Assembly (NCBI RefSeq): GCF_001280515.1
Contig: NZ_LBIQ01000031.1
Span: forward strand, 1-64,000
DNA length: 64,000 bases
Source: Mangrovimonas sp. ST2L15
Lineage (GTDB): Bacteria > Bacteroidota > Bacteroidia > Flavobacteriales > Flavobacteriaceae
Direction of reading: 5' to 3'
In this document: in pieces, positions 1 through 64,000 of the stretch
Numbering within the stretch: position 1 is the stretch's first letter
Layout of the letters: each line of letters opens with the position of its first letter
Translations under genes and position numbers: made by a program
The notes under the pieces: generated by a model
Seen by the model: only the letters and a program-made list of their open reading frames with translations
Told to the model about the DNA's origin: nothing
Database searches by the model: none

Positions 1-125
1 GCATACAAGATTTTTTTCTTGCCATAAGGCGATTCAAATTCCTGATCATTGCCTACAATATGTTCCCTAAACTTTGAAAAATAAGCTTCAAGCTCCGTTA
101 TTTGTTTAACATCCGAATCCATCAT
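1..125 (-). CDS. Aminotransferase class V-like protein, N-terminus only (runs off the window)
   Basis: Reading the minus strand from an ATG at 125 gives an open frame that is still open at base 1: it begins MMDSDVKQITELEAYF and ends in SPYGKKKILYA. An N-terminus with the pattern FR-x-H-I-x-G followed by SPYGKKKI-x-YA matches my memory of class V (cysteine-desulfurase fold) PLP enzymes of Bacteroidota, where it is followed by DWTASGR. That continuation lies outside the window, so the family call is an inference from about 41 residues. The start could be either of the two adjacent ATGs (125 or 122). It lies 23 bp downstream of the DsbD stop in the same orientation, so it could be co-transcribed with it. 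Confidence 0.55.
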   Translation of the reverse strand, partial: MMDSDVKQITELEAYFSKFREHIVGNDQEFESPYGKKKILY

Positions 126-148
126 TTAAAATCCTTAAAAATTAATGC

Positions 149-2140
149 CTAATTTTGTTTTTCAAAAACCTCTAATCCATTTTGCAGGAAAATCCCATAG
201 TCTTCTTCGCTAGGGGTATATCCCACTGGCTCTGTCAATACTTCATTTTTATTCGGATTGAATAAGACGTAATAAGGTTGAGAATTTGACTTAAAGAATT
301 GGGTTTGAAAATTGGCCCATTTATGACCGTAATTTTTAAGTCGTCTTGTCCCCCCATTGACCCTATTCACCTCTATCTGTTGATCCTCAGGAAGATCCTT
401 TTTATCATCCACGTACAAGGAAATGAGTACGTATTCATTCCTTAAGTAATTGTCTATGTTTTCTAAAGGCCAAATATGCTCTTCCATCTTTCTACAATTC
501 ACACAGGCATATCCAGTAAAATCAATCATGATGGGTTTGTTAACCTGCTTAGCATAGGCAATACCTTCTTTCAAATCCTTGAAGGTTTTTAAATTATTTG
601 TATTTGTACTTGGCAAGATCCAACTGTATCCCACTGGTGGTGCCAAACCGCTTAACAAGGTTAAAGATGTAAACGTATTAGTCTCTTTATTTACCCTAAA
701 TCCCGATGCCAAATAAATGACAAAGCATGTAACCAAAATGCCTCCTGCTATTCTAGGGAATGATATTTTTTTGATAGGTGAATCATGAGGAAATTTAATT
801 TTTCCAAAAAGATACAATGCCAGCCCTACAAAAATAATAATCCAAATGATCAAGAAAGGTTCTAACTTTAAGATCCCCCACCTTTTAACCAAATCGGCAT
901 TTGATAGGAACTTAAATGCCAAAGCCAATTCCAAAAATCCTAATATGACCTTGGTAGTATTAAGCCAACCACCCGATTTAGGTAAAGCATTCATCATATT
1001 AGGGAACATGGCAAACAAGGCAAAAGGTAAACCTAAAGCCAAACCAAAACCGGCCATACCTGTTGTAAGTTGCCACGCCCCACCATCAACTGTCAATGAA
1101 CCAGCCAACAACGAACCTAAAATAGGACCTGTACAAGAAAAAGACACTATGGCAAGGGTTAATGCCATAAAGAAAATTCCAATAATTCCACCAGCATTCT
1201 CTCCCTTGGTTGTTTTATTTGTCCAGCTTGCCGGTAATGTCAATTCATAATATCCAAAAAATGAAAAAGCGAAAAACATGAATATGGCAAAAAACACAAT
1301 ATTCAACCAGACATTGGTGGATATTTCATTTAAAATATCGGGGTTTACCGAATCTAAAAGATGAAACGGAACACTCAATATTAAATAAACCATTAATATA
1401 AAAAAACCATAAAGAAGAGCTTTTGAAACACCTGAGCTCTTATTCTGGTCTCCTTTTTTGGTGAAAAAGCTCACCGTTAAAGGAATCATTGGGAATACAC
1501 AAGGTGTCAAAAGTGCTAGTAATCCCCCTAAAAAGCCTAAACCAAATATACTCCAAAATGATTTTTGTTCAACTGAAGTATTTGTAGTTAACTGAATATC
1601 CTCTGGAACCATCCCATACAATAACTTATTTGTTTGATTATTATCAACAGTATTGTTTTCTAGATTTTGTCCAGCTTGGGTTGTATCTTCAACAAGATTA
1701 AAAACCAATTCAACTTCGGTAGGTGGCAAACATTTACTATCATCGCACACCATAAACTCCACAAATCCTTTAATAGTTTTGAACTCCTTATCTACATGTA
1801 TTTTTTGTTTAAAAACGGTTGATTTTTCAAAATACTTGATTTTCATTTTAAAAACCGGATCGTCCACAATATGGCCTTCTTCTTCGGAAGTGTTTCCTAA
1901 TATTTTAAAGCTCTCCTCTCCATTCTCATAGGTAAACGTTGTCGCAATAGGGCCGTTTTCTGGAACTGTTTGAGAATACAAATGCCATCCCGTCTCAATA
2001 TCTGCAACTGTTATTAAATGATACTCTGTTTCAGAAATTTGTTCAACAGAGGTTTTCCACTTTACTGGATCATGTATTTGCGAAGATGCATGGAATCCAT
2101 AAAAAACTATTAAGATAAGTATCCAGTACTTTTTCATCAC
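149..2140 (-). CDS. dsbD: DsbD-type thiol:disulfide interchange protein
   Basis: This inner-membrane protein passes electrons from cytoplasmic thioredoxin to periplasmic thiol proteins. The 663-residue product has the full three-part layout. A signal peptide (about 1-20) precedes a periplasmic DsbD-alpha domain with the redox pair C132/C137 (VCDDSKC). The central membrane domain (about 195-485) has its two buried cysteines at C214 (LTPCVFPMIP) and C336 (SFSCTGPI). The C-terminal thioredoxin domain has C546-VN-C549. No key cysteine is missing. It starts 24 bp after the M16 peptidase stop on the same strand, at the far end of a locus that also encodes two thioredoxin-fold lipoproteins, which are its plausible electron acceptors. 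It could also be a housekeeping gene that simply adjoins the locus. Either of two consecutive Met codons may be the start. Confidence 0.93.
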   Translation of the reverse strand: MMKKYWILILIVFYGFHASSQIHDPVKWKTSVEQISETEYHLITVADIETGWHLYSQTVPENGPIATTFTYENGEESFKILGNTSEEEGHIVDDPVFKMKIKYFEKSTVFKQKIHVDKEFKTIKGFVEFMVCDDSKCLPPTEVELVFNLVEDTTQAGQNLENNTVDNNQTNKLLYGMVPEDIQLTTNTSVEQKSFWSIFGLGFLGGLLALLTPCVFPMIPLTVSFFTKKGDQNKSSGVSKALLYGFFILMVYLILSVPFHLLDSVNPDILNEISTNVWLNIVFFAIFMFFAFSFFGYYELTLPASWTNKTTKGENAGGIIGIFFMALTLAIVSFSCTGPILGSLLAGSLTVDGGAWQLTTGMAGFGLALGLPFALFAMFPNMMNALPKSGGWLNTTKVILGFLELALAFKFLSNADLVKRWGILKLEPFLIIWIIIFVGLALYLFGKIKFPHDSPIKKISFPRIAGGILVTCFVIYLASGFRVNKETNTFTSLTLLSGLAPPVGYSWILPSTNTNNLKTFKDLKEGIAYAKQVNKPIMIDFTGYACVNCRKMEEHIWPLENIDNYLRNEYVLISLYVDDKKDLPEDQQIEVNRVNGGTRRLKNYGHKWANFQTQFFKSNSQPYYVLFNPNKNEVLTEPVGYTPSEEDYGIFLQNGLEVFEKQN

Positions 2141-2164
2141 TTCAAATTGTTTTTCTTGTTTACA

Positions 2165-5125
2165 TTAATATCCAAATAGTTCTTCCAAGCTTACCATTCG
2201 AAGTTCTCCTATTTTCTTAAGATCTTCAGTAGTAATATGATCTTTTGAACCAACTATGCAATAGGTATAGAACTTATTTGCAACCTTTTGATTATGAAAA
2301 TCTTTAATTTGCTCAAAATCGATCATATCTACAGCTTCATAAATAGATTTTCTTAAATCATAATCAATTCCTTTTTTTAGAGCGTTGTAATATAATCTAA
2401 TAGGCTCACCTTCTGTAATTCTTTGTGTTTGAATGGATTTCTTTATAGCTTCTTTAGCCAATTTAAATGATTCTTTATCCTCAGGTAAATCATTTAAAAG
2501 CTCATTCATGGCAGCCACGGCTTCTAACATTTTGTCTGATTGACTCCCAACATAAGCACTCATTTGAAACATCTGTTCCTTTTTGTATGGAATGATATAG
2601 GATGCATAAGTAGAATAGGCCAATGCCTTAGACTCTCTAATAGTTTGAAAAACGATAGATCCCATTCCCCCACCAAAATATTCATTAAAAATGGATATCA
2701 TAGGCTCTTGAGAAACATCATATTGCTCCACATTTCTTACCCATCTTATTTCACTTTGTACCATGTCATAGTCAACAAACAATACCTTGTTTTCTAACTG
2801 CTTGGTATATTTAAATGTTTTCTTTTGCGGGTAGGAATTAAAAGTTTTAGGTAATGGGTGATTGACTTTCAACTTAGTTTCAAGCTCCTTAACCGTTAAT
2901 GGACCATAGTAGGACACTTCATGTTTAAATTTTAACAGGGAATGTAATAAGTCAACCAATTTTTTTGAAGTAATGTTTTGAATATCCTCATTGGACAACA
3001 CATCGTTGAACGGGTTTTTCTCACCATAAACTGCATAATTGTTCAAACCAGAAAAAATATTTCTCTTATTTGATTTATTATCTTTCCTAATTTTAAAAAT
3101 TCTTGATTTTAATTCTTCTAAAGCATTTTCATTGGCTTCGCAATTGGAGATAACATATTCAAACAATGAGATTAGCTCATCAAAATTCTCATTAAGCCCA
3201 TAAAAATTTACTGTAGTTTCCTCATTACTAACATTAATAGAATAATTACTCGCCAACGCGTATAATTTTTTATTCAATTCTTCTGACGAATATTTATTGG
3301 TAGATAAATATTTAAAATAACTTATTGCTAAAGGCAAATAAGCATTGTGATATTCTCCCATATCGAAACGATATGTCATATTGAATAATTGATTTTCATC
3401 ATTATGCACATATAGCAATTCGGTATTCCCATAGGATACTTTTTGAAGGTCCTTTTTAAAATCAACCCAGCTTGGTTGAATGGGTTCCTCCTTCATTGAT
3501 TTTATATTTTTCACAAAAGCCGACTGTTTACCTGCATTAGTTTCAATAGGAGTAATTGGCGGCTTTTCTACATTCATTATACTCTTATCCGTTCCCTTTC
3601 TTTTATAAACAGCTACATAATTTTCTCCGAAGTATTTATTTGCTACCCTAACAACATCTTCCTTCGTTATTTTTGACAAATTGGTTAATGAGGCCACTTC
3701 CTCATCCCATGCATTTGAATTACTTTTTATATATACGCTAAGTAAAGAACTCAATCTTCCATTATTAAATTTTAATGCTTGTTGCTCCTGAAGTTTGTAA
3801 TTAGATATTATAGCTGCTAGAAGGTCACTACTGAAATCCCCTTTCTTTAACTTCTCAATCTCCCCCATCAAAATATCTTTAACTTCATCTAAAGATTGAC
3901 CTTCCTTTGGGGTTCCTGCAACGGCAAACACTCCATAATCCTTAAGTTGCATATGGAAGTTATAGGCCTCCTGCAAAACCTGTTTTTGCTTGATATTAAT
4001 ATCAAGCAATCCTGCCTTTCCATTACTTAAAACATTTGAGATCAAAGACAATATTCTGGCGTCTTTTGTATTATATTCAGGAGTCCTCCAAGCAATACGT
4101 ATATTTTCCGCTGTTGGACCAAAGACCTCTCTTGTAATTGGTTCACTTATTGGTTTCTCTGGTTTTGGATTATAGCCATCAAATGTTTTAGCCGCCATAT
4201 AGGAAAAATGATTGTCTATTTTTTCTATTAGCAAGTCTGGATTAAAATCGCCTACCATGATGATAGCCATGTTATTTGGCACATAGTAGGTTTGATAATA
4301 GTCTTTAATGGCAGAAATAGATGGGTTTTTTAAGTGTTCTATGGTACCTATCGTCGTTTGTTGCCCATAATTGTGAGTAGGAAAAAGAGCATCACTCATT
4401 TTTTCCATCACTTTTCTACCATCATTGTCTGAGGATCTATTTTTTTCTTCATAAACGGCTTCTAATTCTGTATGAAAAAGTCTTACTACAGGATTCCTAA
4501 AACGTTCTGCCTGTATATCTAAAAACTTATCAATAGCATTTGATGGTATATCTTCTTTATAAACTGTTTCCTCTACCCAAGTATGAGCATTTGTACTTTG
4601 AGAACCAATTTCTGTCATGAGCTTATCATACTCTCCTGCAATTGCATATTTTGACGCCTCATTTGATACTTGGTCTATTTTTGTATAAATTTCTTTCCGC
4701 TTATCTGGATCTGTTGTTTTATTATATACTTCATAAAGTTCTTCAATTTCCTGCAACAAGGGAGCTTCCTTTTCCCAATCTAATGAACCAAACTTATCAG
4801 TCCCTTTAAAAAGGATATGCTCTAAATAATGAGCCAACCCTGTATGTTCTTTCGGATCATTGTTACTTCCTGCTCTAACTGCAATATTCACAGCTATTCG
4901 AGGTTCCTTTTGATTGACACTTAAGATAACTTGCAAACCATTATCCAGGGTATAAAACCTTGCCTGCATGGGGTCATTAGAGACATATTTATACGTATAA
5001 CCATTTGAAGTTTTCTCTTCCCAATGAAAATCATTTTGTTGGGAAAAGCCTTTAAATAAAACCAAAAATAATAGGACCAAAAGGAGTGACTTGTTGTTTT
5101 TAAAATTTATATGTTTCATATTCAT
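2165..5125 (-). CDS. Periplasmic M16 family zinc peptidase (insulinase/pitrilysin type)
   Basis: A 986-residue secreted protease with a signal peptide (hydrophobic stretch about 13-27) and the inverted zinc motif H99-Y-L-E102-H103, with a third glutamate ligand in VYEEKNR near residue 226. The length fits a two-repeat M16 chain in which the second half lacks the HxxEH motif. That half carries the conserved Arg/Tyr element RESKALAYS near residue 830. M16 enzymes enclose and cut peptides and small proteins. The known example linked to TonB import is FusC, which degrades imported ferredoxin. Here it sits between the TlpA lipoproteins and DsbD, consistent with degrading a substrate brought in by the SusCD pair. 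A gap of 248 bp with two inverted repeats separates it from the upstream tlpA gene, so it may have its own expression level. Confidence 0.92.
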   Translation of the reverse strand: MNMKHINFKNNKSLLLVLLFLVLFKGFSQQNDFHWEEKTSNGYTYKYVSNDPMQARFYTLDNGLQVILSVNQKEPRIAVNIAVRAGSNNDPKEHTGLAHYLEHILFKGTDKFGSLDWEKEAPLLQEIEELYEVYNKTTDPDKRKEIYTKIDQVSNEASKYAIAGEYDKLMTEIGSQSTNAHTWVEETVYKEDIPSNAIDKFLDIQAERFRNPVVRLFHTELEAVYEEKNRSSDNDGRKVMEKMSDALFPTHNYGQQTTIGTIEHLKNPSISAIKDYYQTYYVPNNMAIIMVGDFNPDLLIEKIDNHFSYMAAKTFDGYNPKPEKPISEPITREVFGPTAENIRIAWRTPEYNTKDARILSLISNVLSNGKAGLLDINIKQKQVLQEAYNFHMQLKDYGVFAVAGTPKEGQSLDEVKDILMGEIEKLKKGDFSSDLLAAIISNYKLQEQQALKFNNGRLSSLLSVYIKSNSNAWDEEVASLTNLSKITKEDVVRVANKYFGENYVAVYKRKGTDKSIMNVEKPPITPIETNAGKQSAFVKNIKSMKEEPIQPSWVDFKKDLQKVSYGNTELLYVHNDENQLFNMTYRFDMGEYHNAYLPLAISYFKYLSTNKYSSEELNKKLYALASNYSINVSNEETTVNFYGLNENFDELISLFEYVISNCEANENALEELKSRIFKIRKDNKSNKRNIFSGLNNYAVYGEKNPFNDVLSNEDIQNITSKKLVDLLHSLLKFKHEVSYYGPLTVKELETKLKVNHPLPKTFNSYPQKKTFKYTKQLENKVLFVDYDMVQSEIRWVRNVEQYDVSQEPMISIFNEYFGGGMGSIVFQTIRESKALAYSTYASYIIPYKKEQMFQMSAYVGSQSDKMLEAVAAMNELLNDLPEDKESFKLAKEAIKKSIQTQRITEGEPIRLYYNALKKGIDYDLRKSIYEAVDMIDFEQIKDFHNQKVANKFYTYCIVGSKDHITTEDLKKIGELRMVSLEELFGY

Positions 5126-5176
5126 TAAGGTTGTGTTTGCATTTAAGTAGTAAAATTTGATTCATTATTTAAAGAA

Positions 5177-5205
5177 CCGCCCCAAAATGATATGGTCTGA
5201 GGCGG
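5177..5205 (-). terminator. Possible hairpin upstream of the M16 gene
   Basis: Inverted repeat CCGCC/GGCGG (5177-5181 and 5201-5205). Read on the minus strand the second arm is followed by TTCTTTAAAT, a weak terminator-like tail. It lies between the tlpA stop at 5374 and the M16 start at 5125. Confidence 0.3.
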
Positions 5206-5275
5206 CCTTCCTTTAAAAAAAAACTAAAAACTACTTATTTACTTATAATTATTGAAATGGGACTATTTAGGTTTT

Positions 5276-5311
5276 ATAACACCCCCAGCTATAGTAAACT
5301 GAAGGTGTTAT
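5276..5311 (-). terminator. Inverted repeat in the tlpA-M16 gap
   Basis: Perfect 8-bp arms ATAACACC (5276-5283) and GGTGTTAT (5304-5311) with a 20-nt loop, placed 63 bp after the tlpA stop on the minus strand. It has no clear T-run, so it may be an attenuator, an RNA-processing hairpin or an operator rather than a simple terminator. Confidence 0.35.
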
Positions 5312-5373
5312 GGACTAATTCAAATAATTCCCTTTGTTATTGAAAAATTTCTGTGAATAGTTTGTGTAATTAC

Positions 5374-6756
5374 TTAATCTAGGAGTTGCTCTAAAATTTT
5401 CTCTAATTCTGAATTGGAAGGTCTTGGTGCATTTGCCATAATTATATTACTTTCTGGATCCAATAAAATAAACCTTGGAATTCCTTTAATGTAGTAATCT
5501 TGAACAAACTGAGATTTAAAATCATTATCTGCCATTAATTGAACGCCTTCTAAATTTTCATCTTTCACCATTTTTTTCCATTTATCACGATCTTGTTTCC
5601 TGTCTATGGAAATACTAATAAATTCTATGTCTTTATCATGATATTTCTCTTCAACTCTTTTTAAATGTGGTATTTCTGCTTTACATGGTCCACACCATGT
5701 AGCCCAAACGTCTATATAAATGTACTTACCCTTAAAATCTTCTAAAGAGGAAGTTCCTCCCTTAAAATTTTCATAATCTAGGAACTTAGGTGAAGGATTC
5801 CCTTTTGCCACTTTTCTGAGCTCATGATAACTATTGGTAATTTCCTTTTTATGTTCTTCATTACTCGATCCTTTCATAAATTCTTCATAGTAAGCTTCTA
5901 GTTCATTGGTATATGTAATACCATATTGAGCTTTTTTATAGAGTAATAAATCTTTAATGGTTTGATTAGATAAGGTATTATAAGTCTTTAATATTGCTAG
6001 GTCTTCAGCAATACCGGTAGCTTCTGATAGTTTATTGGCTTCTCTCTTACAATAATCATTCAACAAAGAATAATATGCATAAGAAAATAAAAAGTCTTCT
6101 TCTCTATTGTAGTCAAAATTGTCAAGTTCCTTCAAAAATCCTTGGGAAACTTTAAAAGTTGAATCTTTAGCATAATAAGCATGGTTAGCTTCATAGTTAG
6201 AAAGATTACTTAAATAGGTATATTCTATATTTCTTCTTTCCTTTTCTATATACTTTTCTGGTAAATTCTCAGTACCATCAAGTAAAGTCTTAGAAACATT
6301 ACGAACTTCATCTTGCTTTGATTTAAATGTTGATTCGTCTAAAAGGTATTTATTCACATCCTTTCCAATAACTTCCTTTTCTTTCCTCCTTTTTGAAATT
6401 AAGTAACTATTGATTTCTGATCCTACACCTTTAAATTGAATGGTTTCATTAAAATTCTCACTATCATAGTTAATTTCTAAGTCATCCCCTGCTTCTAAAT
6501 ATAAATACAAGAGATTGCTGCCATCATAAACCATCAAGTTCTCGGCCTTAATTCTTAAGGTATCTTTAAATGTTCCTGTACTATCTAAATCAACGGTTTT
6601 TGACAAGGAGTTTATCATACCACTGAACTGTAACTTATTCGTTCTTGAATTTAAAATAGTTCCATTGATAAGAACATAGTCTTTCTTTTCTGTTTCTTGA
6701 GAACAGGAAAGAAAAGCAAGAGGGGCAAAAACTAGCAAATAAAATAACTTCTTCAT
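5374..6756 (-). CDS. TlpA-like thioredoxin-fold lipoprotein with DUF4369-like N-terminus
   Basis: A 460-residue lipoprotein: the signal peptide ends at a lipobox with C18 (AFLSCSQ). The N-terminal part (about 25-110) resembles the DUF4369 beta domain found before TlpA domains in Bacteroidota, followed by a long helical middle. The C-terminal thioredoxin domain (about 320-460) has the active site W354-C-G-P-C358 and a cis-proline in KGIPR near residue 427. Such proteins reduce disulfides in the periplasm. The residues after C18 (SQETEKK) are less acidic than in the neighbouring SusD, so surface display is less certain. It lies 49 bp downstream of a second TlpA gene, and the pair probably takes electrons from DsbD. 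Substrate unknown. Confidence 0.88.
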   Translation of the reverse strand: MKKLFYLLVFAPLAFLSCSQETEKKDYVLINGTILNSRTNKLQFSGMINSLSKTVDLDSTGTFKDTLRIKAENLMVYDGSNLLYLYLEAGDDLEINYDSENFNETIQFKGVGSEINSYLISKRRKEKEVIGKDVNKYLLDESTFKSKQDEVRNVSKTLLDGTENLPEKYIEKERRNIEYTYLSNLSNYEANHAYYAKDSTFKVSQGFLKELDNFDYNREEDFLFSYAYYSLLNDYCKREANKLSEATGIAEDLAILKTYNTLSNQTIKDLLLYKKAQYGITYTNELEAYYEEFMKGSSNEEHKKEITNSYHELRKVAKGNPSPKFLDYENFKGGTSSLEDFKGKYIYIDVWATWCGPCKAEIPHLKRVEEKYHDKDIEFISISIDRKQDRDKWKKMVKDENLEGVQLMADNDFKSQFVQDYYIKGIPRFILLDPESNIIMANAPRPSNSELEKILEQLLD

Positions 6757-6805
6757 TTTAATAATTACTTTTAATTAAAGGATGGAATGTTATAACTAAC
6801 CTTCT

Positions 6806-8017
6806 TTATTTAGTAGAAAAAATATCATCTAACATTTGATACATATCAACCTTTTCTGGATTCTTAGAGCTATAAATAATTTTGCCTTTTGGATCTAAAA
6901 CAATTTTAGTTGGGAAAGAATTGACATTAAAAGGAATTAAAAGATTCGTTTCATTGGTGCTTCTTATGTGGGTCCAATCATAATTTTCTTTTTCAATGAT
7001 ATCCCTCCATTTTTTATCTGTATCTCCTTGATTTACCCCTACAACCGTAAAATTTTTATTGGCATATTTTTGACTATACTCCTTAATTTTTGGAATTTCC
7101 GCCATACAAGGACCACACCACGTCCCCCAGTAATCCAGTAGAACATAGTTACCTTTTAATTCTGACAATTTAAATTCTTTACCATTTAAGGTGTTCAATG
7201 TAGTGAGTTCTGGAGCAGACATTCCGATTCCTGTATTTTCAACTGCTGAAATGCGCTCTTTAGCTTCTTCATAAAAAGGAGTACCGTCCAAAGTTGAGCT
7301 ATCAAAACCATTAAATAGAGCCTTTGCTTCTTCATGTGTAAAGTATCTTCTGTAGTAGGCATCATTAAAGACATAGGATGCAGCAATAGATTTGGGATGC
7401 GACTTAATAAAATCCGTTTTTAGGACAGTTACTTCCTTACTTAACTTATCCCTTCTTTCATATAGGCTTTTTACCTCTTCTTCATTTAAATCACTAGTAG
7501 AAATAGCTACTGAAATAGAATCCATGGTATTCAAAAGAGGGAATATTTGTGAGTTAATCAGCGCTAAATCATTATTAATACCCAATGAATCTGAAGGATA
7601 TGCATCTACCATATAATCTACTATTTTTCCATTATAGGAGATTTTAGCTCCAGGAAAACCAATGAACCATAATCGGCTTAAATGTGCTTTGACCGAAGCT
7701 TGATATTCCTTGTCCCCTACCTTTACCTTATAACTTCTTAGAGCTTCAGGAACACCTATGTAATATAACTTATAACCCTCTATAGAATCCTTGAAAGTAA
7801 ATTTTTGATCTTTTATCCCAAGGGTATCTCTATGATAACCAGACGGATCCTTATCATCTTTTTCATAGTATACCAAATAATCGCTCTCAAGTCCTTCTAT
7901 ACTAGCATTTAATGTGAATGTTTTTGGTATTTCTTTCACTTCTTCACCAGACTTGTTTGACTTACAATTAAGCATAAGAATGGCCGTAAGCAAAAGGAGG
8001 TTTGCTTTAATATTCAT
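6806..8017 (-). CDS. TlpA-like thioredoxin-fold lipoprotein
   Basis: From the ATG at 8017 the product is 403 residues: a signal peptide with C18 in the lipobox (LMLNCKS), a beta-rich N-terminal part, a helical middle (about 150-260) and a C-terminal thioredoxin domain with WCGPC at about 300-304 and a conserved proline in NSFPTK. I prefer 8017 over the upstream ATG at 8041 because the upstream codons add a charged MVSKKHID segment ahead of an already complete signal peptide. It shares its layout with the adjacent tlpA gene but is diverged, so this is an old duplication or two distinct partners. Predicted role: periplasmic disulfide reductase for the substrate of the SusCD system. Confidence 0.87.
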   Translation of the reverse strand: MNIKANLLLLTAILMLNCKSNKSGEEVKEIPKTFTLNASIEGLESDYLVYYEKDDKDPSGYHRDTLGIKDQKFTFKDSIEGYKLYYIGVPEALRSYKVKVGDKEYQASVKAHLSRLWFIGFPGAKISYNGKIVDYMVDAYPSDSLGINNDLALINSQIFPLLNTMDSISVAISTSDLNEEEVKSLYERRDKLSKEVTVLKTDFIKSHPKSIAASYVFNDAYYRRYFTHEEAKALFNGFDSSTLDGTPFYEEAKERISAVENTGIGMSAPELTTLNTLNGKEFKLSELKGNYVLLDYWGTWCGPCMAEIPKIKEYSQKYANKNFTVVGVNQGDTDKKWRDIIEKENYDWTHIRSTNETNLLIPFNVNSFPTKIVLDPKGKIIYSSKNPEKVDMYQMLDDIFSTK

Positions 8018-8122
8018 GTCTATATGTTTTTTGGAAACCAAAACGAAGATTTTTTATCACCTTCGTTTTGGCAAGGATTAATAACTTATAATCTAGATAA
8101 TGATTGTTATTTAAAAAGGACT

Positions 8123-9097
8123 CTAATTGGTATAAATATTTGAAGGCCAATCTTGACCATCTGTTCTGGTAAGGGTAAATGTTCCATATTCATCATAGGA
8201 AACAGTGTAATAATAGGTCCATTCCACTGTAATTGTTGGGCCATCAACATCAATAATATTCCATTGTTGCTGTCTCCAAGTGTCATCTATAATTTCCACT
8301 AAACCAGTATCATAACTGTAACTAAGAGCTCCTGGCCCTCCGTAATAATAATCACAAGATAAATCACTTACGTCATAAACAGTAAAACTACCTGGTTGAA
8401 GTGCCATAGAAATGGTTCCTGTTTGGCCTACCTCTACATCACCCCAAGTAACACCTCCAGCAGAAACCTCAATCCATTCATAATCATAAGTACCTTCCCA
8501 AATAGGAGGAGCAATTTCCACAATTCTAGACCCCATAGAATAGGTACAATTAAAGTCAAAACAATCCTTACGAGTATCCACAACAGCACCATCTTGACCA
8601 GTAATTACCCATTTAAATTCAAATATGTCGCTTACCAAAACGTCCCCGTTATGGTTAGGTGAAAATTCACTACTAAAAAGGTCTGCGAGTTGGTCTTTGG
8701 TTACAGTAATCATAAATGTGCTTTCTGGGTCAACTATTGTTTCAAGTAACTTTCCTTCAGAACCACCCAAATAATTAAATGTTCCATTATTGTTTTCCTC
8801 TGCAAAAGCATAAATTTCAACTTTACTTATATCAGAAACAGGGAATTCACCTATTTCCAATGACACTTCATAATCGATTGAGGTTAAGTACCAATACTCC
8901 TCACCTCCAGTCTCCAATTCAACATAATATTCAAATTGGTTTGTCCCATTTTCATTAGAAGGTGTAAATTTCAAATAAGCATCATCTTTCCATGTGATTT
9001 CATAAGGATCTGGCATTTTCACATCATCATTTTCTTCACAAGATTGAACAATTGGAAGCAATAATAAGCCCAGACATAACAAAATTATTTTTTTCAT
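8123..9097 (-). CDS. Putative surface lipoprotein of a SusCD locus, function unknown
   Basis: I do not recognise a family. The 324-residue product has a lipoprotein signal with C20 (IVQSCEENDD). The acidic run directly after the cysteine fits the Bacteroidota surface lipoprotein export signal. The rest is rich in aromatic residues, glycine and acidic residues, with beta-strand character throughout, and includes the cysteine-containing segments DCFDFNC and SCDYYYGGPG. It lies between susD and the tlpA pair, 75 bp after the susD stop, which is the usual place for an accessory substrate-binding surface lipoprotein. Binding of the imported ligand is an inference from position only. Confidence 0.7.
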   Translation of the reverse strand: MKKIILLCLGLLLLPIVQSCEENDDVKMPDPYEITWKDDAYLKFTPSNENGTNQFEYYVELETGGEEYWYLTSIDYEVSLEIGEFPVSDISKVEIYAFAEENNNGTFNYLGGSEGKLLETIVDPESTFMITVTKDQLADLFSSEFSPNHNGDVLVSDIFEFKWVITGQDGAVVDTRKDCFDFNCTYSMGSRIVEIAPPIWEGTYDYEWIEVSAGGVTWGDVEVGQTGTISMALQPGSFTVYDVSDLSCDYYYGGPGALSYSYDTGLVEIIDDTWRQQQWNIIDVDGPTITVEWTYYYTVSYDEYGTFTLTRTDGQDWPSNIYTN

Positions 9098-9172
9098 TAC
9101 TAATGTTTTTTAATTAAAGTTATAGGTTATATACTTTGGGTGTTCCTTTGAGAACATCCCTCAACTTGTGAT

Positions 9173-10585
9173 TTAGTTTAAATTGGGGTTTACATCTCTT
9201 ATGGATTGAGCAATTCTAACCACATAGCCATCATCTCCCGGACTTAATGTAAACTCTTCTCCTGTTAAAGGATGAACTCTAGTAAAGACAGGTACTTCGT
9301 CGCCATACACATGGTATCTTTTTTGGTCAAATAGATTTAAAGATGAGCCCGCTAATTCCTTTCTTCTTTCATCCTTCACCAATTGTAAGGTTGTAGCATT
9401 ATCAGTAAAAGCAAGTGGCGTAAAGGATTCTAATCTATTAGGCAGCAAAACATTTAACATATCGATAGCACCTTGACCATCTCCAGTGCGCACCTTGGCT
9501 TCAGCATTAGTTAGCATTAACCTAGGAACACTTAGCCCATTACATCGCTCTGAATTGGCGTACATGTAAATATAATTTGGAGACACATCAATACCCGTAC
9601 TTGATGTTTGAGTTGCAAATAAATACCATCTTCGATCATTATCCTGATCATAAAGTGAAACCAAATCTGGAGAATAGAGATGAAATGGATTTGCAAATGA
9701 CCAATAGATATATCGGTCCCATATAACTTCCTTATTTAGCGTACTAGAGTACCATTGACTTCCATTGTTATAACCAGACCATGGATTTGATGGATTTGTA
9801 AAATCAATAGTGTTGTAGTCATACAGAAAATCATATTGCTCTAAAGCAAGATTAGAGTTTTCAACTGCTTCTTCAAAATTGCCCATATACAAATTAACTT
9901 CTGCAAGTAAAGCATATAATGAAGCACGACCTGGTCTAAAATTTGCATAGGAATTAATAGCATCATAATTTGAATCCAATAAGGCTATAGCTTCATTTAA
10001 ATCTGTTAAAATTTGAGCATAAACTTCACTAACCGAAGATCTCCCCAATAATGCCTGAAGATCAATTTCTAAAGGCATCGCTACCCCTGGTTCATCCGGG
10101 TTTGATGGATCAAAATGATGTGCATACTGATTAACCGTTAAAAAATATTCAAAAGCTCTTTGAGCCAATGCCTCTGCTTTAATGTTATTTCTTTTCGAAG
10201 GATCAAAATTCCCAGGTTCAGCAGTATCTACATCTTCCAAAATTTGATTCATAACGTGGATATAATAATAAAAATTATTGTAATCGCTATCTGCATCATC
10301 TGGATTGAAAATATCATGCTGCCAAGTATATGCATTCACACTTGGTGTGCTATTGGAAATACTATTAAAACTTTCCTCCGTGTGGTATACATCAGGATCT
10401 ATAAACCTTGCATTTGTGCCAACAGAACGTAATATGGCATAATCGAGTAACATTTTGTCATAATCCTCCAATGTTGAGGGAATAATATAACCTGTTGGTT
10501 CAACATCCAAAAAGTCATCGGGACTTTGACAAGATGTAAATGATACGAATATGATTACTATATAAATAATATATTTTGCTTTCAT
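9173..10585 (-). CDS. SusD/RagB-family outer-membrane substrate-binding lipoprotein
   Basis: The 470-residue product (start at 10585) has a lipobox with C19 (SFTSCQSPDD) and the classic SusD N-terminus DFLDVEPTGYIIPSTLEDY. An alpha-helical TPR-like first half follows (ALAQRAFEYFL; GRASLYALLAEVNLYMGNF), and the C-terminal part contains the conserved DERRKELAGSSLNLFDQKRY segment. The acidic residues after the cysteine suggest surface exposure. SusD proteins form a lid on SusC and deliver ligand. RagB, of the same family, binds peptides rather than glycans. An upstream ATG pair at 10618 directly abuts the SusC stop, but the 11 extra residues precede an otherwise standard signal peptide. No glycoside hydrolase is nearby; the neighbours are thioredoxins and a peptidase. 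Confidence 0.93.
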   Translation of the reverse strand: MKAKYIIYIVIIFVSFTSCQSPDDFLDVEPTGYIIPSTLEDYDKMLLDYAILRSVGTNARFIDPDVYHTEESFNSISNSTPSVNAYTWQHDIFNPDDADSDYNNFYYYIHVMNQILEDVDTAEPGNFDPSKRNNIKAEALAQRAFEYFLTVNQYAHHFDPSNPDEPGVAMPLEIDLQALLGRSSVSEVYAQILTDLNEAIALLDSNYDAINSYANFRPGRASLYALLAEVNLYMGNFEEAVENSNLALEQYDFLYDYNTIDFTNPSNPWSGYNNGSQWYSSTLNKEVIWDRYIYWSFANPFHLYSPDLVSLYDQDNDRRWYLFATQTSSTGIDVSPNYIYMYANSERCNGLSVPRLMLTNAEAKVRTGDGQGAIDMLNVLLPNRLESFTPLAFTDNATTLQLVKDERRKELAGSSLNLFDQKRYHVYGDEVPVFTRVHPLTGEEFTLSPGDDGYVVRIAQSIRDVNPNLN

Positions 10586-10618
10586 AGTTTTGCTCTTTTT
10601 ATATTGTTTTAACATCAT

Positions 10619-13600
10619 TTAAAAGGAGACTCTCACTCCAAAAGTGTAACTAGTTAAATTTGTATAAGCCTCTGAATTAGGTGCAATAGGATCTACTCCT
10701 AAATCATTAGCCACCCACAAGAAAGGATTGGCAACCTGCATAGTCAATCGAAGATTTGTTAAGAACGTACGATCTAAAAATTTCTTAGGCATTGTATACC
10801 CCAAAATAATATCTTGAACTCTTAGGTAATCTCCTTTGTGAACATTACGATTAGATTGATTCCAAATGCGGTGCATTGCGCTTGTATCATATCTATTTTC
10901 ATATTCTCCGGTCATAGGATTTAAACCATTATAGAATACTTTTGGAACATCTGTGAATGCTTCATCACCAGGGTTCATCCAACGGTTTGCCCACTCTTGA
11001 TGTAGTCTAATATTCCCAAACCCATAATCATAGTTATTGTAAGAGCCATAACCTGCAGATGCATAGTTATAAGACATTCTGAAAACATAATCAGCTTGAT
11101 AGTTCATATTAACAGTAAGATCCAAACCTTTATAATTGAAGGTTGTAGAAAGACCACCATAGTGTTGAGGCACTGTAGTTCCCACGTACTCCAATTCATC
11201 AATATCAACCGTTCCTCTCCAAGACCTAGTATTACCATTAGCATCATAAAGTAGCACTTCCCCATTGTCATCTAAACCAGCAAAATTATAAGCATAAAGC
11301 CCACCAATTGGCATACCTTCTTCATATGCATTTCCTCCTGTATAACTATCAGCTGTAGGAGCATTGGTTAATTTTGCCTTAGCTAAAATATTTTTATTGT
11401 AATTGAAATTGGCTCTAACCGACCATGTAAAATCATTACTTCTAATGACATCTGCATTCAATTGCAACTCCACACCTTTATTATCAATATCTGCATAATT
11501 TACTCTTGCTGTTGACCAACCTACAGTAGGGTCAATTACTTTTGATGTATAGACATCAGTACTCTTTTTAATATAATAATCTATACTTCCAGATAGCCTG
11601 TTGTTGAAAAAAGCAAAGTCAACACCTAAATTGGTAGTTGCGGTTTCCTCCCATTTCAAATCAGGATTCCCTGGTTGACTAAGCACTAAACTATTATAGG
11701 TATTACCCCATGTAATGTTTCGAACTCGGGCAGTAGGTTCTGGATAAACTCCAATCAAACTATTTCCTCCAAGTCCATAGGTAGCTCTCACCTTCAATCG
11801 GTTAATCCAATTTGCATTATCCAAAAAAGCTTCTTTAGCTGCATCCCATGCTACACCCACCGACCATAACGGTTTGTATCTAAAATCTGGATTGCTTCCA
11901 AAAATATTTGCTTGATCTATTCTGAAACTTCCGTTTAGGGTATACTTATTTTTGAAAGTGTACCCCATATTAGAAAAATAACTTACAAAGCGATTATCTT
12001 GATTGTTGATATCAAACAATTCAGCTGCATAGAAATCATATAATCTAGCTCCAGTCCAATCGACTAAATTATAACTCAACAAAGCTGCTTCATTAATTGG
12101 CAAATAGGTAGTTGATTCTTTATCATACCCAAATTGTCTATTACGCAAAAACTCTGTAAATCTCCTAGAGTATTCTCCTCCAGCAAATACATTCAATTGG
12201 TGATCACCCCATTCCTTATCCCAATTCAATGTGTTCTTAAAGACCCATCCTTTGGAATATGTACGCTCTTGCAAATATTGTGATCCTTTTGGAATACCAT
12301 ATTGATACGAATCTGTATTACTGTCATAGATATAGAAATCATTGACCATATTACGCCATGAAGGCAAATCCATTGATTTAAAGGAATCATAGTCATTCGT
12401 ATTACGCTCATACCTAAAAGAACTACTTAGAGTTAAATCTTTAAGTATTTCTACATCTAATTTAAAATCAGCCCTAATATCTAATAAGGTTCTATCATTG
12501 TCCAGATTTCTGTGTTCTTCTAAATAATTATAGGTGTAGGGAGCTCCAACCAGCGGTTCACGGTCTTGAGACATCCAAGGGTTCCAGCTATAATACTTTT
12601 GAATATACTGCCCATTTTCATCAACCAATTGATCATAGGGCTGCGCCATATAAAACATATCTATTGGGTTAAAAGCTCCATATTGAGTATCAAAACTGTT
12701 ATCATTCTGTTGCCTTAAAACAGCTGTCATACCAGCAGTGAAAGCAATTTTATCATTAAAATCAAAGGTGTTACGCATATTCATGGTATACCTTTCTTGA
12801 TCATCGCCAATGGTTTGTCCTTCAACATCCGTATATGACAGTGACCCGAAAAAAGCATTACGTTCACCTCCTCCTGAAAGAGATAAATTATAGGTCTTTT
12901 GCATAGCATTTCTTATAAAATACTTTTCCCAATCATTCTCTATATTTCTCCTTCTTAATTCGTTCATATAGTTATTATAGGTGTTTTGAGACCAAGTAAC
13001 ACCATCAGGAGAAAGCCCATTTCTATATATTTGAGCCATATGAAAATCATTGATACTGGAATTACTGCCTACCAATCCATTGATATTTGTCCATCCCTTA
13101 TCAATAAATTCTTGATCTAAATCCATTTCTTGAGAAGTAGACATAAGGTTTAAGTCACTTAAGTCAACTTTATTTTCCATTTTGACAAAACTGGAAAAAT
13201 CTACTTTCAAGGGTTGGTTTTTCCCTCCTCTTTTAGTTACAATTACAACCACACCATTTGAGGCCCTAGACCCCCAAATTGATGATGCAGAGGCATCCTT
13301 CAAAATGGTGATAGATTCAACATCTTCTGGATTGATTGACTCTAAATTTTGTTGTTCTGCCAAAGGGAAGCCGTCAACAATTATTAAAGGATTGGCAAAG
13401 GCACTTAAAATGGTAGAACGCCCTCTTATTTCAAAATTGTTGAACCTCGGGTTTATATTCAAACCTGCAACTTGACCAGTGATTCTCTCAATAATATTTG
13501 TTCCAGAAGGTCGCTGTTCAAGTTGGCTTGCCCCAACTTGTGTGAAAGACCCCGCTGTTCTCTCTTCAGAAAGCTCCTGATAACCAGTTAAAACAACTTC

Positions 13601-14248
13601 ATCCAGAGAATTAATGGACTCCTTTAAAACTACATTAATAACATTATCTGAAGAATAATTATTTAAGTTAGATATATCTATTTTTCTTGTAGTAAATCCC
13701 ACATAAGAAAATTCTAATACAGCTTGTACATCCGAAACCTTAATGGTATAATTCCCTGAAAAATCAGTAGCAACCCCATTTCGAGTATTGGCTTCCAAAA
13801 CTGTTACACCAGGCAATGGAATACCATTTTCATCTGTTACTTTTCCTGAAATCTGTATTCCTTGAGCAGTGGCAGAATAATTATTTTTAATAATCTGAAT
13901 GGTATTATGCTCACCCATGACATAATTTAAATTGCTATTTTTTAAACTTTCGTTTAATAAATCTCCAACAAAAAACTCTCCTTTTTTGAGTTGAACTTTG
14001 GGTGCATCCTGAAACAAATTTTTAGGATAAATGAAATGATAATCAGTTTGTTGTTTGATTATTTGAAATACTTCATCCACAGATACTGATTTATTATCAT
14101 CAATAGTAATTTTTTGCTGTGCAAATGAGTCTTTGCCATTTAAACCAAAAACGGTGACGCAAAAAAGAAAAATAAACATTCTCATAGATAAAAGAAGAAG
14201 TCGCCTTCCAAACAAACCTGAAGGCACATGATTTAATTTAATTTTCAT
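10619..14248 (-). CDS. SusC/RagA-family TonB-dependent transporter with N-terminal STN domain
   Basis: A 1209-residue outer-membrane transporter. In order: a signal peptide (about 1-44), an STN/secretin short domain (about 45-120), a carboxypeptidase-regulatory-like beta domain (about 130-215, GKVTDENGIPLPGVTV), a plug (about 220-340, with IIVDGFPL and GSRASNGVVVIVTKRGGK), then the 22-strand-type barrel ending in VRVSF with the terminal Phe needed for outer-membrane insertion. The STN domain is the part that contacts FecR-type anti-sigma factors, and both a fecR and an ECF sigma gene lie directly upstream. So transport occupancy probably induces the locus. The gene follows fecR after 101 bp that contain a strong hairpin. 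Substrate not determinable; peptide is favoured by the neighbours. Confidence 0.95.
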   Translation of the reverse strand: MKIKLNHVPSGLFGRRLLLLSMRMFIFLFCVTVFGLNGKDSFAQQKITIDDNKSVSVDEVFQIIKQQTDYHFIYPKNLFQDAPKVQLKKGEFFVGDLLNESLKNSNLNYVMGEHNTIQIIKNNYSATAQGIQISGKVTDENGIPLPGVTVLEANTRNGVATDFSGNYTIKVSDVQAVLEFSYVGFTTRKIDISNLNNYSSDNVINVVLKESINSLDEVVLTGYQELSEERTAGSFTQVGASQLEQRPSGTNIIERITGQVAGLNINPRFNNFEIRGRSTILSAFANPLIIVDGFPLAEQQNLESINPEDVESITILKDASASSIWGSRASNGVVVIVTKRGGKNQPLKVDFSSFVKMENKVDLSDLNLMSTSQEMDLDQEFIDKGWTNINGLVGSNSSINDFHMAQIYRNGLSPDGVTWSQNTYNNYMNELRRRNIENDWEKYFIRNAMQKTYNLSLSGGGERNAFFGSLSYTDVEGQTIGDDQERYTMNMRNTFDFNDKIAFTAGMTAVLRQQNDNSFDTQYGAFNPIDMFYMAQPYDQLVDENGQYIQKYYSWNPWMSQDREPLVGAPYTYNYLEEHRNLDNDRTLLDIRADFKLDVEILKDLTLSSSFRYERNTNDYDSFKSMDLPSWRNMVNDFYIYDSNTDSYQYGIPKGSQYLQERTYSKGWVFKNTLNWDKEWGDHQLNVFAGGEYSRRFTEFLRNRQFGYDKESTTYLPINEAALLSYNLVDWTGARLYDFYAAELFDINNQDNRFVSYFSNMGYTFKNKYTLNGSFRIDQANIFGSNPDFRYKPLWSVGVAWDAAKEAFLDNANWINRLKVRATYGLGGNSLIGVYPEPTARVRNITWGNTYNSLVLSQPGNPDLKWEETATTNLGVDFAFFNNRLSGSIDYYIKKSTDVYTSKVIDPTVGWSTARVNYADIDNKGVELQLNADVIRSNDFTWSVRANFNYNKNILAKAKLTNAPTADSYTGGNAYEEGMPIGGLYAYNFAGLDDNGEVLLYDANGNTRSWRGTVDIDELEYVGTTVPQHYGGLSTTFNYKGLDLTVNMNYQADYVFRMSYNYASAGYGSYNNYDYGFGNIRLHQEWANRWMNPGDEAFTDVPKVFYNGLNPMTGEYENRYDTSAMHRIWNQSNRNVHKGDYLRVQDIILGYTMPKKFLDRTFLTNLRLTMQVANPFLWVANDLGVDPIAPNSEAYTNLTSYTFGVRVSF

Positions 14249-14299
14249 AAATTTGAATTGTGTTAGTTAGACATCCGATTAATTAATACATCAATTAAT

Positions 14300-14340
14300 A
14301 GCGAAGAGACCTCACACCGCCAAATGTTAAGCTCTTCGCT
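14300..14340 (-). promoter_or_regulatory. Strong inverted repeat between fecR and susC
   Basis: Perfect 9-bp arms AGCGAAGAG (14300-14308) and CTCTTCGCT (14332-14340) with a 23-nt loop. It lies 10 bp after the fecR stop on the minus strand. A T-rich run follows only on the plus strand, where no gene ends. On the coding strand it may therefore be an RNA hairpin that protects or separates the highly expressed susC message from the regulator message. It could alternatively be a bidirectional terminator. Confidence 0.45.
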
Positions 14341-14349
14341 TTTTTATTT

Positions 14350-15474
14350 TTATTCTATAGTTATTAGTTTTCCTTCAATTTTAAAATTGGTAATAAGTCC
14401 GTAGTTTTTGATACTTTTTAGAACATCAACAATAGTTTGATCTCTTCCTAAAACACCTACAAACTGCTCATCCATAATTTTTTTGTTTTCAAAAACAATA
14501 TCAAAATCATACCACCTCGAAAGGACTTTCATAATATCCTTTAATGATTTTCCATCAAAACTAAAAATACCTTCCTTCCATGAGATTTCAGGTTCAACAT
14601 CAACATCAGCTATTACCAAATTTTCTTTCACTAAATTTATGGTTGATTGTTGTCCTGGCATAAGAATTTGGTTATACTCCTCATAAGCAACCTGTACTTT
14701 ACCATGAACTAAAGTGGTGTAAATAAAGGTTTCATCCTTGTAAGCCTTCACATTGAATCCTGTTCCTAAAACTTCAATTTTTTGATTTGTGTTAGAAACA
14801 ACAAATTTAGACCCATTATTTTGGGAGCTAGGTGTAACCTCAAAATAGGCTTCACCATAGACTAATTCAACTTCTCTATCTTGGTTATTTAAAAATGCAA
14901 CAGGGAATTTTAATTGAGAATCAGAATTTAACCAAACCTGAGTACCATCTGATAAACTTAAGGTAAACTGACCACCTCTAGGAATGGTTAAATAATTATA
15001 TTCCAGGTTGCCCCCTTCTGTACTAGAACTATATACTAATTCCTCTCCATCACTTTTGACATACTCGGTCTCATATAACTTTCCTTTTTCAAGTTCTACA
15101 AATGAACCATCTCCTAAGGTTAATACTGCCTTGTCAGTTCCTGTAAGGATTTGATTATCTACAATAACTGGCTCTATTAAAGAAGGTTTATTTTTGGAAT
15201 TAAAGTATATAGAAACAGCTAAGAAGCAAGCAACTGATGCTGCCACTGCAAATTTCCAATATATATTTTTAGAACTTTTTGGTTTAATACTTTTTTGAAG
15301 CCTCTTCCATTCACCTTCAAGATTTATATTGAGTGAATCTGCATTGTAATTTGCCTTTACATTTTCAAAATACCTTTTATGGTGTTCAGACTCTTGGTAC
15401 CATTTGGAGAATACAATCTCCTCCTCAGGAGTGAGGTTATTATTTATTTTCTTAATTATTAATCTAAATTCCAT
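14350..15474 (-). CDS. FecR-family anti-sigma factor
   Basis: A 374-residue inner-membrane regulator. The short cytoplasmic N-terminal domain (about 1-70, with LTPEEEIVFSKWYQES) holds the sigma factor. One membrane span follows (about 72-90). The periplasmic FecR beta domain (about 110-275) contains LTIPRGGQFTLSLSDGTQVW and FEVTPS. A C-terminal DUF4974 domain (about 300-372, SLKDIMKVLSRWYDF) reads the STN domain of the transporter. It is encoded between the ECF sigma factor and susC, the standard order for cell-surface signalling. The signal from a loaded SusC should release the sigma factor 15595-16152. Confidence 0.95.
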   Translation of the reverse strand: MEFRLIIKKINNNLTPEEEIVFSKWYQESEHHKRYFENVKANYNADSLNINLEGEWKRLQKSIKPKSSKNIYWKFAVAASVACFLAVSIYFNSKNKPSLIEPVIVDNQILTGTDKAVLTLGDGSFVELEKGKLYETEYVKSDGEELVYSSSTEGGNLEYNYLTIPRGGQFTLSLSDGTQVWLNSDSQLKFPVAFLNNQDREVELVYGEAYFEVTPSSQNNGSKFVVSNTNQKIEVLGTGFNVKAYKDETFIYTTLVHGKVQVAYEEYNQILMPGQQSTINLVKENLVIADVDVEPEISWKEGIFSFDGKSLKDIMKVLSRWYDFDIVFENKKIMDEQFVGVLGRDQTIVDVLKSIKNYGLITNFKIEGKLITIE

Positions 15475-15594
15475 TTCGGATTTATTTGGCCTTTATATGT
15501 TAGACAAATAAAACCTAAAAAAGGGTGACAAAAAATTTGAAAAAAATTAAAAAAACAGAAATTTAGATAAAAAATTAGTTTAAAAACACCTTCT

Positions 15595-16152
15595 TTATTG
15601 ATGGGATTCAAACATAATAGCCAAAATAGATATGATTTCCGCAATTTTAAGTTTTGCTCTTTTCAATTGTGTTTTTACTGTATTGACGGAAATATTAAGT
15701 TCCATAGCTATTTCAGAATATTTGTAATTGTTAAGATATTTTAATTTGACGATTTCTTGCATACGATCGGGTAAAGAAGTAAGAGCTTTAGACACTTGCT
15801 GATTTAGTATTTTTCTCTCGTCTTCATCACTAAGAGAAATTTCATGCTCAGAAACCAAATTTAAAGCTAAATCCAAAAGCTCGTAATCATCGGTGATCTT
15901 TATTGTTTTTAAGAAGTTTAAGCAACGGTTTCTTACCATTGTATAAGAATAACTTTTTAAGGACACTTGAATATCAATGGATTTGGCATTCTCCCATATA
16001 TAAATAAATACTTCTTGTACTAAATCCTGACTAGAATCTTGGTCAAAAAGAAATCCATTAGCATAGATAACTAAATCTTCATAGTTCTTCTCGAAAAAAG
16101 ATTTGAAGACACTTTGATCTCCTTTACGAATAGACTCAAATACAAGATCCAT
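15595..16152 (-). CDS. ECF RNA polymerase sigma factor (FecI-like)
   Basis: A 185-residue sigma-70 group IV protein. Region 2 is seen in DSSQDLVQEVFIYIWENA (about 38-55) and region 4 in LPDRMQEIVKLKYL followed by the helix-turn-helix YSEIAMELNISVNTVKTQL (about 125-165). There are no extra domains. It is the first gene of the minus-strand locus and is followed by fecR after 120 bp. The start at 16152 puts the region 2 helices at the normal distance from the N-terminus. Expected targets are its own locus, chiefly susC. Transcription is divergent from the TetR gene across a 365-bp gap. Confidence 0.95.
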   Translation of the reverse strand: MDLVFESIRKGDQSVFKSFFEKNYEDLVIYANGFLFDQDSSQDLVQEVFIYIWENAKSIDIQVSLKSYSYTMVRNRCLNFLKTIKITDDYELLDLALNLVSEHEISLSDEDERKILNQQVSKALTSLPDRMQEIVKLKYLNNYKYSEIAMELNISVNTVKTQLKRAKLKIAEIISILAIMFESHQ

Positions 16153-16471
16153 TGGTTTAGTTAATATATTGTAAAGTTTACACCAAATCTAACAAAAAGC
16201 AACAATTCCTATAACTATCAGTTGTTTTATTTAATTTTTTTTTAAAATATCTTAAAATTAATATTATGAAAAATGGAAGCCTAAAAAAATAGATGATTTT
16301 ATTGAAATATATCATTTTCAACATAATACGCCTAAAGGTTATAGGAAATCAATAATTTTTTTTAGAAAAAGCTTAAAACTTGACTTTACATAATAAATTA
16401 TCATCCATCTCATTTTACAATGCTTTACTTATTAAATTATATCAATTACAAAACATATGTTAAACATTTTC

Positions 16472-16499
16472 ACAAAACTAAACAATCGGTTAGTTTTGT
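16472..16499 (+). promoter_or_regulatory. Palindromic operator for the adjacent TetR regulator
   Basis: Perfect 10-bp inverted repeat ACAAAACTAA (16472-16481) and TTAGTTTTGT (16490-16499) around an 8-nt centre ACAATCGG. It ends 18 bp before the tetR start codon, so bound repressor would block the promoter. This spacing and symmetry are typical of autoregulated TetR-family genes. The rest of the 365-bp divergent gap (16153-16517) is A/T-rich. It must also hold the promoter of the ECF sigma gene, but I cannot place it with certainty. Confidence 0.7.
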
Positions 16500-16517
16500 T
16501 TTAGGAATAAGGAATTA

Positions 16518-17081
16518 ATGCCAAGACTCAAAAAATATAATGAACAAGAGGTGATAGAAAAAGCCATGAATTTGTTTTGGAAACAGGGCTTTGAAAATAC
16601 TTCTATGCAAATGCTAGAGAATGAAATGGGCATTAATAAGTTTTCTATTTATTCAAGCTTTGGTAGTAAAAACGGAATATTTTTAGAAAGTTTGAATTGT
16701 TATAAGAAAAAATTGTATCAATTACTTAGTTCCTTAAGAAAAAACTCTAGTCATATTGAAGATATCAAACAATATTTTTATGACTTTATTGCTTTTTCAC
16801 AAGAGGCAGGTATTAAAAAAGGTTGTTTAATTACTAATACAGCAGGAGAAATTAGAGAAGATGCTGACGCACAAATAAAACAAACCTTAAAAGAATTTAC
16901 TGAAGAAGTGAGGACTATTTTTTCTAACATTTTAAAGAAAGATTCCAACAAAAGCAATGAAATAGTAAACCAACAAGCTGATTATTTAATCATTTCCATG
17001 TTTGGACTTTCTATGGCCTCTAGAATATTCAACCCGTCACAATTAGACAACTATATATTAAACATATTTAGAAACCTTTAA
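16518..17081 (+). CDS. TetR/AcrR-family transcriptional repressor
   Basis: A 187-residue regulator with an N-terminal TetR helix-turn-helix: EKAMNLFWKQGFENTSM followed by the recognition helix KFSIYSSFGSKNGIFLESL (about residues 11-58). The C-terminal ligand domain includes KKGCLITNTAGEIRED, a pattern seen in TetR_C members that respond to small lipophilic or oxidative compounds. The start is fixed by the operator palindrome 18 bp upstream. The gene after it (a peroxiredoxin-like lipoprotein, 70 bp on, same strand) is the likely regulated partner. Ligand unknown. Confidence 0.92.
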   Translation: MPRLKKYNEQEVIEKAMNLFWKQGFENTSMQMLENEMGINKFSIYSSFGSKNGIFLESLNCYKKKLYQLLSSLRKNSSHIEDIKQYFYDFIAFSQEAGIKKGCLITNTAGEIREDADAQIKQTLKEFTEEVRTIFSNILKKDSNKSNEIVNQQADYLIISMFGLSMASRIFNPSQLDNYILNIFRNL

Positions 17082-17151
17082 TATTTTTTAATAAATAACC
17101 GAAAACTAAGGATATACGTTTTGAAAAATTTAATTGGTAAAAAAATATAAT

Positions 17152-17964
17152 ATGAAATTTATTAAAAACATCTCAATGAAAACATCCAACATTTTAACCC
17201 TAGGTCTATTCTGTATTATAGCTTTTTCCTGTAAAAACAGTACTTCTGAAAACAACACCGAAACAACAGAAACAAACATGGAACAAAACAACGAATCCAA
17301 GGCTATCGAAAAAACTCCTACCCTATCATCACAACTGGAAGAACGCAAGGAAAATTTCGAAAAAAAAGCAGATGATACCACCAAAAAAATATATCAAGAA
17401 GGTTTAGATGCTGTTGCTGAAAGCGGCATTTTAGAATCCGCCAAAAACGTTGGGGATAAAGCTCCAAACTTTACTTTAAAAAATGCTTTAGGAGAAGACA
17501 TTCGCTTAGAAGCTTACTTAAATAGAGGTCCTGTAGTCTTAACATGGTATAGAGGTGGCTGGTGTCCATATTGTAATTTAACATTACAACACCTACAGCA
17601 AGAGTTACCAAAATTTAAAGAAGCTGGTGCCCAACTATTGGCTCTGACCCCGGAATTACCAGATCAATCTATAAGCACTAAAGAAAAACACCAATTAGAA
17701 TTTGAAGTTTTAAGCGATATTGGAAATAAAGTAGCCAAAGACTACGGCGTGGTCTTTAAGTTAACCGACGAAGTCGCTAACATCTACAACCAAAAATTTG
17801 ACCTCAATGGTCACAATGGAGATGAATCTAACGAACTTCCATTGGCAGCGACTTATGTTATCAACACAGATGGAACCATTGCCTATGCCTTTTTAGATTC
17901 CGACTATAGAAACAGAGCTGAACCATCAGAAATAACAGCCTTTTTAAAATCTATGAATGAATAA
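17152..17964 (+). CDS. Peroxiredoxin-like (AhpC/TSA) lipoprotein
   Basis: A 270-residue thiol peroxidase-like protein. The signal peptide with lipobox IIAFSCKN places it on a periplasm-facing membrane. The thioredoxin-fold domain (about 100-268) starts GDKAPNFTLKNALGED and has the active site WYRGGWCPYCNLTLQ. That CPYC replaces the usual T-x-x-C of classic peroxiredoxins and is typical of the peroxiredoxin-like AhpC/TSA subgroup. Two alternative starts exist: 17134, which adds MVKKYN, and 17176. I chose 17152 because it gives a normal basic n-region. The linker after the cysteine is rich in Asn, Thr and Glu. It probably detoxifies peroxides and shares regulation with the TetR gene upstream. 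Confidence 0.85.
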   Translation: MKFIKNISMKTSNILTLGLFCIIAFSCKNSTSENNTETTETNMEQNNESKAIEKTPTLSSQLEERKENFEKKADDTTKKIYQEGLDAVAESGILESAKNVGDKAPNFTLKNALGEDIRLEAYLNRGPVVLTWYRGGWCPYCNLTLQHLQQELPKFKEAGAQLLALTPELPDQSISTKEKHQLEFEVLSDIGNKVAKDYGVVFKLTDEVANIYNQKFDLNGHNGDESNELPLAATYVINTDGTIAYAFLDSDYRNRAEPSEITAFLKSMNE

Positions 17965-17981
17965 ATTATTATATTGGAAAA

Positions 17982-18096
17982 TATTAACCACGTGAACACA
18001 AAACCGAACAGGCAGGTGAACACGATTTTGAACACGATTATTTATAACTAACTGATAATCAATATCTATTTTTGTCAGTTAATCAATTCATAACCC
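17982..18096 (+). repeat. 115-bp direct repeat, copy A
   Basis: Matches copy B at 32648-32762 at 112 of 115 positions in the same orientation, with no gaps. The differences are A/G, C/A and G/A. It contains a near-perfect inverted repeat (TAACTGATAA and TTGTCAGTTA) and ends in TTCATAACCC, which is the anticodon-loop sequence of the tRNA remnant at copy B. It has no ORF. Identity stops abruptly on the right, where a truncated ORF begins. Confidence 0.95.
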
Positions 18097-18319
18097 GAAA
18101 ATCCTACGGATTTTCACGCAACGAAGCTATACACAAACCGTTACCACCAATTATGACCCGTATGAAGTTTCCATTGATGAAGTTCTAGAGCTCTGGGAAT
18201 TTACATGCAGTATCAATACCCAAGAATATGATGAACGAGAACTTAAGATTTCCAGTATCATGAACATGTTCAATAACTTGGGAGTGGAATTAAAGGCATT
18301 GGAAAGGATTATAAAATGA
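18097..18319 (+). pseudogene. 5'-truncated ORF fused to the repeat, unknown protein tail
   Basis: A frame open from 18083 to a TGA at 18317-18319 encodes a C-terminal tail containing YDPYEVSIDEVLELWEF and ending in LGVELKALERIIK. It has no ATG before the internal Met pair near 18260, and it enters the 115-bp repeat on its left without a start, so its 5' end has been lost. The stop overlaps the start of the next gene (ATGA at 18316-18319), indicating that it was once translationally coupled to the nuclease. I do not recognise the family. The helical ending vaguely recalls MerR/CbpM-type proteins, which I do not claim. Confidence 0.55.
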
Positions 18320-19653
18320 TGTACACTGTCATAGATATTGAAACTACAGGACAAGGAAATAAAATAACAGAAATTGCCATTTTTAAATTTGACGGGGAAA
18401 AGGTAATTGATGAGTTTACATCTTTGGTAAATCCTGAGACCTACATACCTGAATACATCACTGCCCTTACGGGTATAGACAATAGCATGGTGGCAGAGGC
18501 TCCTACTTTTAGGGAAATAGCAAGTTCCATACTTGAAATTACCAAGGATTGTGTTTTTGTGGCACATAATGTCAATTTCGACTACAACATCATTCGGAAT
18601 GAATTTAAAGCCATTGGTCTGGAATTTACACGCAAAAAACTGTGCACCATTCGTTTATCTAGAAAACTGATACCCGGACATCGCTCTTACAGCTTGGGAA
18701 AGTTATGTGCAGCCCTTAATATACCTATTGAAGGCCGTCATCGGGCCAGAGGTGATGCCCAGGCCACCGTTACTCTTTTTCAGAGAATTATTGATACTGA
18801 TAATTCCGAAAAAGTATTTGCTGAGTTTTTAAGGAGAACTTCAAAAGAAGCCACTCTCCCACCCCACTTGCCAAGTGATATCTTTAATGGTATTCCTAAT
18901 GCACCTGGAGTTTATTACTTTAAAAACAAAAAGGGTAAAATCATTTATATTGGAAAGGCCAAGGACTTAAAAAAAAGGGTGCTGGGACATTTTTACGACA
19001 AGACAGACAAAGAATTAAATCTATGTAGGGAAACTGCTGATATTGATTATGAACTATCAGGAAGCGAACTTATTGCTCTGCTAATGGAAGATGCTGGCAT
19101 TAAACAACATTATCCCGAGTACAATGTGGCCTCCAAAAGAAATCCTAGAGCATATGGGATTTTTACCTATCAAGACAGAATGGGAATTAATCATTTGGCA
19201 TACAACATCTTGAAGAATGCTCCGTCACCTTTCATTACTTTCTTCAACATCACTGATTGTAGAACCTATTTAGAAAAAATATGTGTGCAATTTGAACTTT
19301 GTCCCAAGTATTGTCATTTACAGGAAGGCGTCCAACAATGCAGCCACTATAAGATCCATACATGTCGTGGTGTTTGTATAAATAAGGAATCAGTAAAGAA
19401 CTATAATTTGCGCGTTGAACAAGCTATATCGTTCACTAGCGAAATATCTTCAAACAAAATCATAAAAAAACCTGGAAGACATCCTGATGAAGAGGGATTT
19501 GTATTGGTTAAAAATGGTATTTATTTAGGATTTGGATTTGTGGAAAATACTGAGCAAATTATAAATACGGAGGACTTGGAGCATTTTCTTATCAGACAGA
19601 AAGACAATGTTGATATCCAGAGAATACTGAAAAGACAGTTAATTACTTCGTAG
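18316..19653 (+). CDS. DnaQ-like 3'-5' exonuclease fused to a UvrC/Cho-like GIY-YIG nuclease
   Basis: A 445-residue two-nuclease fusion for DNA repair. The N-terminal DEDDh exonuclease (about 1-170) shows DIETTG, AHNVNFDYN and HRARGDAQAT. The GIY-YIG domain (about 195-275) shows GVYYFKNKKGKIIYIGKAKD. Beyond it is a cysteine group: LCPKYCHL, then CSHYKIHTCRGVC (C-x7-C-x3-C). This spacing resembles the conserved cysteines of UvrC, proposed there to bind an iron-sulfur cluster. Such epsilon/Cho fusions are known in Bacteroidota and actinobacteria. Two adjacent ATGs (18316, 18319) are possible starts. It follows a decayed partner gene with a 4-bp overlap, and a convergent gap of 121 bp separates it from the next operon. 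Confidence 0.9.
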   Translation: MMYTVIDIETTGQGNKITEIAIFKFDGEKVIDEFTSLVNPETYIPEYITALTGIDNSMVAEAPTFREIASSILEITKDCVFVAHNVNFDYNIIRNEFKAIGLEFTRKKLCTIRLSRKLIPGHRSYSLGKLCAALNIPIEGRHRARGDAQATVTLFQRIIDTDNSEKVFAEFLRRTSKEATLPPHLPSDIFNGIPNAPGVYYFKNKKGKIIYIGKAKDLKKRVLGHFYDKTDKELNLCRETADIDYELSGSELIALLMEDAGIKQHYPEYNVASKRNPRAYGIFTYQDRMGINHLAYNILKNAPSPFITFFNITDCRTYLEKICVQFELCPKYCHLQEGVQQCSHYKIHTCRGVCINKESVKNYNLRVEQAISFTSEISSNKIIKKPGRHPDEEGFVLVKNGIYLGFGFVENTEQIINTEDLEHFLIRQKDNVDIQRILKRQLITS

Positions 19654-19774
19654 CCAAAAATGTTTTAATACTGAAACAATCAAATTAATGATTATAAATA
19701 CTCCAATCAACCAAAATTAATTGACCATTATATTTGCAAAGAACCAATGGTTTTGAGTCAATTTTAGTTTTATT

Positions 19775-20689
19775 TTACCAAGGTAATGGAACCACTGGTG
19801 CAATTTGCAACCTAATTTGATGTTGCGGACCAAAACTATCCGGAGAGGCCACATAATACCAGTATTGCATACTCAATTTAATGGGCATTTTTCCAAAACG
19901 TGTTATCTTATTCACTCCTGTTCCTACGGGAAAGGTAAATTTATTTCCTTTAGCAGCTTTATGATTATATGAAAAAGTGGGCTGTCCTGTTATTTGCCAA
20001 CCTTTACTTAGGTTATAGACATAAAAATACTGACCTGCGGTAATACTGGCTGTCTCTTTCCTCCCTGCAGTACTTGTGTAAAAATCATCAGGAAGTACGG
20101 TTGAGCTGGTCACATCGGCATCTATACTGTTCAAACTCCAAGCATGATTAAACATGATTCCTAAAACCCCCCAATCAAATATCTGAGCTACCATTAGTTC
20201 TGGTCCTAGTAAATTGTAATTTGACCTCAATGCCTTATCTGAGGCGGTCCGGAAACTCCCAAAAACACCAACAATTCCTATTAACTTAGAGGGAAAAGTT
20301 TTTCCAACAGCGACATCAGCACTAATATTTCCGAGATTGACTCCTTTCTGTTCAAATCCATTGGCTTCAAATGTTGGTTGACTCAAATAAATAGGAACCA
20401 AAGGTCTTACAAACAAGTTGACCCCGGGCGAAAGTGGAATAGGTAAACTAGGCTGAAAGTTCAATAAAGAACCTGTTTGTTTGTTTGCATCTGGCAAATC
20501 GCCGTTATAAAACACCACATCAATAGGAAACGCCATAGTACCCAATGTGGTATTGGGGTTTGATAGCTCTTTGGCTATATCATCATTACTTTTAGGTTTG
20601 TTAGCGTCATCCGTATCTTCTTGTGCCCAAATGGTGTTGGAGACCAAAAGGATCAATATAATTGGTAATAAATAGTTGATTTTTTTCAT
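19775..20689 (-). CDS. Outer-membrane beta-barrel protein (phenol_MetA_deg/transporter-like), uncertain
   Basis: A 304-residue protein with a signal peptide (about 1-22, ending SNTIWAQ), an acidic linker and a beta-strand-rich body (LGTMAFPIDVVFYNGDL; FQPSLPIPLSPGVNLFVRP) ending in QIAPVVPLPW. The pattern matches small outer-membrane transporter-like proteins of the MetA-pathway phenol degradation or neuromedin-U-annotated type. I am sure of the secreted beta-barrel character but not of the family. It is the last gene of a six-gene minus-strand operon, 12 bp after the DcaP-like porin stop, so it may form a second passage for the same substrate or product. Confidence 0.65.
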   Translation of the reverse strand: MKKINYLLPIILILLVSNTIWAQEDTDDANKPKSNDDIAKELSNPNTTLGTMAFPIDVVFYNGDLPDANKQTGSLLNFQPSLPIPLSPGVNLFVRPLVPIYLSQPTFEANGFEQKGVNLGNISADVAVGKTFPSKLIGIVGVFGSFRTASDKALRSNYNLLGPELMVAQIFDWGVLGIMFNHAWSLNSIDADVTSSTVLPDDFYTSTAGRKETASITAGQYFYVYNLSKGWQITGQPTFSYNHKAAKGNKFTFPVGTGVNKITRFGKMPIKLSMQYWYYVASPDSFGPQHQIRLQIAPVVPLPW

Positions 20690-20701
20690 TTTAATTAATT
20701 T

Positions 20702-21961
20702 TTAAAATTCAAATTTGGCCATGGTTTGTAATCTACCTGCTCTACCTAAAGCATCATTGGCTGTACGCTGCGCACCCCACATATATTCAGCTCCAATAGA
20801 GAAGTTTTTATCGAAATGATAAACGAGATTCACATGTCCTACCCCTCCTCTTTTTAGGGCATAAGGCGCTCTGGAATTTGGAGCATCTAACCAGCCATAT
20901 GCATAATTAAAATTGGATTCTAAACCTGGCGACCATCTATGCATAAAGCCAACTAAAGCCGATTTGGCCAAAATAGGATCCAATTTTCCTTCAGCATTTA
21001 ACACCGCATTGGCTTGACTACCTGCAAAGGCAATGATGTTCTCGCCATAGGCATCACCATAGTTAAAATTAAAGCACACATAGCTGTTTTTGCCAATATA
21101 TTGCCGGCCTGCCACAATGACTTCCCATTGTAACGTTTGATCAGATGGCCCGGTAGAGCCTCCATCCCATCTTAATTGCGCAAAACTTGCACCGGTCCAT
21201 AAAATCCCTGTTTTCCACTTGTAGTCCATTCTTAAAGCCAATAAAGGTAATTGTACATTGGCTTGACCCTCAAAGTCATTCGGATTCTCAATACCTAGGA
21301 AACCTTGGTATTCAAGACCGGCAGCGATCATAATTTTATCTGATACTTGTTTTTGATACCTTATTTGAACCGATCGTCCTCCCGCAAGGGCATCACCTGC
21401 AGCAAAGTCTATCATGAAAGCCATAGATTGTAGAAAAGAAAGGGTCGTCCAGGTTTGTCCTATGATAAAATCGCCTGCCGTGACATAGGCATGTCGCAAT
21501 CTAAACTGATTGCCATCAGACCAAAAATCACCTTCTATAAATAGCTGTAAGGGGATTTTATCTTCAGCAAAACGTCGGATATCTACATTAATTCGCGTCT
21601 CCTTAGCCAAGAAATAAATGTATCCCTCATTTCCATAATCGGGTTCTCCTTCCACAGGGATCGTAGACATTAAAAACTGACTTTTATCCGTTGTACCATC
21701 AAAATCATAGAGAGCATCCACCTTTAAATACCCGCCTATTTTCATGCGTAAATCGGTACCAAACATGGGCCATGAACCAGGAAAATCGTTACTGGTAAAT
21801 TTCTCGGATGCCGTTTTTAAAACATCTTCTTTGAGATCCCTATCTGGGATAACCAAATGGTTTTTCACAGAATCTTTTGCCGTTTCTACTTGGGCATACA
21901 TCCCCATAGGTAACAGACTTGCCACCAAAAGCAGAAAAACTTTATAATTCTTTAATGTCAT
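20702..21961 (-). CDS. DcaP-like outer-membrane porin
   Basis: A 419-residue protein with a signal peptide (MTLKNYKVFLLLVASLLP) and a DcaP-type start of the barrel (MKIGGYLKVDALYDF, about residue 74). Family-like segments GDFWSDGNQFRLRHAYV and GDFIIGQTWTTLSFLQ follow, and the protein ends with Phe (MAKFEF). DcaP-type trimeric porins take up small, often negatively charged compounds such as dicarboxylates. In this operon the porin is encoded 51 bp after a serine hydrolase, two amidohydrolases and an M20 peptidase, so it probably admits their amide or peptide-like substrate. Confidence 0.8.
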   Translation of the reverse strand: MTLKNYKVFLLLVASLLPMGMYAQVETAKDSVKNHLVIPDRDLKEDVLKTASEKFTSNDFPGSWPMFGTDLRMKIGGYLKVDALYDFDGTTDKSQFLMSTIPVEGEPDYGNEGYIYFLAKETRINVDIRRFAEDKIPLQLFIEGDFWSDGNQFRLRHAYVTAGDFIIGQTWTTLSFLQSMAFMIDFAAGDALAGGRSVQIRYQKQVSDKIMIAAGLEYQGFLGIENPNDFEGQANVQLPLLALRMDYKWKTGILWTGASFAQLRWDGGSTGPSDQTLQWEVIVAGRQYIGKNSYVCFNFNYGDAYGENIIAFAGSQANAVLNAEGKLDPILAKSALVGFMHRWSPGLESNFNYAYGWLDAPNSRAPYALKRGGVGHVNLVYHFDKNFSIGAEYMWGAQRTANDALGRAGRLQTMAKFEF

Positions 21962-22012
21962 GGTTATTTTATGTTGTGTTCCTAAAAGAACATGATTAAT
22001 GCTTACAATTTT

Positions 22013-23386
22013 TTATTCAGCCAGACTATAAATAATCTCTCTGGCCATAACCTCTTCCAAATTATTTCCATCACCGGTACAGAACCAGGCTACAACCATA
22101 TCTTGAGATGGAGACACAAAAAGTCCTTGTCCGCCTACACCACTTTTAAAGAAATCTCCATTTGGAAATACTACATCCCATTGGTATCTATTGGCTAATC
22201 CTTTTACATCAGGGAAAGATTCTGCGAATTTTTTTCCTGCATAGGCCTTGGCATACATGCCGGAATGTGATGTATCTTGAATCTTTTTAATGATGGCATC
22301 AGGAATAATTTGCTCTCCAGCCAGTTTAGCTCCACTAGGGGTAAACGCCATTCCAAAGCGGGCCATATCACGTACACTGGTATTCATACCCAACCAACCT
22401 AATGTCATTCCACTAGGACTTACTGAAAGATCTGCATCGTGCTCCATCCCCAGTTTACTCCATATACGTTCACTCAATTGTTCGTGCATTGGCATTTTAC
22501 CAACTTTTTCTACAATCCGGTTAATCACAAAGGTGTTGATGGAGTTGTACTCAAATGCTTCGTGCCCTGGTTTTACCCGTTTCATCTCGCCTAGGATATC
22601 GTACCAGTTTTTGCTTCTGTCTCCCGGTAAAACAGCCACATCGGATGTTGCGGCCCATCTAAACCATATTTGTTCGGGATTGGTTCTGGAATCGTGCAAA
22701 GGTTCGTCATGTTCCGTTCCATTTAGTCCAGTGGCCATATCTAGGGTTTCTTCAACGGTTACGCCATCCCAGTCGCTTCCTTTCAGTTCTTCGAGATAAA
22801 AGGTAACGGGTTTTTTAACATCCACTTTACCTTCATACTCCAAAAAGGCGAGCATGGTAGCGCCAGTAACCTTACTGCACGAGAACCAAATATGCTTATC
22901 ATCTGGACGCATGGTTTTATAGCGTTCATACACAATTTCACCTCCTTTAACTGCTACCATGGCATCAATGGGGAAGTTTTCAAAATGAAAGTCTACGGTT
23001 TCGGTCTTACCATCCCTGCCCACAAAACTTAAATCACCAATATCAGGATGAATATTATACGACAATTCACTTACCTGTCCACTCCTATATAAAGGTGCGG
23101 TGATATAAAACTGTGACCAATGCTGCCAGGCGTATTCGGTTTCCGTACTGGGAAACTGAATTTTCACGGCATTTTCAGGTTGATGGAAATAAGTGCTGAT
23201 GCGCGCTACCTCATCGAATGAAATATTGGAAGCCACCTCTTCAGGATTGGCATAAATTAAGCCCCTGACATCATTTTTATCCAAGATGATGGTTTCTGAA
23301 TTGCTCTTTTCCGAAGGAGATTTGCATGCTACCATGACTATACCAAGCAGGAAAACAATAGCGAGAAATTGTGTTAATTTTTTCAT
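22013..23386 (-). CDS. Serine hydrolase of the class C beta-lactamase/esterase fold, lipoprotein
   Basis: A 457-residue lipoprotein (C21 in VMVACKS). The penicillin-binding fold is shown by the nucleophile motif S169-C-S-K172 within HIWFSCSKVTG, the YxN element in FEYNSINT, and a late GVGGQGLFVSP segment in place of the KTG triad. Members of this family are esterases, D-aminopeptidases or amide hydrolases rather than true beta-lactamases. The gene is packed between an amidohydrolase (7 bp upstream) and the DcaP-like porin, so it very likely acts on the same class of compound. Location: periplasmic face of a membrane. Substrate unknown. Confidence 0.88.
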   Translation of the reverse strand: MKKLTQFLAIVFLLGIVMVACKSPSEKSNSETIILDKNDVRGLIYANPEEVASNISFDEVARISTYFHQPENAVKIQFPSTETEYAWQHWSQFYITAPLYRSGQVSELSYNIHPDIGDLSFVGRDGKTETVDFHFENFPIDAMVAVKGGEIVYERYKTMRPDDKHIWFSCSKVTGATMLAFLEYEGKVDVKKPVTFYLEELKGSDWDGVTVEETLDMATGLNGTEHDEPLHDSRTNPEQIWFRWAATSDVAVLPGDRSKNWYDILGEMKRVKPGHEAFEYNSINTFVINRIVEKVGKMPMHEQLSERIWSKLGMEHDADLSVSPSGMTLGWLGMNTSVRDMARFGMAFTPSGAKLAGEQIIPDAIIKKIQDTSHSGMYAKAYAGKKFAESFPDVKGLANRYQWDVVFPNGDFFKSGVGGQGLFVSPSQDMVVAWFCTGDGNNLEEVMAREIIYSLAE

Positions 23387-23393
23387 GATTCTA

Positions 23394-24719
23394 TTATTTC
23401 AAAGTGTTTTTATAGATCTTCCCGTCTTTCATAATCACCTTAAAGTTGTTATCTGGGTCGGCAACCAGATCAATGTTTTTCAAAGGATTACCATCAACAA
23501 TAATCAGGTCGGCATAGGCGCCTTCCTTAATAACACCTAATTCACCTTCCTGATATGGATTGCGCGGGCCACTCAACTTAAGCAGTTGGGCATTGTCGTA
23601 GGTCGCCATTTTTAAGGCTTCGTACGGTGTGTACCAACGTTTTAATTTTGCCAATAGCTTACCATGTTTTAGGCATAGTCCGGGATCGAAGATCACGTCT
23701 GTTCCCCAGGCGGTCTTCACACCATGTTTCTTAGCCAATGCATAAGCGTTATCTGTACCATTTGTAACTTCCACGTATTTTTTTTGATTATTCGACCCCT
23801 CTGGAAACGGAATGGCGTCTTCATCGTTAAGGATGGGTTGAATGCTCAACCACACATCTTTTTCTACCATCATTTTTGCCGTTTCATCGGTTAGTAGCAT
23901 CCCATGCTCTATAGACTTCACGCCGGCTTTAATCGCCATTTGCACCGCATCGTCACTAAATGCGTGTACTGCTACGTAAGTGTTCCATTCATCAGCGGCT
24001 TCAACTGCGGCTTTGAGTTCTTCCAAAGAATATTGTCTTACATCAAGTGGATCCATATCGGACGACACGCCGCCACCTGCAGTGAGTTTAATCTGGGTGG
24101 CCCCGCGACGTAACTGCTGACGTACGGCGCGATAGACTTCAGGAACACCATCTGCAATGATCGTATGCCCAGATGTCTCCAGGTAAGGGGCATGGTTTGG
24201 CTCTAGTCCTGGTCGAAAATCGGCGTGACCGGAGGTTTGACTCACCAAAGCGCCCGAAGGAAAAATGCGGGCCCCGGGAATAATTCCTTGGTCAATGGCT
24301 TCTTTCAGTCCAAAGGTATTCCCCCCAACGTCACGCAAGGTGGTAAAACCGCGTAGCAGATCTTCCTCAGCTGTCTGTGCAGCCATAATACCCAAATAAA
24401 AGGCGTCCTTCGACATGACTACCGGTACTGAGAGCTTGGCCCACATCATGTGCCAGTGCATGTCTATAAGTCCCGGAATCACTGTTTTACCGGCTGCATC
24501 AATCACTTTGGCGCCTTTAGGAGCTTTAATGGATGGTCCAATTTCTTTGATGAGGTTGTTTTCGATTAGAATATCCCCATCAATTAATTTTTCATCAACA
24601 CCGTTGAAAATCTTGGCTTTGGTAATTAAAATTTTTGTTTCTGCTTTTTGAGCAAATGTGAATCCACTTAGAAGGGTCACCACCAAAAGCAAAAAGAGCT
24701 GAATATTTAGCTTTTTCAT
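23394..24719 (-). CDS. Secreted metal-dependent amidohydrolase (Xaa-Pro dipeptidase/imidazolonepropionase-like)
   Basis: A 441-residue exported hydrolase (signal peptide about 1-23). The metal motif is H88-W-H90 in DMHWHMMW, followed by GFTTLRDVGGNTFGLKEAI, the lysine in TQIKLTAGGGVSSD, later histidines (VHAFSD, SIEHGMLL) and the aspartate in WGTDVIFD. This is the Met_dep_hydrolase_A type of amidohydrolase, which includes dipeptidases that act on L-Xaa-Pro or L-Xaa-Arg/Lys. It is a tandem paralog of the next gene (same motif positions, near-identical C-terminal NFKVIMKDGKIYKNTLK), with 7 bp between them. The duplication suggests two related substrates or a heteromer. Confidence 0.9.
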   Translation of the reverse strand: MKKLNIQLFLLLVVTLLSGFTFAQKAETKILITKAKIFNGVDEKLIDGDILIENNLIKEIGPSIKAPKGAKVIDAAGKTVIPGLIDMHWHMMWAKLSVPVVMSKDAFYLGIMAAQTAEEDLLRGFTTLRDVGGNTFGLKEAIDQGIIPGARIFPSGALVSQTSGHADFRPGLEPNHAPYLETSGHTIIADGVPEVYRAVRQQLRRGATQIKLTAGGGVSSDMDPLDVRQYSLEELKAAVEAADEWNTYVAVHAFSDDAVQMAIKAGVKSIEHGMLLTDETAKMMVEKDVWLSIQPILNDEDAIPFPEGSNNQKKYVEVTNGTDNAYALAKKHGVKTAWGTDVIFDPGLCLKHGKLLAKLKRWYTPYEALKMATYDNAQLLKLSGPRNPYQEGELGVIKEGAYADLIIVDGNPLKNIDLVADPDNNFKVIMKDGKIYKNTLK

Positions 24720-24726
24720 AATTGTA

Positions 24727-26064
24727 TTATTTTAAGGTGTTTTTGTAGATTTTACCATCCTTCATAATTACCTTGAAGTTGTTCTCCGGATCGGCGATTA
24801 AATCGATGTTCTCCAACGGATTGCCATCGATCAGGAGTAAATCAGCTAATGCTCCCTCTTTGATTACACCATTCTCCCCTGGATAGGGATCTCTGGGTCC
24901 ACACATCTTGAAAAGTTCGTAATTGGTACTGGTTGCCATTTTCAACAACTCCCATGGCTCATACCATCTTTTAAGTTTGGTCAGTACCTTTCCCTGTTTG
25001 GCTGCAATTTCAGGACCGTTTTGTAAATCCGTACCAAAGGCGACCTTCAGGTCATACTTTTTGGCCAATTCGTAGGCTTTTTCCGTGCCAGCAGTCATGG
25101 CCAAGTATTTTTGTTGTTCGAAAGATCCATCGGGAAATGGAATGGCGTCTTCATCATTCAGAATTGGTTGTAAGCTAAGCCAGGCATCATGTTCCTTGAT
25201 TAATTTTGCGGTGTCTTCCGTGATCATCTGTCCGTGATCAATAGATTGTACCCCCGCTGCCAAAGCACCACGAACCGCAACATCTGAGTAGGCATGTACA
25301 GCTACGTAGGTGTTCCAGGTCGCTGCCACTTCCACCGCAGCCTTCATTTCCTCCAAAGTATATTGCTGCACATCCAGCGGGTCACTGAGTGAGGCAACAC
25401 CTCCACCCGCCATGACCTTGATTTGTGTGGCACCACTCATTAAATTTTCCCGCACCCGTCTCATCACCTGAGGGACACCGTCTGCGATCTTTGTCCACCC
25501 CATAATTTCCCCGTCCAGAAGTTCTCTTCCGTCTTTTCTTGACATTGCATTAGGAAACCGGAAATCCCCATGACCAGAGGTCTGCGTGATATAAGCACCT
25601 GAAGCATAAATTCTTGGGCCCACTATTCTTCCCTCGTCTATCATTTTCTTGATCCCAAAAACCGGACCTCCAAGATCCCGGATTGTTGTAAATCCTCGCA
25701 TCAATGTTGCTTCAGCAGCTTCGGCTCCCACCAATGTTAGATAACCAATGTCATTCACAAAAATTTGCATACTGGCAATATGGGCATGCATCAAATGATA
25801 ATGGGCATCAGTAAGGCCTGGCATCAACGTCCTGCCAGAGGCATCGATGATTTGGGAATTCTCGTCTTGAGTAATCATAATGCCCTTACCTATCTGAACA
25901 ATCTTGTTCCCTTGAATGAGAACATCTTTACCTTCGACCAACTTATTGGTTCCGTCAAATATTTTGGCATTAGTTATTAATATCTGTTTTTTAGGCTCTT
26001 GTGCGTAAACGCCAACAGCTAAAAACAAAAACAGAATGACTATTCTAGATATTTTTGCTCTCAT
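24727..26064 (-). CDS. Secreted metal-dependent amidohydrolase, tandem paralog
   Basis: A 445-residue amidohydrolase with a signal peptide (about 1-21). It has H88-Y-H90 (DAHYHLMH), GFTTIRDLGGPVFGIKKMI, lysine in TQIKVMAGGGVASL, VHAYSD, SIDHGQMI and FGTDLQN. The metal-binding set is complete. It differs from its neighbour by an insertion near residues 165-180 (SRKDGRELLDGEI) and by Tyr for Trp inside HxH, so specificity may differ. It lies 11 bp downstream of the M20 peptidase. The two paralogs share their last 17 residues, which points to recent duplication or gene conversion at the C-terminus. Confidence 0.9.
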   Translation of the reverse strand: MRAKISRIVILFLFLAVGVYAQEPKKQILITNAKIFDGTNKLVEGKDVLIQGNKIVQIGKGIMITQDENSQIIDASGRTLMPGLTDAHYHLMHAHIASMQIFVNDIGYLTLVGAEAAEATLMRGFTTIRDLGGPVFGIKKMIDEGRIVGPRIYASGAYITQTSGHGDFRFPNAMSRKDGRELLDGEIMGWTKIADGVPQVMRRVRENLMSGATQIKVMAGGGVASLSDPLDVQQYTLEEMKAAVEVAATWNTYVAVHAYSDVAVRGALAAGVQSIDHGQMITEDTAKLIKEHDAWLSLQPILNDEDAIPFPDGSFEQQKYLAMTAGTEKAYELAKKYDLKVAFGTDLQNGPEIAAKQGKVLTKLKRWYEPWELLKMATSTNYELFKMCGPRDPYPGENGVIKEGALADLLLIDGNPLENIDLIADPENNFKVIMKDGKIYKNTLK

Positions 26065-26075
26065 AATTAGTGGTA

Positions 26076-27653
26076 TTATTTTTTTAAATCTTCCAGATTG
26101 TCAAATATGGTATAGAAGAATCCTATGGATTTTCCATATTCACTCACCAATATCCGTTCATTAACTCCATGAAACCCTTCAAATTCTTTAGTGTTTTCCA
26201 GTTGCAACGCAGTAATGGTATATACATCTGGAGCAAACGGGCGTTCCTGAAAATGTTTGGAGTCTGATCCACCAATTACAAAGAATGGAGACACCATTAG
26301 GTCATTTCCCCAGATTTGGCGTATGGTTTTCTCCAACATATTATATGCGGGATTCCCTACTTCAGCAATGTTAGTAGCTGGTGTAGAAGCTGATATATCC
26401 TTTATCGTAATGCGATTGTCTTGAATAGCATCTTTTACATGCTGGATAATTACTTCTGGCGTATCACCTGGCATTGGGCGGAAATTAACTACTGCCGTAG
26501 CTGCTGGTGGCAACACATTATCCTTGACACCTGCATTGAACATAGACACCGCAATGGTAGTATGAAGCATAGCCCTAGTAACTTGGTTTTGAGCCATGAC
26601 ATCAATAAATTTCTGTTCCAGATCAGTCACTTCTCCATCCTTACCAAAGGCTACAGCAGCATATAAAGGTTGTTGCTCTTCGGGTAATTCAGGACCCATA
26701 TAGCGGTATTGTGAACGAACTGCTGGATGAATTCTATAAGGAAACTGTGCTTCCTCTAATTTGGTAATGGCTTTGGCCAAAATGCCAATATTAGATTCCG
26801 TAGGTGGCTGAGACGAATGGCCCCCAACTCCTTCCATTTTCAATTCCAAACTAATGAAGCCTTTTTGAGCAATACCGATAAGTGCTGTATTCTCTTCAAT
26901 GCCAGGAAAAATACCTGGAGTTAATGGGGCGGATTCGTCCATGACATAAGAAAATCTTTTAATACCACGCGCTTCCAACACATCGGCAATATGTTTAGCT
27001 CCTTCCGGACCGCCCACTTCTTCATCTTGTCCAAATACAAAATAAATAGTTCGGCTAGGTTGCCAGCCCTCTTTAATTTTCATTTCAGCAGCTTCCAGAA
27101 TGGCATGGATCTGGTTTTTATCATCCAATACACCACGACCCCAGATATACCCATCTTTTACAGTTCCAGAAAAAGGATCAACTTCCCATTGATCTCTGGA
27201 GTCTGCAGGAACAGGAACCACATCTTCATGTGCATAAAATAGAGCCGGCTCTAAACTTGTATCTTTACCTTCCCAAGTGAACAATAAACTATAAGGCCTA
27301 GGATCTCCAAGCACCTCTTTTTTTAGGGTCTTGTGAACCAAAGGATAGGATGCTTCCAAAAATTTGTGATAATCCAAAAAGGCTTTGGTGTCGAAATCGT
27401 TTCTATCCTGGTTGGATATGGTAGGAAAGGTTACGGCTTTGGATAGACGTTTTACCGCACCATCCAGATCAACATCAACGTTTATTTGTTCTACACCGGT
27501 CATCTGCATCGAGGTGAAGTCTTCTAGATTAACAACCTCTTGAGAAGTACTCTCTTGTTCTTCAAGTGAGCTTTTACCTTCTCCTGATTGGTTACAACCA
27601 AAAAGAAGTAAGACACCCAAAAAGCACACATAGGTTTTAATTGATTTTTTCAT
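26076..27653 (-). CDS. M20 family metallopeptidase (PM20D1/carboxypeptidase S-like) lipoprotein
   Basis: A 525-residue lipoprotein (C20 in LLFGCNQS). The di-zinc ligands are visible as H142-E-D144 (YAHEDVVPVP), D177 (GRGVLDDKN), the catalytic glutamate pair E211/E212 (GQDEEVGG) and a C-terminal His in EGFHGVNER. The bulge with GVGGHSSQPP is the dimerisation-domain signature. The length and the long-chain layout fit the carboxypeptidase S/PM20D1 branch, whose members cleave C-terminal amino acids or N-acyl amino acids. It is the first gene of the operon running down to 19775. Four phased repeats upstream (27819-27892) look like its activator site. Confidence 0.92.
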   Translation of the reverse strand: MKKSIKTYVCFLGVLLLFGCNQSGEGKSSLEEQESTSQEVVNLEDFTSMQMTGVEQINVDVDLDGAVKRLSKAVTFPTISNQDRNDFDTKAFLDYHKFLEASYPLVHKTLKKEVLGDPRPYSLLFTWEGKDTSLEPALFYAHEDVVPVPADSRDQWEVDPFSGTVKDGYIWGRGVLDDKNQIHAILEAAEMKIKEGWQPSRTIYFVFGQDEEVGGPEGAKHIADVLEARGIKRFSYVMDESAPLTPGIFPGIEENTALIGIAQKGFISLELKMEGVGGHSSQPPTESNIGILAKAITKLEEAQFPYRIHPAVRSQYRYMGPELPEEQQPLYAAVAFGKDGEVTDLEQKFIDVMAQNQVTRAMLHTTIAVSMFNAGVKDNVLPPAATAVVNFRPMPGDTPEVIIQHVKDAIQDNRITIKDISASTPATNIAEVGNPAYNMLEKTIRQIWGNDLMVSPFFVIGGSDSKHFQERPFAPDVYTITALQLENTKEFEGFHGVNERILVSEYGKSIGFFYTIFDNLEDLKK

Positions 27654-27818
27654 GTTTATAATAATTAATTAATAGTTTGATTTTAACATTTTTAGTAGGA
27701 ATCTACACTCTTAAAGATAGGCATTTATCAAAAAGCAAACAATGAGATAAATCACCTAAGACTCACCCTACCAACCATTTAACACAACAAAGTTCCAAAT
27801 TAAAAGAGCACGCTCATT

Positions 27819-27892
27819 AACCTATTGTTTTAAATAGTTTACCTATTGTTCAATGCCTTTAACTTATTGTTAAATGGTTTTACCTATTGTTA
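27819..27892 (-). promoter_or_regulatory. Four phased direct repeats, likely binding site of the adjacent hybrid regulator
   Basis: The 12-mer TWACYTATTGTT occurs four times, with its ACYTATTGTT core starting at 27820, 27841, 27862 and 27882, so the spacing is 21, 21 and 20 bp (two helix turns each). The copies differ only at the second base and in one C/T. The array lies 166-238 bp upstream of the M20 start codon. Its last copy overlaps the stop codon of the hybrid regulator gene. AraC-type domains bind such phased direct repeats, and this regulator ends in one. The rest of the 235-bp gap (27654-27889) is A/T-rich and should contain the operon promoter. Confidence 0.7.
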
Positions 27893-30800
27893 AGAAGTGT
27901 GGTTTTCTTTGTATTTATTGGGAGAGACTCCTACTTCTTCTTTAAAGATTCTTGAGAAATAGGACAAACTTTCAATACCAACCTCAGAGGCTATTTGACT
28001 TACATTTAAGTCTGTTTCCCTTAGAAGTTCACAAGCTTTTTCCATACGAACCAACCTGATTAAATGGGAAGTTGAGCGATTGGTCAGGGATTTTATTTTA
28101 TTGTGTAATTGGGTCCTGCTCATGAATACCTTTTCACAAAGTTCTGATACACCAAATCCTTCATCAGCCATGTGATTTAAGATGGTTTGCTTTAACTGCA
28201 ATATAAATTCGTCTTCTTTTTTTACGGCTGGTTCATTAGAGGGAGAAATATTTTGCAAACTGGAATAACGTTCTTGTAATCTTCTTCGTAGTAGCAATAA
28301 GTTTTTAAGTTGCTCGGTCAATTCACGTTTATCAAAAGGTTTTGCCAAATAGGCATCGGCCCCATGTTGCAAACCTTCAATTCTGGAATCCAAATCAGCT
28401 TTTGCTGTTAGAAGTACGACCGGTATGTGGCTGGTTCGTTGATCAGTTTTTAGATAATCACATAATGTGAAGCCATCCATTTTTGGCATCATGACATCAC
28501 TCAGAATTAAATCTGGCACTTTATCCAAGGCCATTTCCAATCCCTCTTGTCCGTCTGAGGCAAGCATCAAATTATAATCATCCTGTAGGCAGGTCATGAG
28601 ATACGCCTTTACATCTGGATTATCCTCCACAACCAAAAGACTAGGATGAGCCCGGTCCTGTTTGACTACATAGGATTCCAAATCAGCATCCATTGGTTCT
28701 ACCAGGTGCCACCTATCATTTAAAATTATGGGACTTTCCTCCATTATTGGAGCAGAATTGGTGATAGGGAGGCTCACTTTAAAAATTGCACCTGTACCCT
28801 GACTACTTTCCACTTCTATATTTCCGCCCAAAAAGTTAGTCAATTCTTTAACCAAAGTCAGCCCTACACCTGTCCCACTTCCTGTTCTACTCACCTCATC
28901 ATCAACTTGATAAAAACGATCAAAAATATGCTCGATTTTGCCCTCTGGAATTCCCGCTCCTGTGTCAGCAACTACTATTTCATAAAAACTACTTTCTGTA
29001 TCCGCAGACGTCTTTAAAGTCACCAAAACCTTCCCCTCAGGTGGTGTAAACTTAATCGCATTGCTAAGTAAATTAGAGACAATATGCATGATTTTATCGG
29101 CATCGTAGTCGATTATGAAATGGTCTTGATCTGCTTCAAAAACAACGGTCACCTCTTTGGACTCGGCCAAGGAGTGAAAGGACTCAATGAGGTATTGAAT
29201 ATAGGCGACAATATCACTTTGAATAAGGTTCATGGAAACGTTTCCTGACTCCAATTTTCTAAGCTCCAAAATTTGATTAACCAAATTGAGCAAAAGCTTT
29301 GCATTTCTCGCTATTAGCTTTTTTATCCGTTCTTGCCCCTCACTTTGCTCTATCAATCCAAGGATAACTGTCAAAGGGGTTCTAAACTCATGGGAAATAT
29401 TGGTAAAGAAATTGGACTTGACTTGATCTAGTTCACTTAACAACAGTGCTTGCTTTTCTATGGTCTCTTTACTTTTCCTGATTTGTGCTGTCCTTTTTTC
29501 AACTTCTACCCTTAATCTACTTTGCTCGGTCTGGATTCTACGGATATAAACAAAAATGACCACAGAGATAAGTATTCCGCAAAGTAAATAAAACCACCAT
29601 GTGAGGTAGAAGAACTGCCCTACATGAATTGGTATTTCCAATGGTTTATCAACCTGAATAGAATGCTCATCAGTACCACGAACCTGAACGATAAACTCTC
29701 CTGGAGGTAGGTTATTGATCGTAACCTGTGATTCAGCTCCCAGATTTATCCAGTCTATTGAAGCGTCATTTTTATTTGATTTAGAAAAAGGGAGTAATCG
29801 ATAACTATACGTTTGCTCCTGCAGGTTTATATAACTTGATATTGCAAAATCCAGATAAAGATAGTTTTTCGCAGCAGGAATTTGGAGGAAATCAGTCGTA
29901 TTATAAGACCCCTCTCTCACAATATTCCCTTTTTTCTTATTGTCGTAATACTTTAATCCAGTCAAATAAATTGTCTCACCTTCCCTTTTGGGGAGCGTTT
30001 GAAGAATGTGATCAGGTTGTAAAATATTAAGACTAGCATCACTTCCAAAAACCATTCTTCCATCATATAATTTCACACAAGAGTTTTCGTTAAACTGATT
30101 GCTACTTAAACCATCTGATTCCTTTAAGTAAAATAATATCTTTCCACTAGAATTTAATACCGAAATACCATCTGAAGTTGAGACCCATCTGTTCAATTGA
30201 TTGTCGCAAAGAATGCCCATAACGGTGTTGTTAGACAGTCCGTTTGAAACTGTAATCTGTCTGACGGAATCAGTGGATTTGTTGAGTATAAATATTCCTG
30301 AATTGCCACTACCTAACCAAAGTAAACTGTCAGAAGCTTCATAAATGCATATTATATTGGCGTTCCTTAAGTTATTATGTTGATCATAATGCCGTACCTC
30401 ACCACTATTGAAATCGATCTGCCACAATCCGTTCTGGGCACCAATCCATAAAACTCCATCTTTGGATTGAAAAATGTCGTTCACTTTTGCACCAATGGTG
30501 AACGGAACTTCCTCCTTGATAAAAGTACGCATTGTTTTTGTTTCTATATTGAAAATGTGAAGGTCTCCTATATTTGTATTATCACCATTATCCTCAAACA
30601 AGGCAACCTCTTTATCATTGATAAAGGCAAATTTTTCAAAGATTATCTCGGTAGAAATATGATCAGTAGTATCTCTAACCGGATCATACCACTGTAAACC
30701 TGTTCGGTTTACCATATTAAAACGTGCAGACATCCAGATTTTCCCGTTCCTCTTTACAACTGAAGAATAAGACCTTGTTTGAATATGATACCCATTATTA

Positions 30801-32269
30801 ATAAGTCGGCCAGAATTAGGTCTGTGAGTTCCTTTTTCGTGGATTACCGAGACCCCATGGCTTGAATTAGGCTCTAGAGTTTCGTTTAATTGTCTTAATC
30901 GAAATACTTGTGGGGTTGAATTGATCAATAAATTAGTGCTGTCTAATTGCAGCATGGAACCCAATTTGTAGGTTTTGTGATAATTAATTGTCTTAATTTC
31001 CAAATCAGGATTTAAACTCAACAATTTCATCCCGTTTTCAGTCAGTGTTGAACCTATTTCCTTGTTAAAATCAGCACTGAAAAATTTTCCTTGATACCAA
31101 AAATCGGTAAAAATGGCTGCATCAATCATTTTACGCAAAAGCGAAGTATAATTGAACCAACTGCCCTTCTTATCTATTAAAACAGATTGAAGGTTGTTAA
31201 CATCCTTGTAAGCTGACCAAGGGTCAAAATATCCCGATACTATTAAAAGGTTGTTTTCTAAATCTTTGGCAAAATACACCTCAAGAACTGGATTTTCTCC
31301 ACCATCTTTAAGCATTAATGTATTGAGTTGGTTTTCAACACTAAGTTTATGAGAGTTATTGTTTAGGTTGAAAAAGCCATTTTGCTGTCCAAGGAACAAT
31401 AACAGCTCATCGCTATTTTTGTCAATTATTTTCCAAACAAATTCTTTTTGATGAGTCTGAGGTACATCGTATTCATTTTTTTGCATGGTTGGAATATTCT
31501 CAAATTCGCTCCAGGGCTTAAAAGATAAGGTCTTATTTAAAAGGTTGAGTTTTACCAATCCCTTTCGCTCATGAAAGAACCAGCCCCAGTTGTCTTTAAT
31601 CTCAAAAGGGTATGTCAACGAACCTGGAGTTGTTGCTATTTTATTCGGATAATGATAATGAAGTTGTACGGGATCATCAAAATTAAGTTGAATGGATGCT
31701 ATTTCCTCTTTTGTGTCCTTGTAAAATCGGGAAACAGTATAGGTATTACTTTCCTCATTCAAAAGCAGCGCGAAGATACCGCCCTTAGGATCAGGAACAA
31801 TATTTAATAGGGTTAAACCATTTTCAAGTTTAAAAAAATACTGTTCCTGCGTATCGGGATGCCAGTAGAACAAAATATTGTTTTGACGATTTACCCCAAA
31901 TAAAAATCCATCTGGTGTGATTCCCAAAAGATACCAACTATGAACTACATTCTCTTCAGATAACCAATTTGGTTTTAATTCATAAAAAAAGCTTTGTGTA
32001 CCATCGTACTCAAAAAATGACAATCGTAAATTTCTTGCATCTTCAACACGCGGGTTTATCCAAATTCTACCCTTCGAGTCAACAAAAACCTGATCCATGT
32101 GGAGTGTTGCAAATCCATCAACTAATGTATACAACTTTGAAAATTTAGCTGACGGTGATCCCGAAAACCGTATGGTGTCGTTGCCAAATAACAAATTTGG
32201 TGAACAGAAGAAAATTATAGCTATTGTAAGTAAAATTTTGATTTTATGTAACTTAAGAATCACGTTCAC
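27890..32269 (-). CDS. Hybrid two-component system regulator (propeller sensor, histidine kinase, receiver, AraC domain)
   Basis: A 1459-residue one-protein signalling system. After a signal peptide (about 1-29) comes a periplasmic two-component-regulator beta-propeller with repeats such as SKDGVLWIGAQNGLW and ASDSLLWLGSGNSG (to about 770). A Y_Y_Y domain and one membrane span (about 886-909) follow. The kinase has H960 in NISHEFRTP, N1066 in NLLSNAIKF and DTGAG near 1102. The receiver has D1258 (LSDVMMPKMDG). The C-terminus is an AraC helix-turn-helix (about 1365-1455). All catalytic residues are present. Such proteins usually control polysaccharide loci. Here the adjacent operon encodes amide/peptide hydrolases and a porin, so the sensed ligand may be non-glycan. 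Confidence 0.95.
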   Translation of the reverse strand: MNVILKLHKIKILLTIAIIFFCSPNLLFGNDTIRFSGSPSAKFSKLYTLVDGFATLHMDQVFVDSKGRIWINPRVEDARNLRLSFFEYDGTQSFFYELKPNWLSEENVVHSWYLLGITPDGFLFGVNRQNNILFYWHPDTQEQYFFKLENGLTLLNIVPDPKGGIFALLLNEESNTYTVSRFYKDTKEEIASIQLNFDDPVQLHYHYPNKIATTPGSLTYPFEIKDNWGWFFHERKGLVKLNLLNKTLSFKPWSEFENIPTMQKNEYDVPQTHQKEFVWKIIDKNSDELLLFLGQQNGFFNLNNNSHKLSVENQLNTLMLKDGGENPVLEVYFAKDLENNLLIVSGYFDPWSAYKDVNNLQSVLIDKKGSWFNYTSLLRKMIDAAIFTDFWYQGKFFSADFNKEIGSTLTENGMKLLSLNPDLEIKTINYHKTYKLGSMLQLDSTNLLINSTPQVFRLRQLNETLEPNSSHGVSVIHEKGTHRPNSGRLINNGYHIQTRSYSSVVKRNGKIWMSARFNMVNRTGLQWYDPVRDTTDHISTEIIFEKFAFINDKEVALFEDNGDNTNIGDLHIFNIETKTMRTFIKEEVPFTIGAKVNDIFQSKDGVLWIGAQNGLWQIDFNSGEVRHYDQHNNLRNANIICIYEASDSLLWLGSGNSGIFILNKSTDSVRQITVSNGLSNNTVMGILCDNQLNRWVSTSDGISVLNSSGKILFYLKESDGLSSNQFNENSCVKLYDGRMVFGSDASLNILQPDHILQTLPKREGETIYLTGLKYYDNKKKGNIVREGSYNTTDFLQIPAAKNYLYLDFAISSYINLQEQTYSYRLLPFSKSNKNDASIDWINLGAESQVTINNLPPGEFIVQVRGTDEHSIQVDKPLEIPIHVGQFFYLTWWFYLLCGILISVVIFVYIRRIQTEQSRLRVEVEKRTAQIRKSKETIEKQALLLSELDQVKSNFFTNISHEFRTPLTVILGLIEQSEGQERIKKLIARNAKLLLNLVNQILELRKLESGNVSMNLIQSDIVAYIQYLIESFHSLAESKEVTVVFEADQDHFIIDYDADKIMHIVSNLLSNAIKFTPPEGKVLVTLKTSADTESSFYEIVVADTGAGIPEGKIEHIFDRFYQVDDEVSRTGSGTGVGLTLVKELTNFLGGNIEVESSQGTGAIFKVSLPITNSAPIMEESPIILNDRWHLVEPMDADLESYVVKQDRAHPSLLVVEDNPDVKAYLMTCLQDDYNLMLASDGQEGLEMALDKVPDLILSDVMMPKMDGFTLCDYLKTDQRTSHIPVVLLTAKADLDSRIEGLQHGADAYLAKPFDKRELTEQLKNLLLLRRRLQERYSSLQNISPSNEPAVKKEDEFILQLKQTILNHMADEGFGVSELCEKVFMSRTQLHNKIKSLTNRSTSHLIRLVRMEKACELLRETDLNVSQIASEVGIESLSYFSRIFKEEVGVSPNKYKENHTS

Positions 32270-32647
32270 AATAGACTCTAGTTGAAAGTTTAAAAAAATT
32301 AATTAATTGCTTTTCAAGTTAGTAAAACAGTTTTCTGACACTTAAAGCAATACTAGAATACAACATATAACACCTCATCATAAACTAAATTTATATAAAA
32401 AGCTTGAAATCATTTATTACATAAAAATAATTCATTCAAAAGATTTATTACTTAAATTCTAGATATAACTTTTGGTATTCCTAATAATAATTGACAAAAC
32501 CATTTTACTATTCAAAACTAGCTTAGGAAAATTGATTGTTTTTTGGTTTATATAAAAAAATGACAAAGTGATTAAGCGAAAGACATAGGTAATGATTTAA
32601 ATTCTAATATCTTGGCTAATACTCCAATAATTATTACTTTTCCAAAG
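32270..32647. other. Non-coding A/T-rich gap upstream of the hybrid regulator
   Basis: No ORF with coding character is seen on either strand. It must contain the promoter of the regulator gene near 32280-32340. Beyond that I see nothing distinctive until the 115-bp repeat begins. Confidence 0.6.
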
Positions 32648-32762
32648 TATTAACCGCGTGAACACAAAACCGAACAGGAAGGTGAACACGATTTTGAACA
32701 CGATTATTTATAACTAACTGATAATCAATATCTATTTTTATCAGTTAATCAATTCATAACCC
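32648..32762 (+). repeat. 115-bp direct repeat, copy B
   Basis: Same orientation as copy A (17982-18096), with three substitutions. Here the internal inverted repeat is perfect (TAACTGATAA at 32715-32724 and TTATCAGTTA at 32738-32747, 13-nt loop). Its right end TTCATAACCC is at the same time the anticodon loop and 3' anticodon-stem start of a tRNA remnant. The period between the copies is 14,666 bp. Confidence 0.95.
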
Positions 32763-32794
32763 AGAGGTCCAGAGTTCAAATCTCGGTCTCGCTA
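32753..32794 (+). pseudogene. 3' half of a tRNA-Met(CAT)-like gene
   Basis: The sequence fits tRNA positions 32-73 base for base: loop TTCATAA with anticodon CAT, 3' anticodon stem CCCAG, variable AGGTC, T-stem CAGAG, T-loop TTCAAAT, T-stem CTCGG, acceptor TCTCGCT and discriminator A. One T-stem pair is mismatched (A32771 with G32785). The 5' half is absent: upstream is the 115-bp repeat, and no AGCGAGA-like acceptor strand occurs there. A good intrinsic terminator follows. It is a broken gene, probably split at the anticodon loop. Confidence 0.75.
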
Positions 32795-32816
32795 CAAATT
32801 TTAAATAATTGTACAT

Positions 32817-32848
32817 AAGCGGTTTAGCCTTTGCTAAACCGCTTTTTT
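32817..32848 (+). terminator. Intrinsic terminator after the tRNA remnant
   Basis: Perfect 11-bp stem AAGCGGTTTAG (32817-32827) and CTAAACCGCTT (32834-32844), loop CCTTTG, and a run of six T (32843-32848). It lies 23 bp after the tRNA 3' end, as expected for a former tRNA transcript. Confidence 0.85.
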
Positions 32849-32988
32849 ATGCCCAATTATAAAGATGCTCTTACATTAGTCTAAGAAAGTACATTTAATT
32901 TCCTCAAGGAAAATCCTCGCAACTTTACTAACTTAGATTCTTAACCCGAAAACCCTAGCTGATTTTGCCACGCCGGTTCACACTGCGT

Positions 32989-33141
32989 GCTCATGTCAGC
33001 CACAAAACCATCAAAGAAATTGCCTATGAATTAGGTTATAACGATGAATATTATTTCAGCAAATTCTTTAAAAAGCAAACTGATATATCACCTCAACTAT
33101 TCAGGGAAACAATTGGTTTTGATTTTGGCCAATCTGCATAG
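32989..33141 (+). pseudogene. C-terminal remnant of an AraC-family regulator
   Basis: The frame ending at TAG 33139-33141 reads [19 protein letters not shown], then [17 protein letters not shown] and a short tail FDFGQSA. This is the second helix-turn-helix of AraC proteins, including the ELGY turn and the FKK...SP signature. The frame stays open a little further upstream, but homology appears to begin near 33000 and there is no start codon or first helix-turn-helix. It is similar to, but not a copy of, the AraC gene at 38332-39165. It ends 20 bp before the stop of the convergent gene. Confidence 0.8.
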
Positions 33142-33160
33142 TACATTTACTCCATGCTTT

Positions 33161-36100
33161 CTAAAAAGTAAATCCTAAAGAAAAGGTAAATCTGTTACCA
33201 TCTGCTCCGTGATACAGTCCCAAATTACCCGATAGAGCATTAAACCCATTAATAAAAATAGAGCCTCCATAGTTGTTATGCCACACCTGAGACTGGTCAT
33301 CTTCGACCCAAATCCGACCATAATCAAAACCTGCAGTAACTCCCATTCTTATAGGAACAAAATTGGTTCTAAACTTGGCTATTCCCACTCTTAAATCTGT
33401 ACTTTGGTAGAAAGCTGTCTTTCCATTAAAACGTTCGTTTCGATACCCTCTAAGACTAAAATTTCCACCCAAAGTCGCACCGTGATAAAACTCATAATTA
33501 TCACCAAATACCATCTGGCTTCCTATTTTGGTTGCTAATACGGCTATGCCACTTTCATGAATGGGATAGTCAATGGATAGCGAAGGTTTTAAATACAGGA
33601 ATTCATTATTAAATTCATCTATATTGGTTTTGTAACCCGTAGCCAAGTCAAACTGAAAACCCCGTCTTACAAAGGCTAATTGATTGCCCTTGTTTTTATA
33701 TTGGAAAGATATTTCACCTCCGGCATACATTTGACTTTCAAACACATCATTTTCTGGGTTGAAAAATTCTCCTGTGGCTTCCTGGGCATTGTAATCTACC
33801 ATATGAGATTCTACCATCGGTTTTATGGTAAACTTTATTCCGTGCTTATTTCTATAGATGAGTGAAGGGGCCACATACCATTGGGCAATCCCAATTCGAT
33901 TGTATTGTTTGTCTACGGCATTATCGTCATAGGTAGTTTCATTTCCATAGCCAAAAAAGTTCATGGCATAATTGGGACTGGTAAATCCGGCTTCAATACC
34001 AAAATTCCAATTGTGGAACACATGTGCAAATTCTCCTGAATATGTGAACTCATATCCCGAGGTTGCTGAAAAATAGGCAGCTCCAAAGGTATGTTGTGAT
34101 TTAAAAGGATTGTTTGCTAGTCCATAGGTTGTAAAAGTATCTGAAAATCCTACCTTAAAGCCAGCATCCGGATCCCATCCTATGGCCGGAAAAACCGTAT
34201 TGGTTGTATACTTCTTCTTTTCAGAATTGTAATTGTTTATATCATAATCGTCAACCAACCATTTCCTACTATGTCCTTTGATGGTATTCTTTTTACTTTT
34301 ATAATCATAAAGTTTCGCCTTACGATTGTTTTCAAAATTATAGGTGTCATTATTTTCTCCTCCCATCAGTTTCAACTTGATTAAATGATCCCCTTCTCCT
34401 ACTATTTGAAACTCATCTTTACCATCCAAACCATATAGCCATATTTCTTTGGTAAGGCCTTTGTCATAGGTATGCTCAAAAACCAATTTATCATCACTTT
34501 CAATTGAAACCTTGGTTTTACCTTCTGGCAGCCGTGTAATTAAAAACATATCATCATCCTCTGTTCCCGTAATGATTTGAACCCGATTCAAATACTCATA
34601 ATACTCACGTGCCGGCTCAGCCAATTCATCTCGACGCTTTTTTAAGGCTATTTTAATGTCCTCTATGTATTGGTCTTGAACCGCATTAGGCAAGACCTTA
34701 AAAGACTCTTCAATTACCTGATCGCTTAATCTATTTTGGATCAATTCTACCTGTTTGTTCCAATCCTCCCATGAGAGATTCTTTATAAAAGCCTGATCTA
34801 ATGAATACCCATCAAAATTGAGCCATTTTATGTTTTTATATCCTTTTTCAAAATCTTGCATTTTTCTGAAGTCAACAATCACCAACTTGATCAATTTAAG
34901 TAGCAGGCCGTCATATCTTGGAAAAGCTTGATCACGATCACGACGTATGGGCCTATATAACTTGATATCATTTTCTTGTTCAAACTCTGAAAAACGCCAT
35001 TGGTCAGAATGTCGGTCCCAATCGCCAATTAACATATCCACTAATCGGGCTTTTAACCATTCAGATTCCATAATCTGATATTCTTTGGATTCGCTCATAT
35101 CCTTCAGCAAGTCTGAAGTCGATACGATATCATCGGGAGCTCCAAATTTGGGATTATCTTTATTCTCATCACCTGCATGGGTTTCCATCATGTAAAGCTT
35201 ATCTCCATAATCTTCATTAAAAATGTTCAGGTTTTTTTGTTTAGGCAAGTAATAAATTTCAGGTTCAGCATTATAAATGTTGAGAGTGTCAAGCATAGGG
35301 TTAAGTGCAAAAGGGGCATACGGATGGGCGGTGGTATAAAAATCCTGAACCAGTCTTTCGGCCACCGTATTATCCATATAATCTTCTACATAATGATCTG
35401 TCACCACCGATTGAATAAACCGCACCGCGCTTTTACGAAGCTCTCTTAAGGTATACTCATGATCCTCTTCATCTTTAATGCGTATTGAACGAGATTGATT
35501 TCCGCCCCCTTCTGAGATAGCTACTGGATTACCCGGTAATTTACTTAAATCCAACACAGGGACTTCCACTTCTTTACTATAAACCTCTCTATAATGGGAG
35601 CCCCAAAAGAAATTGTAAAGCAAACTTTTAGAGGTCTCCTCTGAAGTGTAAATCGATGCTTTTTTGGTTGCAGGCCAGTCACTAATATCGTGGTAGGACA
35701 CCTCGTCCATGGTAGTTTGTTGTCTTCTTATGATGTTGCTGAATTCCTTTTGAGTAGTCCCATTTTCAACCGAATAAAACGCTACCTCTGAGCTGTTATC
35801 GTTATAAACAGTCAGTTTAGCAAAGCCATGATCATGAGACGCAAATTGTCCATCTTCCTCATCAGCTTTAGCCTTTCTTGTTTTTTTCCCACCTGTGCCA
35901 CTAATTATTTGTGGAATACCATCATCTGAAAGATATTGAAGATTTTCATCACTGGCTGAAACAAAAATCACATCTGGAAACATACTGGCCATTGTTTCTA
36001 AAGCACCTCGTAGCTTTTTACGCTGCTGACTGTAATAATCTTCCTTTTTGACACCTCCAATTTTTTCAAGGAATCCGCGTCTGGTATTACTCAATATTGG

Positions 36101-36775
36101 ATGATGGATGGCTACAATAACCGTTTTGTTTTGTTCATCCTTTAGGTCGTCTTTAAATTTTGAAAAAAATTGCTCTCTGGTTTTAATATCACATTTATTG
36201 TTGATGTACAATTGTTCATCCCAATCTTCCAAAAACCACTGGGAATCAATCATAAGAAGTTCCACATTATCGGTATCCAAATCTTCTATTTCTCTCACAC
36301 AACCATCATTTGGCCAAAATTCAGCTTTGCTATTATCTTGAATAAAAGACTCCATATCATCTATATTCTCATGGCCATTCTTGTTCCATTCATTTTTCCC
36401 AGGGGTATAAACGACGCGTCCATTAAAATTTTGCATGGGTTCCATCAAGGTTTTCTGTAAGAGCTCTTCCGCTCTTTTCCGGTCTTTCTTTTTAGGAGGG
36501 AATCCATTTTTACCTGTTATATTACCTATAGCCACAAAGGTAGCTTTGTCATCAACTTGAGACATTTGGGAAATGGCAGAAAGAACTTCTTGAGTATAAT
36601 GGGATTCATCTACCCCTGTATTACCCGTGAAATAGAAAACTTGAGAAACCTCCCTAACTCCTTCCTGTGCATAGGAATGCGTAAAACTGAAGATAAGGAT
36701 GAGACAAAATGGGAAATAAATTTTATGGGTATTTAAAAGACTTTGCAAAAACGTAAAAATATTCACCATAGACAT
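33161..36775 (-). CDS. Outer-membrane barrel protein with degenerate metallophosphoesterase and kinase-like domains
   Basis: A 1204-residue exported protein (signal peptide to about residue 36). Residues 40-345 align by eye with calcineurin-like phosphoesterases, but nearly all metal ligands are replaced: N52 in FTGNTG, N85 in AIGNITG, KNEW (127-130) for NHDW, and S275/E277 in SASDENLQ for GHxH. Only H224-H225 (AIHHP) remain. Residues about 400-780 resemble atypical kinases (FAM20/HipA-like), with LIGDWDRHSDQWRF (D585, R588, H589) and RPIRRDRDQAF (D613, D615) as candidate catalytic and metal sites. About 830-1204 is a BamA/Omp85-like barrel ending in SLGFTF. Bacteroidota have many annotated phosphoesterase-barrel relatives; I infer the kinase likeness from motifs only. 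Function unknown, perhaps outer-membrane assembly or phosphate transfer on exported substrates. Confidence 0.75.
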   Translation of the reverse strand: MSMVNIFTFLQSLLNTHKIYFPFCLILIFSFTHSYAQEGVREVSQVFYFTGNTGVDESHYTQEVLSAISQMSQVDDKATFVAIGNITGKNGFPPKKKDRKRAEELLQKTLMEPMQNFNGRVVYTPGKNEWNKNGHENIDDMESFIQDNSKAEFWPNDGCVREIEDLDTDNVELLMIDSQWFLEDWDEQLYINNKCDIKTREQFFSKFKDDLKDEQNKTVIVAIHHPILSNTRRGFLEKIGGVKKEDYYSQQRKKLRGALETMASMFPDVIFVSASDENLQYLSDDGIPQIISGTGGKKTRKAKADEEDGQFASHDHGFAKLTVYNDNSSEVAFYSVENGTTQKEFSNIIRRQQTTMDEVSYHDISDWPATKKASIYTSEETSKSLLYNFFWGSHYREVYSKEVEVPVLDLSKLPGNPVAISEGGGNQSRSIRIKDEEDHEYTLRELRKSAVRFIQSVVTDHYVEDYMDNTVAERLVQDFYTTAHPYAPFALNPMLDTLNIYNAEPEIYYLPKQKNLNIFNEDYGDKLYMMETHAGDENKDNPKFGAPDDIVSTSDLLKDMSESKEYQIMESEWLKARLVDMLIGDWDRHSDQWRFSEFEQENDIKLYRPIRRDRDQAFPRYDGLLLKLIKLVIVDFRKMQDFEKGYKNIKWLNFDGYSLDQAFIKNLSWEDWNKQVELIQNRLSDQVIEESFKVLPNAVQDQYIEDIKIALKKRRDELAEPAREYYEYLNRVQIITGTEDDDMFLITRLPEGKTKVSIESDDKLVFEHTYDKGLTKEIWLYGLDGKDEFQIVGEGDHLIKLKLMGGENNDTYNFENNRKAKLYDYKSKKNTIKGHSRKWLVDDYDINNYNSEKKKYTTNTVFPAIGWDPDAGFKVGFSDTFTTYGLANNPFKSQHTFGAAYFSATSGYEFTYSGEFAHVFHNWNFGIEAGFTSPNYAMNFFGYGNETTYDDNAVDKQYNRIGIAQWYVAPSLIYRNKHGIKFTIKPMVESHMVDYNAQEATGEFFNPENDVFESQMYAGGEISFQYKNKGNQLAFVRRGFQFDLATGYKTNIDEFNNEFLYLKPSLSIDYPIHESGIAVLATKIGSQMVFGDNYEFYHGATLGGNFSLRGYRNERFNGKTAFYQSTDLRVGIAKFRTNFVPIRMGVTAGFDYGRIWVEDDQSQVWHNNYGGSIFINGFNALSGNLGLYHGADGNRFTFSLGFTF

Positions 36776-37152
36776 GCTTTTTTTTAGAGCTCAGGGAGAG
36801 CTTGTTAACAGGAAATTTCAACAAAAAAAAAGAGATATGCATAAATTTTAACTATCTATAACATTTTTAAGACCTAAAAACGGATACAATAGGGAGTGAA
36901 ACTTGAAAATTTAGCCAAATTTATTTCCCTGCAGAATAGTTTTACGACTACTTCTAAACCGTGAACTTGGCTAAGATTCTTGTTGTGGTGAGGTTGAGAA
37001 ACAATTTTACCAAGGTTAGGTTCGTGATCTCCACTTTTACTAAGGAAAATCCTCACAATTTTTATATCTTCGGTTTGCTGCTAAATTCTTAACAGATTTT
37101 GCTTGTTTGAAGAACTTCATTTACCTTGAAAAGTCACTTTTAAAATACCCTT
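36776..37152. other. Divergent intergenic region with a degenerate dispersed repeat
   Basis: A 377-bp gap between divergent genes that should hold both promoters. A 21-bp stretch at 37042-37062 matches 32906-32926 at 19 of 21 positions (AAGGAAAATCCTC core). In both places it is followed by ATTCTTAAC and then GATTTTGC, so it looks like a decayed member of a repeat family. No ORF of coding quality. Confidence 0.45.
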
Positions 37153-37803
37153 ATGAATAAATTCTTGTTAATTTTTGTTCTACTACCTTTTACAATGCTA
37201 TTTGGTCAGACATTGAAGTTTGATATGATGGTTACATATGCTATTGACTACAAAACCTCAAATTATGAGTATAGCACCTTTGGAATATCCACAAATGATA
37301 ATTATCTAATGAATGTTCACAATAATCATGATGGAAGTCAAGATGCAAGTGTTTATGATTTTAAAGCTATGAAAATATATCATTATAAAGTAGCCCATAA
37401 TACATCCAATAACGGAGATAACATTGATCATTTTGATTTTGTCTACTCTTCTACAAACTCATTTTGTGACTATTTCCCTGAACAATCCTATCATAACAAT
37501 ATTCATTTTGATTTTAAAAAAGTTTCCATTGAGGAAGATAAAGAAACCGTTGATTTAATTTTCTATAAAAACAAAGCCAAAACTAGGTCAAAAAGCAAGT
37601 TGGAGTTACAAATATTAAAATCAGAACTTAATTTATTTCCCCTATTTCGCTTTACTTGTTTACATCCTATGGAGTGTATTCAAGACCTTAATTATGACAA
37701 ATCAGGGCTAGTCCTCTCTGCCATATCAGAAAATGAAACAGAAAAATATACTTTAAAATCCTTTAAGGAGACAAGTTTAGAAATAGTATTACCAAAACAA
37801 TAA
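37153..37803 (+). CDS. Secreted protein of unknown function
   Basis: A 216-residue protein with a clear signal peptide (MNKFLLIFVLLPFTMLFGQ). I do not recognise the family. The mature part is rich in Asn, Asp, Tyr and His (for example HNNHDGSQDASVYDF) and has mixed beta/alpha character. It contains three cysteines (in NSFCDYF, RFTCLHP and MECIQDL), of which the latter two lie close together. It resembles, in general style only, the GLPGLI-type or outer-membrane-associated secreted proteins of Flavobacteriia. It is followed after 4 bp by a VOC-family gene on the same strand, but the two have no evident functional link. Confidence 0.75.
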   Translation: MNKFLLIFVLLPFTMLFGQTLKFDMMVTYAIDYKTSNYEYSTFGISTNDNYLMNVHNNHDGSQDASVYDFKAMKIYHYKVAHNTSNNGDNIDHFDFVYSSTNSFCDYFPEQSYHNNIHFDFKKVSIEEDKETVDLIFYKNKAKTRSKSKLELQILKSELNLFPLFRFTCLHPMECIQDLNYDKSGLVLSAISENETEKYTLKSFKETSLEIVLPKQ

Positions 37804-37807
37804 AAAC

Positions 37808-38167
37808 ATGCTTGGTTTAAGAACAACAATTTATAAAGTAGGTGACATTCAAAAAGCAACCGAATGGTATACCAAAGCTTTTGAAACTCCCCCCTACTTC
37901 AATGAACCCTATTATGTTGGCTTCAATATTGGTGGCTACGAATTGGGACTTCAACCCGAAGAAAACCCCACCACAGATAAAATTGAGAGCGTTGTTTCCT
38001 ATTGGGGAGTTGACAAAATTAAGGAAGTTTATGATCGCCTCATTCAAATAGGAGCCACAGCACATGAAAAACCATATAATGTGGGAGGCGAATTAATGAC
38101 AGCTACAGTGAAAGACCCTTTCGGAAATATCATTGGCCTTATTTATAATCCGTATTTTAAAATTTAG
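37808..38167 (+). CDS. VOC-superfamily (glyoxalase/bleomycin resistance/dioxygenase-like) protein
   Basis: A 119-residue cytoplasmic protein with one VOC unit pair: an N-terminal LRTTIYKVGDIQKATEWYTK strand-helix and a C-terminal ATVKDPFGNIIGLIYNP strand, the hallmark of the family. The length is that of a single-subunit VOC protein that works as a dimer. Candidate metal ligands are sparse (a Gln/Glu in LGLQPEEN and none clear near the C-terminal end), so it may be a ligand-binding rather than catalytic member. It overlaps no neighbour and starts 4 bp after the upstream stop, suggesting co-transcription. Confidence 0.85.
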   Translation: MLGLRTTIYKVGDIQKATEWYTKAFETPPYFNEPYYVGFNIGGYELGLQPEENPTTDKIESVVSYWGVDKIKEVYDRLIQIGATAHEKPYNVGGELMTATVKDPFGNIIGLIYNPYFKI

Positions 38168-38331
38168 AGGATTATAAAGCCATAGAAATAGAAGATCTCT
38201 AGAAAATGGGCTTTTGAAAAAACAAAAGATAACCATAAGGTCTTTCCCCTTTTTACTATCTTTATACTAATAATTTCAAATGCTCCTTCTTGGATTTAAT
38301 CCATTGCCTAGCTTAACCAATCAAGGTTTCA

Positions 38332-39165
38332 ATGAATAAATTATTTCACATATTTAAGGTTGATGTTGAGGAAGCCAACAGAATTGCTGAATTATCTGAA
38401 GAGCCGCACAATCATGATTTCGAAGAATTATTAATCGGAATTAAAGGGGAACTAGAGCATTTTATAGATTTCAACACAACACAAACACAAGCCCCATTTG
38501 TGAGTTTTGTATCCAAAGGGAAAGTACATAAACTTCTGCCTAAACCACTAAACGGAGATTGCGAAATTTGGGGCATTCGATTTAAAAGTGAATTTATTCC
38601 TGAGACCACTTTTCAACTGTATTCACTTTATCACAATCAAGCCAACTTATCTCTGGAGGAAGGCTTTTGTTTTAAGAGATTGGTCACTTTGTGCCAAATG
38701 ATATATGATGAAACACAACAGGAATTGGTTGACTACGCCATTATTAGACAGTTGTTAGGGGTATTACTTACTATGATTGAGACGGAACGAAAAAAATTGA
38801 CGCCACCTGATCAAACCATTCAAAAAACACAACACATTTCCTTTGGAAACTTTTTAAATATCCTTGAAGAAAACTTTAGGAGACCAGTGGGAGTGGAATT
38901 TTATGCTGAAAAACTTTTTATGTCCTCAAGAAACCTTAACTTGATTTGCCACAATATTATGGAACAAAGTGTTTCTGAAATTATAGAAACCCGTAAGTTG
39001 ATAGAAGCCAAAAACCTCCTTATTTCTACTGATAAGACCATCTCAGAAATAGCTTATGAGTTGGGCTACAACGAAAACTCCTATTTCTCAAAAGTCTTCA
39101 AAAAGAAAGCTGGTCAATCACCAAATGAGTTTCGTGAAGAAATGAAAAGCACCCTTATTTCCTAA
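38332..39165 (+). CDS. AraC-family transcriptional regulator
   Basis: A 277-residue regulator with an N-terminal cupin-like sensor domain (about 15-160, PHNHDFEELLIGIKGELEHF) and a C-terminal AraC DNA-binding domain (about 175-272: VEFYAEKLFMSSRNLNLI, then [19 protein letters not shown]). It is transcribed in the same direction as the YceI/DoxX/SnoaL/YceI/dioxygenase set. The sequence that overlaps its stop codon (39158-39186) recurs upstream of the SnoaL-like gene at exactly the same distance, so this AraC protein is the natural candidate to bind both. Ligand unknown; the cluster suggests quinones, lipids or small aromatic compounds. Confidence 0.92.
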   Translation: MNKLFHIFKVDVEEANRIAELSEEPHNHDFEELLIGIKGELEHFIDFNTTQTQAPFVSFVSKGKVHKLLPKPLNGDCEIWGIRFKSEFIPETTFQLYSLYHNQANLSLEEGFCFKRLVTLCQMIYDETQQELVDYAIIRQLLGVLLTMIETERKKLTPPDQTIQKTQHISFGNFLNILEENFRRPVGVEFYAEKLFMSSRNLNLICHNIMEQSVSEIIETRKLIEAKNLLISTDKTISEIAYELGYNENSYFSKVFKKKAGQSPNEFREEMKSTLIS

Positions 39166-39186
39166 AATTACCATTCGTTTACCGAA
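39158..39186 (+). promoter_or_regulatory. Operator-like 29-bp element 1 (upstream of yceI-doxX)
   Basis: The element TTTCCTAAAATTACCATTCR continues with TTTACCGAA. It is identical to element 2 (40289-40317) at 28 of 29 positions. Both end exactly 64 bp before the next ATG, and both have a CTTTG block (-7-like) 33 bp further on. This conserved spacing indicates a shared activator site plus promoter. Confidence 0.75.
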
Positions 39187-39250
39187 TTGTGTAAGACCAC
39201 AGGCGCTTGTTGTTTCCATCTTTGCATTGTCAATGTAAAACAAGTAAAAG

Positions 39251-39847
39251 ATGAAAAAAACAATTCTAATTTTAGCAGCCGTATTTTTAATTAATAACCT
39301 AACTGCAACAGCACAGTCTGAAAAGCAAATTTGGACCAATGATCCTCCACACTCCCAATTATATTTTACAGTAACACATTTAGGATTTAACGATGTCAGT
39401 GGGACTTTTGACAATGCAACCATTAAAGTTAGCGCGTCAAAACCTGATTTTAGCGATGCCACTTTTGAGTTAACAGTTCAAACAAATTCCATTAATACCT
39501 TAGTGGAAGCTAGAAACAACCACCTCAAAAGTGCTGATTTTTTTGATGTTGAAAAATTTCCAACATTGACATTTAAAACCACTGAATTAAAAGCAAAAGG
39601 AAAAGGAAAATTCAAATTAACAGGGGACTTGACCATGCACGGAGTAACCAAATCAGTTACTCTTGATCTTATCTACAGAGGTCAAACTACCAATCCTATG
39701 AGTTCTAAACTTACCACCTCATTTCAGGTGACTGGTGTTATCAAACGATCAGATTTCTCAGTAGGTGACAAATTCCCTGAGGTAATTGTAAGTGATGAAG
39801 TAAGAATCAAATTCTCAGGAGAATTTATTCAACCTGACAAACAATAA
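39251..39847 (+). CDS. Secreted YceI-family protein
   Basis: A 198-residue protein with a signal peptide (to about residue 21, TATAQ) and one YceI lipocalin-like domain. Family segments are DPPHSQLYFTVTHLGFNDVSG, HLKSADFFDVEKFPTLTFKT, and LTGDLTMHGVTKSVTLDL. YceI proteins bind a polyisoprenoid or amide chain in a barrel. The gene follows operator-like element 1 and precedes doxX by 6 bp. A second YceI gene without signal peptide (40996-41526) lies in the same cluster, so the pair would serve the periplasm and the cytoplasm. Confidence 0.93.
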   Translation: MKKTILILAAVFLINNLTATAQSEKQIWTNDPPHSQLYFTVTHLGFNDVSGTFDNATIKVSASKPDFSDATFELTVQTNSINTLVEARNNHLKSADFFDVEKFPTLTFKTTELKAKGKGKFKLTGDLTMHGVTKSVTLDLIYRGQTTNPMSSKLTTSFQVTGVIKRSDFSVGDKFPEVIVSDEVRIKFSGEFIQPDKQ

Positions 39848-39853
39848 ATCGTC

Positions 39854-40282
39854 ATGCTAGATTTTTTATTAGAGATCTTAAAAGTAAATCAGAGTGCTAC
39901 AAATATTGATGTGGCACTCTTTATCTTGAGAATAGCAATTGGAATATTAATGCTTCAACATGGGATTCCAAAAGTTAAGAAGCTAATGTCTGGAGAATCC
40001 ATCCAATTTTTTGCAACCTTTGGTTTAAGTGAGCGTAACTCCCTTAAAATGGCTGCTTTTGTGGAAATATTTTTCTCTATCTGTGTCATTTTAGGCCTAG
40101 GAACAACCATCACCGTGATTCCATTATTGTTCACCATGATTATAGCGGCTTTTCATACATTGAAATCTCAACCTTTTGACAAAAAAGAAGTGCCTATTTT
40201 ATACCTGTTAATTTATGTGGCCCTATGCCTTTCAGGAAGCGGTACATTCTCATTGGATTACCTACTATTCGGACTGAGTTAA
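39854..40282 (+). CDS. DoxX-family membrane protein
   Basis: A 142-residue integral membrane protein with four predicted spans and the DoxX start ALFILRIAIGILMLQHGIPKVKKL followed by AAFVEIFFSICVILGLGT. DoxX-like proteins are small quinone- or thiosulfate-related membrane subunits, often next to redox genes. It lies 6 bp after the secreted YceI gene and 6 bp ahead of element 2, so it ends the first transcription unit of the cluster. The longest motif quoted is a family-level similarity, not proof of an enzyme activity. Confidence 0.88.
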   Translation: MLDFLLEILKVNQSATNIDVALFILRIAIGILMLQHGIPKVKKLMSGESIQFFATFGLSERNSLKMAAFVEIFFSICVILGLGTTITVIPLLFTMIIAAFHTLKSQPFDKKEVPILYLLIYVALCLSGSGTFSLDYLLFGLS

Positions 40283-40288
40283 CTCTAA

Positions 40289-40317
40289 TTTCCTAAAATT
40301 ACCATTCATTTACCGAA
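40289..40317 (+). promoter_or_regulatory. Operator-like 29-bp element 2 (upstream of the SnoaL-like gene)
   Basis: A 28/29 copy of element 1, 64 bp before the ATG of the SnoaL-like gene, with GACCTTTG as a -7-like block at the same position as ATCTTTG in element 1. Confidence 0.75.
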
Positions 40318-40381
40318 AAGTATAAGATACTAAACACCTAATATTCTGACCTTTGTAATATCAATTTAAAACACATTTAAA

Positions 40382-40969
40382 ATGAAATCAACTCTAAAAA
40401 CCTTAAGCAAAATAGCAACAGTAGCTTTCGTCTTCATGACCTTTCTTACTAGCTGTTCAAATGACAAAACCACCGAGTTGGAAGAAAAAATAGCCACTTT
40501 GGAAGCAGAACTACAAATATATAAGGATGCCGAAGCCATAACCCAAGAACGCTTGGTAGCATTTGATTCTTTGGATTTTGAATTTTATACCAACCAAAAA
40601 TGGGAAAACTTTAGCCACAGCCATACCGATGATATCGTTGTTTATAATGCTGATGGAAGTATTTCAAAAGGACTGTATCCAAACCACATCAATGACTTAA
40701 AACCCATGTTTGTTTTCGCACCAGATACTAAAATAAAAACACATCCCGTAAAATTTGGAACAGGTGACTGGACAGCCGTTATCGGTGAATTAGAAGGGAC
40801 TTTCACAGAACCAATGCCTATTGGTGATGGAAAAACAATTCCTCCAACTGGAAAAACATTCAAATTAAGAATGGCTACAATCGGACATTGGGATGGTTCA
40901 AAAATGACCGAAGAATACCTGTTCTATGATAATCTATCCTTTATGAAACAAATAGGATTGGCTGAATAA
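40382..40969 (+). CDS. SnoaL-like/ester cyclase-type lipoprotein
   Basis: A 195-residue lipoprotein (lipobox FLTSCSN). A short coiled-coil (about 28-55, ELEEKIATLEAELQIYKDA) leads to a nuclear-transport-factor-2-like domain. It has the family endings TFTEPMPIGDGKTIPPTGKT and GHWDGSKMTEEYLFYDN, with the usual C-terminal FMKQIGLA. SnoaL-like proteins act as polyketide cyclases or isomerases, or just bind hydrophobic compounds. The coiled-coil stalk before the domain could hold it away from the membrane. It starts the second transcription unit of the cluster, followed by yceI and the dioxygenase. Confidence 0.88.
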   Translation: MKSTLKTLSKIATVAFVFMTFLTSCSNDKTTELEEKIATLEAELQIYKDAEAITQERLVAFDSLDFEFYTNQKWENFSHSHTDDIVVYNADGSISKGLYPNHINDLKPMFVFAPDTKIKTHPVKFGTGDWTAVIGELEGTFTEPMPIGDGKTIPPTGKTFKLRMATIGHWDGSKMTEEYLFYDNLSFMKQIGLAE

Positions 40970-40995
40970 ATTTAAAATTAATAAAACATCAAATC

Positions 40996-41526
40996 ATGGC
41001 AAATACAACATGGGCAATCGACCCAACACATAGTGAAATAGGTTTTAAAGTAAAACACCTTATGATTTCTAATGTCAAAGGGTTCTTTACAAATTATCAA
41101 GCTTCTATTGAGGGAGAAGATTTAACCAAATCACCCGTAAATGTGCAAATTGAATCTAGCTCTATAAGTACAAACAATACAGATAGAGACAACCACTTGA
41201 AAAGTGCAGATTTCTTTGACACTGAAAACTTCCCTACTATTACCTTTAAAAGTCAATCATTTAAAAAAATAAACGATAACACTTACAAACTTTCGGGAAT
41301 CCTAACCATTAAGGATGTGAGTAAGGAAATTGAATTGGATGTTGACTACGGTGGAACCAACAAGGATCCTTGGGGTAATGAAAAACTAGCTTTGGAAGTG
41401 ACTGGAAAAATAAACCGTAAAGACTTCGGACTAAATTGGAATGCAGCTTTGGAAACAGGAGGCGTTTTGGTTGGTGATGAAGTGAAACTTCATGCAGAAG
41501 TTCAATTTGTTAAACAGGAGTCCTAA
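40996..41526 (+). CDS. Cytoplasmic YceI-family protein
   Basis: A 176-residue YceI protein without signal peptide: it begins directly with TTWAIDPTHSEIGFKVKHLM, then RDNHLKSADFFDTENFPTI and KLSGILTIKDVSKEIELDV, and ends with GVLVGDEVKLHAEVQF. The domain is complete. It shares the HLKSADFFD motif with the secreted paralog at 39251. It sits 26 bp after the SnoaL-like gene and 4 bp before the dioxygenase start, so it belongs to the second unit. Probable role: binding a lipophilic quinone-like molecule. Confidence 0.93.
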   Translation: MANTTWAIDPTHSEIGFKVKHLMISNVKGFFTNYQASIEGEDLTKSPVNVQIESSSISTNNTDRDNHLKSADFFDTENFPTITFKSQSFKKINDNTYKLSGILTIKDVSKEIELDVDYGGTNKDPWGNEKLALEVTGKINRKDFGLNWNAALETGGVLVGDEVKLHAEVQFVKQES

Positions 41527-41530
41527 CTTT

Positions 41531-42412
41531 ATGAAACGAAAAGAGTTTTTAACATCTTTAGCTTTATTACCTTTAATAGGTTCGACAATGCACTTAAGAG
41601 ATTTAAATAAAATGACCTCCAACATGAGTAATACAGGCAAAATGCCTGTATTATTCCTGGGTCATGGCAGTCCGATGAATGCCATCGAGGAGAATGAGTT
41701 TGTAGAAGGATTTAGAACCATAGGAAGAAGTCTCCAAAAGCCCAACGCCATCCTTTGTGTATCCGCACATTGGGAAACCCGTGGTACCTTCGTAACAGCC
41801 ATGAACAACCCGAAAACCATCCATGATTTTGGTGGCTTTCCACAGGCTTTGTTTGATGTAGAATATCCCGCTCCTGGTAGTCCAGATTTAGCTTTGGAAA
41901 CACAAAAACTCATTACCAAAACCCATGTGGAATTAGACCATAAATGGGGTCTGGATCATGGCGCATGGAGTGTAATTAAACATCTGTATCCAAATGCTGA
42001 TGTACCTGTTATTCAAATGAGTATTGATTATTCCAAGCCAGGTCGTCACCACTATGAATTAGCTCAAGAGTTAAACAGTCTACGCCATAAAGGAGTATTG
42101 ATTATTGGAAGTGGGAATATGGTGCACAATTTGCGAAAAGTAGCTTGGAACAAACTTCATGAAAACTATGCTTTTGAATGGGCAACTGAAGCCAATGAAA
42201 CTATGAAAAAGCACATTTTGAATGGGGACCATCAAAAGCTAATCGATTTTAAATCACAAGGTACCGCCTTTGATCTGGCTATTCCAACTCCAGAACATTA
42301 CATCCCCATGCTTTATGCCTTAGGGCTAAAAGACGAAAACGAAGCCGTCAGGCTATTTAATGATAAAGCCGTGGGAGGTTCTTTAACCATGACTTCGTTT
42401 ATTGCTGGATAA
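41531..42412 (+). CDS. ygiD: LigB/YgiD-type extradiol dioxygenase (4,5-DOPA dioxygenase-like)
   Basis: A 293-residue product from the ATG at 41531, 4 bp after the yceI stop. An upstream in-frame ATG at 41492 lies inside yceI and is rejected. The metal centre is visible in LFLGHGSPMNAI, SAHWETRG and LDHGAWSVIKHLYP, with IGSGNMVHNL further on, all as in YgiD. The family usually starts at the LGHGSP segment. Here about 36 extra residues precede it, with a hydrophobic stretch (LTSLALLPLIGS) suggesting export or a leader. YgiD opens catechols such as DOPA. With DoxX, YceI and SnoaL genes it suggests processing of a catechol or quinone compound. Confidence 0.9.
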   Translation: MKRKEFLTSLALLPLIGSTMHLRDLNKMTSNMSNTGKMPVLFLGHGSPMNAIEENEFVEGFRTIGRSLQKPNAILCVSAHWETRGTFVTAMNNPKTIHDFGGFPQALFDVEYPAPGSPDLALETQKLITKTHVELDHKWGLDHGAWSVIKHLYPNADVPVIQMSIDYSKPGRHHYELAQELNSLRHKGVLIIGSGNMVHNLRKVAWNKLHENYAFEWATEANETMKKHILNGDHQKLIDFKSQGTAFDLAIPTPEHYIPMLYALGLKDENEAVRLFNDKAVGGSLTMTSFIAG

Positions 42413-42525
42413 CTTTTAAGAGTAATTAAATTAAATAAAAGATTGGATTACTAAAAAGCTTAGCAAGCTCCGTATTTCTTCCAATTATGAAATATACTAT
42501 ATCTACAATAGGTTCGGCAATCTTA

Positions 42526-43515
42526 CTAACTCCGCTCAAGAAACACATAGGTTTTTGATTCAAAATCCAGAATAACTTGATAAAGACCCGCTATAACGTA
42601 AATATCCTCTCCATTTCTCACCAGTTTTCCGTTGGAAGTTCCATCACCTCCCCAAATGTAATCATAACGGTTATCCATTATAAACTTAACACTACCGTCT
42701 TCTAATTTCACTTCTTCAAGCACCCATTGGTTGTCATTCAAAGCTGATGCTTCAAACGAGATAGATTTCTCCCAACCTCCAGGAGAAGCAGTTCCCACTA
42801 GCCCAATGTTATCAATTTTAACATTCTCTATTGGGGTAACAAGGTTAACCATCTTCTCCCATGTCTTCGTTTGCCATAAAAAATCAGACATAAAAATTCC
42901 TAGGAATATAAAAACAAATCCAAAGATTGACACTCTAAATATTTTACGATAAGTAAAGGCATCATAAATGATTAAAGCGATAAGTGGCCCTAGAAAAAAA
43001 AGTAAATAACTAAGAATTGTTCCTGCTGCCACAAAGCCAAAAATAACGAGTCTTGTTACTGCAGCTACAGCTAAAACCATTGCACAAAGAAGCATCAACC
43101 GCTTATGGATATATGGTTTTTGCCGGTAATAAATTCCTGCTAATCCAAAGACTAATGCTACAAGAAATTTAATGCTTGACTCTCCTATTGCCTCTAATGG
43201 CTTTCCTCGCATCTGAGCAGTAAGAACAGCTACAGCTATACCGCTAACAAATGTGGCAATAAGGAAAATGAGGCCAATCCAACCCAGTTTAAAATGCCAA
43301 TTTCTATATTTTGAAGTATTCATTAGAATGTTTTGAACCAGATAGATCAAAATAAATCCAAAAGAAATAATTCCATGAATAGCGGTAAAGGGAGCCAAAG
43401 TGGTAATTGGGGCATTATCAGATGATAAGGTTCTTGTAAAGCCTAAAATGCAAATGATAAATATCCATATTGCAATCGATAGAAAAAAAATGTGGTCAGA
43501 TTTCTTATTATACAT
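42526..43515 (-). CDS. Multi-span membrane protein with SusE-like C-terminal domain
   Basis: A 329-residue product (start 43515; an ATG at 43548 adds 11 residues). The first two thirds contain about seven membrane spans with LAPFTAIHGIISFGFILIYL and RNWHFKLGWIGLIFLIATF, in the style of DUF2306/cytochrome-b561-like proteins with conserved histidines (AIHG, NWHFKLGW, YIHKRLML). The last 100 residues form a soluble domain with GLVGTASPGGWEKS, GSVKFIMDNRYDYIWGGDG and GLYQVILDFESKTYVF. These match the repeated unit of SusE/SusF surface proteins. A membrane protein carrying that domain is an unusual combination. Function unknown; a heme- or ligand-sensing membrane protein is possible. Confidence 0.65.
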   Translation of the reverse strand: MYNKKSDHIFFLSIAIWIFIICILGFTRTLSSDNAPITTLAPFTAIHGIISFGFILIYLVQNILMNTSKYRNWHFKLGWIGLIFLIATFVSGIAVAVLTAQMRGKPLEAIGESSIKFLVALVFGLAGIYYRQKPYIHKRLMLLCAMVLAVAAVTRLVIFGFVAAGTILSYLLFFLGPLIALIIYDAFTYRKIFRVSIFGFVFIFLGIFMSDFLWQTKTWEKMVNLVTPIENVKIDNIGLVGTASPGGWEKSISFEASALNDNQWVLEEVKLEDGSVKFIMDNRYDYIWGGDGTSNGKLVRNGEDIYVIAGLYQVILDFESKTYVFLERS

Positions 43516-43548
43516 ATAATTTCCGCTTTTGTTCTTTAACAAAACCAA

Positions 43549-44022
43549 TCAATACTTTTAATTACTCCTCGTCTCACCCCACGGTATTGTGGACTAACAG
43601 GATATCATGACACCGCATTTATTAATTTTTAACTGTAGATTAATTATCCTTTAATGGTTCTATGGCTATTGTAAAACTATGTTCTCTATACACAGATTCC
43701 AGCACTGAAAGGTTCTGAAAACTAAAGATTAAACTTTGATCTAGCCCCTCCATCATAAGACACCTCCTTAAAATTAATTATTTTTCACCTGATTATCAAA
43801 TACTTATACATAATATTATTGAAAGCACCTGTGACGTTTGTTGGAATTTTTGAGGGTTATGAAAAGGAATAAAAATTAAAACTGTTTAAAAAATCATATA
43901 TTTTTTTTGTTCCTACTCTACTTATTTCACCTATTTGGATTTCAAATCGTATATTTACGGTCAATATGACCATAAGTTGTATTACATACAGCTCACACAC
44001 TACTAATTTAATAGACACCTTC
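43549..44022. other. Intergenic region, no gene seen
   Basis: About 500 bp of A/T-rich sequence with no coding ORF. It includes the upstream region of the minus-strand gene ending at 42526. A short palindrome GGTCA-ATA-TGACC lies at 43959-43971, about 50 bp upstream of the truncated ORF at 44023, and could be an old operator. Confidence 0.4.
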
Positions 44023-44061
44023 ATGAAGCGGATCATTTTAGCATTCCTATTTCTAGATTAG
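44023..44061 (+). pseudogene. Orphan signal-peptide start, truncated after 12 codons
   Basis: ATG at 44023 reads MKRIILAFLFLD then TAG. This is exactly the basic n-region and hydrophobic core of a secretion signal, cut off at the point where the convergent minus-strand gene ends (stop at 44063-44065). An operator-like palindrome and A/T-rich promoter-like sequence lie upstream. I infer the 5' stub of a deleted gene, but a chance short ORF cannot be excluded. Confidence 0.3.
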
Positions 44062-44062
44062 T

Positions 44063-44521
44063 TTAAGATTTTCCTTTTTTAAAGAATGTTGAATTGATGA
44101 CGCTTATTCCAGCGCCGCCAAATCCATAGGTTGTTATCACAAAACTAGCTCTTGCGCCGTAATGCAAGATCTTATCCCCAATTGAATCTGGCACAAAGGC
44201 TTCAGAACCCGGATCTAGATATGGAGCCATGGCAAAAACAACAAAAATCCCCGAGTTTGTTAAGGCACCTATCACCATAGCCCATTTAATATGCCAAAGT
44301 ATGGGTATTCGTACCGAAGCAATTCCCAAAAGAAGGGCACTCATCAAAAGGTAATCAATATGTGCTTGGAGTATGCGTTCGGTATCACCGGGAAAGATTG
44401 ATTTTACAAAACCCACACCACTGTAAACCCCAATTAATGACCAGGCCAAAAGCAAACCGATAATAATGTAAACCCCTGCACCTCTTAATAATAATTTATC
44501 TCCTTTTATCATTATTTCCAT
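44063..44521 (-). CDS. Four-helix membrane protein, possibly related to styrene-oxide-isomerase-like proteins
   Basis: A 152-residue integral membrane protein with four predicted spans (about 12-32, 53-72, 78-100 and 120-145). I do not recognise it securely. The segment ILQAHIDYLLMSALLLG after PGDTER resembles the AH motif that holds the heme-ligand histidine in styrene oxide isomerase, and the overall size and topology agree. The similarity is by eye and short. It starts 9 bp after the cupin gene stop, so the two form an operon. An internal ATG at 44512 is an alternative start. Confidence 0.5.
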   Translation of the reverse strand: MEIMIKGDKLLLRGAGVYIIIGLLLAWSLIGVYSGVGFVKSIFPGDTERILQAHIDYLLMSALLLGIASVRIPILWHIKWAMVIGALTNSGIFVVFAMAPYLDPGSEAFVPDSIGDKILHYGARASFVITTYGFGGAGISVINSTFFKKGKS

Positions 44522-44530
44522 TTTATAAAA

Positions 44531-44911
44531 TTAGTTGTGAGCTGGTTTATAAGGGTGTTCTTTGAGTTCAACAATCAAAAATGTAAATGGTTTATCACCA
44601 ACATTTTCTGTTTTATGGGGTCCTACAGGATTAAAATAAAGTGGCGTTCCCTCTTTAAGTTCCATCACTACAGGTTCTTTCCCTTCATTATGAACCCTTA
44701 GTTTCCCATCGGTCATAATGTAAGCAAAGTGGGCAGGATGTGTCACCGGACCAATAATTTCTCCAGGTTCAATGGTGATTTTTACTGATCTCACTAATGT
44801 GGTGTCTGCTAATATCTTTATGCCATCAGGATTAAGCTGTTTCCAGTCCTGAGCCAATACAGAAGCACTAAATATCAAAAATGTCATTAATGTAAGAATG
44901 TTTGTTTTCAT
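44531..44911 (-). CDS. Secreted cupin-domain protein
   Basis: A 126-residue protein with a signal peptide (to about residue 20, ASVLAQ) and one cupin barrel: IEPGEIIGPVTHPAHFAYIM as motif 1 (with H-x-x-H) and GTPLYFNPVGPHKTENVG as motif 2. The histidines suggest metal binding in the periplasm. It is the first gene of a two-gene minus-strand unit with the four-helix membrane protein. A 15-bp match to the AraC-cluster operator sits about 60 bp upstream (44972-44986), so it may belong to the same regulon. Confidence 0.85.
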   Translation of the reverse strand: MKTNILTLMTFLIFSASVLAQDWKQLNPDGIKILADTTLVRSVKITIEPGEIIGPVTHPAHFAYIMTDGKLRVHNEGKEPVVMELKEGTPLYFNPVGPHKTENVGDKPFTFLIVELKEHPYKPAHN

Positions 44912-44971
44912 GATGTAAATTTTAATTTTTGTTAATAATTCAATTTGTATTGATCCTTGTTGATTTAAAAG

Positions 44972-44986
44972 CTAAAATTACCATTC
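44972..44986 (+). promoter_or_regulatory. Partial copy of the AraC-cluster operator upstream of the cupin gene
   Basis: CTAAAATTACCATTC is identical to the left half of elements 1 and 2 at 39158 and 40289. Here it is in the opposite orientation relative to the downstream gene. The right half TTTACCGAA is not conserved directly after it. The rest of the 336-bp gap 44912-45247 contains only A/T-rich sequence and a short 6-bp hairpin (45185-45203). Confidence 0.45.
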
Positions 44987-45247
44987 CATCATAACTATAC
45001 TTTGACTTTCAATCTTCAGTGATCTTACCAATGACCGAAAACTGAAAAACATCTTGTCTGGAATAGTTTCCATTAACATCAAACAAGCGCTTTAAAGGAT
45101 TATGAATAGTCGCTTAACAAATATGAAGAAAAAGCCTACATATCACCCACACACCATGTTGTAAAGACTGTCAACTTTTTTTTACAACCTATCACTCAGG
45201 TTGCAACATGTGTTTCTAATCCTTTACGGATAGATAAAGAATGTACT

Positions 45248-46747
45248 TTAAGCTTTAGGGAAACCTACTTTCTTAACAAGGTCCTTAAAAGCAGGCTCGT
45301 TGTGAAGTGGATAAAATTGAGGCTCGGTTAACAGCCAAGGAATCTCCATATCATGATTGTCGTAAGAATTTTCTAGCCACTCTAATGCTGCTTGTCGTTC
45401 ACCTAGAGAAGCATAGATAATGGCCACAAAAAAGGAATATGAGCCCGAGTACCCTTTATCCTTCATTTCCTTTAATTCATTTATCAGGGCCATAGCCTTA
45501 TCCTTTTGTCCCAACTTGGCATAGGAGGCTCCCATCCAACCCAACATCCGGGGATAACGAATACCTTCCAATTCAATAGCTTGTTCAAAAAGAGAAATAG
45601 CCTTTTCATATTGACCAGTATTCAAAAACAAAAAACCACTATTATCTAGAGTAAAGTAGTTGCTATAAATTTTCAACCGCTCGTTTGCAAAAGCATTGGC
45701 TTCTTGATTTTCACCCAGGAAATATAGAGTTAAAATCATTCGGCTGTTGGGGTAATGTGGATGTTTTCTATTTAATCTATTTGATATCTCAAGAGCCAAG
45801 TCATGCTTCTTTACGAAATTTAAAAGATCTACATAAACCGCTAAGGCCTCTGGATAATCTGTAACTATAGCTTTTTTATATTCTTCCTCGGCTTTTTCAA
45901 AATCCCAATCTCCAAACACATGAATAAAACCTTTTAAAATATGAACTTGGATTAAATCTGGATCTAACTCTTCAGCTTTTTCTATATATGGCTTAACAAT
46001 TTTAAAACATTCCATAGGCTGCAAGGAGGCTTCAAAAATACATGCCTTCGATATATAAGTTTGAGCAATCCCTGCATAAGCTAGGGCAAAGCTTGAATCT
46101 AGTTCAATCGCTTTATTAAAATACTCGATAGATTTGTCAAGACTGGAAGGAGTATAGATTCTGCGTAGATTCTCTCCTTTTAAATAAAGATCATAGGCCT
46201 CAGAATTTTCAGTGATAGCCTGGTCTAAGGTATCCTTCTCAACTCGATTCATTGAAGGGTTAATTAAAAAATAAACTAATAGAAGCGGAATAAAAATTAC
46301 AGCTGCCCATCCTGCAAATTTCAAATAATTTCCACTTTTGGATTCAAGAGTTTTTTCCATATAAACATGGTCTCTTCTCTCTTTAAAGGTCTTATACTTT
46401 ACGGCACTGGGTGCGTAGCCGAAAAAATCTATAAAACAAGAGGTAAAATAACTAGGGCTATTAAAACCTACTTTAAATGCCACTTCAGAAACTGTTGCGT
46501 TCTCTTTTTTCAAATACTCAAGTCCCCGTTTCAGCCTATATTCCCTTATAAACTGACTAATGGATTGCCCTGTTAGTTTTTGTAATTTGCGATGAAGGTT
46601 AGAACGGCTCATCCCAATATTTTGAGCTAATTTTTCAACCCCAAACTGTTCGTTGTTGAGATTTATTTCAACCTCTGTTTCCATTTTTTGAATTAAGGTC
46701 GAATTCTCATTTTTTGAAGAACTGTTATGCTTTGAATTTGACTCCAT
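45248..46747 (-). CDS. AraC-type DNA-binding domain joined through a membrane span to TPR repeats
   Basis: A 499-residue product (start 46747; an ATG at 46804 would add 19 hydrophobic residues). An N-terminal AraC double helix-turn-helix (about 20-120: FGVEKLAQNIGMSRSNLHRK; TVSEVAFKVGFNSPSYFTS) is followed by one membrane span (about 143-165, WAAVIFIPLLLVYFLI). Then come TPR repeats (about 175-495, SLDKSIEYFNKAIELDSSFA and LDPDLIQVHILKGFI). With the DNA-binding part first, the TPRs would lie in the periplasm and the regulator would act from the membrane. It is transcribed divergently from the cyclase and glycosidase genes, across only 150 bp, so it is a candidate regulator of them. TPR-linked AraC proteins occur in Flavobacteriia but their signals are unknown. 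Confidence 0.85.
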   Translation of the reverse strand: MESNSKHNSSSKNENSTLIQKMETEVEINLNNEQFGVEKLAQNIGMSRSNLHRKLQKLTGQSISQFIREYRLKRGLEYLKKENATVSEVAFKVGFNSPSYFTSCFIDFFGYAPSAVKYKTFKERRDHVYMEKTLESKSGNYLKFAGWAAVIFIPLLLVYFLINPSMNRVEKDTLDQAITENSEAYDLYLKGENLRRIYTPSSLDKSIEYFNKAIELDSSFALAYAGIAQTYISKACIFEASLQPMECFKIVKPYIEKAEELDPDLIQVHILKGFIHVFGDWDFEKAEEEYKKAIVTDYPEALAVYVDLLNFVKKHDLALEISNRLNRKHPHYPNSRMILTLYFLGENQEANAFANERLKIYSNYFTLDNSGFLFLNTGQYEKAISLFEQAIELEGIRYPRMLGWMGASYAKLGQKDKAMALINELKEMKDKGYSGSYSFFVAIIYASLGERQAALEWLENSYDNHDMEIPWLLTEPQFYPLHNEPAFKDLVKKVGFPKA

Positions 46748-46897
46748 CTTTAACAAAAATAAAAATCTAAATGATTTATAAAAGAATTTACTTACTTCAA
46801 TCACCTTCCATTTCTAAATAGAACCATCAAATAAACAACGAACTAAACCAAATTTAAACTAACTTTAAAACTCTGTTTATTAAATATTTATACATTC

Positions 46898-47728
46898 ATG
46901 ATTGCACATAGATTGATTTTCCTATACTTTCTAACCTTTTTCATTCTAATAGGTTGTAAAGACCAGGCCACCCAATCAGAACACAAGACTCTTGATACCA
47001 AAACAGCCAAAAAAATTGTGGATCTCACCCATGACTTTTCTCCAGAAACCATTTATTGGGTTACCGCAAAAGAATTTGAACTGGATACTGTCTTTGCAGG
47101 TCAAACCGATAACGGGTATTATTACACAGCCAATAATTTTACAACAGCCGAACACGGCGGCACCCATATAGATGCTCCCATTCATTTTGCAAAGGAAAAA
47201 CAGACCGTTGACCAAATCCCCTTGGAAAACTTGATGGGACCTGCCATCAAAATTGATGCTTCAGATCAAGCCTTTAATAACCCTGATTATCTCGTTTCTA
47301 TTGATGATTTTAAATCATGGGAAGCTCAGGAAAACATGCAAATTCCAGATGGAAGCATAATAGTCATTTACACTGGTTATGAAAGCTATTACCCTGACAA
47401 AAAGAAATATTTAGGTACCGCCCAACGTGGGGATGATGCCGTCAAACAACTTCACTTTCCGGGATTATCACCTGAAGCAGCAACATGGTTGGTAACTGAA
47501 CGACATATTAAGGCTATCGGACTTGATACTGCCAGTATCGATTACGGTCAGTCCGCAACTTTTGATAGTCATGTGACATTATTATCAGCTAATATTCCTG
47601 CCTTTGAAAATCTTACTAACCTTAAAGATTTACCTAGTAGGGGTTTTGAAATTATTGCATTGCCTATGAAAATAAAAGGTGGCAGCGGTGGTCCATTAAG
47701 GATTATCGCCTTGTTAGATTCCAATTAG
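46898..47728 (+). CDS. Cyclase-family (kynurenine formamidase-like) lipoprotein
   Basis: A 276-residue lipoprotein (lipobox ILIGCKDQ). The metal-binding signature of the family is AEHGGTHIDAPIHF, with VDLTHDFSP at the N-terminal edge and LDTASIDYG late. Cytoplasmic relatives hydrolyse N-formylkynurenine or other amides; exported ones are uncharacterised. The gene is divergent from the AraC-TPR regulator and 153 bp ahead of the glycosidase operon, which has its own promoter-like element. Its link to glycan breakdown is unclear. It could hydrolyse an ester or amide, for example a sugar lactone. Confidence 0.9.
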   Translation: MIAHRLIFLYFLTFFILIGCKDQATQSEHKTLDTKTAKKIVDLTHDFSPETIYWVTAKEFELDTVFAGQTDNGYYYTANNFTTAEHGGTHIDAPIHFAKEKQTVDQIPLENLMGPAIKIDASDQAFNNPDYLVSIDDFKSWEAQENMQIPDGSIIVIYTGYESYYPDKKKYLGTAQRGDDAVKQLHFPGLSPEAATWLVTERHIKAIGLDTASIDYGQSATFDSHVTLLSANIPAFENLTNLKDLPSRGFEIIALPMKIKGGSGGPLRIIALLDSN

Positions 47729-47824
47729 CAGAAAGTTCATTCAGCAAGGAATAAAACAAGATATATCGTCATTAATAAATTCGTGACATTAAGAAATATC
47801 CTTCAAGCTCAATCTGAGGATTTC

Positions 47825-47841
47825 TTTAAAAATAGTATCTT
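47825..47841 (+). promoter_or_regulatory. Promoter-like element upstream of the glycosidase operon
   Basis: TTTAAAAATAGTATCTT occurs here, 40 bp before the GH29 start, and again at 55460-55476, 48 bp before the DUF4386 gene. The right part, TATCTTTA in this copy, resembles the Bacteroidota -7 box TAnnTTTG. A 17-bp identity at two gene starts argues for a promoter. Confidence 0.55.
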
Positions 47842-47881
47842 TAGCCAACTGCTAAAAACACTATAATTACCAAACTAACCG

Positions 47882-49369
47882 ATGAGAGTACTACTTTTCC
47901 TGAGTCTTTTTTTATTCAATTTATCAATCATTCAAGCCCAAGCTATTTTAGAAGATGAACGTTATGTTCCAGAAACCAATTCCTTGGTATTAGAAAAACT
48001 GGATCAATGGCAGGACCTTAAGTTTGGCCTACTAATGCATTGGGGCCCCTACAGTCAGTGGGGAGTTGTTGAATCGTGGTCTATTTGCCCCGAAGATTAT
48101 GGTTGGTGTGAACGAAAAAAGGGACAACATCCAGATAATTATTACGAATACAAAAAAGAATATGAAGGCCTAAAAACAACATTCAATCCGGTAAAATTTG
48201 ATCCAGATAAATGGGCTCAAGCTGCCCAAGAAGCAGGGATGCGCTATATGGTTTTCACTACCAAACACCATGATGGTTTCTCGATGTTTGATTCCAAATA
48301 CACCGATTACAAAGTAACAGACTCGGCTTGTGCCTTTAGTACCAACCCCAAAGCAAATATTACCAAAGAAGTTTTTGAATCCTTTCGAGACAAAAACCTG
48401 TGGGTAGGTGCTTATTTTTCAAAGCCAGATTGGCATCATGAAAGCTACTGGTCTCCATACTGGCCACCTCAAGACCGAAACGTAAATTATGACCCAGCAC
48501 TTTACCCTGAAAAGTGGGAAGAATATGTTCAATATACCCATAATCAATTGATGGAATTACTTACCAACTATGGAGATGTGGACATTATTTGGCTTGATGG
48601 CGGTTGGGTCAAAAAAAGAGACCAACAAAATATTGATAAAAACTATGAAGAAAAGTTTTCAGAAAACGAAGCTAAAAACGGGTTCATTAAACATCGCGTT
48701 GTTTCCCAAGATATCAGAATGGATGAATTGGTAGAGAAAGCCCGTGAAAAGCAACCTGGTTTGATTGTGGTAGATCGAGCAGTTTATGGAAAAAATCAAA
48801 ATTATTTGACTCCAGAAAATAGAGTACCAGAAAAAGAACTTCCCTACCCTTGGGAATCCTGTATCATTTCAGGAGGAGGCTGGTCCTATACACCAGATGC
48901 CAAATACATGAGTGGTCATGAAGGGGTACAAATGTTAGTAGATATTGTGGCAAAAGGAGGAAATCTGTTGCTCAACATAGCGCCTTCCCCAGAAGGAGAA
49001 TGGCAAGAAGGTGCCTACCGATTACTTAACGATTATAAGGACTGGATGGCCATAAACAGTGAAGCCATTTACAACAGTCATACGTTGGCTCCTTACAAAG
49101 AAAACAATATTTGTATGACACAGCAGAAGAATGGAAATACCTATTTCTTCTATATGACGAACGAGGGTGAAACCCAAATGCCTTCATCCATTACCTTCAA
49201 TTCGCACCAACCTATCGAGGGAGCTACGGTCACACTTTTAGGAAGTAAAAACCCCCTTCAATGGGAGAAATTGGGTTCGGGATTTAAAGTATTTATCCCA
49301 AAAAGCCTACAAAATAAACCTCCTAGTAAATTTGTTTGGACTATTAAGGTTTCACAATTAAAACAATAA
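47882..49369 (+). CDS. Alpha-L-fucosidase, GH29
   Basis: A 495-residue secreted enzyme (signal peptide to about residue 20). The fold is recognised by LKFGLLMHWGPYSQWG (H53), YMVFTTKHHDGFSMFDS, and the nucleophile D239 in DIIWLDGGW. The C-terminal beta domain follows after GHEGVQMLVDIVAKGGNLL. It is the first gene of a four-glycosidase operon with a 17-bp gap to the GH35. GH29 enzymes remove terminal fucose. The general acid cannot be assigned by eye in this family. No SusCD pair lies nearby, so the oligosaccharides must be imported by transporters encoded elsewhere. Confidence 0.95.
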   Translation: MRVLLFLSLFLFNLSIIQAQAILEDERYVPETNSLVLEKLDQWQDLKFGLLMHWGPYSQWGVVESWSICPEDYGWCERKKGQHPDNYYEYKKEYEGLKTTFNPVKFDPDKWAQAAQEAGMRYMVFTTKHHDGFSMFDSKYTDYKVTDSACAFSTNPKANITKEVFESFRDKNLWVGAYFSKPDWHHESYWSPYWPPQDRNVNYDPALYPEKWEEYVQYTHNQLMELLTNYGDVDIIWLDGGWVKKRDQQNIDKNYEEKFSENEAKNGFIKHRVVSQDIRMDELVEKAREKQPGLIVVDRAVYGKNQNYLTPENRVPEKELPYPWESCIISGGGWSYTPDAKYMSGHEGVQMLVDIVAKGGNLLLNIAPSPEGEWQEGAYRLLNDYKDWMAINSEAIYNSHTLAPYKENNICMTQQKNGNTYFFYMTNEGETQMPSSITFNSHQPIEGATVTLLGSKNPLQWEKLGSGFKVFIPKSLQNKPPSKFVWTIKVSQLKQ

Positions 49370-49386
49370 CTTTCTCGTTAGGAATT

Positions 49387-51249
49387 ATGATTTTTCAAAA
49401 GATACTTAAGTCCGTTTCATTAGTAACCCTATGCCTTTTCTTAGTTAGATGTGACACAACACCAAACCAAAAAAGGGAATCAGAACCTGTGGAGCAACCT
49501 GACCAGGGTGCGACCTTCGCCTTAGGCCAAAAGGAATTTCTTCTCAACGGAAGTCCTTTTCAAATCATTTCTGGAGAAATTCATTATGCCCGAGTGCCAA
49601 AAAAATATTGGCGTCATCGCATACAGATGGCCAAAGCGATGGGATGTAATACCATTGCTACCTATGTATTTTGGAATTATCACGAAGTAGAAAAGGGTCT
49701 TTTTGATTTCACATCAGAAAACCATGACCTAGAAGCGTTCATTCAGATTGTTAAAGAAGAAGGACTATACATGCTTTTTAGACCAGGTCCTTATGTTTGC
49801 GGCGAATGGGATTTGGGTGGTATTCCCCCTTACCTGTTGAGTATCCCAGATATCAAATTGCGATGTAGTGACCCTAGGTATATGGAGGCTGTAGAAAGAT
49901 ATATTAAAACCATATCTCAAATCGCTAAACCTCATCTGATTACTAATGGGGGCCCTATCATTATGCTTCAAATAGAAAATGAATATGGTAGTTACGGCAA
50001 CGACAGAGCCTACTTAGAAACCATTAAAAACCTGTGGGATAGCCACGGTATCGATGTACCATATTATACCTCAGATGGACCAGCCAACTTTGCTTTGGAA
50101 GCCGGTACTTTAACTGGTGTGGCAGTTGGGCTTGATCCCGGTGCTAATGAACACAATTTTAATTTGGCGTATGATATGAATCCAGATGTTCCAGTCTTCA
50201 GTTCTGAAACTTATCCAGGTTGGTTAACCCATTGGAAAGAAAGCTGGATTAAACGCGATACCACTTATTTGCTCCATGAAGTCAAATATTTAATGGACAA
50301 CAAGCTGTCATTTAACTTCTACGTACTTCACGGCGGCACTAATTTTGGTTTTACGGCTGGAGCCAATTCGGGAGGTACGGGATATGAACCAGATGTTACT
50401 AGCTACGATTATGATGCACCCATTAACGAACAGGGACAACCAACTCTTAAATACCACGCCTTAAGAGATTTGATTGCATCTTATAAAAAGGATTCCACAA
50501 GCATTTCTCCTATTCCCAAAGAGATTGAAAGCATGACGGTGCCAGAAATAAAGATGGAAGCTTTCTCTTCAATTTGGAATGAACTACCCGATCCTAATAT
50601 TTCTGTTCAACCCAAACCCTTTGAAGCATACAATCATTATTATGGATTTGCAATCTATAAAACAACTTTGGTGGGACGAAAACATGGGGAGTTAATAATT
50701 ACAGACCTACATGATTATGCCACGGTATTTCTGGATGAAACCTTTATTGGTACTATTGATCGATCAAAAGGAGAAAAGACCATTACCATTCCACAAGTGG
50801 AAAATCAAAACCCGGTATTGGAAATTTTGGTTGAAGGAATGGGGCGTATCAATTTTGGTGAAAAGCTCATTGACCGAAAAGGAATTACAGAAAGGGTTTC
50901 TTTAGATGGCCGAACATTGATGAATTGGGAAGTCTATTGTTTACCTATGGATACACCTTATCTTACCAATTTAAAGAAGACTGCTAACACATCAAAACCA
51001 GGGCTTTTCTTTAAAGGGCAATTCCATTTAGATCAACCTGCCGACACTTATTTAAACCTATCAAATTACCAAAAAGGTATCGTTTGGGTTAATGGTCACA
51101 ATTTGGGTAGATACTGGAACGTGGGACCTCAATTTACCCTTTATTGCCCAGAACCATTCCTAAAAAAAGGAGCTAACGAGATTCTAATTTTCGATTTACA
51201 CCAACTTGAACCCAAGACGGTAAAAGGCATCAAAACCCTCAATGACTAA
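49387..51249 (+). CDS. Beta-galactosidase, GH35, lipoprotein
   Basis: A 620-residue lipoprotein (C22 in FLVRCDTT). The GH35 barrel shows GEIHYARVPKKYWRHRIQ, RPGPYVCGEWDLGG, the acid/base E199 in IMLQIENEYGSYG and the nucleophile E274 in VFSSETYPGWLTHW. C-terminal jelly-roll domains (about 400-600) include WVNGHNLGRYWNVGPQ. It follows the first fucosidase and precedes the second by 2 bp. Removing galactose next to fucose release would suit a fucosyl-galactosyl side chain such as that of xyloglucan, or a marine fucogalactan. Confidence 0.95.
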   Translation: MIFQKILKSVSLVTLCLFLVRCDTTPNQKRESEPVEQPDQGATFALGQKEFLLNGSPFQIISGEIHYARVPKKYWRHRIQMAKAMGCNTIATYVFWNYHEVEKGLFDFTSENHDLEAFIQIVKEEGLYMLFRPGPYVCGEWDLGGIPPYLLSIPDIKLRCSDPRYMEAVERYIKTISQIAKPHLITNGGPIIMLQIENEYGSYGNDRAYLETIKNLWDSHGIDVPYYTSDGPANFALEAGTLTGVAVGLDPGANEHNFNLAYDMNPDVPVFSSETYPGWLTHWKESWIKRDTTYLLHEVKYLMDNKLSFNFYVLHGGTNFGFTAGANSGGTGYEPDVTSYDYDAPINEQGQPTLKYHALRDLIASYKKDSTSISPIPKEIESMTVPEIKMEAFSSIWNELPDPNISVQPKPFEAYNHYYGFAIYKTTLVGRKHGELIITDLHDYATVFLDETFIGTIDRSKGEKTITIPQVENQNPVLEILVEGMGRINFGEKLIDRKGITERVSLDGRTLMNWEVYCLPMDTPYLTNLKKTANTSKPGLFFKGQFHLDQPADTYLNLSNYQKGIVWVNGHNLGRYWNVGPQFTLYCPEPFLKKGANEILIFDLHQLEPKTVKGIKTLND

Positions 51250-51251
51250 TT

Positions 51252-52742
51252 ATGAACATGTCTAAATTTTTGTATAATTCTGTACCCTGTATTACATCTT
51301 TCTTTCTTGGCATATTACTAATAAGTTGCCATAACAGTGAAAAATCTCCTGAGGACATCACCCCTAATCAAGTGGTTCCTACCCAACTTCAAATAGATTA
51401 TCAAAAAATGGAGGTCATTGGATTTGTTCATTTCACTACCAATACTTTTACAGGCAAGGAATGGGGCTATGGAGATGAAAAGCCAAGTATTTTTAATCCA
51501 ACTCAGTTGGATGCCGAACAATGGGTATTGACTGCCAAGGAAGCTGGAATAAAAGAATTAATATTGACAGCAAAACACCATGATGGCTTTTGCCTTTGGC
51601 CTAGTAAGTTTACAGAACACAGCATCAAAAACAGTCCGTATAAAGATGGGAAAGGCGATATTGTAAAGGAGTTTGTCGAAGCCTGCAAAAAGCATGGAAT
51701 GAAAGCTGGCTTATATTTATCTCCATGGGATAGAAATCATGCTTCCTATGGAAAGTCAGAGTATATCGACTATTACAAAAAGCAATTAGAAGAACTTTTA
51801 TCCAATTATGGAGAACTCAATGAGATTTGGTTTGATGGAGCCAATGGTGGAGATGGTTATTATGGGGGTGCTAATGAGATGAGAAAAATAGATAGCCAAT
51901 CCTATTATCCTTGGAAGGAGATTTTCTCTTTGGCAAAAACTCTTCAACCCCAAATAAAAATTTTTTCTGATATGGGTCCTGATGTCCATTGGATTGGAAA
52001 TGAACAGGGATTTGCTGGTGACCCATTTTGGTCTACCATATCTACAGACAAACTGGTTGTAGGACATTCAGACACTTCTTATTTAAATACTGGAGATCCT
52101 GAAGGAAATCAATGGATTGTTGGGCAATGTGATGTTTCCATAAGACCGGGATGGTTTTACCATCAAGAGGAAGACCAATCAGTTAAGTCTCCGGAAGAGC
52201 TTATGGAGATCTATTATAAATCGGTAGGGCGAAATGCCATCCTGCTTTTAAACATCCCTCCAGACCAAAGAGGATTATTCCATGAAAATGACATTCAAAC
52301 CCTTAAATCCTGGAAGCATTTACTGGATACCACTTTTGAGACCAATTTAGCTAAGAATGCCTCCATTTCAGCATCAAATTATCGGGTTAGCCATGAAAAA
52401 TTTGAGCCAAATAATCTTATAGACTCCAACAAAACAAATTATTGGGCCACTGACGATAGCATTCAGAGTGCTGAATTAACTATTAAACTACCACAGAAAA
52501 CTCGGTTTGATATTATCCAGGTACAAGAACCGATTCAATTTGGTCAACGTATTGAAGAATTTGATATTCAAATTGAAAAAGATGGTACCTGGCAAACCAT
52601 TTTCAAAGGCACAACCATTGGCTATAAAAGAATTGCTAAAGTAGAACCGACTGAAGCTTCTAAAATCAGATTACGCATCTTAAAATCAAACAACACCATA
52701 GCCCTTTCAAATATTGAGGTCTATCAATCGGGAACCAAATAA
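51252..52742 (+). CDS. Alpha-L-fucosidase, GH29, with discoidin-like C-terminal domain, lipoprotein
   Basis: A 496-residue lipoprotein (C26 in LLISCHNS). The barrel motifs are EVIGFVHFTTNTFTG, LILTAKHHDGFCLWPS and the nucleophile D195 in NEIWFDGANGG. A C-terminal F5/8 (discoidin)-type domain (about 360-495: ISASNYRVSHEKFEPNNLID, NYWATDD) probably binds carbohydrate. It is clearly different from the first GH29 (no extended similarity outside the motifs), so it probably attacks another linkage. It starts 2 bp after GH35, giving translational coupling. Two Met codons (51252, 51258) are possible starts. Confidence 0.93.
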   Translation: MNMSKFLYNSVPCITSFFLGILLISCHNSEKSPEDITPNQVVPTQLQIDYQKMEVIGFVHFTTNTFTGKEWGYGDEKPSIFNPTQLDAEQWVLTAKEAGIKELILTAKHHDGFCLWPSKFTEHSIKNSPYKDGKGDIVKEFVEACKKHGMKAGLYLSPWDRNHASYGKSEYIDYYKKQLEELLSNYGELNEIWFDGANGGDGYYGGANEMRKIDSQSYYPWKEIFSLAKTLQPQIKIFSDMGPDVHWIGNEQGFAGDPFWSTISTDKLVVGHSDTSYLNTGDPEGNQWIVGQCDVSIRPGWFYHQEEDQSVKSPEELMEIYYKSVGRNAILLLNIPPDQRGLFHENDIQTLKSWKHLLDTTFETNLAKNASISASNYRVSHEKFEPNNLIDSNKTNYWATDDSIQSAELTIKLPQKTRFDIIQVQEPIQFGQRIEEFDIQIEKDGTWQTIFKGTTIGYKRIAKVEPTEASKIRLRILKSNNTIALSNIEVYQSGTK

Positions 52743-52750
52743 ATAGCATA

Positions 52751-55441
52751 ATGAACCAGAAACATTTCCTCTTTAAATTAATTGCCATAGGAACCGTCTG
52801 TCTAGGTCTTATAACATGCCAAAAGGACAACCAAACATTGGTTTATAAAAACCCCAATGCACCTATTGAAGAGCGAGTAGATGATTTGTTATCCAGAATG
52901 ACTTTGGAGGAAAAATTCTGGCAACTTTTTATGATTCCTGGAGATTTGTCAGATGGAAAGGAAAAATACAAACACGGCATTTTTGGTTTCCAAGTGGCTA
53001 CAAAAAGCACTACTTCCAATGAATCTGAGCAACTTTTAGATTATTCTGAAGGCGGGACCGCCCTAAATACCGCTGAACTGATAAACGACATTCAAAAGTA
53101 CTTTGTTGAAGAAACTCGACTAGGCATACCCATCATTCCTTTTGATGAAGCGCTACATGGTTTAATAAGAAAAGAAGCCACAGCATTTCCCCAAGCTATA
53201 GGAATTGCTGCCTCTTTCAACACCCAATTAATGGATACTGTTGCAGCGGCCATAGCGACGGAAGTGCGGTCTAGGGGGATTCGTCAAAATTTATCTCCTG
53301 TAATTAATATAGCTAGAGATGTTCGCTGGGGTCGTGTGGAAGAAACTTATGGAGAAGACCCCTTTCTAACCTCCAAAATGGCCGTATCATACATTTCAGC
53401 TTTTGAAAAAAGAGGGGTTATTGCCACACCCAAACACTTTATCTCTAACGTGGGCGATGGAGGACGGGACTCCTACCCCATTCATTATAACCAAAGGCTT
53501 TTAGAGGAAATTTACTTACCCGCTTTTAAGGCCAGTATTCTGGAGGCAGGTGCTAGTTCCATTATGACAGCATACAATTCTGTAGATGGTACACCAGCCA
53601 CATCAAACAATTGGCTACTTCAAGAAAAATTAAAAACAGAATGGGGTTTTGATGGATTTGTCATTTCAGATGCTGGGGCTACAGGTGGAGCCAATGTGCT
53701 ACATTTCACATCTAAAGACTACGCTGAATCTACCAAACAAGCCATTGAAGGTGGTTTAGACGTGATATTTCAAACTTCCTATGACCATTATCCGTTATTC
53801 TTTGAGGCCTTTGAAAAAGGTATGATCGATGAATCATCTATCGATAAGGCTGTAAAACGGGTTCTAAAGGCTAAATTCAAACTTGGTCTATTTGAAAATC
53901 CCTATGTGGATATAGAACCTAAGAAAAAAGATAGTGCCTTCTCGCAACATAGACAATTAGCTAAATTAGCAGCTCAGGAATCCATCGTTTTACTTAAAAA
54001 TGAATCTCAAGCACTTCCTCTCAGTAAAAATATTAAGTCCGTTGCTGTTATTGGTCCCGAAGCTAAGGAAGCTCGTTTAGGTGGTTATTCTGGACCTGGA
54101 AATAAACCTGTGAGTATTTTAGAAGGAATACAACATGTAGCAAGTCAAAATATTACTATTAATTATTCCAAAGGAGTCGAAAGAATTTCAGAGTCGTTTG
54201 TAACCATTCCAAAAGAAAATTTATCCCATGTCAAAAATGGAAAGCAAGCATCTGGTTTAGAAGCGGAGTATTTCAATAACATTACTCTAGAGGGCTCTCC
54301 TACTCTTTCCAGAACCGACGATAATATCGATTTTAGATGGACGCTTTTTTCTCCTGATCAACAAAAAATAAACCCAGACTATTATTCCGCTCGTTGGAAA
54401 GGCAATTTAATTGCTCCACAGTCGGGACCAATAGAGATTGGTTTCAAGGGAGATGACGGCTATCGTTTATATATCAATGATGAATTGGTTATTGACAACT
54501 GGAAAAAGCAAACAGTACAGCAAATAACAACACCTTACCATTTTGAAAAAGGTCAAAGCTATGATCTTAAGGTTGAGTTCTTCTCCACTACTGGGAATGT
54601 CTGGTTTAAAATGATTTGGAATGCAGGAATAGATAATGATTGGGAAGATGGAATCTCTAAAGCAGTGGCCCAAGCTAAAAAATCGGATGTTGCCTTAGTT
54701 TGTGTGGGTATAGAAGAAGGTGAATTTCGTGATCGCGCCTTTTTATCTTTACCAGGCCACCAAGAAGAACTTATCAAACAAGTAGCATCTACTGGTAAAC
54801 CTACAATAGTTATTTTAGTTGGTGGCAGCGCTATCACCATGGAAAATTGGCAACATGAAGTTGATGCCATTTTGGATGTGTGGTATCCCGGAGATGAAGG
54901 TGGGAACGCCATCGCCGAAACCCTTTTTGGAAACTATAATCCAGCTGGAAGGCTTCCAATCACATTTCCTATTCATGAATCACAACTCCCCTTATATTAC
55001 AACCACAAACCAACGGGACGGGGAGATGATTATTTGAATCTTACAGGAAAACCATTGTACCCCTTCGGATTTGGTTTGAGCTATACACAATTTGAATATA
55101 GCAATCTCCAATTTGACAAAGACACCCTTACTACGTCTGAAAACTGCCTTGTTACATTTAAGGTGACCAATACAGGTCCTTATGATGGTGACGAAGTCGT
55201 TCAACTTTATATAAAAGACGAATATGCTTCCGTAGCAAGACCAATTATGGAACTAAAGGGCTTTCAACGTATTCACTTAAAAAAAGGAGAAACCAAGGAG
55301 GTTTCTTTTGAAATTACTCCTAATCTTTTAACGATGCTAGACAAGAACTTAAAATCGGTTGTAGAACCTGGCGATTTCAGGATCATGATAGGTTCATCAA
55401 GTCTTGATATCAAATTACGATCTATCTTAACAGTAAAATAA
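52751..55441 (+). CDS. GH3 beta-glycosidase with inserted PA14 domain, lipoprotein
   Basis: An 896-residue lipoprotein (C23 in GLITCQKD). The GH3 N-domain has HGLIRKEATAFPQAIG, GEDPFLTSKMAVSYI and the nucleophile D307 in GFVISDAGATGG. The C-domain contains KNESQALPLSK and LVGGSAITMENW. A PA14 insert (about 500-627: LEAEYFNNITLEGSPTLS, FKGDDGYRLYINDELVID) interrupts it. A fibronectin-III-like tail ends the protein (LKGFQRIHLKKGETKEVSFE). PA14 inserts in GH3 enzymes shield the active site and set chain-length preference. The likely activity is beta-glucosidase or beta-xylosidase. It closes the operon (8 bp after the second GH29). Confidence 0.93.
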   Translation: MNQKHFLFKLIAIGTVCLGLITCQKDNQTLVYKNPNAPIEERVDDLLSRMTLEEKFWQLFMIPGDLSDGKEKYKHGIFGFQVATKSTTSNESEQLLDYSEGGTALNTAELINDIQKYFVEETRLGIPIIPFDEALHGLIRKEATAFPQAIGIAASFNTQLMDTVAAAIATEVRSRGIRQNLSPVINIARDVRWGRVEETYGEDPFLTSKMAVSYISAFEKRGVIATPKHFISNVGDGGRDSYPIHYNQRLLEEIYLPAFKASILEAGASSIMTAYNSVDGTPATSNNWLLQEKLKTEWGFDGFVISDAGATGGANVLHFTSKDYAESTKQAIEGGLDVIFQTSYDHYPLFFEAFEKGMIDESSIDKAVKRVLKAKFKLGLFENPYVDIEPKKKDSAFSQHRQLAKLAAQESIVLLKNESQALPLSKNIKSVAVIGPEAKEARLGGYSGPGNKPVSILEGIQHVASQNITINYSKGVERISESFVTIPKENLSHVKNGKQASGLEAEYFNNITLEGSPTLSRTDDNIDFRWTLFSPDQQKINPDYYSARWKGNLIAPQSGPIEIGFKGDDGYRLYINDELVIDNWKKQTVQQITTPYHFEKGQSYDLKVEFFSTTGNVWFKMIWNAGIDNDWEDGISKAVAQAKKSDVALVCVGIEEGEFRDRAFLSLPGHQEELIKQVASTGKPTIVILVGGSAITMENWQHEVDAILDVWYPGDEGGNAIAETLFGNYNPAGRLPITFPIHESQLPLYYNHKPTGRGDDYLNLTGKPLYPFGFGLSYTQFEYSNLQFDKDTLTTSENCLVTFKVTNTGPYDGDEVVQLYIKDEYASVARPIMELKGFQRIHLKKGETKEVSFEITPNLLTMLDKNLKSVVEPGDFRIMIGSSSLDIKLRSILTVK

Positions 55442-55459
55442 GGCCTTGATAGCGTATTA

Positions 55460-55476
55460 TTTAAAAATAGTATCTT
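55460..55476 (+). promoter_or_regulatory. Promoter-like element upstream of the DUF4386 gene
   Basis: Second copy of TTTAAAAATAGTATCTT (see 47825-47841). It starts 19 bp after the GH3 stop and ends 48 bp before the DUF4386 start, so that gene probably has its own promoter. Confidence 0.5.
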
Positions 55477-55524
55477 GATTAAAATTCATTAACAACAAGA
55501 TTATCAAGTAAACTCTAACCAACT

Positions 55525-56127
55525 ATGAGAAAACTTTCTGTTATTGCCGGCATCAGCTATTTTATTATATTTTTCGCAGCCATTTTTGCTAATTTTTTTG
55601 TGTTAGAATCCATTTCCAAAGCCCCGTTGGTGGCCATACAAGAAAATGATTTGATGGTTCGATTTGGAATCATGGCATTTATTTTAACAGTAGTATTTGA
55701 CGTGGTTGTAGCTTGGGCGCTTTATGAGCTATACAAAAATCATGTCCTTTCCAGTTTGAGCACCTTATTTAGAATGATGCATGCCGCAGTAATGGGCGTA
55801 GCCATTTACGCGTTGGTATTAAGCTTAAAATCAAATAATGAAGCCGACATTCTATTTCAAGTATCCACCTTCAATACCATTTGGCTTATTGGACTTTTCT
55901 TTTTTGGAATCCACCTTATTCTATTATCTCGAATCCTTAAAAAGCCAAAGTTCATTGCTTGGTTTTTGATCATTGCTGGAATAATGTATATAGTAGATAC
56001 ATCAGCCCATTTTTTACTAGCCAATTATGATTCCTACAACAACATTTTTCTAATGTTGGTAGCCATACCAAGTATTATTGGTGAAATGTCTTTTGCTGTA
56101 TGGCTACTAAGAAAGAAGTCGTTTTGA
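55525..56127 (+). CDS. DUF4386-family membrane protein
   Basis: A 200-residue integral membrane protein with six predicted spans. The DUF4386 pattern is visible: a first span GISYFIIFFAAIFANFFVLES, the segment FDVVVAWALYELYKNHVLSS, a central SSLSTLFRMMHAAVMG with conserved Arg and His, and a late SAHFLLANYDSYN. The function of the family is unknown. It follows the glycosidase operon but appears to have its own promoter, and no link to glycan use is evident. Its position between a GH3 gene and a serine hydrolase gene looks incidental. Confidence 0.85.
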   Translation: MRKLSVIAGISYFIIFFAAIFANFFVLESISKAPLVAIQENDLMVRFGIMAFILTVVFDVVVAWALYELYKNHVLSSLSTLFRMMHAAVMGVAIYALVLSLKSNNEADILFQVSTFNTIWLIGLFFFGIHLILLSRILKKPKFIAWFLIIAGIMYIVDTSAHFLLANYDSYNNIFLMLVAIPSIIGEMSFAVWLLRKKSF

Positions 56128-56245
56128 CAGAAAATAATGATGATGCTACACAACATAAATTGAAAATTGTCTTGGTAAAAGCACCTCAATATATTCCATA
56201 TGAATATTTAAATCATCTTATCAACTTAAAATTTGTATACAAACC

Positions 56246-57286
56246 ATGAATAAAAAGCAAAGACTAAACATCTTCAGGGTTTTCCTTTTCGCTGGAACCA
56301 TCATCTCCCTATATTTTGTTCCCTGGATTTTAGTAAAAGCGTGGATACTTCCGTTACCTAAAACAATTGATGAGCAAATAAACCAATCTATTGAGCAGGG
56401 ATTTGAAGGTATGATAGTATATGTTGACGAAGCAGGAAAGCAGCCTGTAACCTATACAGGAGGTTTTAAGAATAGAGAACAACAAGTACCAACTGATCCA
56501 GATGCTTTGTTTAAAATTGCTAGTATCAGCAAGTTATATGATGCTGTTGCTGTGACGAAATTGGTAGGTAAAGGTCAGTTATCTTTAGATGCAACATTGG
56601 CAGAGTTTCTACCAGAGCTTGTTGGTAAAATAGAACATGCAGAAACAATCACTTTACGATTGATGATCCAACACCGAAGTGGCATTCCTAATTTTACAGA
56701 TACACCTGACTTTTGGGCACATCCAACAACCTCTTTTGAAGAAAGTTTAGCATTAATTGAAGGAAAACCTGCAAATTTTAAACCCGGTAATAAGTATGAA
56801 TATTGCAATACAAATTACTTATTAATAAACAAAATTATGGATGATGTGTTGGGATATCCTAATTTTCAATTTATCCAAGAAGAAATTCTAAACCCATTAC
56901 AATTGCATAATACATTTAGTTCAGCGAATGAGGTAAATATTAACAACGTAATGGGTGGTTATCATGTTGGGTATCCTCATGATTTAAAAAACAATGATTT
57001 CGGAATGCATGCAACAGCAGAAGATGTTGGTAAGTTTATCAGAGCCTTAAATGAGGGTACTGTTTTTAAAAATGATGAAAAAGAAATATACGCTTCTATT
57101 TATGAATTTGAACATTCAGGTTGGGTGCCGGGTTACCAAAGTTTTGCTCACTATTATGAAGATATAGATACGGTTGTGGTTTGTTTTTATAACACCACCG
57201 ACCCTAAGCTACTCTATTGGAACCTATCAGAAATTATTAATAAAAGAATTTTTAAGATCCTTAAAAAGAAGAACAAAACGAATTGA
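56246..57286 (+). CDS. Serine hydrolase (beta-lactamase/D-Ala-D-Ala carboxypeptidase fold)
   Basis: A 346-residue exported or membrane-anchored protein (hydrophobic segment about 13-36). Active-site elements: S93-I-S-K96 in FKIASISKLYDA, Y-C-N in YEYCNTNYLLI, and HSG in FEHSGWVPGY as the third triad. All three motifs are intact. Such proteins are carboxypeptidases, esterases or D-aminopeptidases. It is the last plus-strand gene before a convergent amidohydrolase. A possible hairpin (57294-57351) lies between them. It is not a paralog of the lipoprotein at 22013 beyond the fold. Confidence 0.9.
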   Translation: MNKKQRLNIFRVFLFAGTIISLYFVPWILVKAWILPLPKTIDEQINQSIEQGFEGMIVYVDEAGKQPVTYTGGFKNREQQVPTDPDALFKIASISKLYDAVAVTKLVGKGQLSLDATLAEFLPELVGKIEHAETITLRLMIQHRSGIPNFTDTPDFWAHPTTSFEESLALIEGKPANFKPGNKYEYCNTNYLLINKIMDDVLGYPNFQFIQEEILNPLQLHNTFSSANEVNINNVMGGYHVGYPHDLKNNDFGMHATAEDVGKFIRALNEGTVFKNDEKEIYASIYEFEHSGWVPGYQSFAHYYEDIDTVVVCFYNTTDPKLLYWNLSEIINKRIFKILKKKNKTN

Positions 57287-57293
57287 ATCAACT

Positions 57294-57351
57294 AAATAGG
57301 GAATTCAATAAAAACTCCTTTAAATCTGAAGTGTTCAACTGAATTCTATTT
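57294..57351. terminator. Possible bidirectional terminator between convergent genes
   Basis: Arms AAATAGGGAATTCA (57294-57307) and TGAATTCTATTT (57340-57351) pair over 12 bp with a GG bulge around a 32-nt loop, in the 128-bp gap between two convergent stops. The long loop makes it uncertain. Confidence 0.3.
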
Positions 57352-57414
57352 AAAATATTTTATTATCAAATCGTCAAGATTTTAAAGAAAAGCTAACTGT
57401 GGTCAACATAGCGC

Positions 57415-58848
57415 TTAATACTTTTTAAGCATAAACTCGATATACCGAACAAGAGAGATTATGAGGTTATTTCTACCTGTCCCTTCTTCCTGAAACTTAT
57501 TTAGAGTTGATTCATCCAGCATTCTTCCCTTGATAAAAACGATTGAAGGTTGTTTTAATGCGCTTAAGTCATTCAATGGATTGTTCTTTAGCAGTAATAA
57601 GTTAGCCGTTTTCCCCGTTTCGATCGTTCCTAAATTCCTCATAAAATCATGGGTCTCAGCAGGGTTGATAGTGGCTGTTTCAAGCACTTCAAAATTAGAC
57701 AATCCAGCTTCTGAATAAAACTGAAGTTCTTGATGGATAGAAGACCCTGGGACTGTTACTCCGATGCCTGCATCAGTGCCGCAAATGATACTAACCCCAG
57801 CACGATTCAGTTTGTTTAAAGCCAAAAGATGAAAGTTATGCTGCGCCTCAATTTTACCAACTATGGAATCATTTCTATTTTTTTCTGAAGCCCATCTGTC
57901 ATATTGAGCTTGACTATCTACTTTTCTTATTAGTGGATTCACCCCATTTAAATCCTGAGATTTTAAAATTTCATCATCCAGTAACATTCTATGAATATTA
58001 TGATAAACCGTCAATGTTGGACAAAAAGATGTGTTTTCAGCTTCTTTAAATGATGCAACCACCTCATTCAATTTTAAAGTATCCAAGGTATAGTTTAAAG
58101 GCTGCTGTACAATATCTTCAGCATGCTCTATGGAAACTATAGGTGATTTAAAATGATACCTATAATCAACTAGATTAGAAGGATGGGCGACGATATCTAA
58201 ATCATTCAGCTCTGCTTCCTCCATAATGATATCAAAGTATTCTTGAGGTAAGCCATAATAGGTCTTTATAAAATCATATCCTTTTTCTTTTGTACTTCTT
58301 ACCACTTCTCGAGCTTCTTCAGCACTAAACAATTGGTAATTATCATCACCTATAAATTCTGGTCCTGTCAGTTTAGGACCACTAGTAAAAAACAACGGAC
58401 TATATATCTCATCATCCTCTATGGCCTCCTTCATTCTTAGGTGCATGGGTTGTCCCCATAGGTTTCTGACCGTGGTAATACCATTTGCTAAATACAATCC
58501 GAGCTCATATTCATCCCAAACGTGTACATGCATATCTATCAAACCAGGCATTAAAAATTGATTTGTTCCATCTATAATGGTCACTTCATCAAGGTCTATG
58601 TCATCTTCTATTTGGGTAATAATTCCTTTCTGTACTAAAACTGATTTATTGTTCATGACCGTATCCATGGTCATGGGAATGAGGTTGACATTTTTGATAA
58701 GAATTTTTTGGTCACTTTCTACGACATCTTTAGGTATGTGTAAATAGGATGTTTTTTGCCCATCAATTAAAAAAACACCTAAAATGATTAGAAATAAAAT
58801 ACCGATAATGACACCTATAACTTGGAAGATTCTTTTGATGAACCTCAT
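57415..58848 (-). CDS. Membrane-anchored amidohydrolase
   Basis: A 477-residue protein from the ATG at 58848 (an ATG at 58893 adds 15 residues). An N-terminal hydrophobic anchor (IFQVIGVIIGILFLIILGVF) precedes an amidohydrolase barrel with the metal motif DMHVHVWDEY, GITTVRNLWGQPMHLRM, the lysine in YDFIKTYYGLP, later histidines (DIVAHPSNL, SIEHAEDI) and the aspartate in IICGTDAGIG. The residue set matches the metal-dependent amidohydrolases at 23394-26064, but the sequence is clearly diverged and the anchor is different. It is isolated here, on the minus strand. Substrate unknown, possibly a dipeptide or lactam. Confidence 0.9.
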   Translation of the reverse strand: MRFIKRIFQVIGVIIGILFLIILGVFLIDGQKTSYLHIPKDVVESDQKILIKNVNLIPMTMDTVMNNKSVLVQKGIITQIEDDIDLDEVTIIDGTNQFLMPGLIDMHVHVWDEYELGLYLANGITTVRNLWGQPMHLRMKEAIEDDEIYSPLFFTSGPKLTGPEFIGDDNYQLFSAEEAREVVRSTKEKGYDFIKTYYGLPQEYFDIIMEEAELNDLDIVAHPSNLVDYRYHFKSPIVSIEHAEDIVQQPLNYTLDTLKLNEVVASFKEAENTSFCPTLTVYHNIHRMLLDDEILKSQDLNGVNPLIRKVDSQAQYDRWASEKNRNDSIVGKIEAQHNFHLLALNKLNRAGVSIICGTDAGIGVTVPGSSIHQELQFYSEAGLSNFEVLETATINPAETHDFMRNLGTIETGKTANLLLLKNNPLNDLSALKQPSIVFIKGRMLDESTLNKFQEEGTGRNNLIISLVRYIEFMLKKY

Positions 58849-59013
58849 AACTTTTAAAGAATTTGGGATTACCTTTTTAAACCAAACAACCATTGATACT
58901 TTGTGCCTAGTTTTCAGAAAAAATAATCATAAGTTGAAGTAAATTTAGCACATACTTTAGTAACTTGAAACTCAATACACCATATTTATTTTTACCTTAA
59001 TAAAAAGATATCC

Positions 59014-59403
59014 ATGGGAAAAAAAGGACCAATGCCCACCTATAAAACGGTGGACGATTATATAGCACACCAACCACAAGAAGTTAAACAGGTTTTGGAA
59101 GAACTTAGAGCTATTATTAAGGAAGCTGCTCCAGAAGTGGTTGAAATATTAAATTACAAGATTCCTTGTTTTTCCTTCATTCCCAATGCCAAAAGAGACC
59201 AACAGATCATGATGGCAGGTTATGCAAAATTTGTTGGGTTTTACCCTTTTCCTACCACGATAGAAAAGTTTTCAGAAGCCTTGAAGGAATTTAAAAAAGG
59301 TAAAGGATCGGTTCAATTCCCTCTTGATAAACCTTTACCTAAGGATTTAATTATAGAAATGGTTCAATACCGAAGGAAAGAACTTTTAAATGACAATATG
59401 TAA
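59014..59403 (+). CDS. DUF1801/YdhG-family protein (frataxin-like fold)
   Basis: A 129-residue cytoplasmic protein. The family pattern is clear: TVDDYIAHQPQEVKQVLEEL, then EAAPEVVEILNYKIPCFSF, FVGFYPFP, and the C-terminal KGSVQFPLDKPLPKDLI with MVQYRRKEL. Members are described as iron chaperones (YdhG, Fra) or as uncharacterised. The length and the end of the domain are complete. It is divergent from the amidohydrolase over 165 bp, with A/T-rich sequence that presumably contains its promoter. Confidence 0.9.
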   Translation: MGKKGPMPTYKTVDDYIAHQPQEVKQVLEELRAIIKEAAPEVVEILNYKIPCFSFIPNAKRDQQIMMAGYAKFVGFYPFPTTIEKFSEALKEFKKGKGSVQFPLDKPLPKDLIIEMVQYRRKELLNDNM

Positions 59404-59590
59404 TCCTTTTGTTTAAAGCCGATAATTGGTGGCATAGTTAAAATATTCAGGGATTAAACAGAGGTCACTTACCTTTCAAAAATTAAAATGGGTGATTTTA
59501 ATAGACAGATAACCCAATTAATGGGTGATTTGACCTTGTCACTTCAAAAGAGCCTATCTATTTTTGATTTGATAATCAACCATATAATCG

Positions 59591-61057
59591 ATGACCTCTT
59601 TAGAAACCATACTTCTTATTGTTATTACCATTCTGCCTTTTACGAAGCGTTGGATTTTCAAATTTGCAAAACCCCTTTATTGTTCCATTTGTATCGGTAT
59701 AATAATGGGTCTTCATTTATTGATTGATGGCTATCGTTGGCAAATGATTCCGGCGTACTTAATGGCTCTCATTGTAGTTTGGAAGATTCAAACCTTAAAC
59801 CTACAAAAGCCCAAACGTTTATCGTTCCTTAAAATTTTAGGGTTTACTTCATTGCTTATACTTGCCACCTTAGCTTGGTCTGTTCCGAAGATACTACCAG
59901 TCTTCTCGTTACCAGAACCTAGAGGAAACTATCATGTTGGAACACAAGATATTCAAATCACCACAGATAGAAATGAACCTATTACAAATGATTTGACTGA
60001 TAAACGCTCCTTTATGTGTAAGATTTGGTATCCTAGCGATCAAGATGTTTCCTCAAAGAAAAGTGAGCCTTATATAGATGAAGCTAGTCGAGAAGGTTTT
60101 GCTACAAAATATGGACTACCAGCCTCAGCATTGAATTACTTGAACCATATTAAAACTTATGTGTATAAGAATATAGCTGTAGCTAATAAAAAATTTCCTG
60201 TTCTAATTTTTTCTCATGGCTACGGATCAAAGGCGACGGGGTACTATGCTTTGTTAACTGAAATAGCCAGTCAAGGGTACATCGTTATCAACATGAACCA
60301 TACCTATGAGAGCCTGGGAACAACCTATCCTGATAGCAGCAAAGCTTTTTTTGATTATGATTTCCAAAGATCCATATCTGCCGATGCGATGTCAACCATA
60401 GAACCAATTGCTAAAGCATTCAGAAGAAACCTGAGTTATGAACAAAGGCATCCCATCGTTAAAAAGGCGATTGCTCATTATTTTGAAGGAGACATACAAA
60501 ACAGGTGGGCAGAAGATATTATTAGTGTCTTAGACCTACTCGAAAGCTGGAATGCAGAAGGTATCTTTAAAGATCATTTAGACCTCGATAAAATAGGTGT
60601 TTTAGGGCATTCTGTTGGGGGTGGAACAGCTGGTAATGTTGCCATGAAAGATTCTCGGATAAAAGCTGCAGCCAATTTAGATGGCATTCAGTGGGGAACA
60701 ATGATTGATAGTACTTACCAAATTCCTTATCTATACATTTCTGCTGATTGGCCTTCCGACCATGAAGACATAAATTCACACATTTACATCAAAAAAAGCC
60801 ATGACTATTTCTATGAAGCAAAGCTTTTGAATTCAGGACATCCCAATTTTATGGATATCCCATTTATGATTCCCATTCCTGATTTGGCAGGAACGGGAAC
60901 TATTGATCCCTATCTGGGAATGGAAATCGTTACTAAAACAGTCCTTACCTTTTTTGACAAACATTTAAAAAATCAAGTTGATGCTAATCCTCAAGACTTA
61001 GCGAATCAATATGAGCTTTTAGAGATGCAAACATTTAAAGGTGACTCTATTCGTTAG
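59591..61057 (+). CDS. Membrane-anchored alpha/beta hydrolase, platelet-activating-factor-acetylhydrolase-like
   Basis: A 488-residue protein with three to four N-terminal membrane spans (about 5-115), then a periplasmic or exported hydrolase domain. It has FPVLIFSHGYGSKATGYYAL as the oxyanion-side segment, the nucleophile elbow GVLGHSVGGGTAG, ANLDGIQWG, and a late GHPNFMDIP with the candidate catalytic histidine. The segment order resembles platelet-activating-factor acetylhydrolase-type (PAF-AH) lipases, which cleave short acyl esters. A long membrane N-terminus is seen in bacterial dienelactone/PAF-AH relatives. The start at 59591 overlaps a short ORF upstream, which I reject. It ends 1 bp before the convergent stop of the beta-helix gene. 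Confidence 0.88.
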   Translation: MTSLETILLIVITILPFTKRWIFKFAKPLYCSICIGIIMGLHLLIDGYRWQMIPAYLMALIVVWKIQTLNLQKPKRLSFLKILGFTSLLILATLAWSVPKILPVFSLPEPRGNYHVGTQDIQITTDRNEPITNDLTDKRSFMCKIWYPSDQDVSSKKSEPYIDEASREGFATKYGLPASALNYLNHIKTYVYKNIAVANKKFPVLIFSHGYGSKATGYYALLTEIASQGYIVINMNHTYESLGTTYPDSSKAFFDYDFQRSISADAMSTIEPIAKAFRRNLSYEQRHPIVKKAIAHYFEGDIQNRWAEDIISVLDLLESWNAEGIFKDHLDLDKIGVLGHSVGGGTAGNVAMKDSRIKAAANLDGIQWGTMIDSTYQIPYLYISADWPSDHEDINSHIYIKKSHDYFYEAKLLNSGHPNFMDIPFMIPIPDLAGTGTIDPYLGMEIVTKTVLTFFDKHLKNQVDANPQDLANQYELLEMQTFKGDSIR

Positions 61058-61058
61058 A

Positions 61059-62618
61059 CTATAATGTTTCTGGAAATTCATGTGCACCTATATCTTGTGA
61101 GCTTCCCACCAAATGTGGATTTCCAAAATAATCCTGCACATTGACGTCCAAATCTAAATTAACACCAGCATCTATTAGTGGTGAATTTGAATCTAATTGG
61201 TAATTGAACAAGTTAGGATTTTCATAGGAATTTCCTTCAAACTGAATTTTGTTATGGGCGTCAATACCACCATACAAAATGTTATTCTTTACTTGTACTA
61301 CATTTTGATTCCAATTATTATAAGACATAAACGCCAAATTTTCGTTTTGAATCACTGTATTATTAAAGAAATAAATACCAGAAATGGAGTTTGGTGAGGC
61401 CATATTGAAAACAAATAAACTACCACTATAACCATTGGCATCATTATCTGAAATATTATATCTCACCATGATGTTTGACATATCTCTGGCACCTTCAAAT
61501 TGTCCTACCTGAAATCCTGCACCAAAATTATCATGAGAATAGTTGTACTGCATAGTTCCATTAACAACTCCTCCATCCAAATCAAAGGCTGCTCCATCAC
61601 AACCTTGACTCATGATGTTATAAACCTCATTGTGCTCTATAAGCACATCTTTAGCATCCCAATACCAGATACCGCAGTTACCACCGCAATGGGTATTGTC
61701 GTAACCACTGTCATGTACTTCACTACCGGAGATAGATGAATATTGAACATCAGATAATACAATACCATTTCCACTATGGCTCCAAGCATTATCCCATCCA
61801 CTTATGTTGTAAACATGGCAATCTGAAACATGAATATTTTCATGAGAGTATCCCACTTTACTTTGACTGAAAAATCCCTTTGATTGAATACCACTCTCCA
61901 TACAGTCAAAAACCGTACAATCTGTTATAAGAACCTCAGAAAATCCAGAAGTATCATTAACTCCTTCTATTTGAATCCCCGTATAGGCACCACTAACATT
62001 TAAATTGGCTAATGAAATATCTTCCATTTTGGTATTTCCTTGTAAATCATTTAGTAGGTTAATTCCATTTCTTGGAAATTCACCAGGTGCAACCGAAGGA
62101 ACAGCCACATTAAAACCTATTAATTCCAAACCAGAAGTATTAATAACGTCTACCCCTTGTAAGGTAGCTGTTCCTGATCCATAAGAACTAACCATAATTT
62201 TATTGTTTGGGTCTCCCCCATCATTAGAATCCAATGTTAGGACGCCGTAAGTGGCTCCTCCTTGGAACATGATTGAAAATCCTGGATTCACATGTTCTTC
62301 ACTAGCTCTTTCACTAGTTTTCCAAGCCGTTTCATGGCTTAACCCATCATTGGCGTCATTACCTGTGGGTGAAATAAAAAAGGTATTAGTAACTGCAGGT
62401 GTATCCTCTGAAGATTCAATGACATCTTCCTGGCTTTCTGCAAGTACCTCTTCGGTTTCTAAACCTTGCTCAACAAGATCCTCTGTTTCTGAAGTACACC
62501 CAAAGAACATGGGTACTAACATAATGATTCCGAACTTGGCAGTTGTTCTATAAGAACTACCTAATTGCTGGGTTAACCATGCTCGGGTACTGGAGTGATT
62601 TTTTTTGGGGCTAATCAT
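61059..62618 (-). CDS. Right-handed parallel beta-helix lipoprotein
   Basis: A 519-residue lipoprotein with an unusually long leader: 40 residues precede C41 in VPMFFGCTSE, with the hydrophobic core only at 29-40. The acidic mature N-terminus (ETEDLVEQGLETEEVLAES) could serve surface display. The main part (about 78-515) begins FFISPTGNDANDGLSHETAW and forms repeated PbH1 coils with the pattern VLIEHNEVYNIMSQGCDGAA and ISGSEVHDSGYDNTHCGG. Such helices occur in polysaccharide lyases (PL6-like) and in mannuronan epimerases. A catalytic set cannot be assigned by eye. It may be a binding protein or a lyase for an anionic polysaccharide. Confidence 0.85.
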   Translation of the reverse strand: MISPKKNHSSTRAWLTQQLGSSYRTTAKFGIIMLVPMFFGCTSETEDLVEQGLETEEVLAESQEDVIESSEDTPAVTNTFFISPTGNDANDGLSHETAWKTSERASEEHVNPGFSIMFQGGATYGVLTLDSNDGGDPNNKIMVSSYGSGTATLQGVDVINTSGLELIGFNVAVPSVAPGEFPRNGINLLNDLQGNTKMEDISLANLNVSGAYTGIQIEGVNDTSGFSEVLITDCTVFDCMESGIQSKGFFSQSKVGYSHENIHVSDCHVYNISGWDNAWSHSGNGIVLSDVQYSSISGSEVHDSGYDNTHCGGNCGIWYWDAKDVLIEHNEVYNIMSQGCDGAAFDLDGGVVNGTMQYNYSHDNFGAGFQVGQFEGARDMSNIMVRYNISDNDANGYSGSLFVFNMASPNSISGIYFFNNTVIQNENLAFMSYNNWNQNVVQVKNNILYGGIDAHNKIQFEGNSYENPNLFNYQLDSNSPLIDAGVNLDLDVNVQDYFGNPHLVGSSQDIGAHEFPETL

Positions 62619-63209
62619 TCTCTAATCCGTTTAAAAATTAATATGTCTCTTAAATGATTTCTTAAAAACCTAGAAAAGAAATACGTTTCTACACGGTTTA
62701 GAATAAAACAATTGAACTACAGTGCTTATTAAATTACATCTTATCATTATGGGATTGAACTTTCAACCTTGAATGCTATTGATGAATTCTATAAGACAAA
62801 GAACCATTGTTAATTACTAAAAGGTGCTCCCCAATTGGGAAAAAATTTAGGGAGTGGTCGCTATTAATTAATCATTTCTTGTTGCCAAATGTATTTATAT
62901 ATTTTAAAAAAACAAACAAAAAAGTGTATTTTATCGTAAAAAAAGTGTTTTTAATCGATATTTAAGGAATTTTCTTACTGAAATAACGTTTCTTGTTCAA
63001 TCAAGAATATGATATCACCCCTATTTATGTATTTCAGTGGCTATATCACCCATTAATTCTTTGTTAGATTGTCTTATATTTTGATACCATACAAGAAGTC
63101 AATTTTGCTCACGAATGCCATAGTAATGATTTCTACATATACAATCGAATATAAATTGTATGGAATTATCACTTTTTGAACCCCATTTTCATTTAAATTC
63201 ACTTCTATT
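62619..63209. other. A/T-rich intergenic region without a gene
   Basis: About 590 bp with no convincing ORF, RNA gene or repeat on either strand. It presumably holds the promoter of the beta-helix gene within the first 150 bp (62619-62770). Confidence 0.55.
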
Positions 63210-63953
63210 TTAATCTTGTAGTTGACTATTTATCATTTCAATAAGATGTTCAACCTCATCTTTTAAAAACATGTAATTCTGAGATTGCCTCTGGAAAGCG
63301 GATTTTTTGAAAAGTACCCATGTAATAAATTCTCGATTCTTTCCCAGCACTTCCAAATCTAATTCAGGAAGATTGTTTTCTATACCAGTAAGGGCATGAG
63401 CAATTGTCTTTGTTGGTACAACCGTAGAAAAGATGCTAGGAAAAACAAACTCCTGATTGGTCTCCAACATTCTATTGTCATCAAAATTTAGCTTTGTGAG
63501 TTTATAATAATAAAGTAATTCTGACCGAAGTTTATCATCAAGAATCAAGTCTATTTTTCCTGTACTAATGGCTTGATCAAAGGTTGTGGTAGTACTTTGA
63601 AAATAATTATTTGAAAGAATTTTTTCAATACTACTTGAGAAAGAGTTAAAATTAAATCCTAGATGGCCATTAACAATCAACAAGGTTGTATCTACAGCCT
63701 TAAGTCCAATTTCTGCTCCATCTTGGAATTGATTAAGTAATTCAATATCTGTCTCTAAGTTGTTTTTAAAATTGTGTAAAATCAATTGTTCGCTTTTCCG
63801 TTCCTTTCGATAATCATTCCAAGAGTTTATTTGTAAAGCAATCAATATCCCTATAACTACAAGAATTATTTCGCCCACGGCGTAAAGAAGATACTTTTTG
63901 AACTTACTCTCAGTAACCAATCCCTTCCTAATTTTTCGAAAGAAGCTTATCAT
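63210..63953 (-). CDS. DUF6090-family membrane protein
   Basis: A 247-residue protein from the ATG at 63953 (an ATG at 63959 adds two residues). It begins ISFFRKIRKGLVTESKFKKY followed by a membrane span LYAVGEIILVVIGILIALQI (about 22-42) and NSWNDYRKER, the signature N-terminus of DUF6090 proteins of Flavobacteriia. The remainder is a helical, probably periplasmic domain with no catalytic motif visible. Function of the family unknown. It stands alone near the window edge. The last 40 bp of the window (63960-64000) are A/T-rich and could hold its promoter. Confidence 0.88.
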   Translation of the reverse strand: MISFFRKIRKGLVTESKFKKYLLYAVGEIILVVIGILIALQINSWNDYRKERKSEQLILHNFKNNLETDIELLNQFQDGAEIGLKAVDTTLLIVNGHLGFNFNSFSSSIEKILSNNYFQSTTTTFDQAISTGKIDLILDDKLRSELLYYYKLTKLNFDDNRMLETNQEFVFPSIFSTVVPTKTIAHALTGIENNLPELDLEVLGKNREFITWVLFKKSAFQRQSQNYMFLKDEVEHLIEMINSQLQD

Positions 63954-64000
63954 AAACACAAATTTTACCTAAAAATATGATTTTTAATCAATTATGACGT

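Follow-up and report, generated by a model that had tools for sequence, protein, structure and literature searches.

The usual interpretation of a SusCD system is that it imports glycans, and some glycan polysaccharide utilization loci place their SusC/SusD pair under the control of an ECF sigma factor and a FecR protein. RagAB of Porphyromonas gingivalis is a SusC/SusD-type transporter that, like some other SusCD pairs, has been proposed to handle proteinaceous substrates; it is not known to have a linked TlpA, peptidase or DsbD. The Fus, or protease-associated, import systems of Proteobacteria (FusA/FusC and YddB/PqqL) encode a TonB-dependent transporter together with a periplasmic M16 protease, and it is M16 enzymes of the PqqL/FusC type that are tied to protein import there, though the kind of protease differs from one Fus cluster to another (PMC6793856). 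The main text of that paper does not use the words SusD, thioredoxin, TlpA or thiol, and we found no paper in the open-access literature on the combination of SusCD, TlpA and a peptidase that is described here.

The window, a 64,000-nucleotide stretch at the start of contig NZ_LBIQ01000031.1 of Mangrovimonas sp. ST2L15, carries near its beginning nine genes that a sequence-only reading had placed on one strand; all are indeed on the minus strand, and Pfam and NCBIfam confirm the families. In the direction of transcription they encode a Bacteroidetes-type ECF sigma factor (15595-16152, NCBIfam TIGR02985), a FecR-type anti-sigma factor (14350-15474, Pfam), a SusC/RagA TonB-dependent transporter (10619-14248; TIGR04056, 4.2e-190), an adjoining SusD-like lid lipoprotein (9173-10618; SusD-like_3, PF14322), a lipoprotein without a family match in the Pfam/NCBIfam scan (8123-9097), a TlpA-type lipoprotein with DUF4369 (6806-8041), a second TlpA-type lipoprotein (5374-6756), an M16 peptidase of 986 amino acids (2165-5125) and a DsbD-like thiol:disulfide transporter (149-2140). 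The unit extends beyond this 149-16152 interval into a tenth gene that the sequence-only reading had missed, at 1-125; it encodes a homologue of SufS-like cysteine desulfurases (aminotransferase class V), of which the contig start leaves the N-terminal 41 or so amino acids. Spacing inside the unit is 0-120 bp (24 bp between M16 and DsbD), with the exception of the 248 bp between the second TlpA gene and the M16 gene (5126-5373), where two inverted repeats are visible by eye and the scan reported no terminator. Promoter and terminator scans gave no more matches than in shuffled sequence, and the Bacteroidetes-type promoter pattern had no full match in the regions inspected.

Like glycan polysaccharide utilization loci, the unit has a SusC/SusD pair; unlike the glycan-type control loci described below, which carry glycosidases and sulfatases, it has no carbohydrate-active enzyme among its nine genes, in agreement with the original claim that no glycosidase is present. 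It departs from RagAB in its linked TlpA, peptidase and DsbD genes, and from Fus in having a SusC/RagA transporter with SusD rather than one of FusA/YddB type, in its ECF/FecR control, and in its TlpA reductases and DsbD. SusC shows carboxypeptidase-regulatory-like and plug domains; of the STN domain once assigned to it there is a weak N-terminal signal that stays below the Pfam threshold (E 0.0013; 19 bits, where the cut-off is 28.4). When a profile of the SusD clade was compared with solved structures, the top match was 8ypt, deposited as 'Membrane protein' (1.7e-61); RagB was matched at 4e-13, in line with a likeness to RagAB, but several structures deposited as sugar-binding SusD scored above it (3lew, 4.9e-36; 3kez, 1.1e-34).

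Both TlpA-type proteins have a Redoxin/Thioredoxin_8 domain with an intact WCGPC motif in the translation, as had been noted, so that thiol-disulfide reductase activity of the TlpA/ResA kind is predicted for the two; the listed start of the first is TTG, and an ATG eight codons downstream is the likelier one. The M16 peptidase has its HxxEH zinc motif intact as HYLEH and both M16 halves (Peptidase_M16 in three stretches, M16_C in two), behind an N-terminus that by eye resembles a signal peptide. DsbD is complete, with N-terminal, membrane and C-terminal thioredoxin domains (DsbD_N, DsbD_TM and Thioredoxin_2). The lipoprotein encoded at 8123-9097 has acidic residues after its lipid-bearing cysteine, and its structure model is all-beta except for short helices (pLDDT 87, pTM 0.63). 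A fold search with this model was uninformative (best E 9.2e-04, TM about 0.2), as were profile searches against PHROGs and the PDB. Paired cysteines (C-x4-C, with x5 in one) occur in 11 of 16 aligned homologues of this lipoprotein; they are missing from the other five, and at least two of those loci (L143 and L144) keep TlpA.

SusCD, TlpA and a peptidase form a recurrent locus type. Relatives were picked by SusD similarity alone, with stretches taken around 40 of the higher-scoring SusD matches, a subset of them; removal of duplicates by SusD sequence reduced 118 loci to 109, and 11 of these, with less than 3 kb downstream, were excluded from the counts. Two of 39 control loci were also excluded, one (L245) with no SusD called and one (L230) in which the SusD picked was itself linked to FecR and TlpA, and whose inclusion would count against the controls. 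In the same-strand run of genes after SusD, TlpA was present in 51 of 65 FecR-linked relatives and in 0 of 37 glycan-type SusD controls (Fisher p about 3e-16, uncorrected for kinship of the loci), and a recognised peptidase in 21/65 and 0/37, respectively; in 50 of the 65, TlpA directly followed SusD or came one gene later. The recurrence expected from the sequence-only reading is thus borne out, and the opposite pattern, relatives consistently of glycan-enzyme type without TlpA or M16, was looked for and is not what the loci show. A recognised peptidase is absent from the run in 44 of the 65. Eight have neither TlpA nor a peptidase, though in three of these (L092, L163 and L169) the run was empty under the gap rule, as it was in control L228; for L211 and L249 the run that was read follows a different SusD of the same stretch. 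The peptidase count leaves out the M16 of L152, which lies beyond a gap, and a trypsin-like protein encoded in L130. One 20-member branch of the SusD tree lacks TlpA and consists mostly of Prevotellaceae, Bacteroidaceae and unclassified Bacteroidales. When the whole 15-kb control stretches were searched on both strands, TlpA appeared in L215 (weakly, on the other strand) and in L230 and a DsbD-like gene in L221, and the profile search found no M16 on either strand.

The remaining downstream genes differ in the same direction: peptidases lead in the test loci, glycosidases and sulfatases in the controls. A family scan covered 77 of 79 unassigned test-locus proteins and a random draw of 75 of 117 control proteins. 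Among the 25 commonest families of the former were Peptidase_S9 (6), met-zincin (3) and Trypsin_2 (2) and no glycoside hydrolase; GH43 (10) and sulfatase (6) stood high among the latter. Exceptions among the test loci are one with a sulfatase and one with a GH16-domain protein bearing a T9SS tail. Four loci have an ABC-transporter variant, and the SusD clade is present in multiple copies in some genomes, such as G380 with four matches at 43-48% identity.

The peptidase role is not tied to one conserved gene; unrelated families replace one another after SusD, including M16 of three lineages, S9, an S33-like alpha/beta hydrolase, trypsin/PDZ, M13 and met-zincin. In this variability the loci resemble the Fus clusters, and M16 itself was found in 14 of the 65 FecR-linked loci, so the proposed SusCD-TlpA-M16 unit holds as a recurrent association with TlpA and a peptidase, but M16 is not its conserved part. 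The likeness to Fus extends to the M16 of one relative (L093), of the type commonest in the relatives, which matches PqqL at 2.9e-76 and FusC at 1.6e-42. The window M16, by contrast, is an outsider: it matches FusC at 3.7e-11 and PqqL at 3e-09, forms a separate lineage in the tree and is not FusC-like, which corrects the earlier reference to FusC. In that tree a protein from a Galbibacter SusC-SusD locus stands closest to it (66%). As a defining gene M16 was rejected, since homologues of the window enzyme (at least 765 bits) in 33 other genomes among 149 searched lie in stretches without a SusC or SusD match; these stretches are 8-20 kb long, several ending at contig ends. Homologues of two L040 genes, of 188 and 290 amino acids, which by eye look like EF-P and SucD, are both near M16 in 28 of the 33.

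Whether DsbD belongs to the unit had been left undecided; the comparison shows a partner that recurs but is facultative. Elsewhere in the genome are genes for another full DsbD (46%) and another SufS-like protein. Six of ten DsbD relatives with at least 70% identity have an adjacent desulfurase, none of the six with M16 among the matches compared. There are at least 25 DsbD-desulfurase pairs, and the 16 of these without M16 among the matches compared rule out a DsbD exclusive to the unit; these linkage counts (from 44 DsbD and 72 + 3 M16 matches) are lower bounds. Eight of 16 loci with both DsbD and a peptidase also have a desulfurase homologue, and in one further locus of this kind there is a serine-dehydratase-alpha protein (PF03313), whose family includes a cysteine desulfidase. 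With a score of 149.5, where the sufS cut-off is 475.1, the full-length desulfurase relative from L093 is a distant homologue; for the middle part of the window's desulfurase homologue, no counterpart was found in this assembly. A desulfurase homologue beside DsbD adds to the cysteine and disulfide theme.

We consider it rather probable that the system is induced by its substrate and imports, reduces and digests disulfide-containing peptides or small proteins. SusD, probably with the extra lipoprotein, would catch the substrate and SusC pull it in; the two TlpA lipoproteins, recharged by DsbD, would open its disulfides, and the peptidase (M16 here) would cut it in the periplasm. Occupancy of SusC would switch the unit on through the ECF sigma factor and FecR, and the desulfurase homologue may act in the cytoplasm on released cysteine. 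In favour of this reading are the recurrence of TlpA and peptidases after SusD, the mutually unrelated peptidase families, the PqqL/FusC-like M16 of L093, the desulfurase linkage, and the further DsbD and SufS-like genes elsewhere in the genome. Against it weigh the loci lacking a recognised peptidase or both it and TlpA, the TlpA-free SusD branch, the DsbD-desulfurase pairs without M16 among the matches compared, the stronger SusD matches to sugar-binding structures than to RagB, the sulfatase and GH16 exceptions, the sub-threshold STN signal and the fragmentary state of the window's desulfurase. The purpose of import and digestion is possibly sulfur supply. That the whole is one inducible unit dedicated to sulfur scavenging, in which SusCD imports cysteine-rich peptides, periplasmic reduction and interchangeable peptidases break them down and the desulfurase takes the sulfur of cysteine, is a more doubtful extension that we put forward tentatively.

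The substrate need not contain disulfides at all if the locus is a general RagAB-type peptide importer in which TlpA and DsbD keep the system's own proteins in redox balance. The RagB match, though not the best, is in keeping with this, as is the cysteine pair in most of the lipoprotein homologues, which could be served by TlpA, and TlpA-type lipoproteins are common in Bacteroidota. We nonetheless think it unlikely: the absence of TlpA after SusD in every control indicates that SusCD systems do not generally require it, TlpA is retained in L143 and L144 where the lipoprotein has no cysteine pair, and the desulfurase linkage points to cysteine. In another reading a metalloprotein or metal-peptide would be imported, reduced and digested for its iron, copper or zinc, in the manner of ferredoxin uptake, and the desulfurase would serve iron-sulfur assembly. 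L093 has an M16 of the PqqL/FusC kind; an M16 enzyme with a TonB transporter is the Fus arrangement, and Fus clusters can also encode other proteases or, where FusC is missing, redox enzymes (PMC6793856). Such metal piracy is still distinctly improbable, as the receptor is SusC/RagA and not of FusA type, the window M16 is not FusC-like, and the 25 commonest test-locus families include none for metal storage or transport. Capture, reduction and proteolysis would also serve for taking up and destroying cysteine-rich antimicrobial peptides, and the ABC-transporter variant would fit such a defence; the several SusD-clade copies in some genomes would look more like nutrition, and we regard this explanation as very improbable.

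On our best reading, a locus that takes up and digests peptides or small proteins with disulfides would be a variant of protease-associated import that is new in form. If this is correct, protease-associated import, described by PMC6793856 in Proteobacteria, also extends to other bacteria. Neighbouring TlpA and peptidase genes would then let annotators tell peptide from glycan SusCD pairs, and Bacteroidota would have a defined route to the sulfur and nitrogen of proteins by way of disulfide reduction and proteolysis.

In order along the minus strand (16152-149), the unit encodes an ECF sigma factor, FecR as anti-sigma factor, the SusC/SusD pair, an extra lipoprotein assigned to no family, two TlpA lipoproteins, an M16 peptidase and DsbD. 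Translations, motifs and domain matches bear out this nine-gene set as the sequence-only reading had given it, with WCGPC present in both TlpA-type lipoproteins, HYLEH in the M16 peptidase and all three domains in DsbD; SusC itself stands, while the STN domain ascribed to it is seen just as a match below threshold. Intergenic gaps are 0-120 bp, apart from one of 248 bp ahead of the M16 gene (5126-5373), in which two inverted repeats, seen by eye, may represent an attenuator or the scar of an insertion; M16 and DsbD are 24 bp apart. Divergent from the unit and adjoining the sigma gene, on the plus strand at 16518-17964, are a TetR-like regulator gene (by eye) and a gene for an AhpC/TSA-family lipoprotein.

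The lipid-bearing cysteine of the extra lipoprotein is followed by acidic residues, a pattern that can signal surface export in Bacteroidota. In an alignment of 16 homologues a cysteine pair is present in 11 (C-x4-C, or C-x5-C in one) and absent in five; the predicted model (pLDDT 87, pTM 0.63) is mostly beta, and a fold search with it gave no telling match.

A neighbourhood search for SusCD with TlpA and M16 had been suggested; the association with TlpA, and with a peptidase, proves to be recurrent. The window's SusD was searched against 397 genomes of the family and 296 of the phylum, and stretches were taken around 40 of the higher-scoring hits; a SusD alignment run over a genome collection supplied 78 further loci. 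All were chosen without regard to TlpA or M16. Removal of duplicates left 109 test loci, 98 of them with at least 3 kb downstream, and the same-strand run downstream of SusD was scored. In the 65 loci linked to FecR this run contains TlpA in 51, M16 in 14, a recognised peptidase in 21 and DsbD in seven; in the 33 loci without FecR it contains TlpA in five, M16 in one and DsbD in two. The 37 control loci, of SusD family PF07980 and drawn from 26 of 28 genomes searched, have no TlpA, no M16 and no recognised peptidase, and a DsbD-like gene in one; two were left out, one of which (L230) was linked to FecR and TlpA. Fisher p values for FecR-linked loci vs. controls (TlpA, about 3e-16; peptidases, 2e-5; M16, 0.002) overstate the evidence, since related loci are not independent. 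The peptidase count covers six query proteins, two M16 profiles and one M13 enzyme seen by Pfam, so that other peptidases may be missed, controls included. Pfam points the same way for the other downstream genes: the test loci have S9, met-zincin and trypsin families, the controls GH43, GH2 and sulfatases.

The peptidase itself varies by locus: S9, S33-like alpha/beta hydrolase, trypsin/PDZ, met-zincin, M13, and M16 of three lineages. The M16 commonest in the relatives carries HFLEH; that of one example, L093, is closest to entry 9ldy (1e-176), followed by PqqL (2.9e-76) and FusC (1.6e-42). The window's M16 matches FusC at just 3.7e-11 and is not of the PqqL/FusC-like type. Its nearest neighbour in the tree, fully supported and 66% identical, belongs to a SusC-SusD locus of Galbibacter; the stretches around its homologues in 33 other genomes have no SusC or SusD, and 28 of the 33 share an EF-P/SucD-like gene pair. 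In many relatives the M16 follows the sucD-like gene; in the window's genome (G000), L250 on contig C10 has genes of matching lengths in a row, among them a sucD-like match, without M16. Unrelated peptidases and separate M16 lineages have thus ended up downstream of this SusCD type, which we take as the best argument that its substrate is probably a polypeptide.

Whether DsbD truly belongs to the unit had been left in doubt. By position in this genome it does; by necessity it does not, since elsewhere it often pairs with a SufS-like desulfurase homologue with no M16 beside them among the matches listed. In a separate sample of 20 loci picked by HFLEH-type M16, DsbD or its N-terminal part is the next same-strand gene after M16 in 10, and SusC and SusD lie upstream on the same strand in nine (six genes away in L258). 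Where DsbD has a peptidase as neighbour (16 loci), the desulfurase homologue adjoins them in 8, which may be an underestimate, as several stretches stop soon after DsbD; L152, among the remaining eight, carries a serine-dehydratase-alpha protein, and L177, with DsbD but no peptidase seen, a cysteine-synthase-family protein. The homologue occurs in 78 of 149 genomes (E 1e-60 or better) and, by coordinates, at least 25 of the 149 have it no more than 4.5 kb from a DsbD. Among the matches listed, M16 stands beside the pair in 9 of the 25; in another of them, genome G014, the trypsin-type enzyme takes that place (L121). For DsbD proteins at least 70% identical to the window's, the desulfurase is adjacent in 6 of 10 and none of these six pairs has M16 beside it, again among the matches listed; a close DsbD relative (993 bits) lies within the SusCD-TlpA-M16-DsbD locus L119. 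DsbD and the desulfurase are thus a pair of their own that has repeatedly joined the import locus. In L093, L254, L256, L262, L263, L266 and L273, M16 is followed by a stand-alone protein of about 148 aa that corresponds to the DsbD N-terminal part and precedes full DsbD wherever the stretch shows one; a lone match to that part lies at C29:368333-368794 of the window's genome.

The window covers bases 1-64000 of contig C25, and its left edge is thus a contig end. A tenth gene beyond DsbD, an open frame at 1-125 (about 41 residues) running off the contig, looks by eye like the N-terminal portion of an aminotransferase class V protein encoded 3' of DsbD in L093; a search of the 3.56-Mb genome recovered the same match at C25:3-98 (63% over 32 residues). 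The full-length L093 protein is nearest to SufS-type cysteine desulfurases, as a distant homologue (149.5 bits vs. a family cut-off of 475.1). The genome has two N-terminal pieces, both at contig starts (C25 and C7:3-101), and two C-terminal pieces (C21:298545-298727 and C22:46208-46384), with no match of comparable closeness to the middle part in the assembly; these look like two gene copies split by assembly, which hides what lies past the unit. A separate SufS-like protein (29%) is on C24.

Not everything fits a simple picture. TlpA clusters on the SusD tree of 98 rows, with 15 changes vs. 31.7 in shuffles, yet is not universal: a branch of 20 rows, drawn mainly from Prevotellaceae, Bacteroidaceae and unclassified Bacteroidales, lacks it. 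Of the 65 FecR-linked loci, 8 have no TlpA and no recognised peptidase, the run being empty in three. One test locus has a sulfatase and another a GH16-domain protein. Against solved structures the SusD profile scored best with 8ypt, deposited as 'Membrane protein', for which a literature search found no paper; sugar-binding SusD entries come next and RagB lower, so the structure comparison does not favour peptides. Judged by gene content, the unit is not a glycan locus. Among side variants, a gene of about 860 aa precedes SusC in the Prevotellaceae/Bacteroidaceae-rich subclade L174-L210, where a protein of about 520 aa often follows SusD (the L206 copy without Pfam match). In L181, L189 and L204 the place of TlpA behind SusD is taken by an ABC ATPase, a membrane/auxiliary ABC protein and a pair of MutS-domain proteins, followed by M16 in L181 and L204; L103 is a partial variant, in which M16 is preceded by an ABC ATPase and two other proteins.

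FusC (PMC6793856) is the precedent for import coupled to M16 cleavage; the unit is not a Fus system, because its receptor type and its M16 type both differ. We found no paper on this gene combination in the open-access literature. The gene evidence leads us to propose that the substrate would be caught by SusD and the lipoprotein, imported by SusC in a TonB-driven step, reduced by TlpA with electrons from DsbD and cleaved by the peptidase; some carrier would take up the peptide fragments, with cysteine perhaps desulfurated in the cytoplasm. The unit would work like a protease-associated import system with an added reductive step; sulfur scavenging from the imported substrate is a further, less likely reading.
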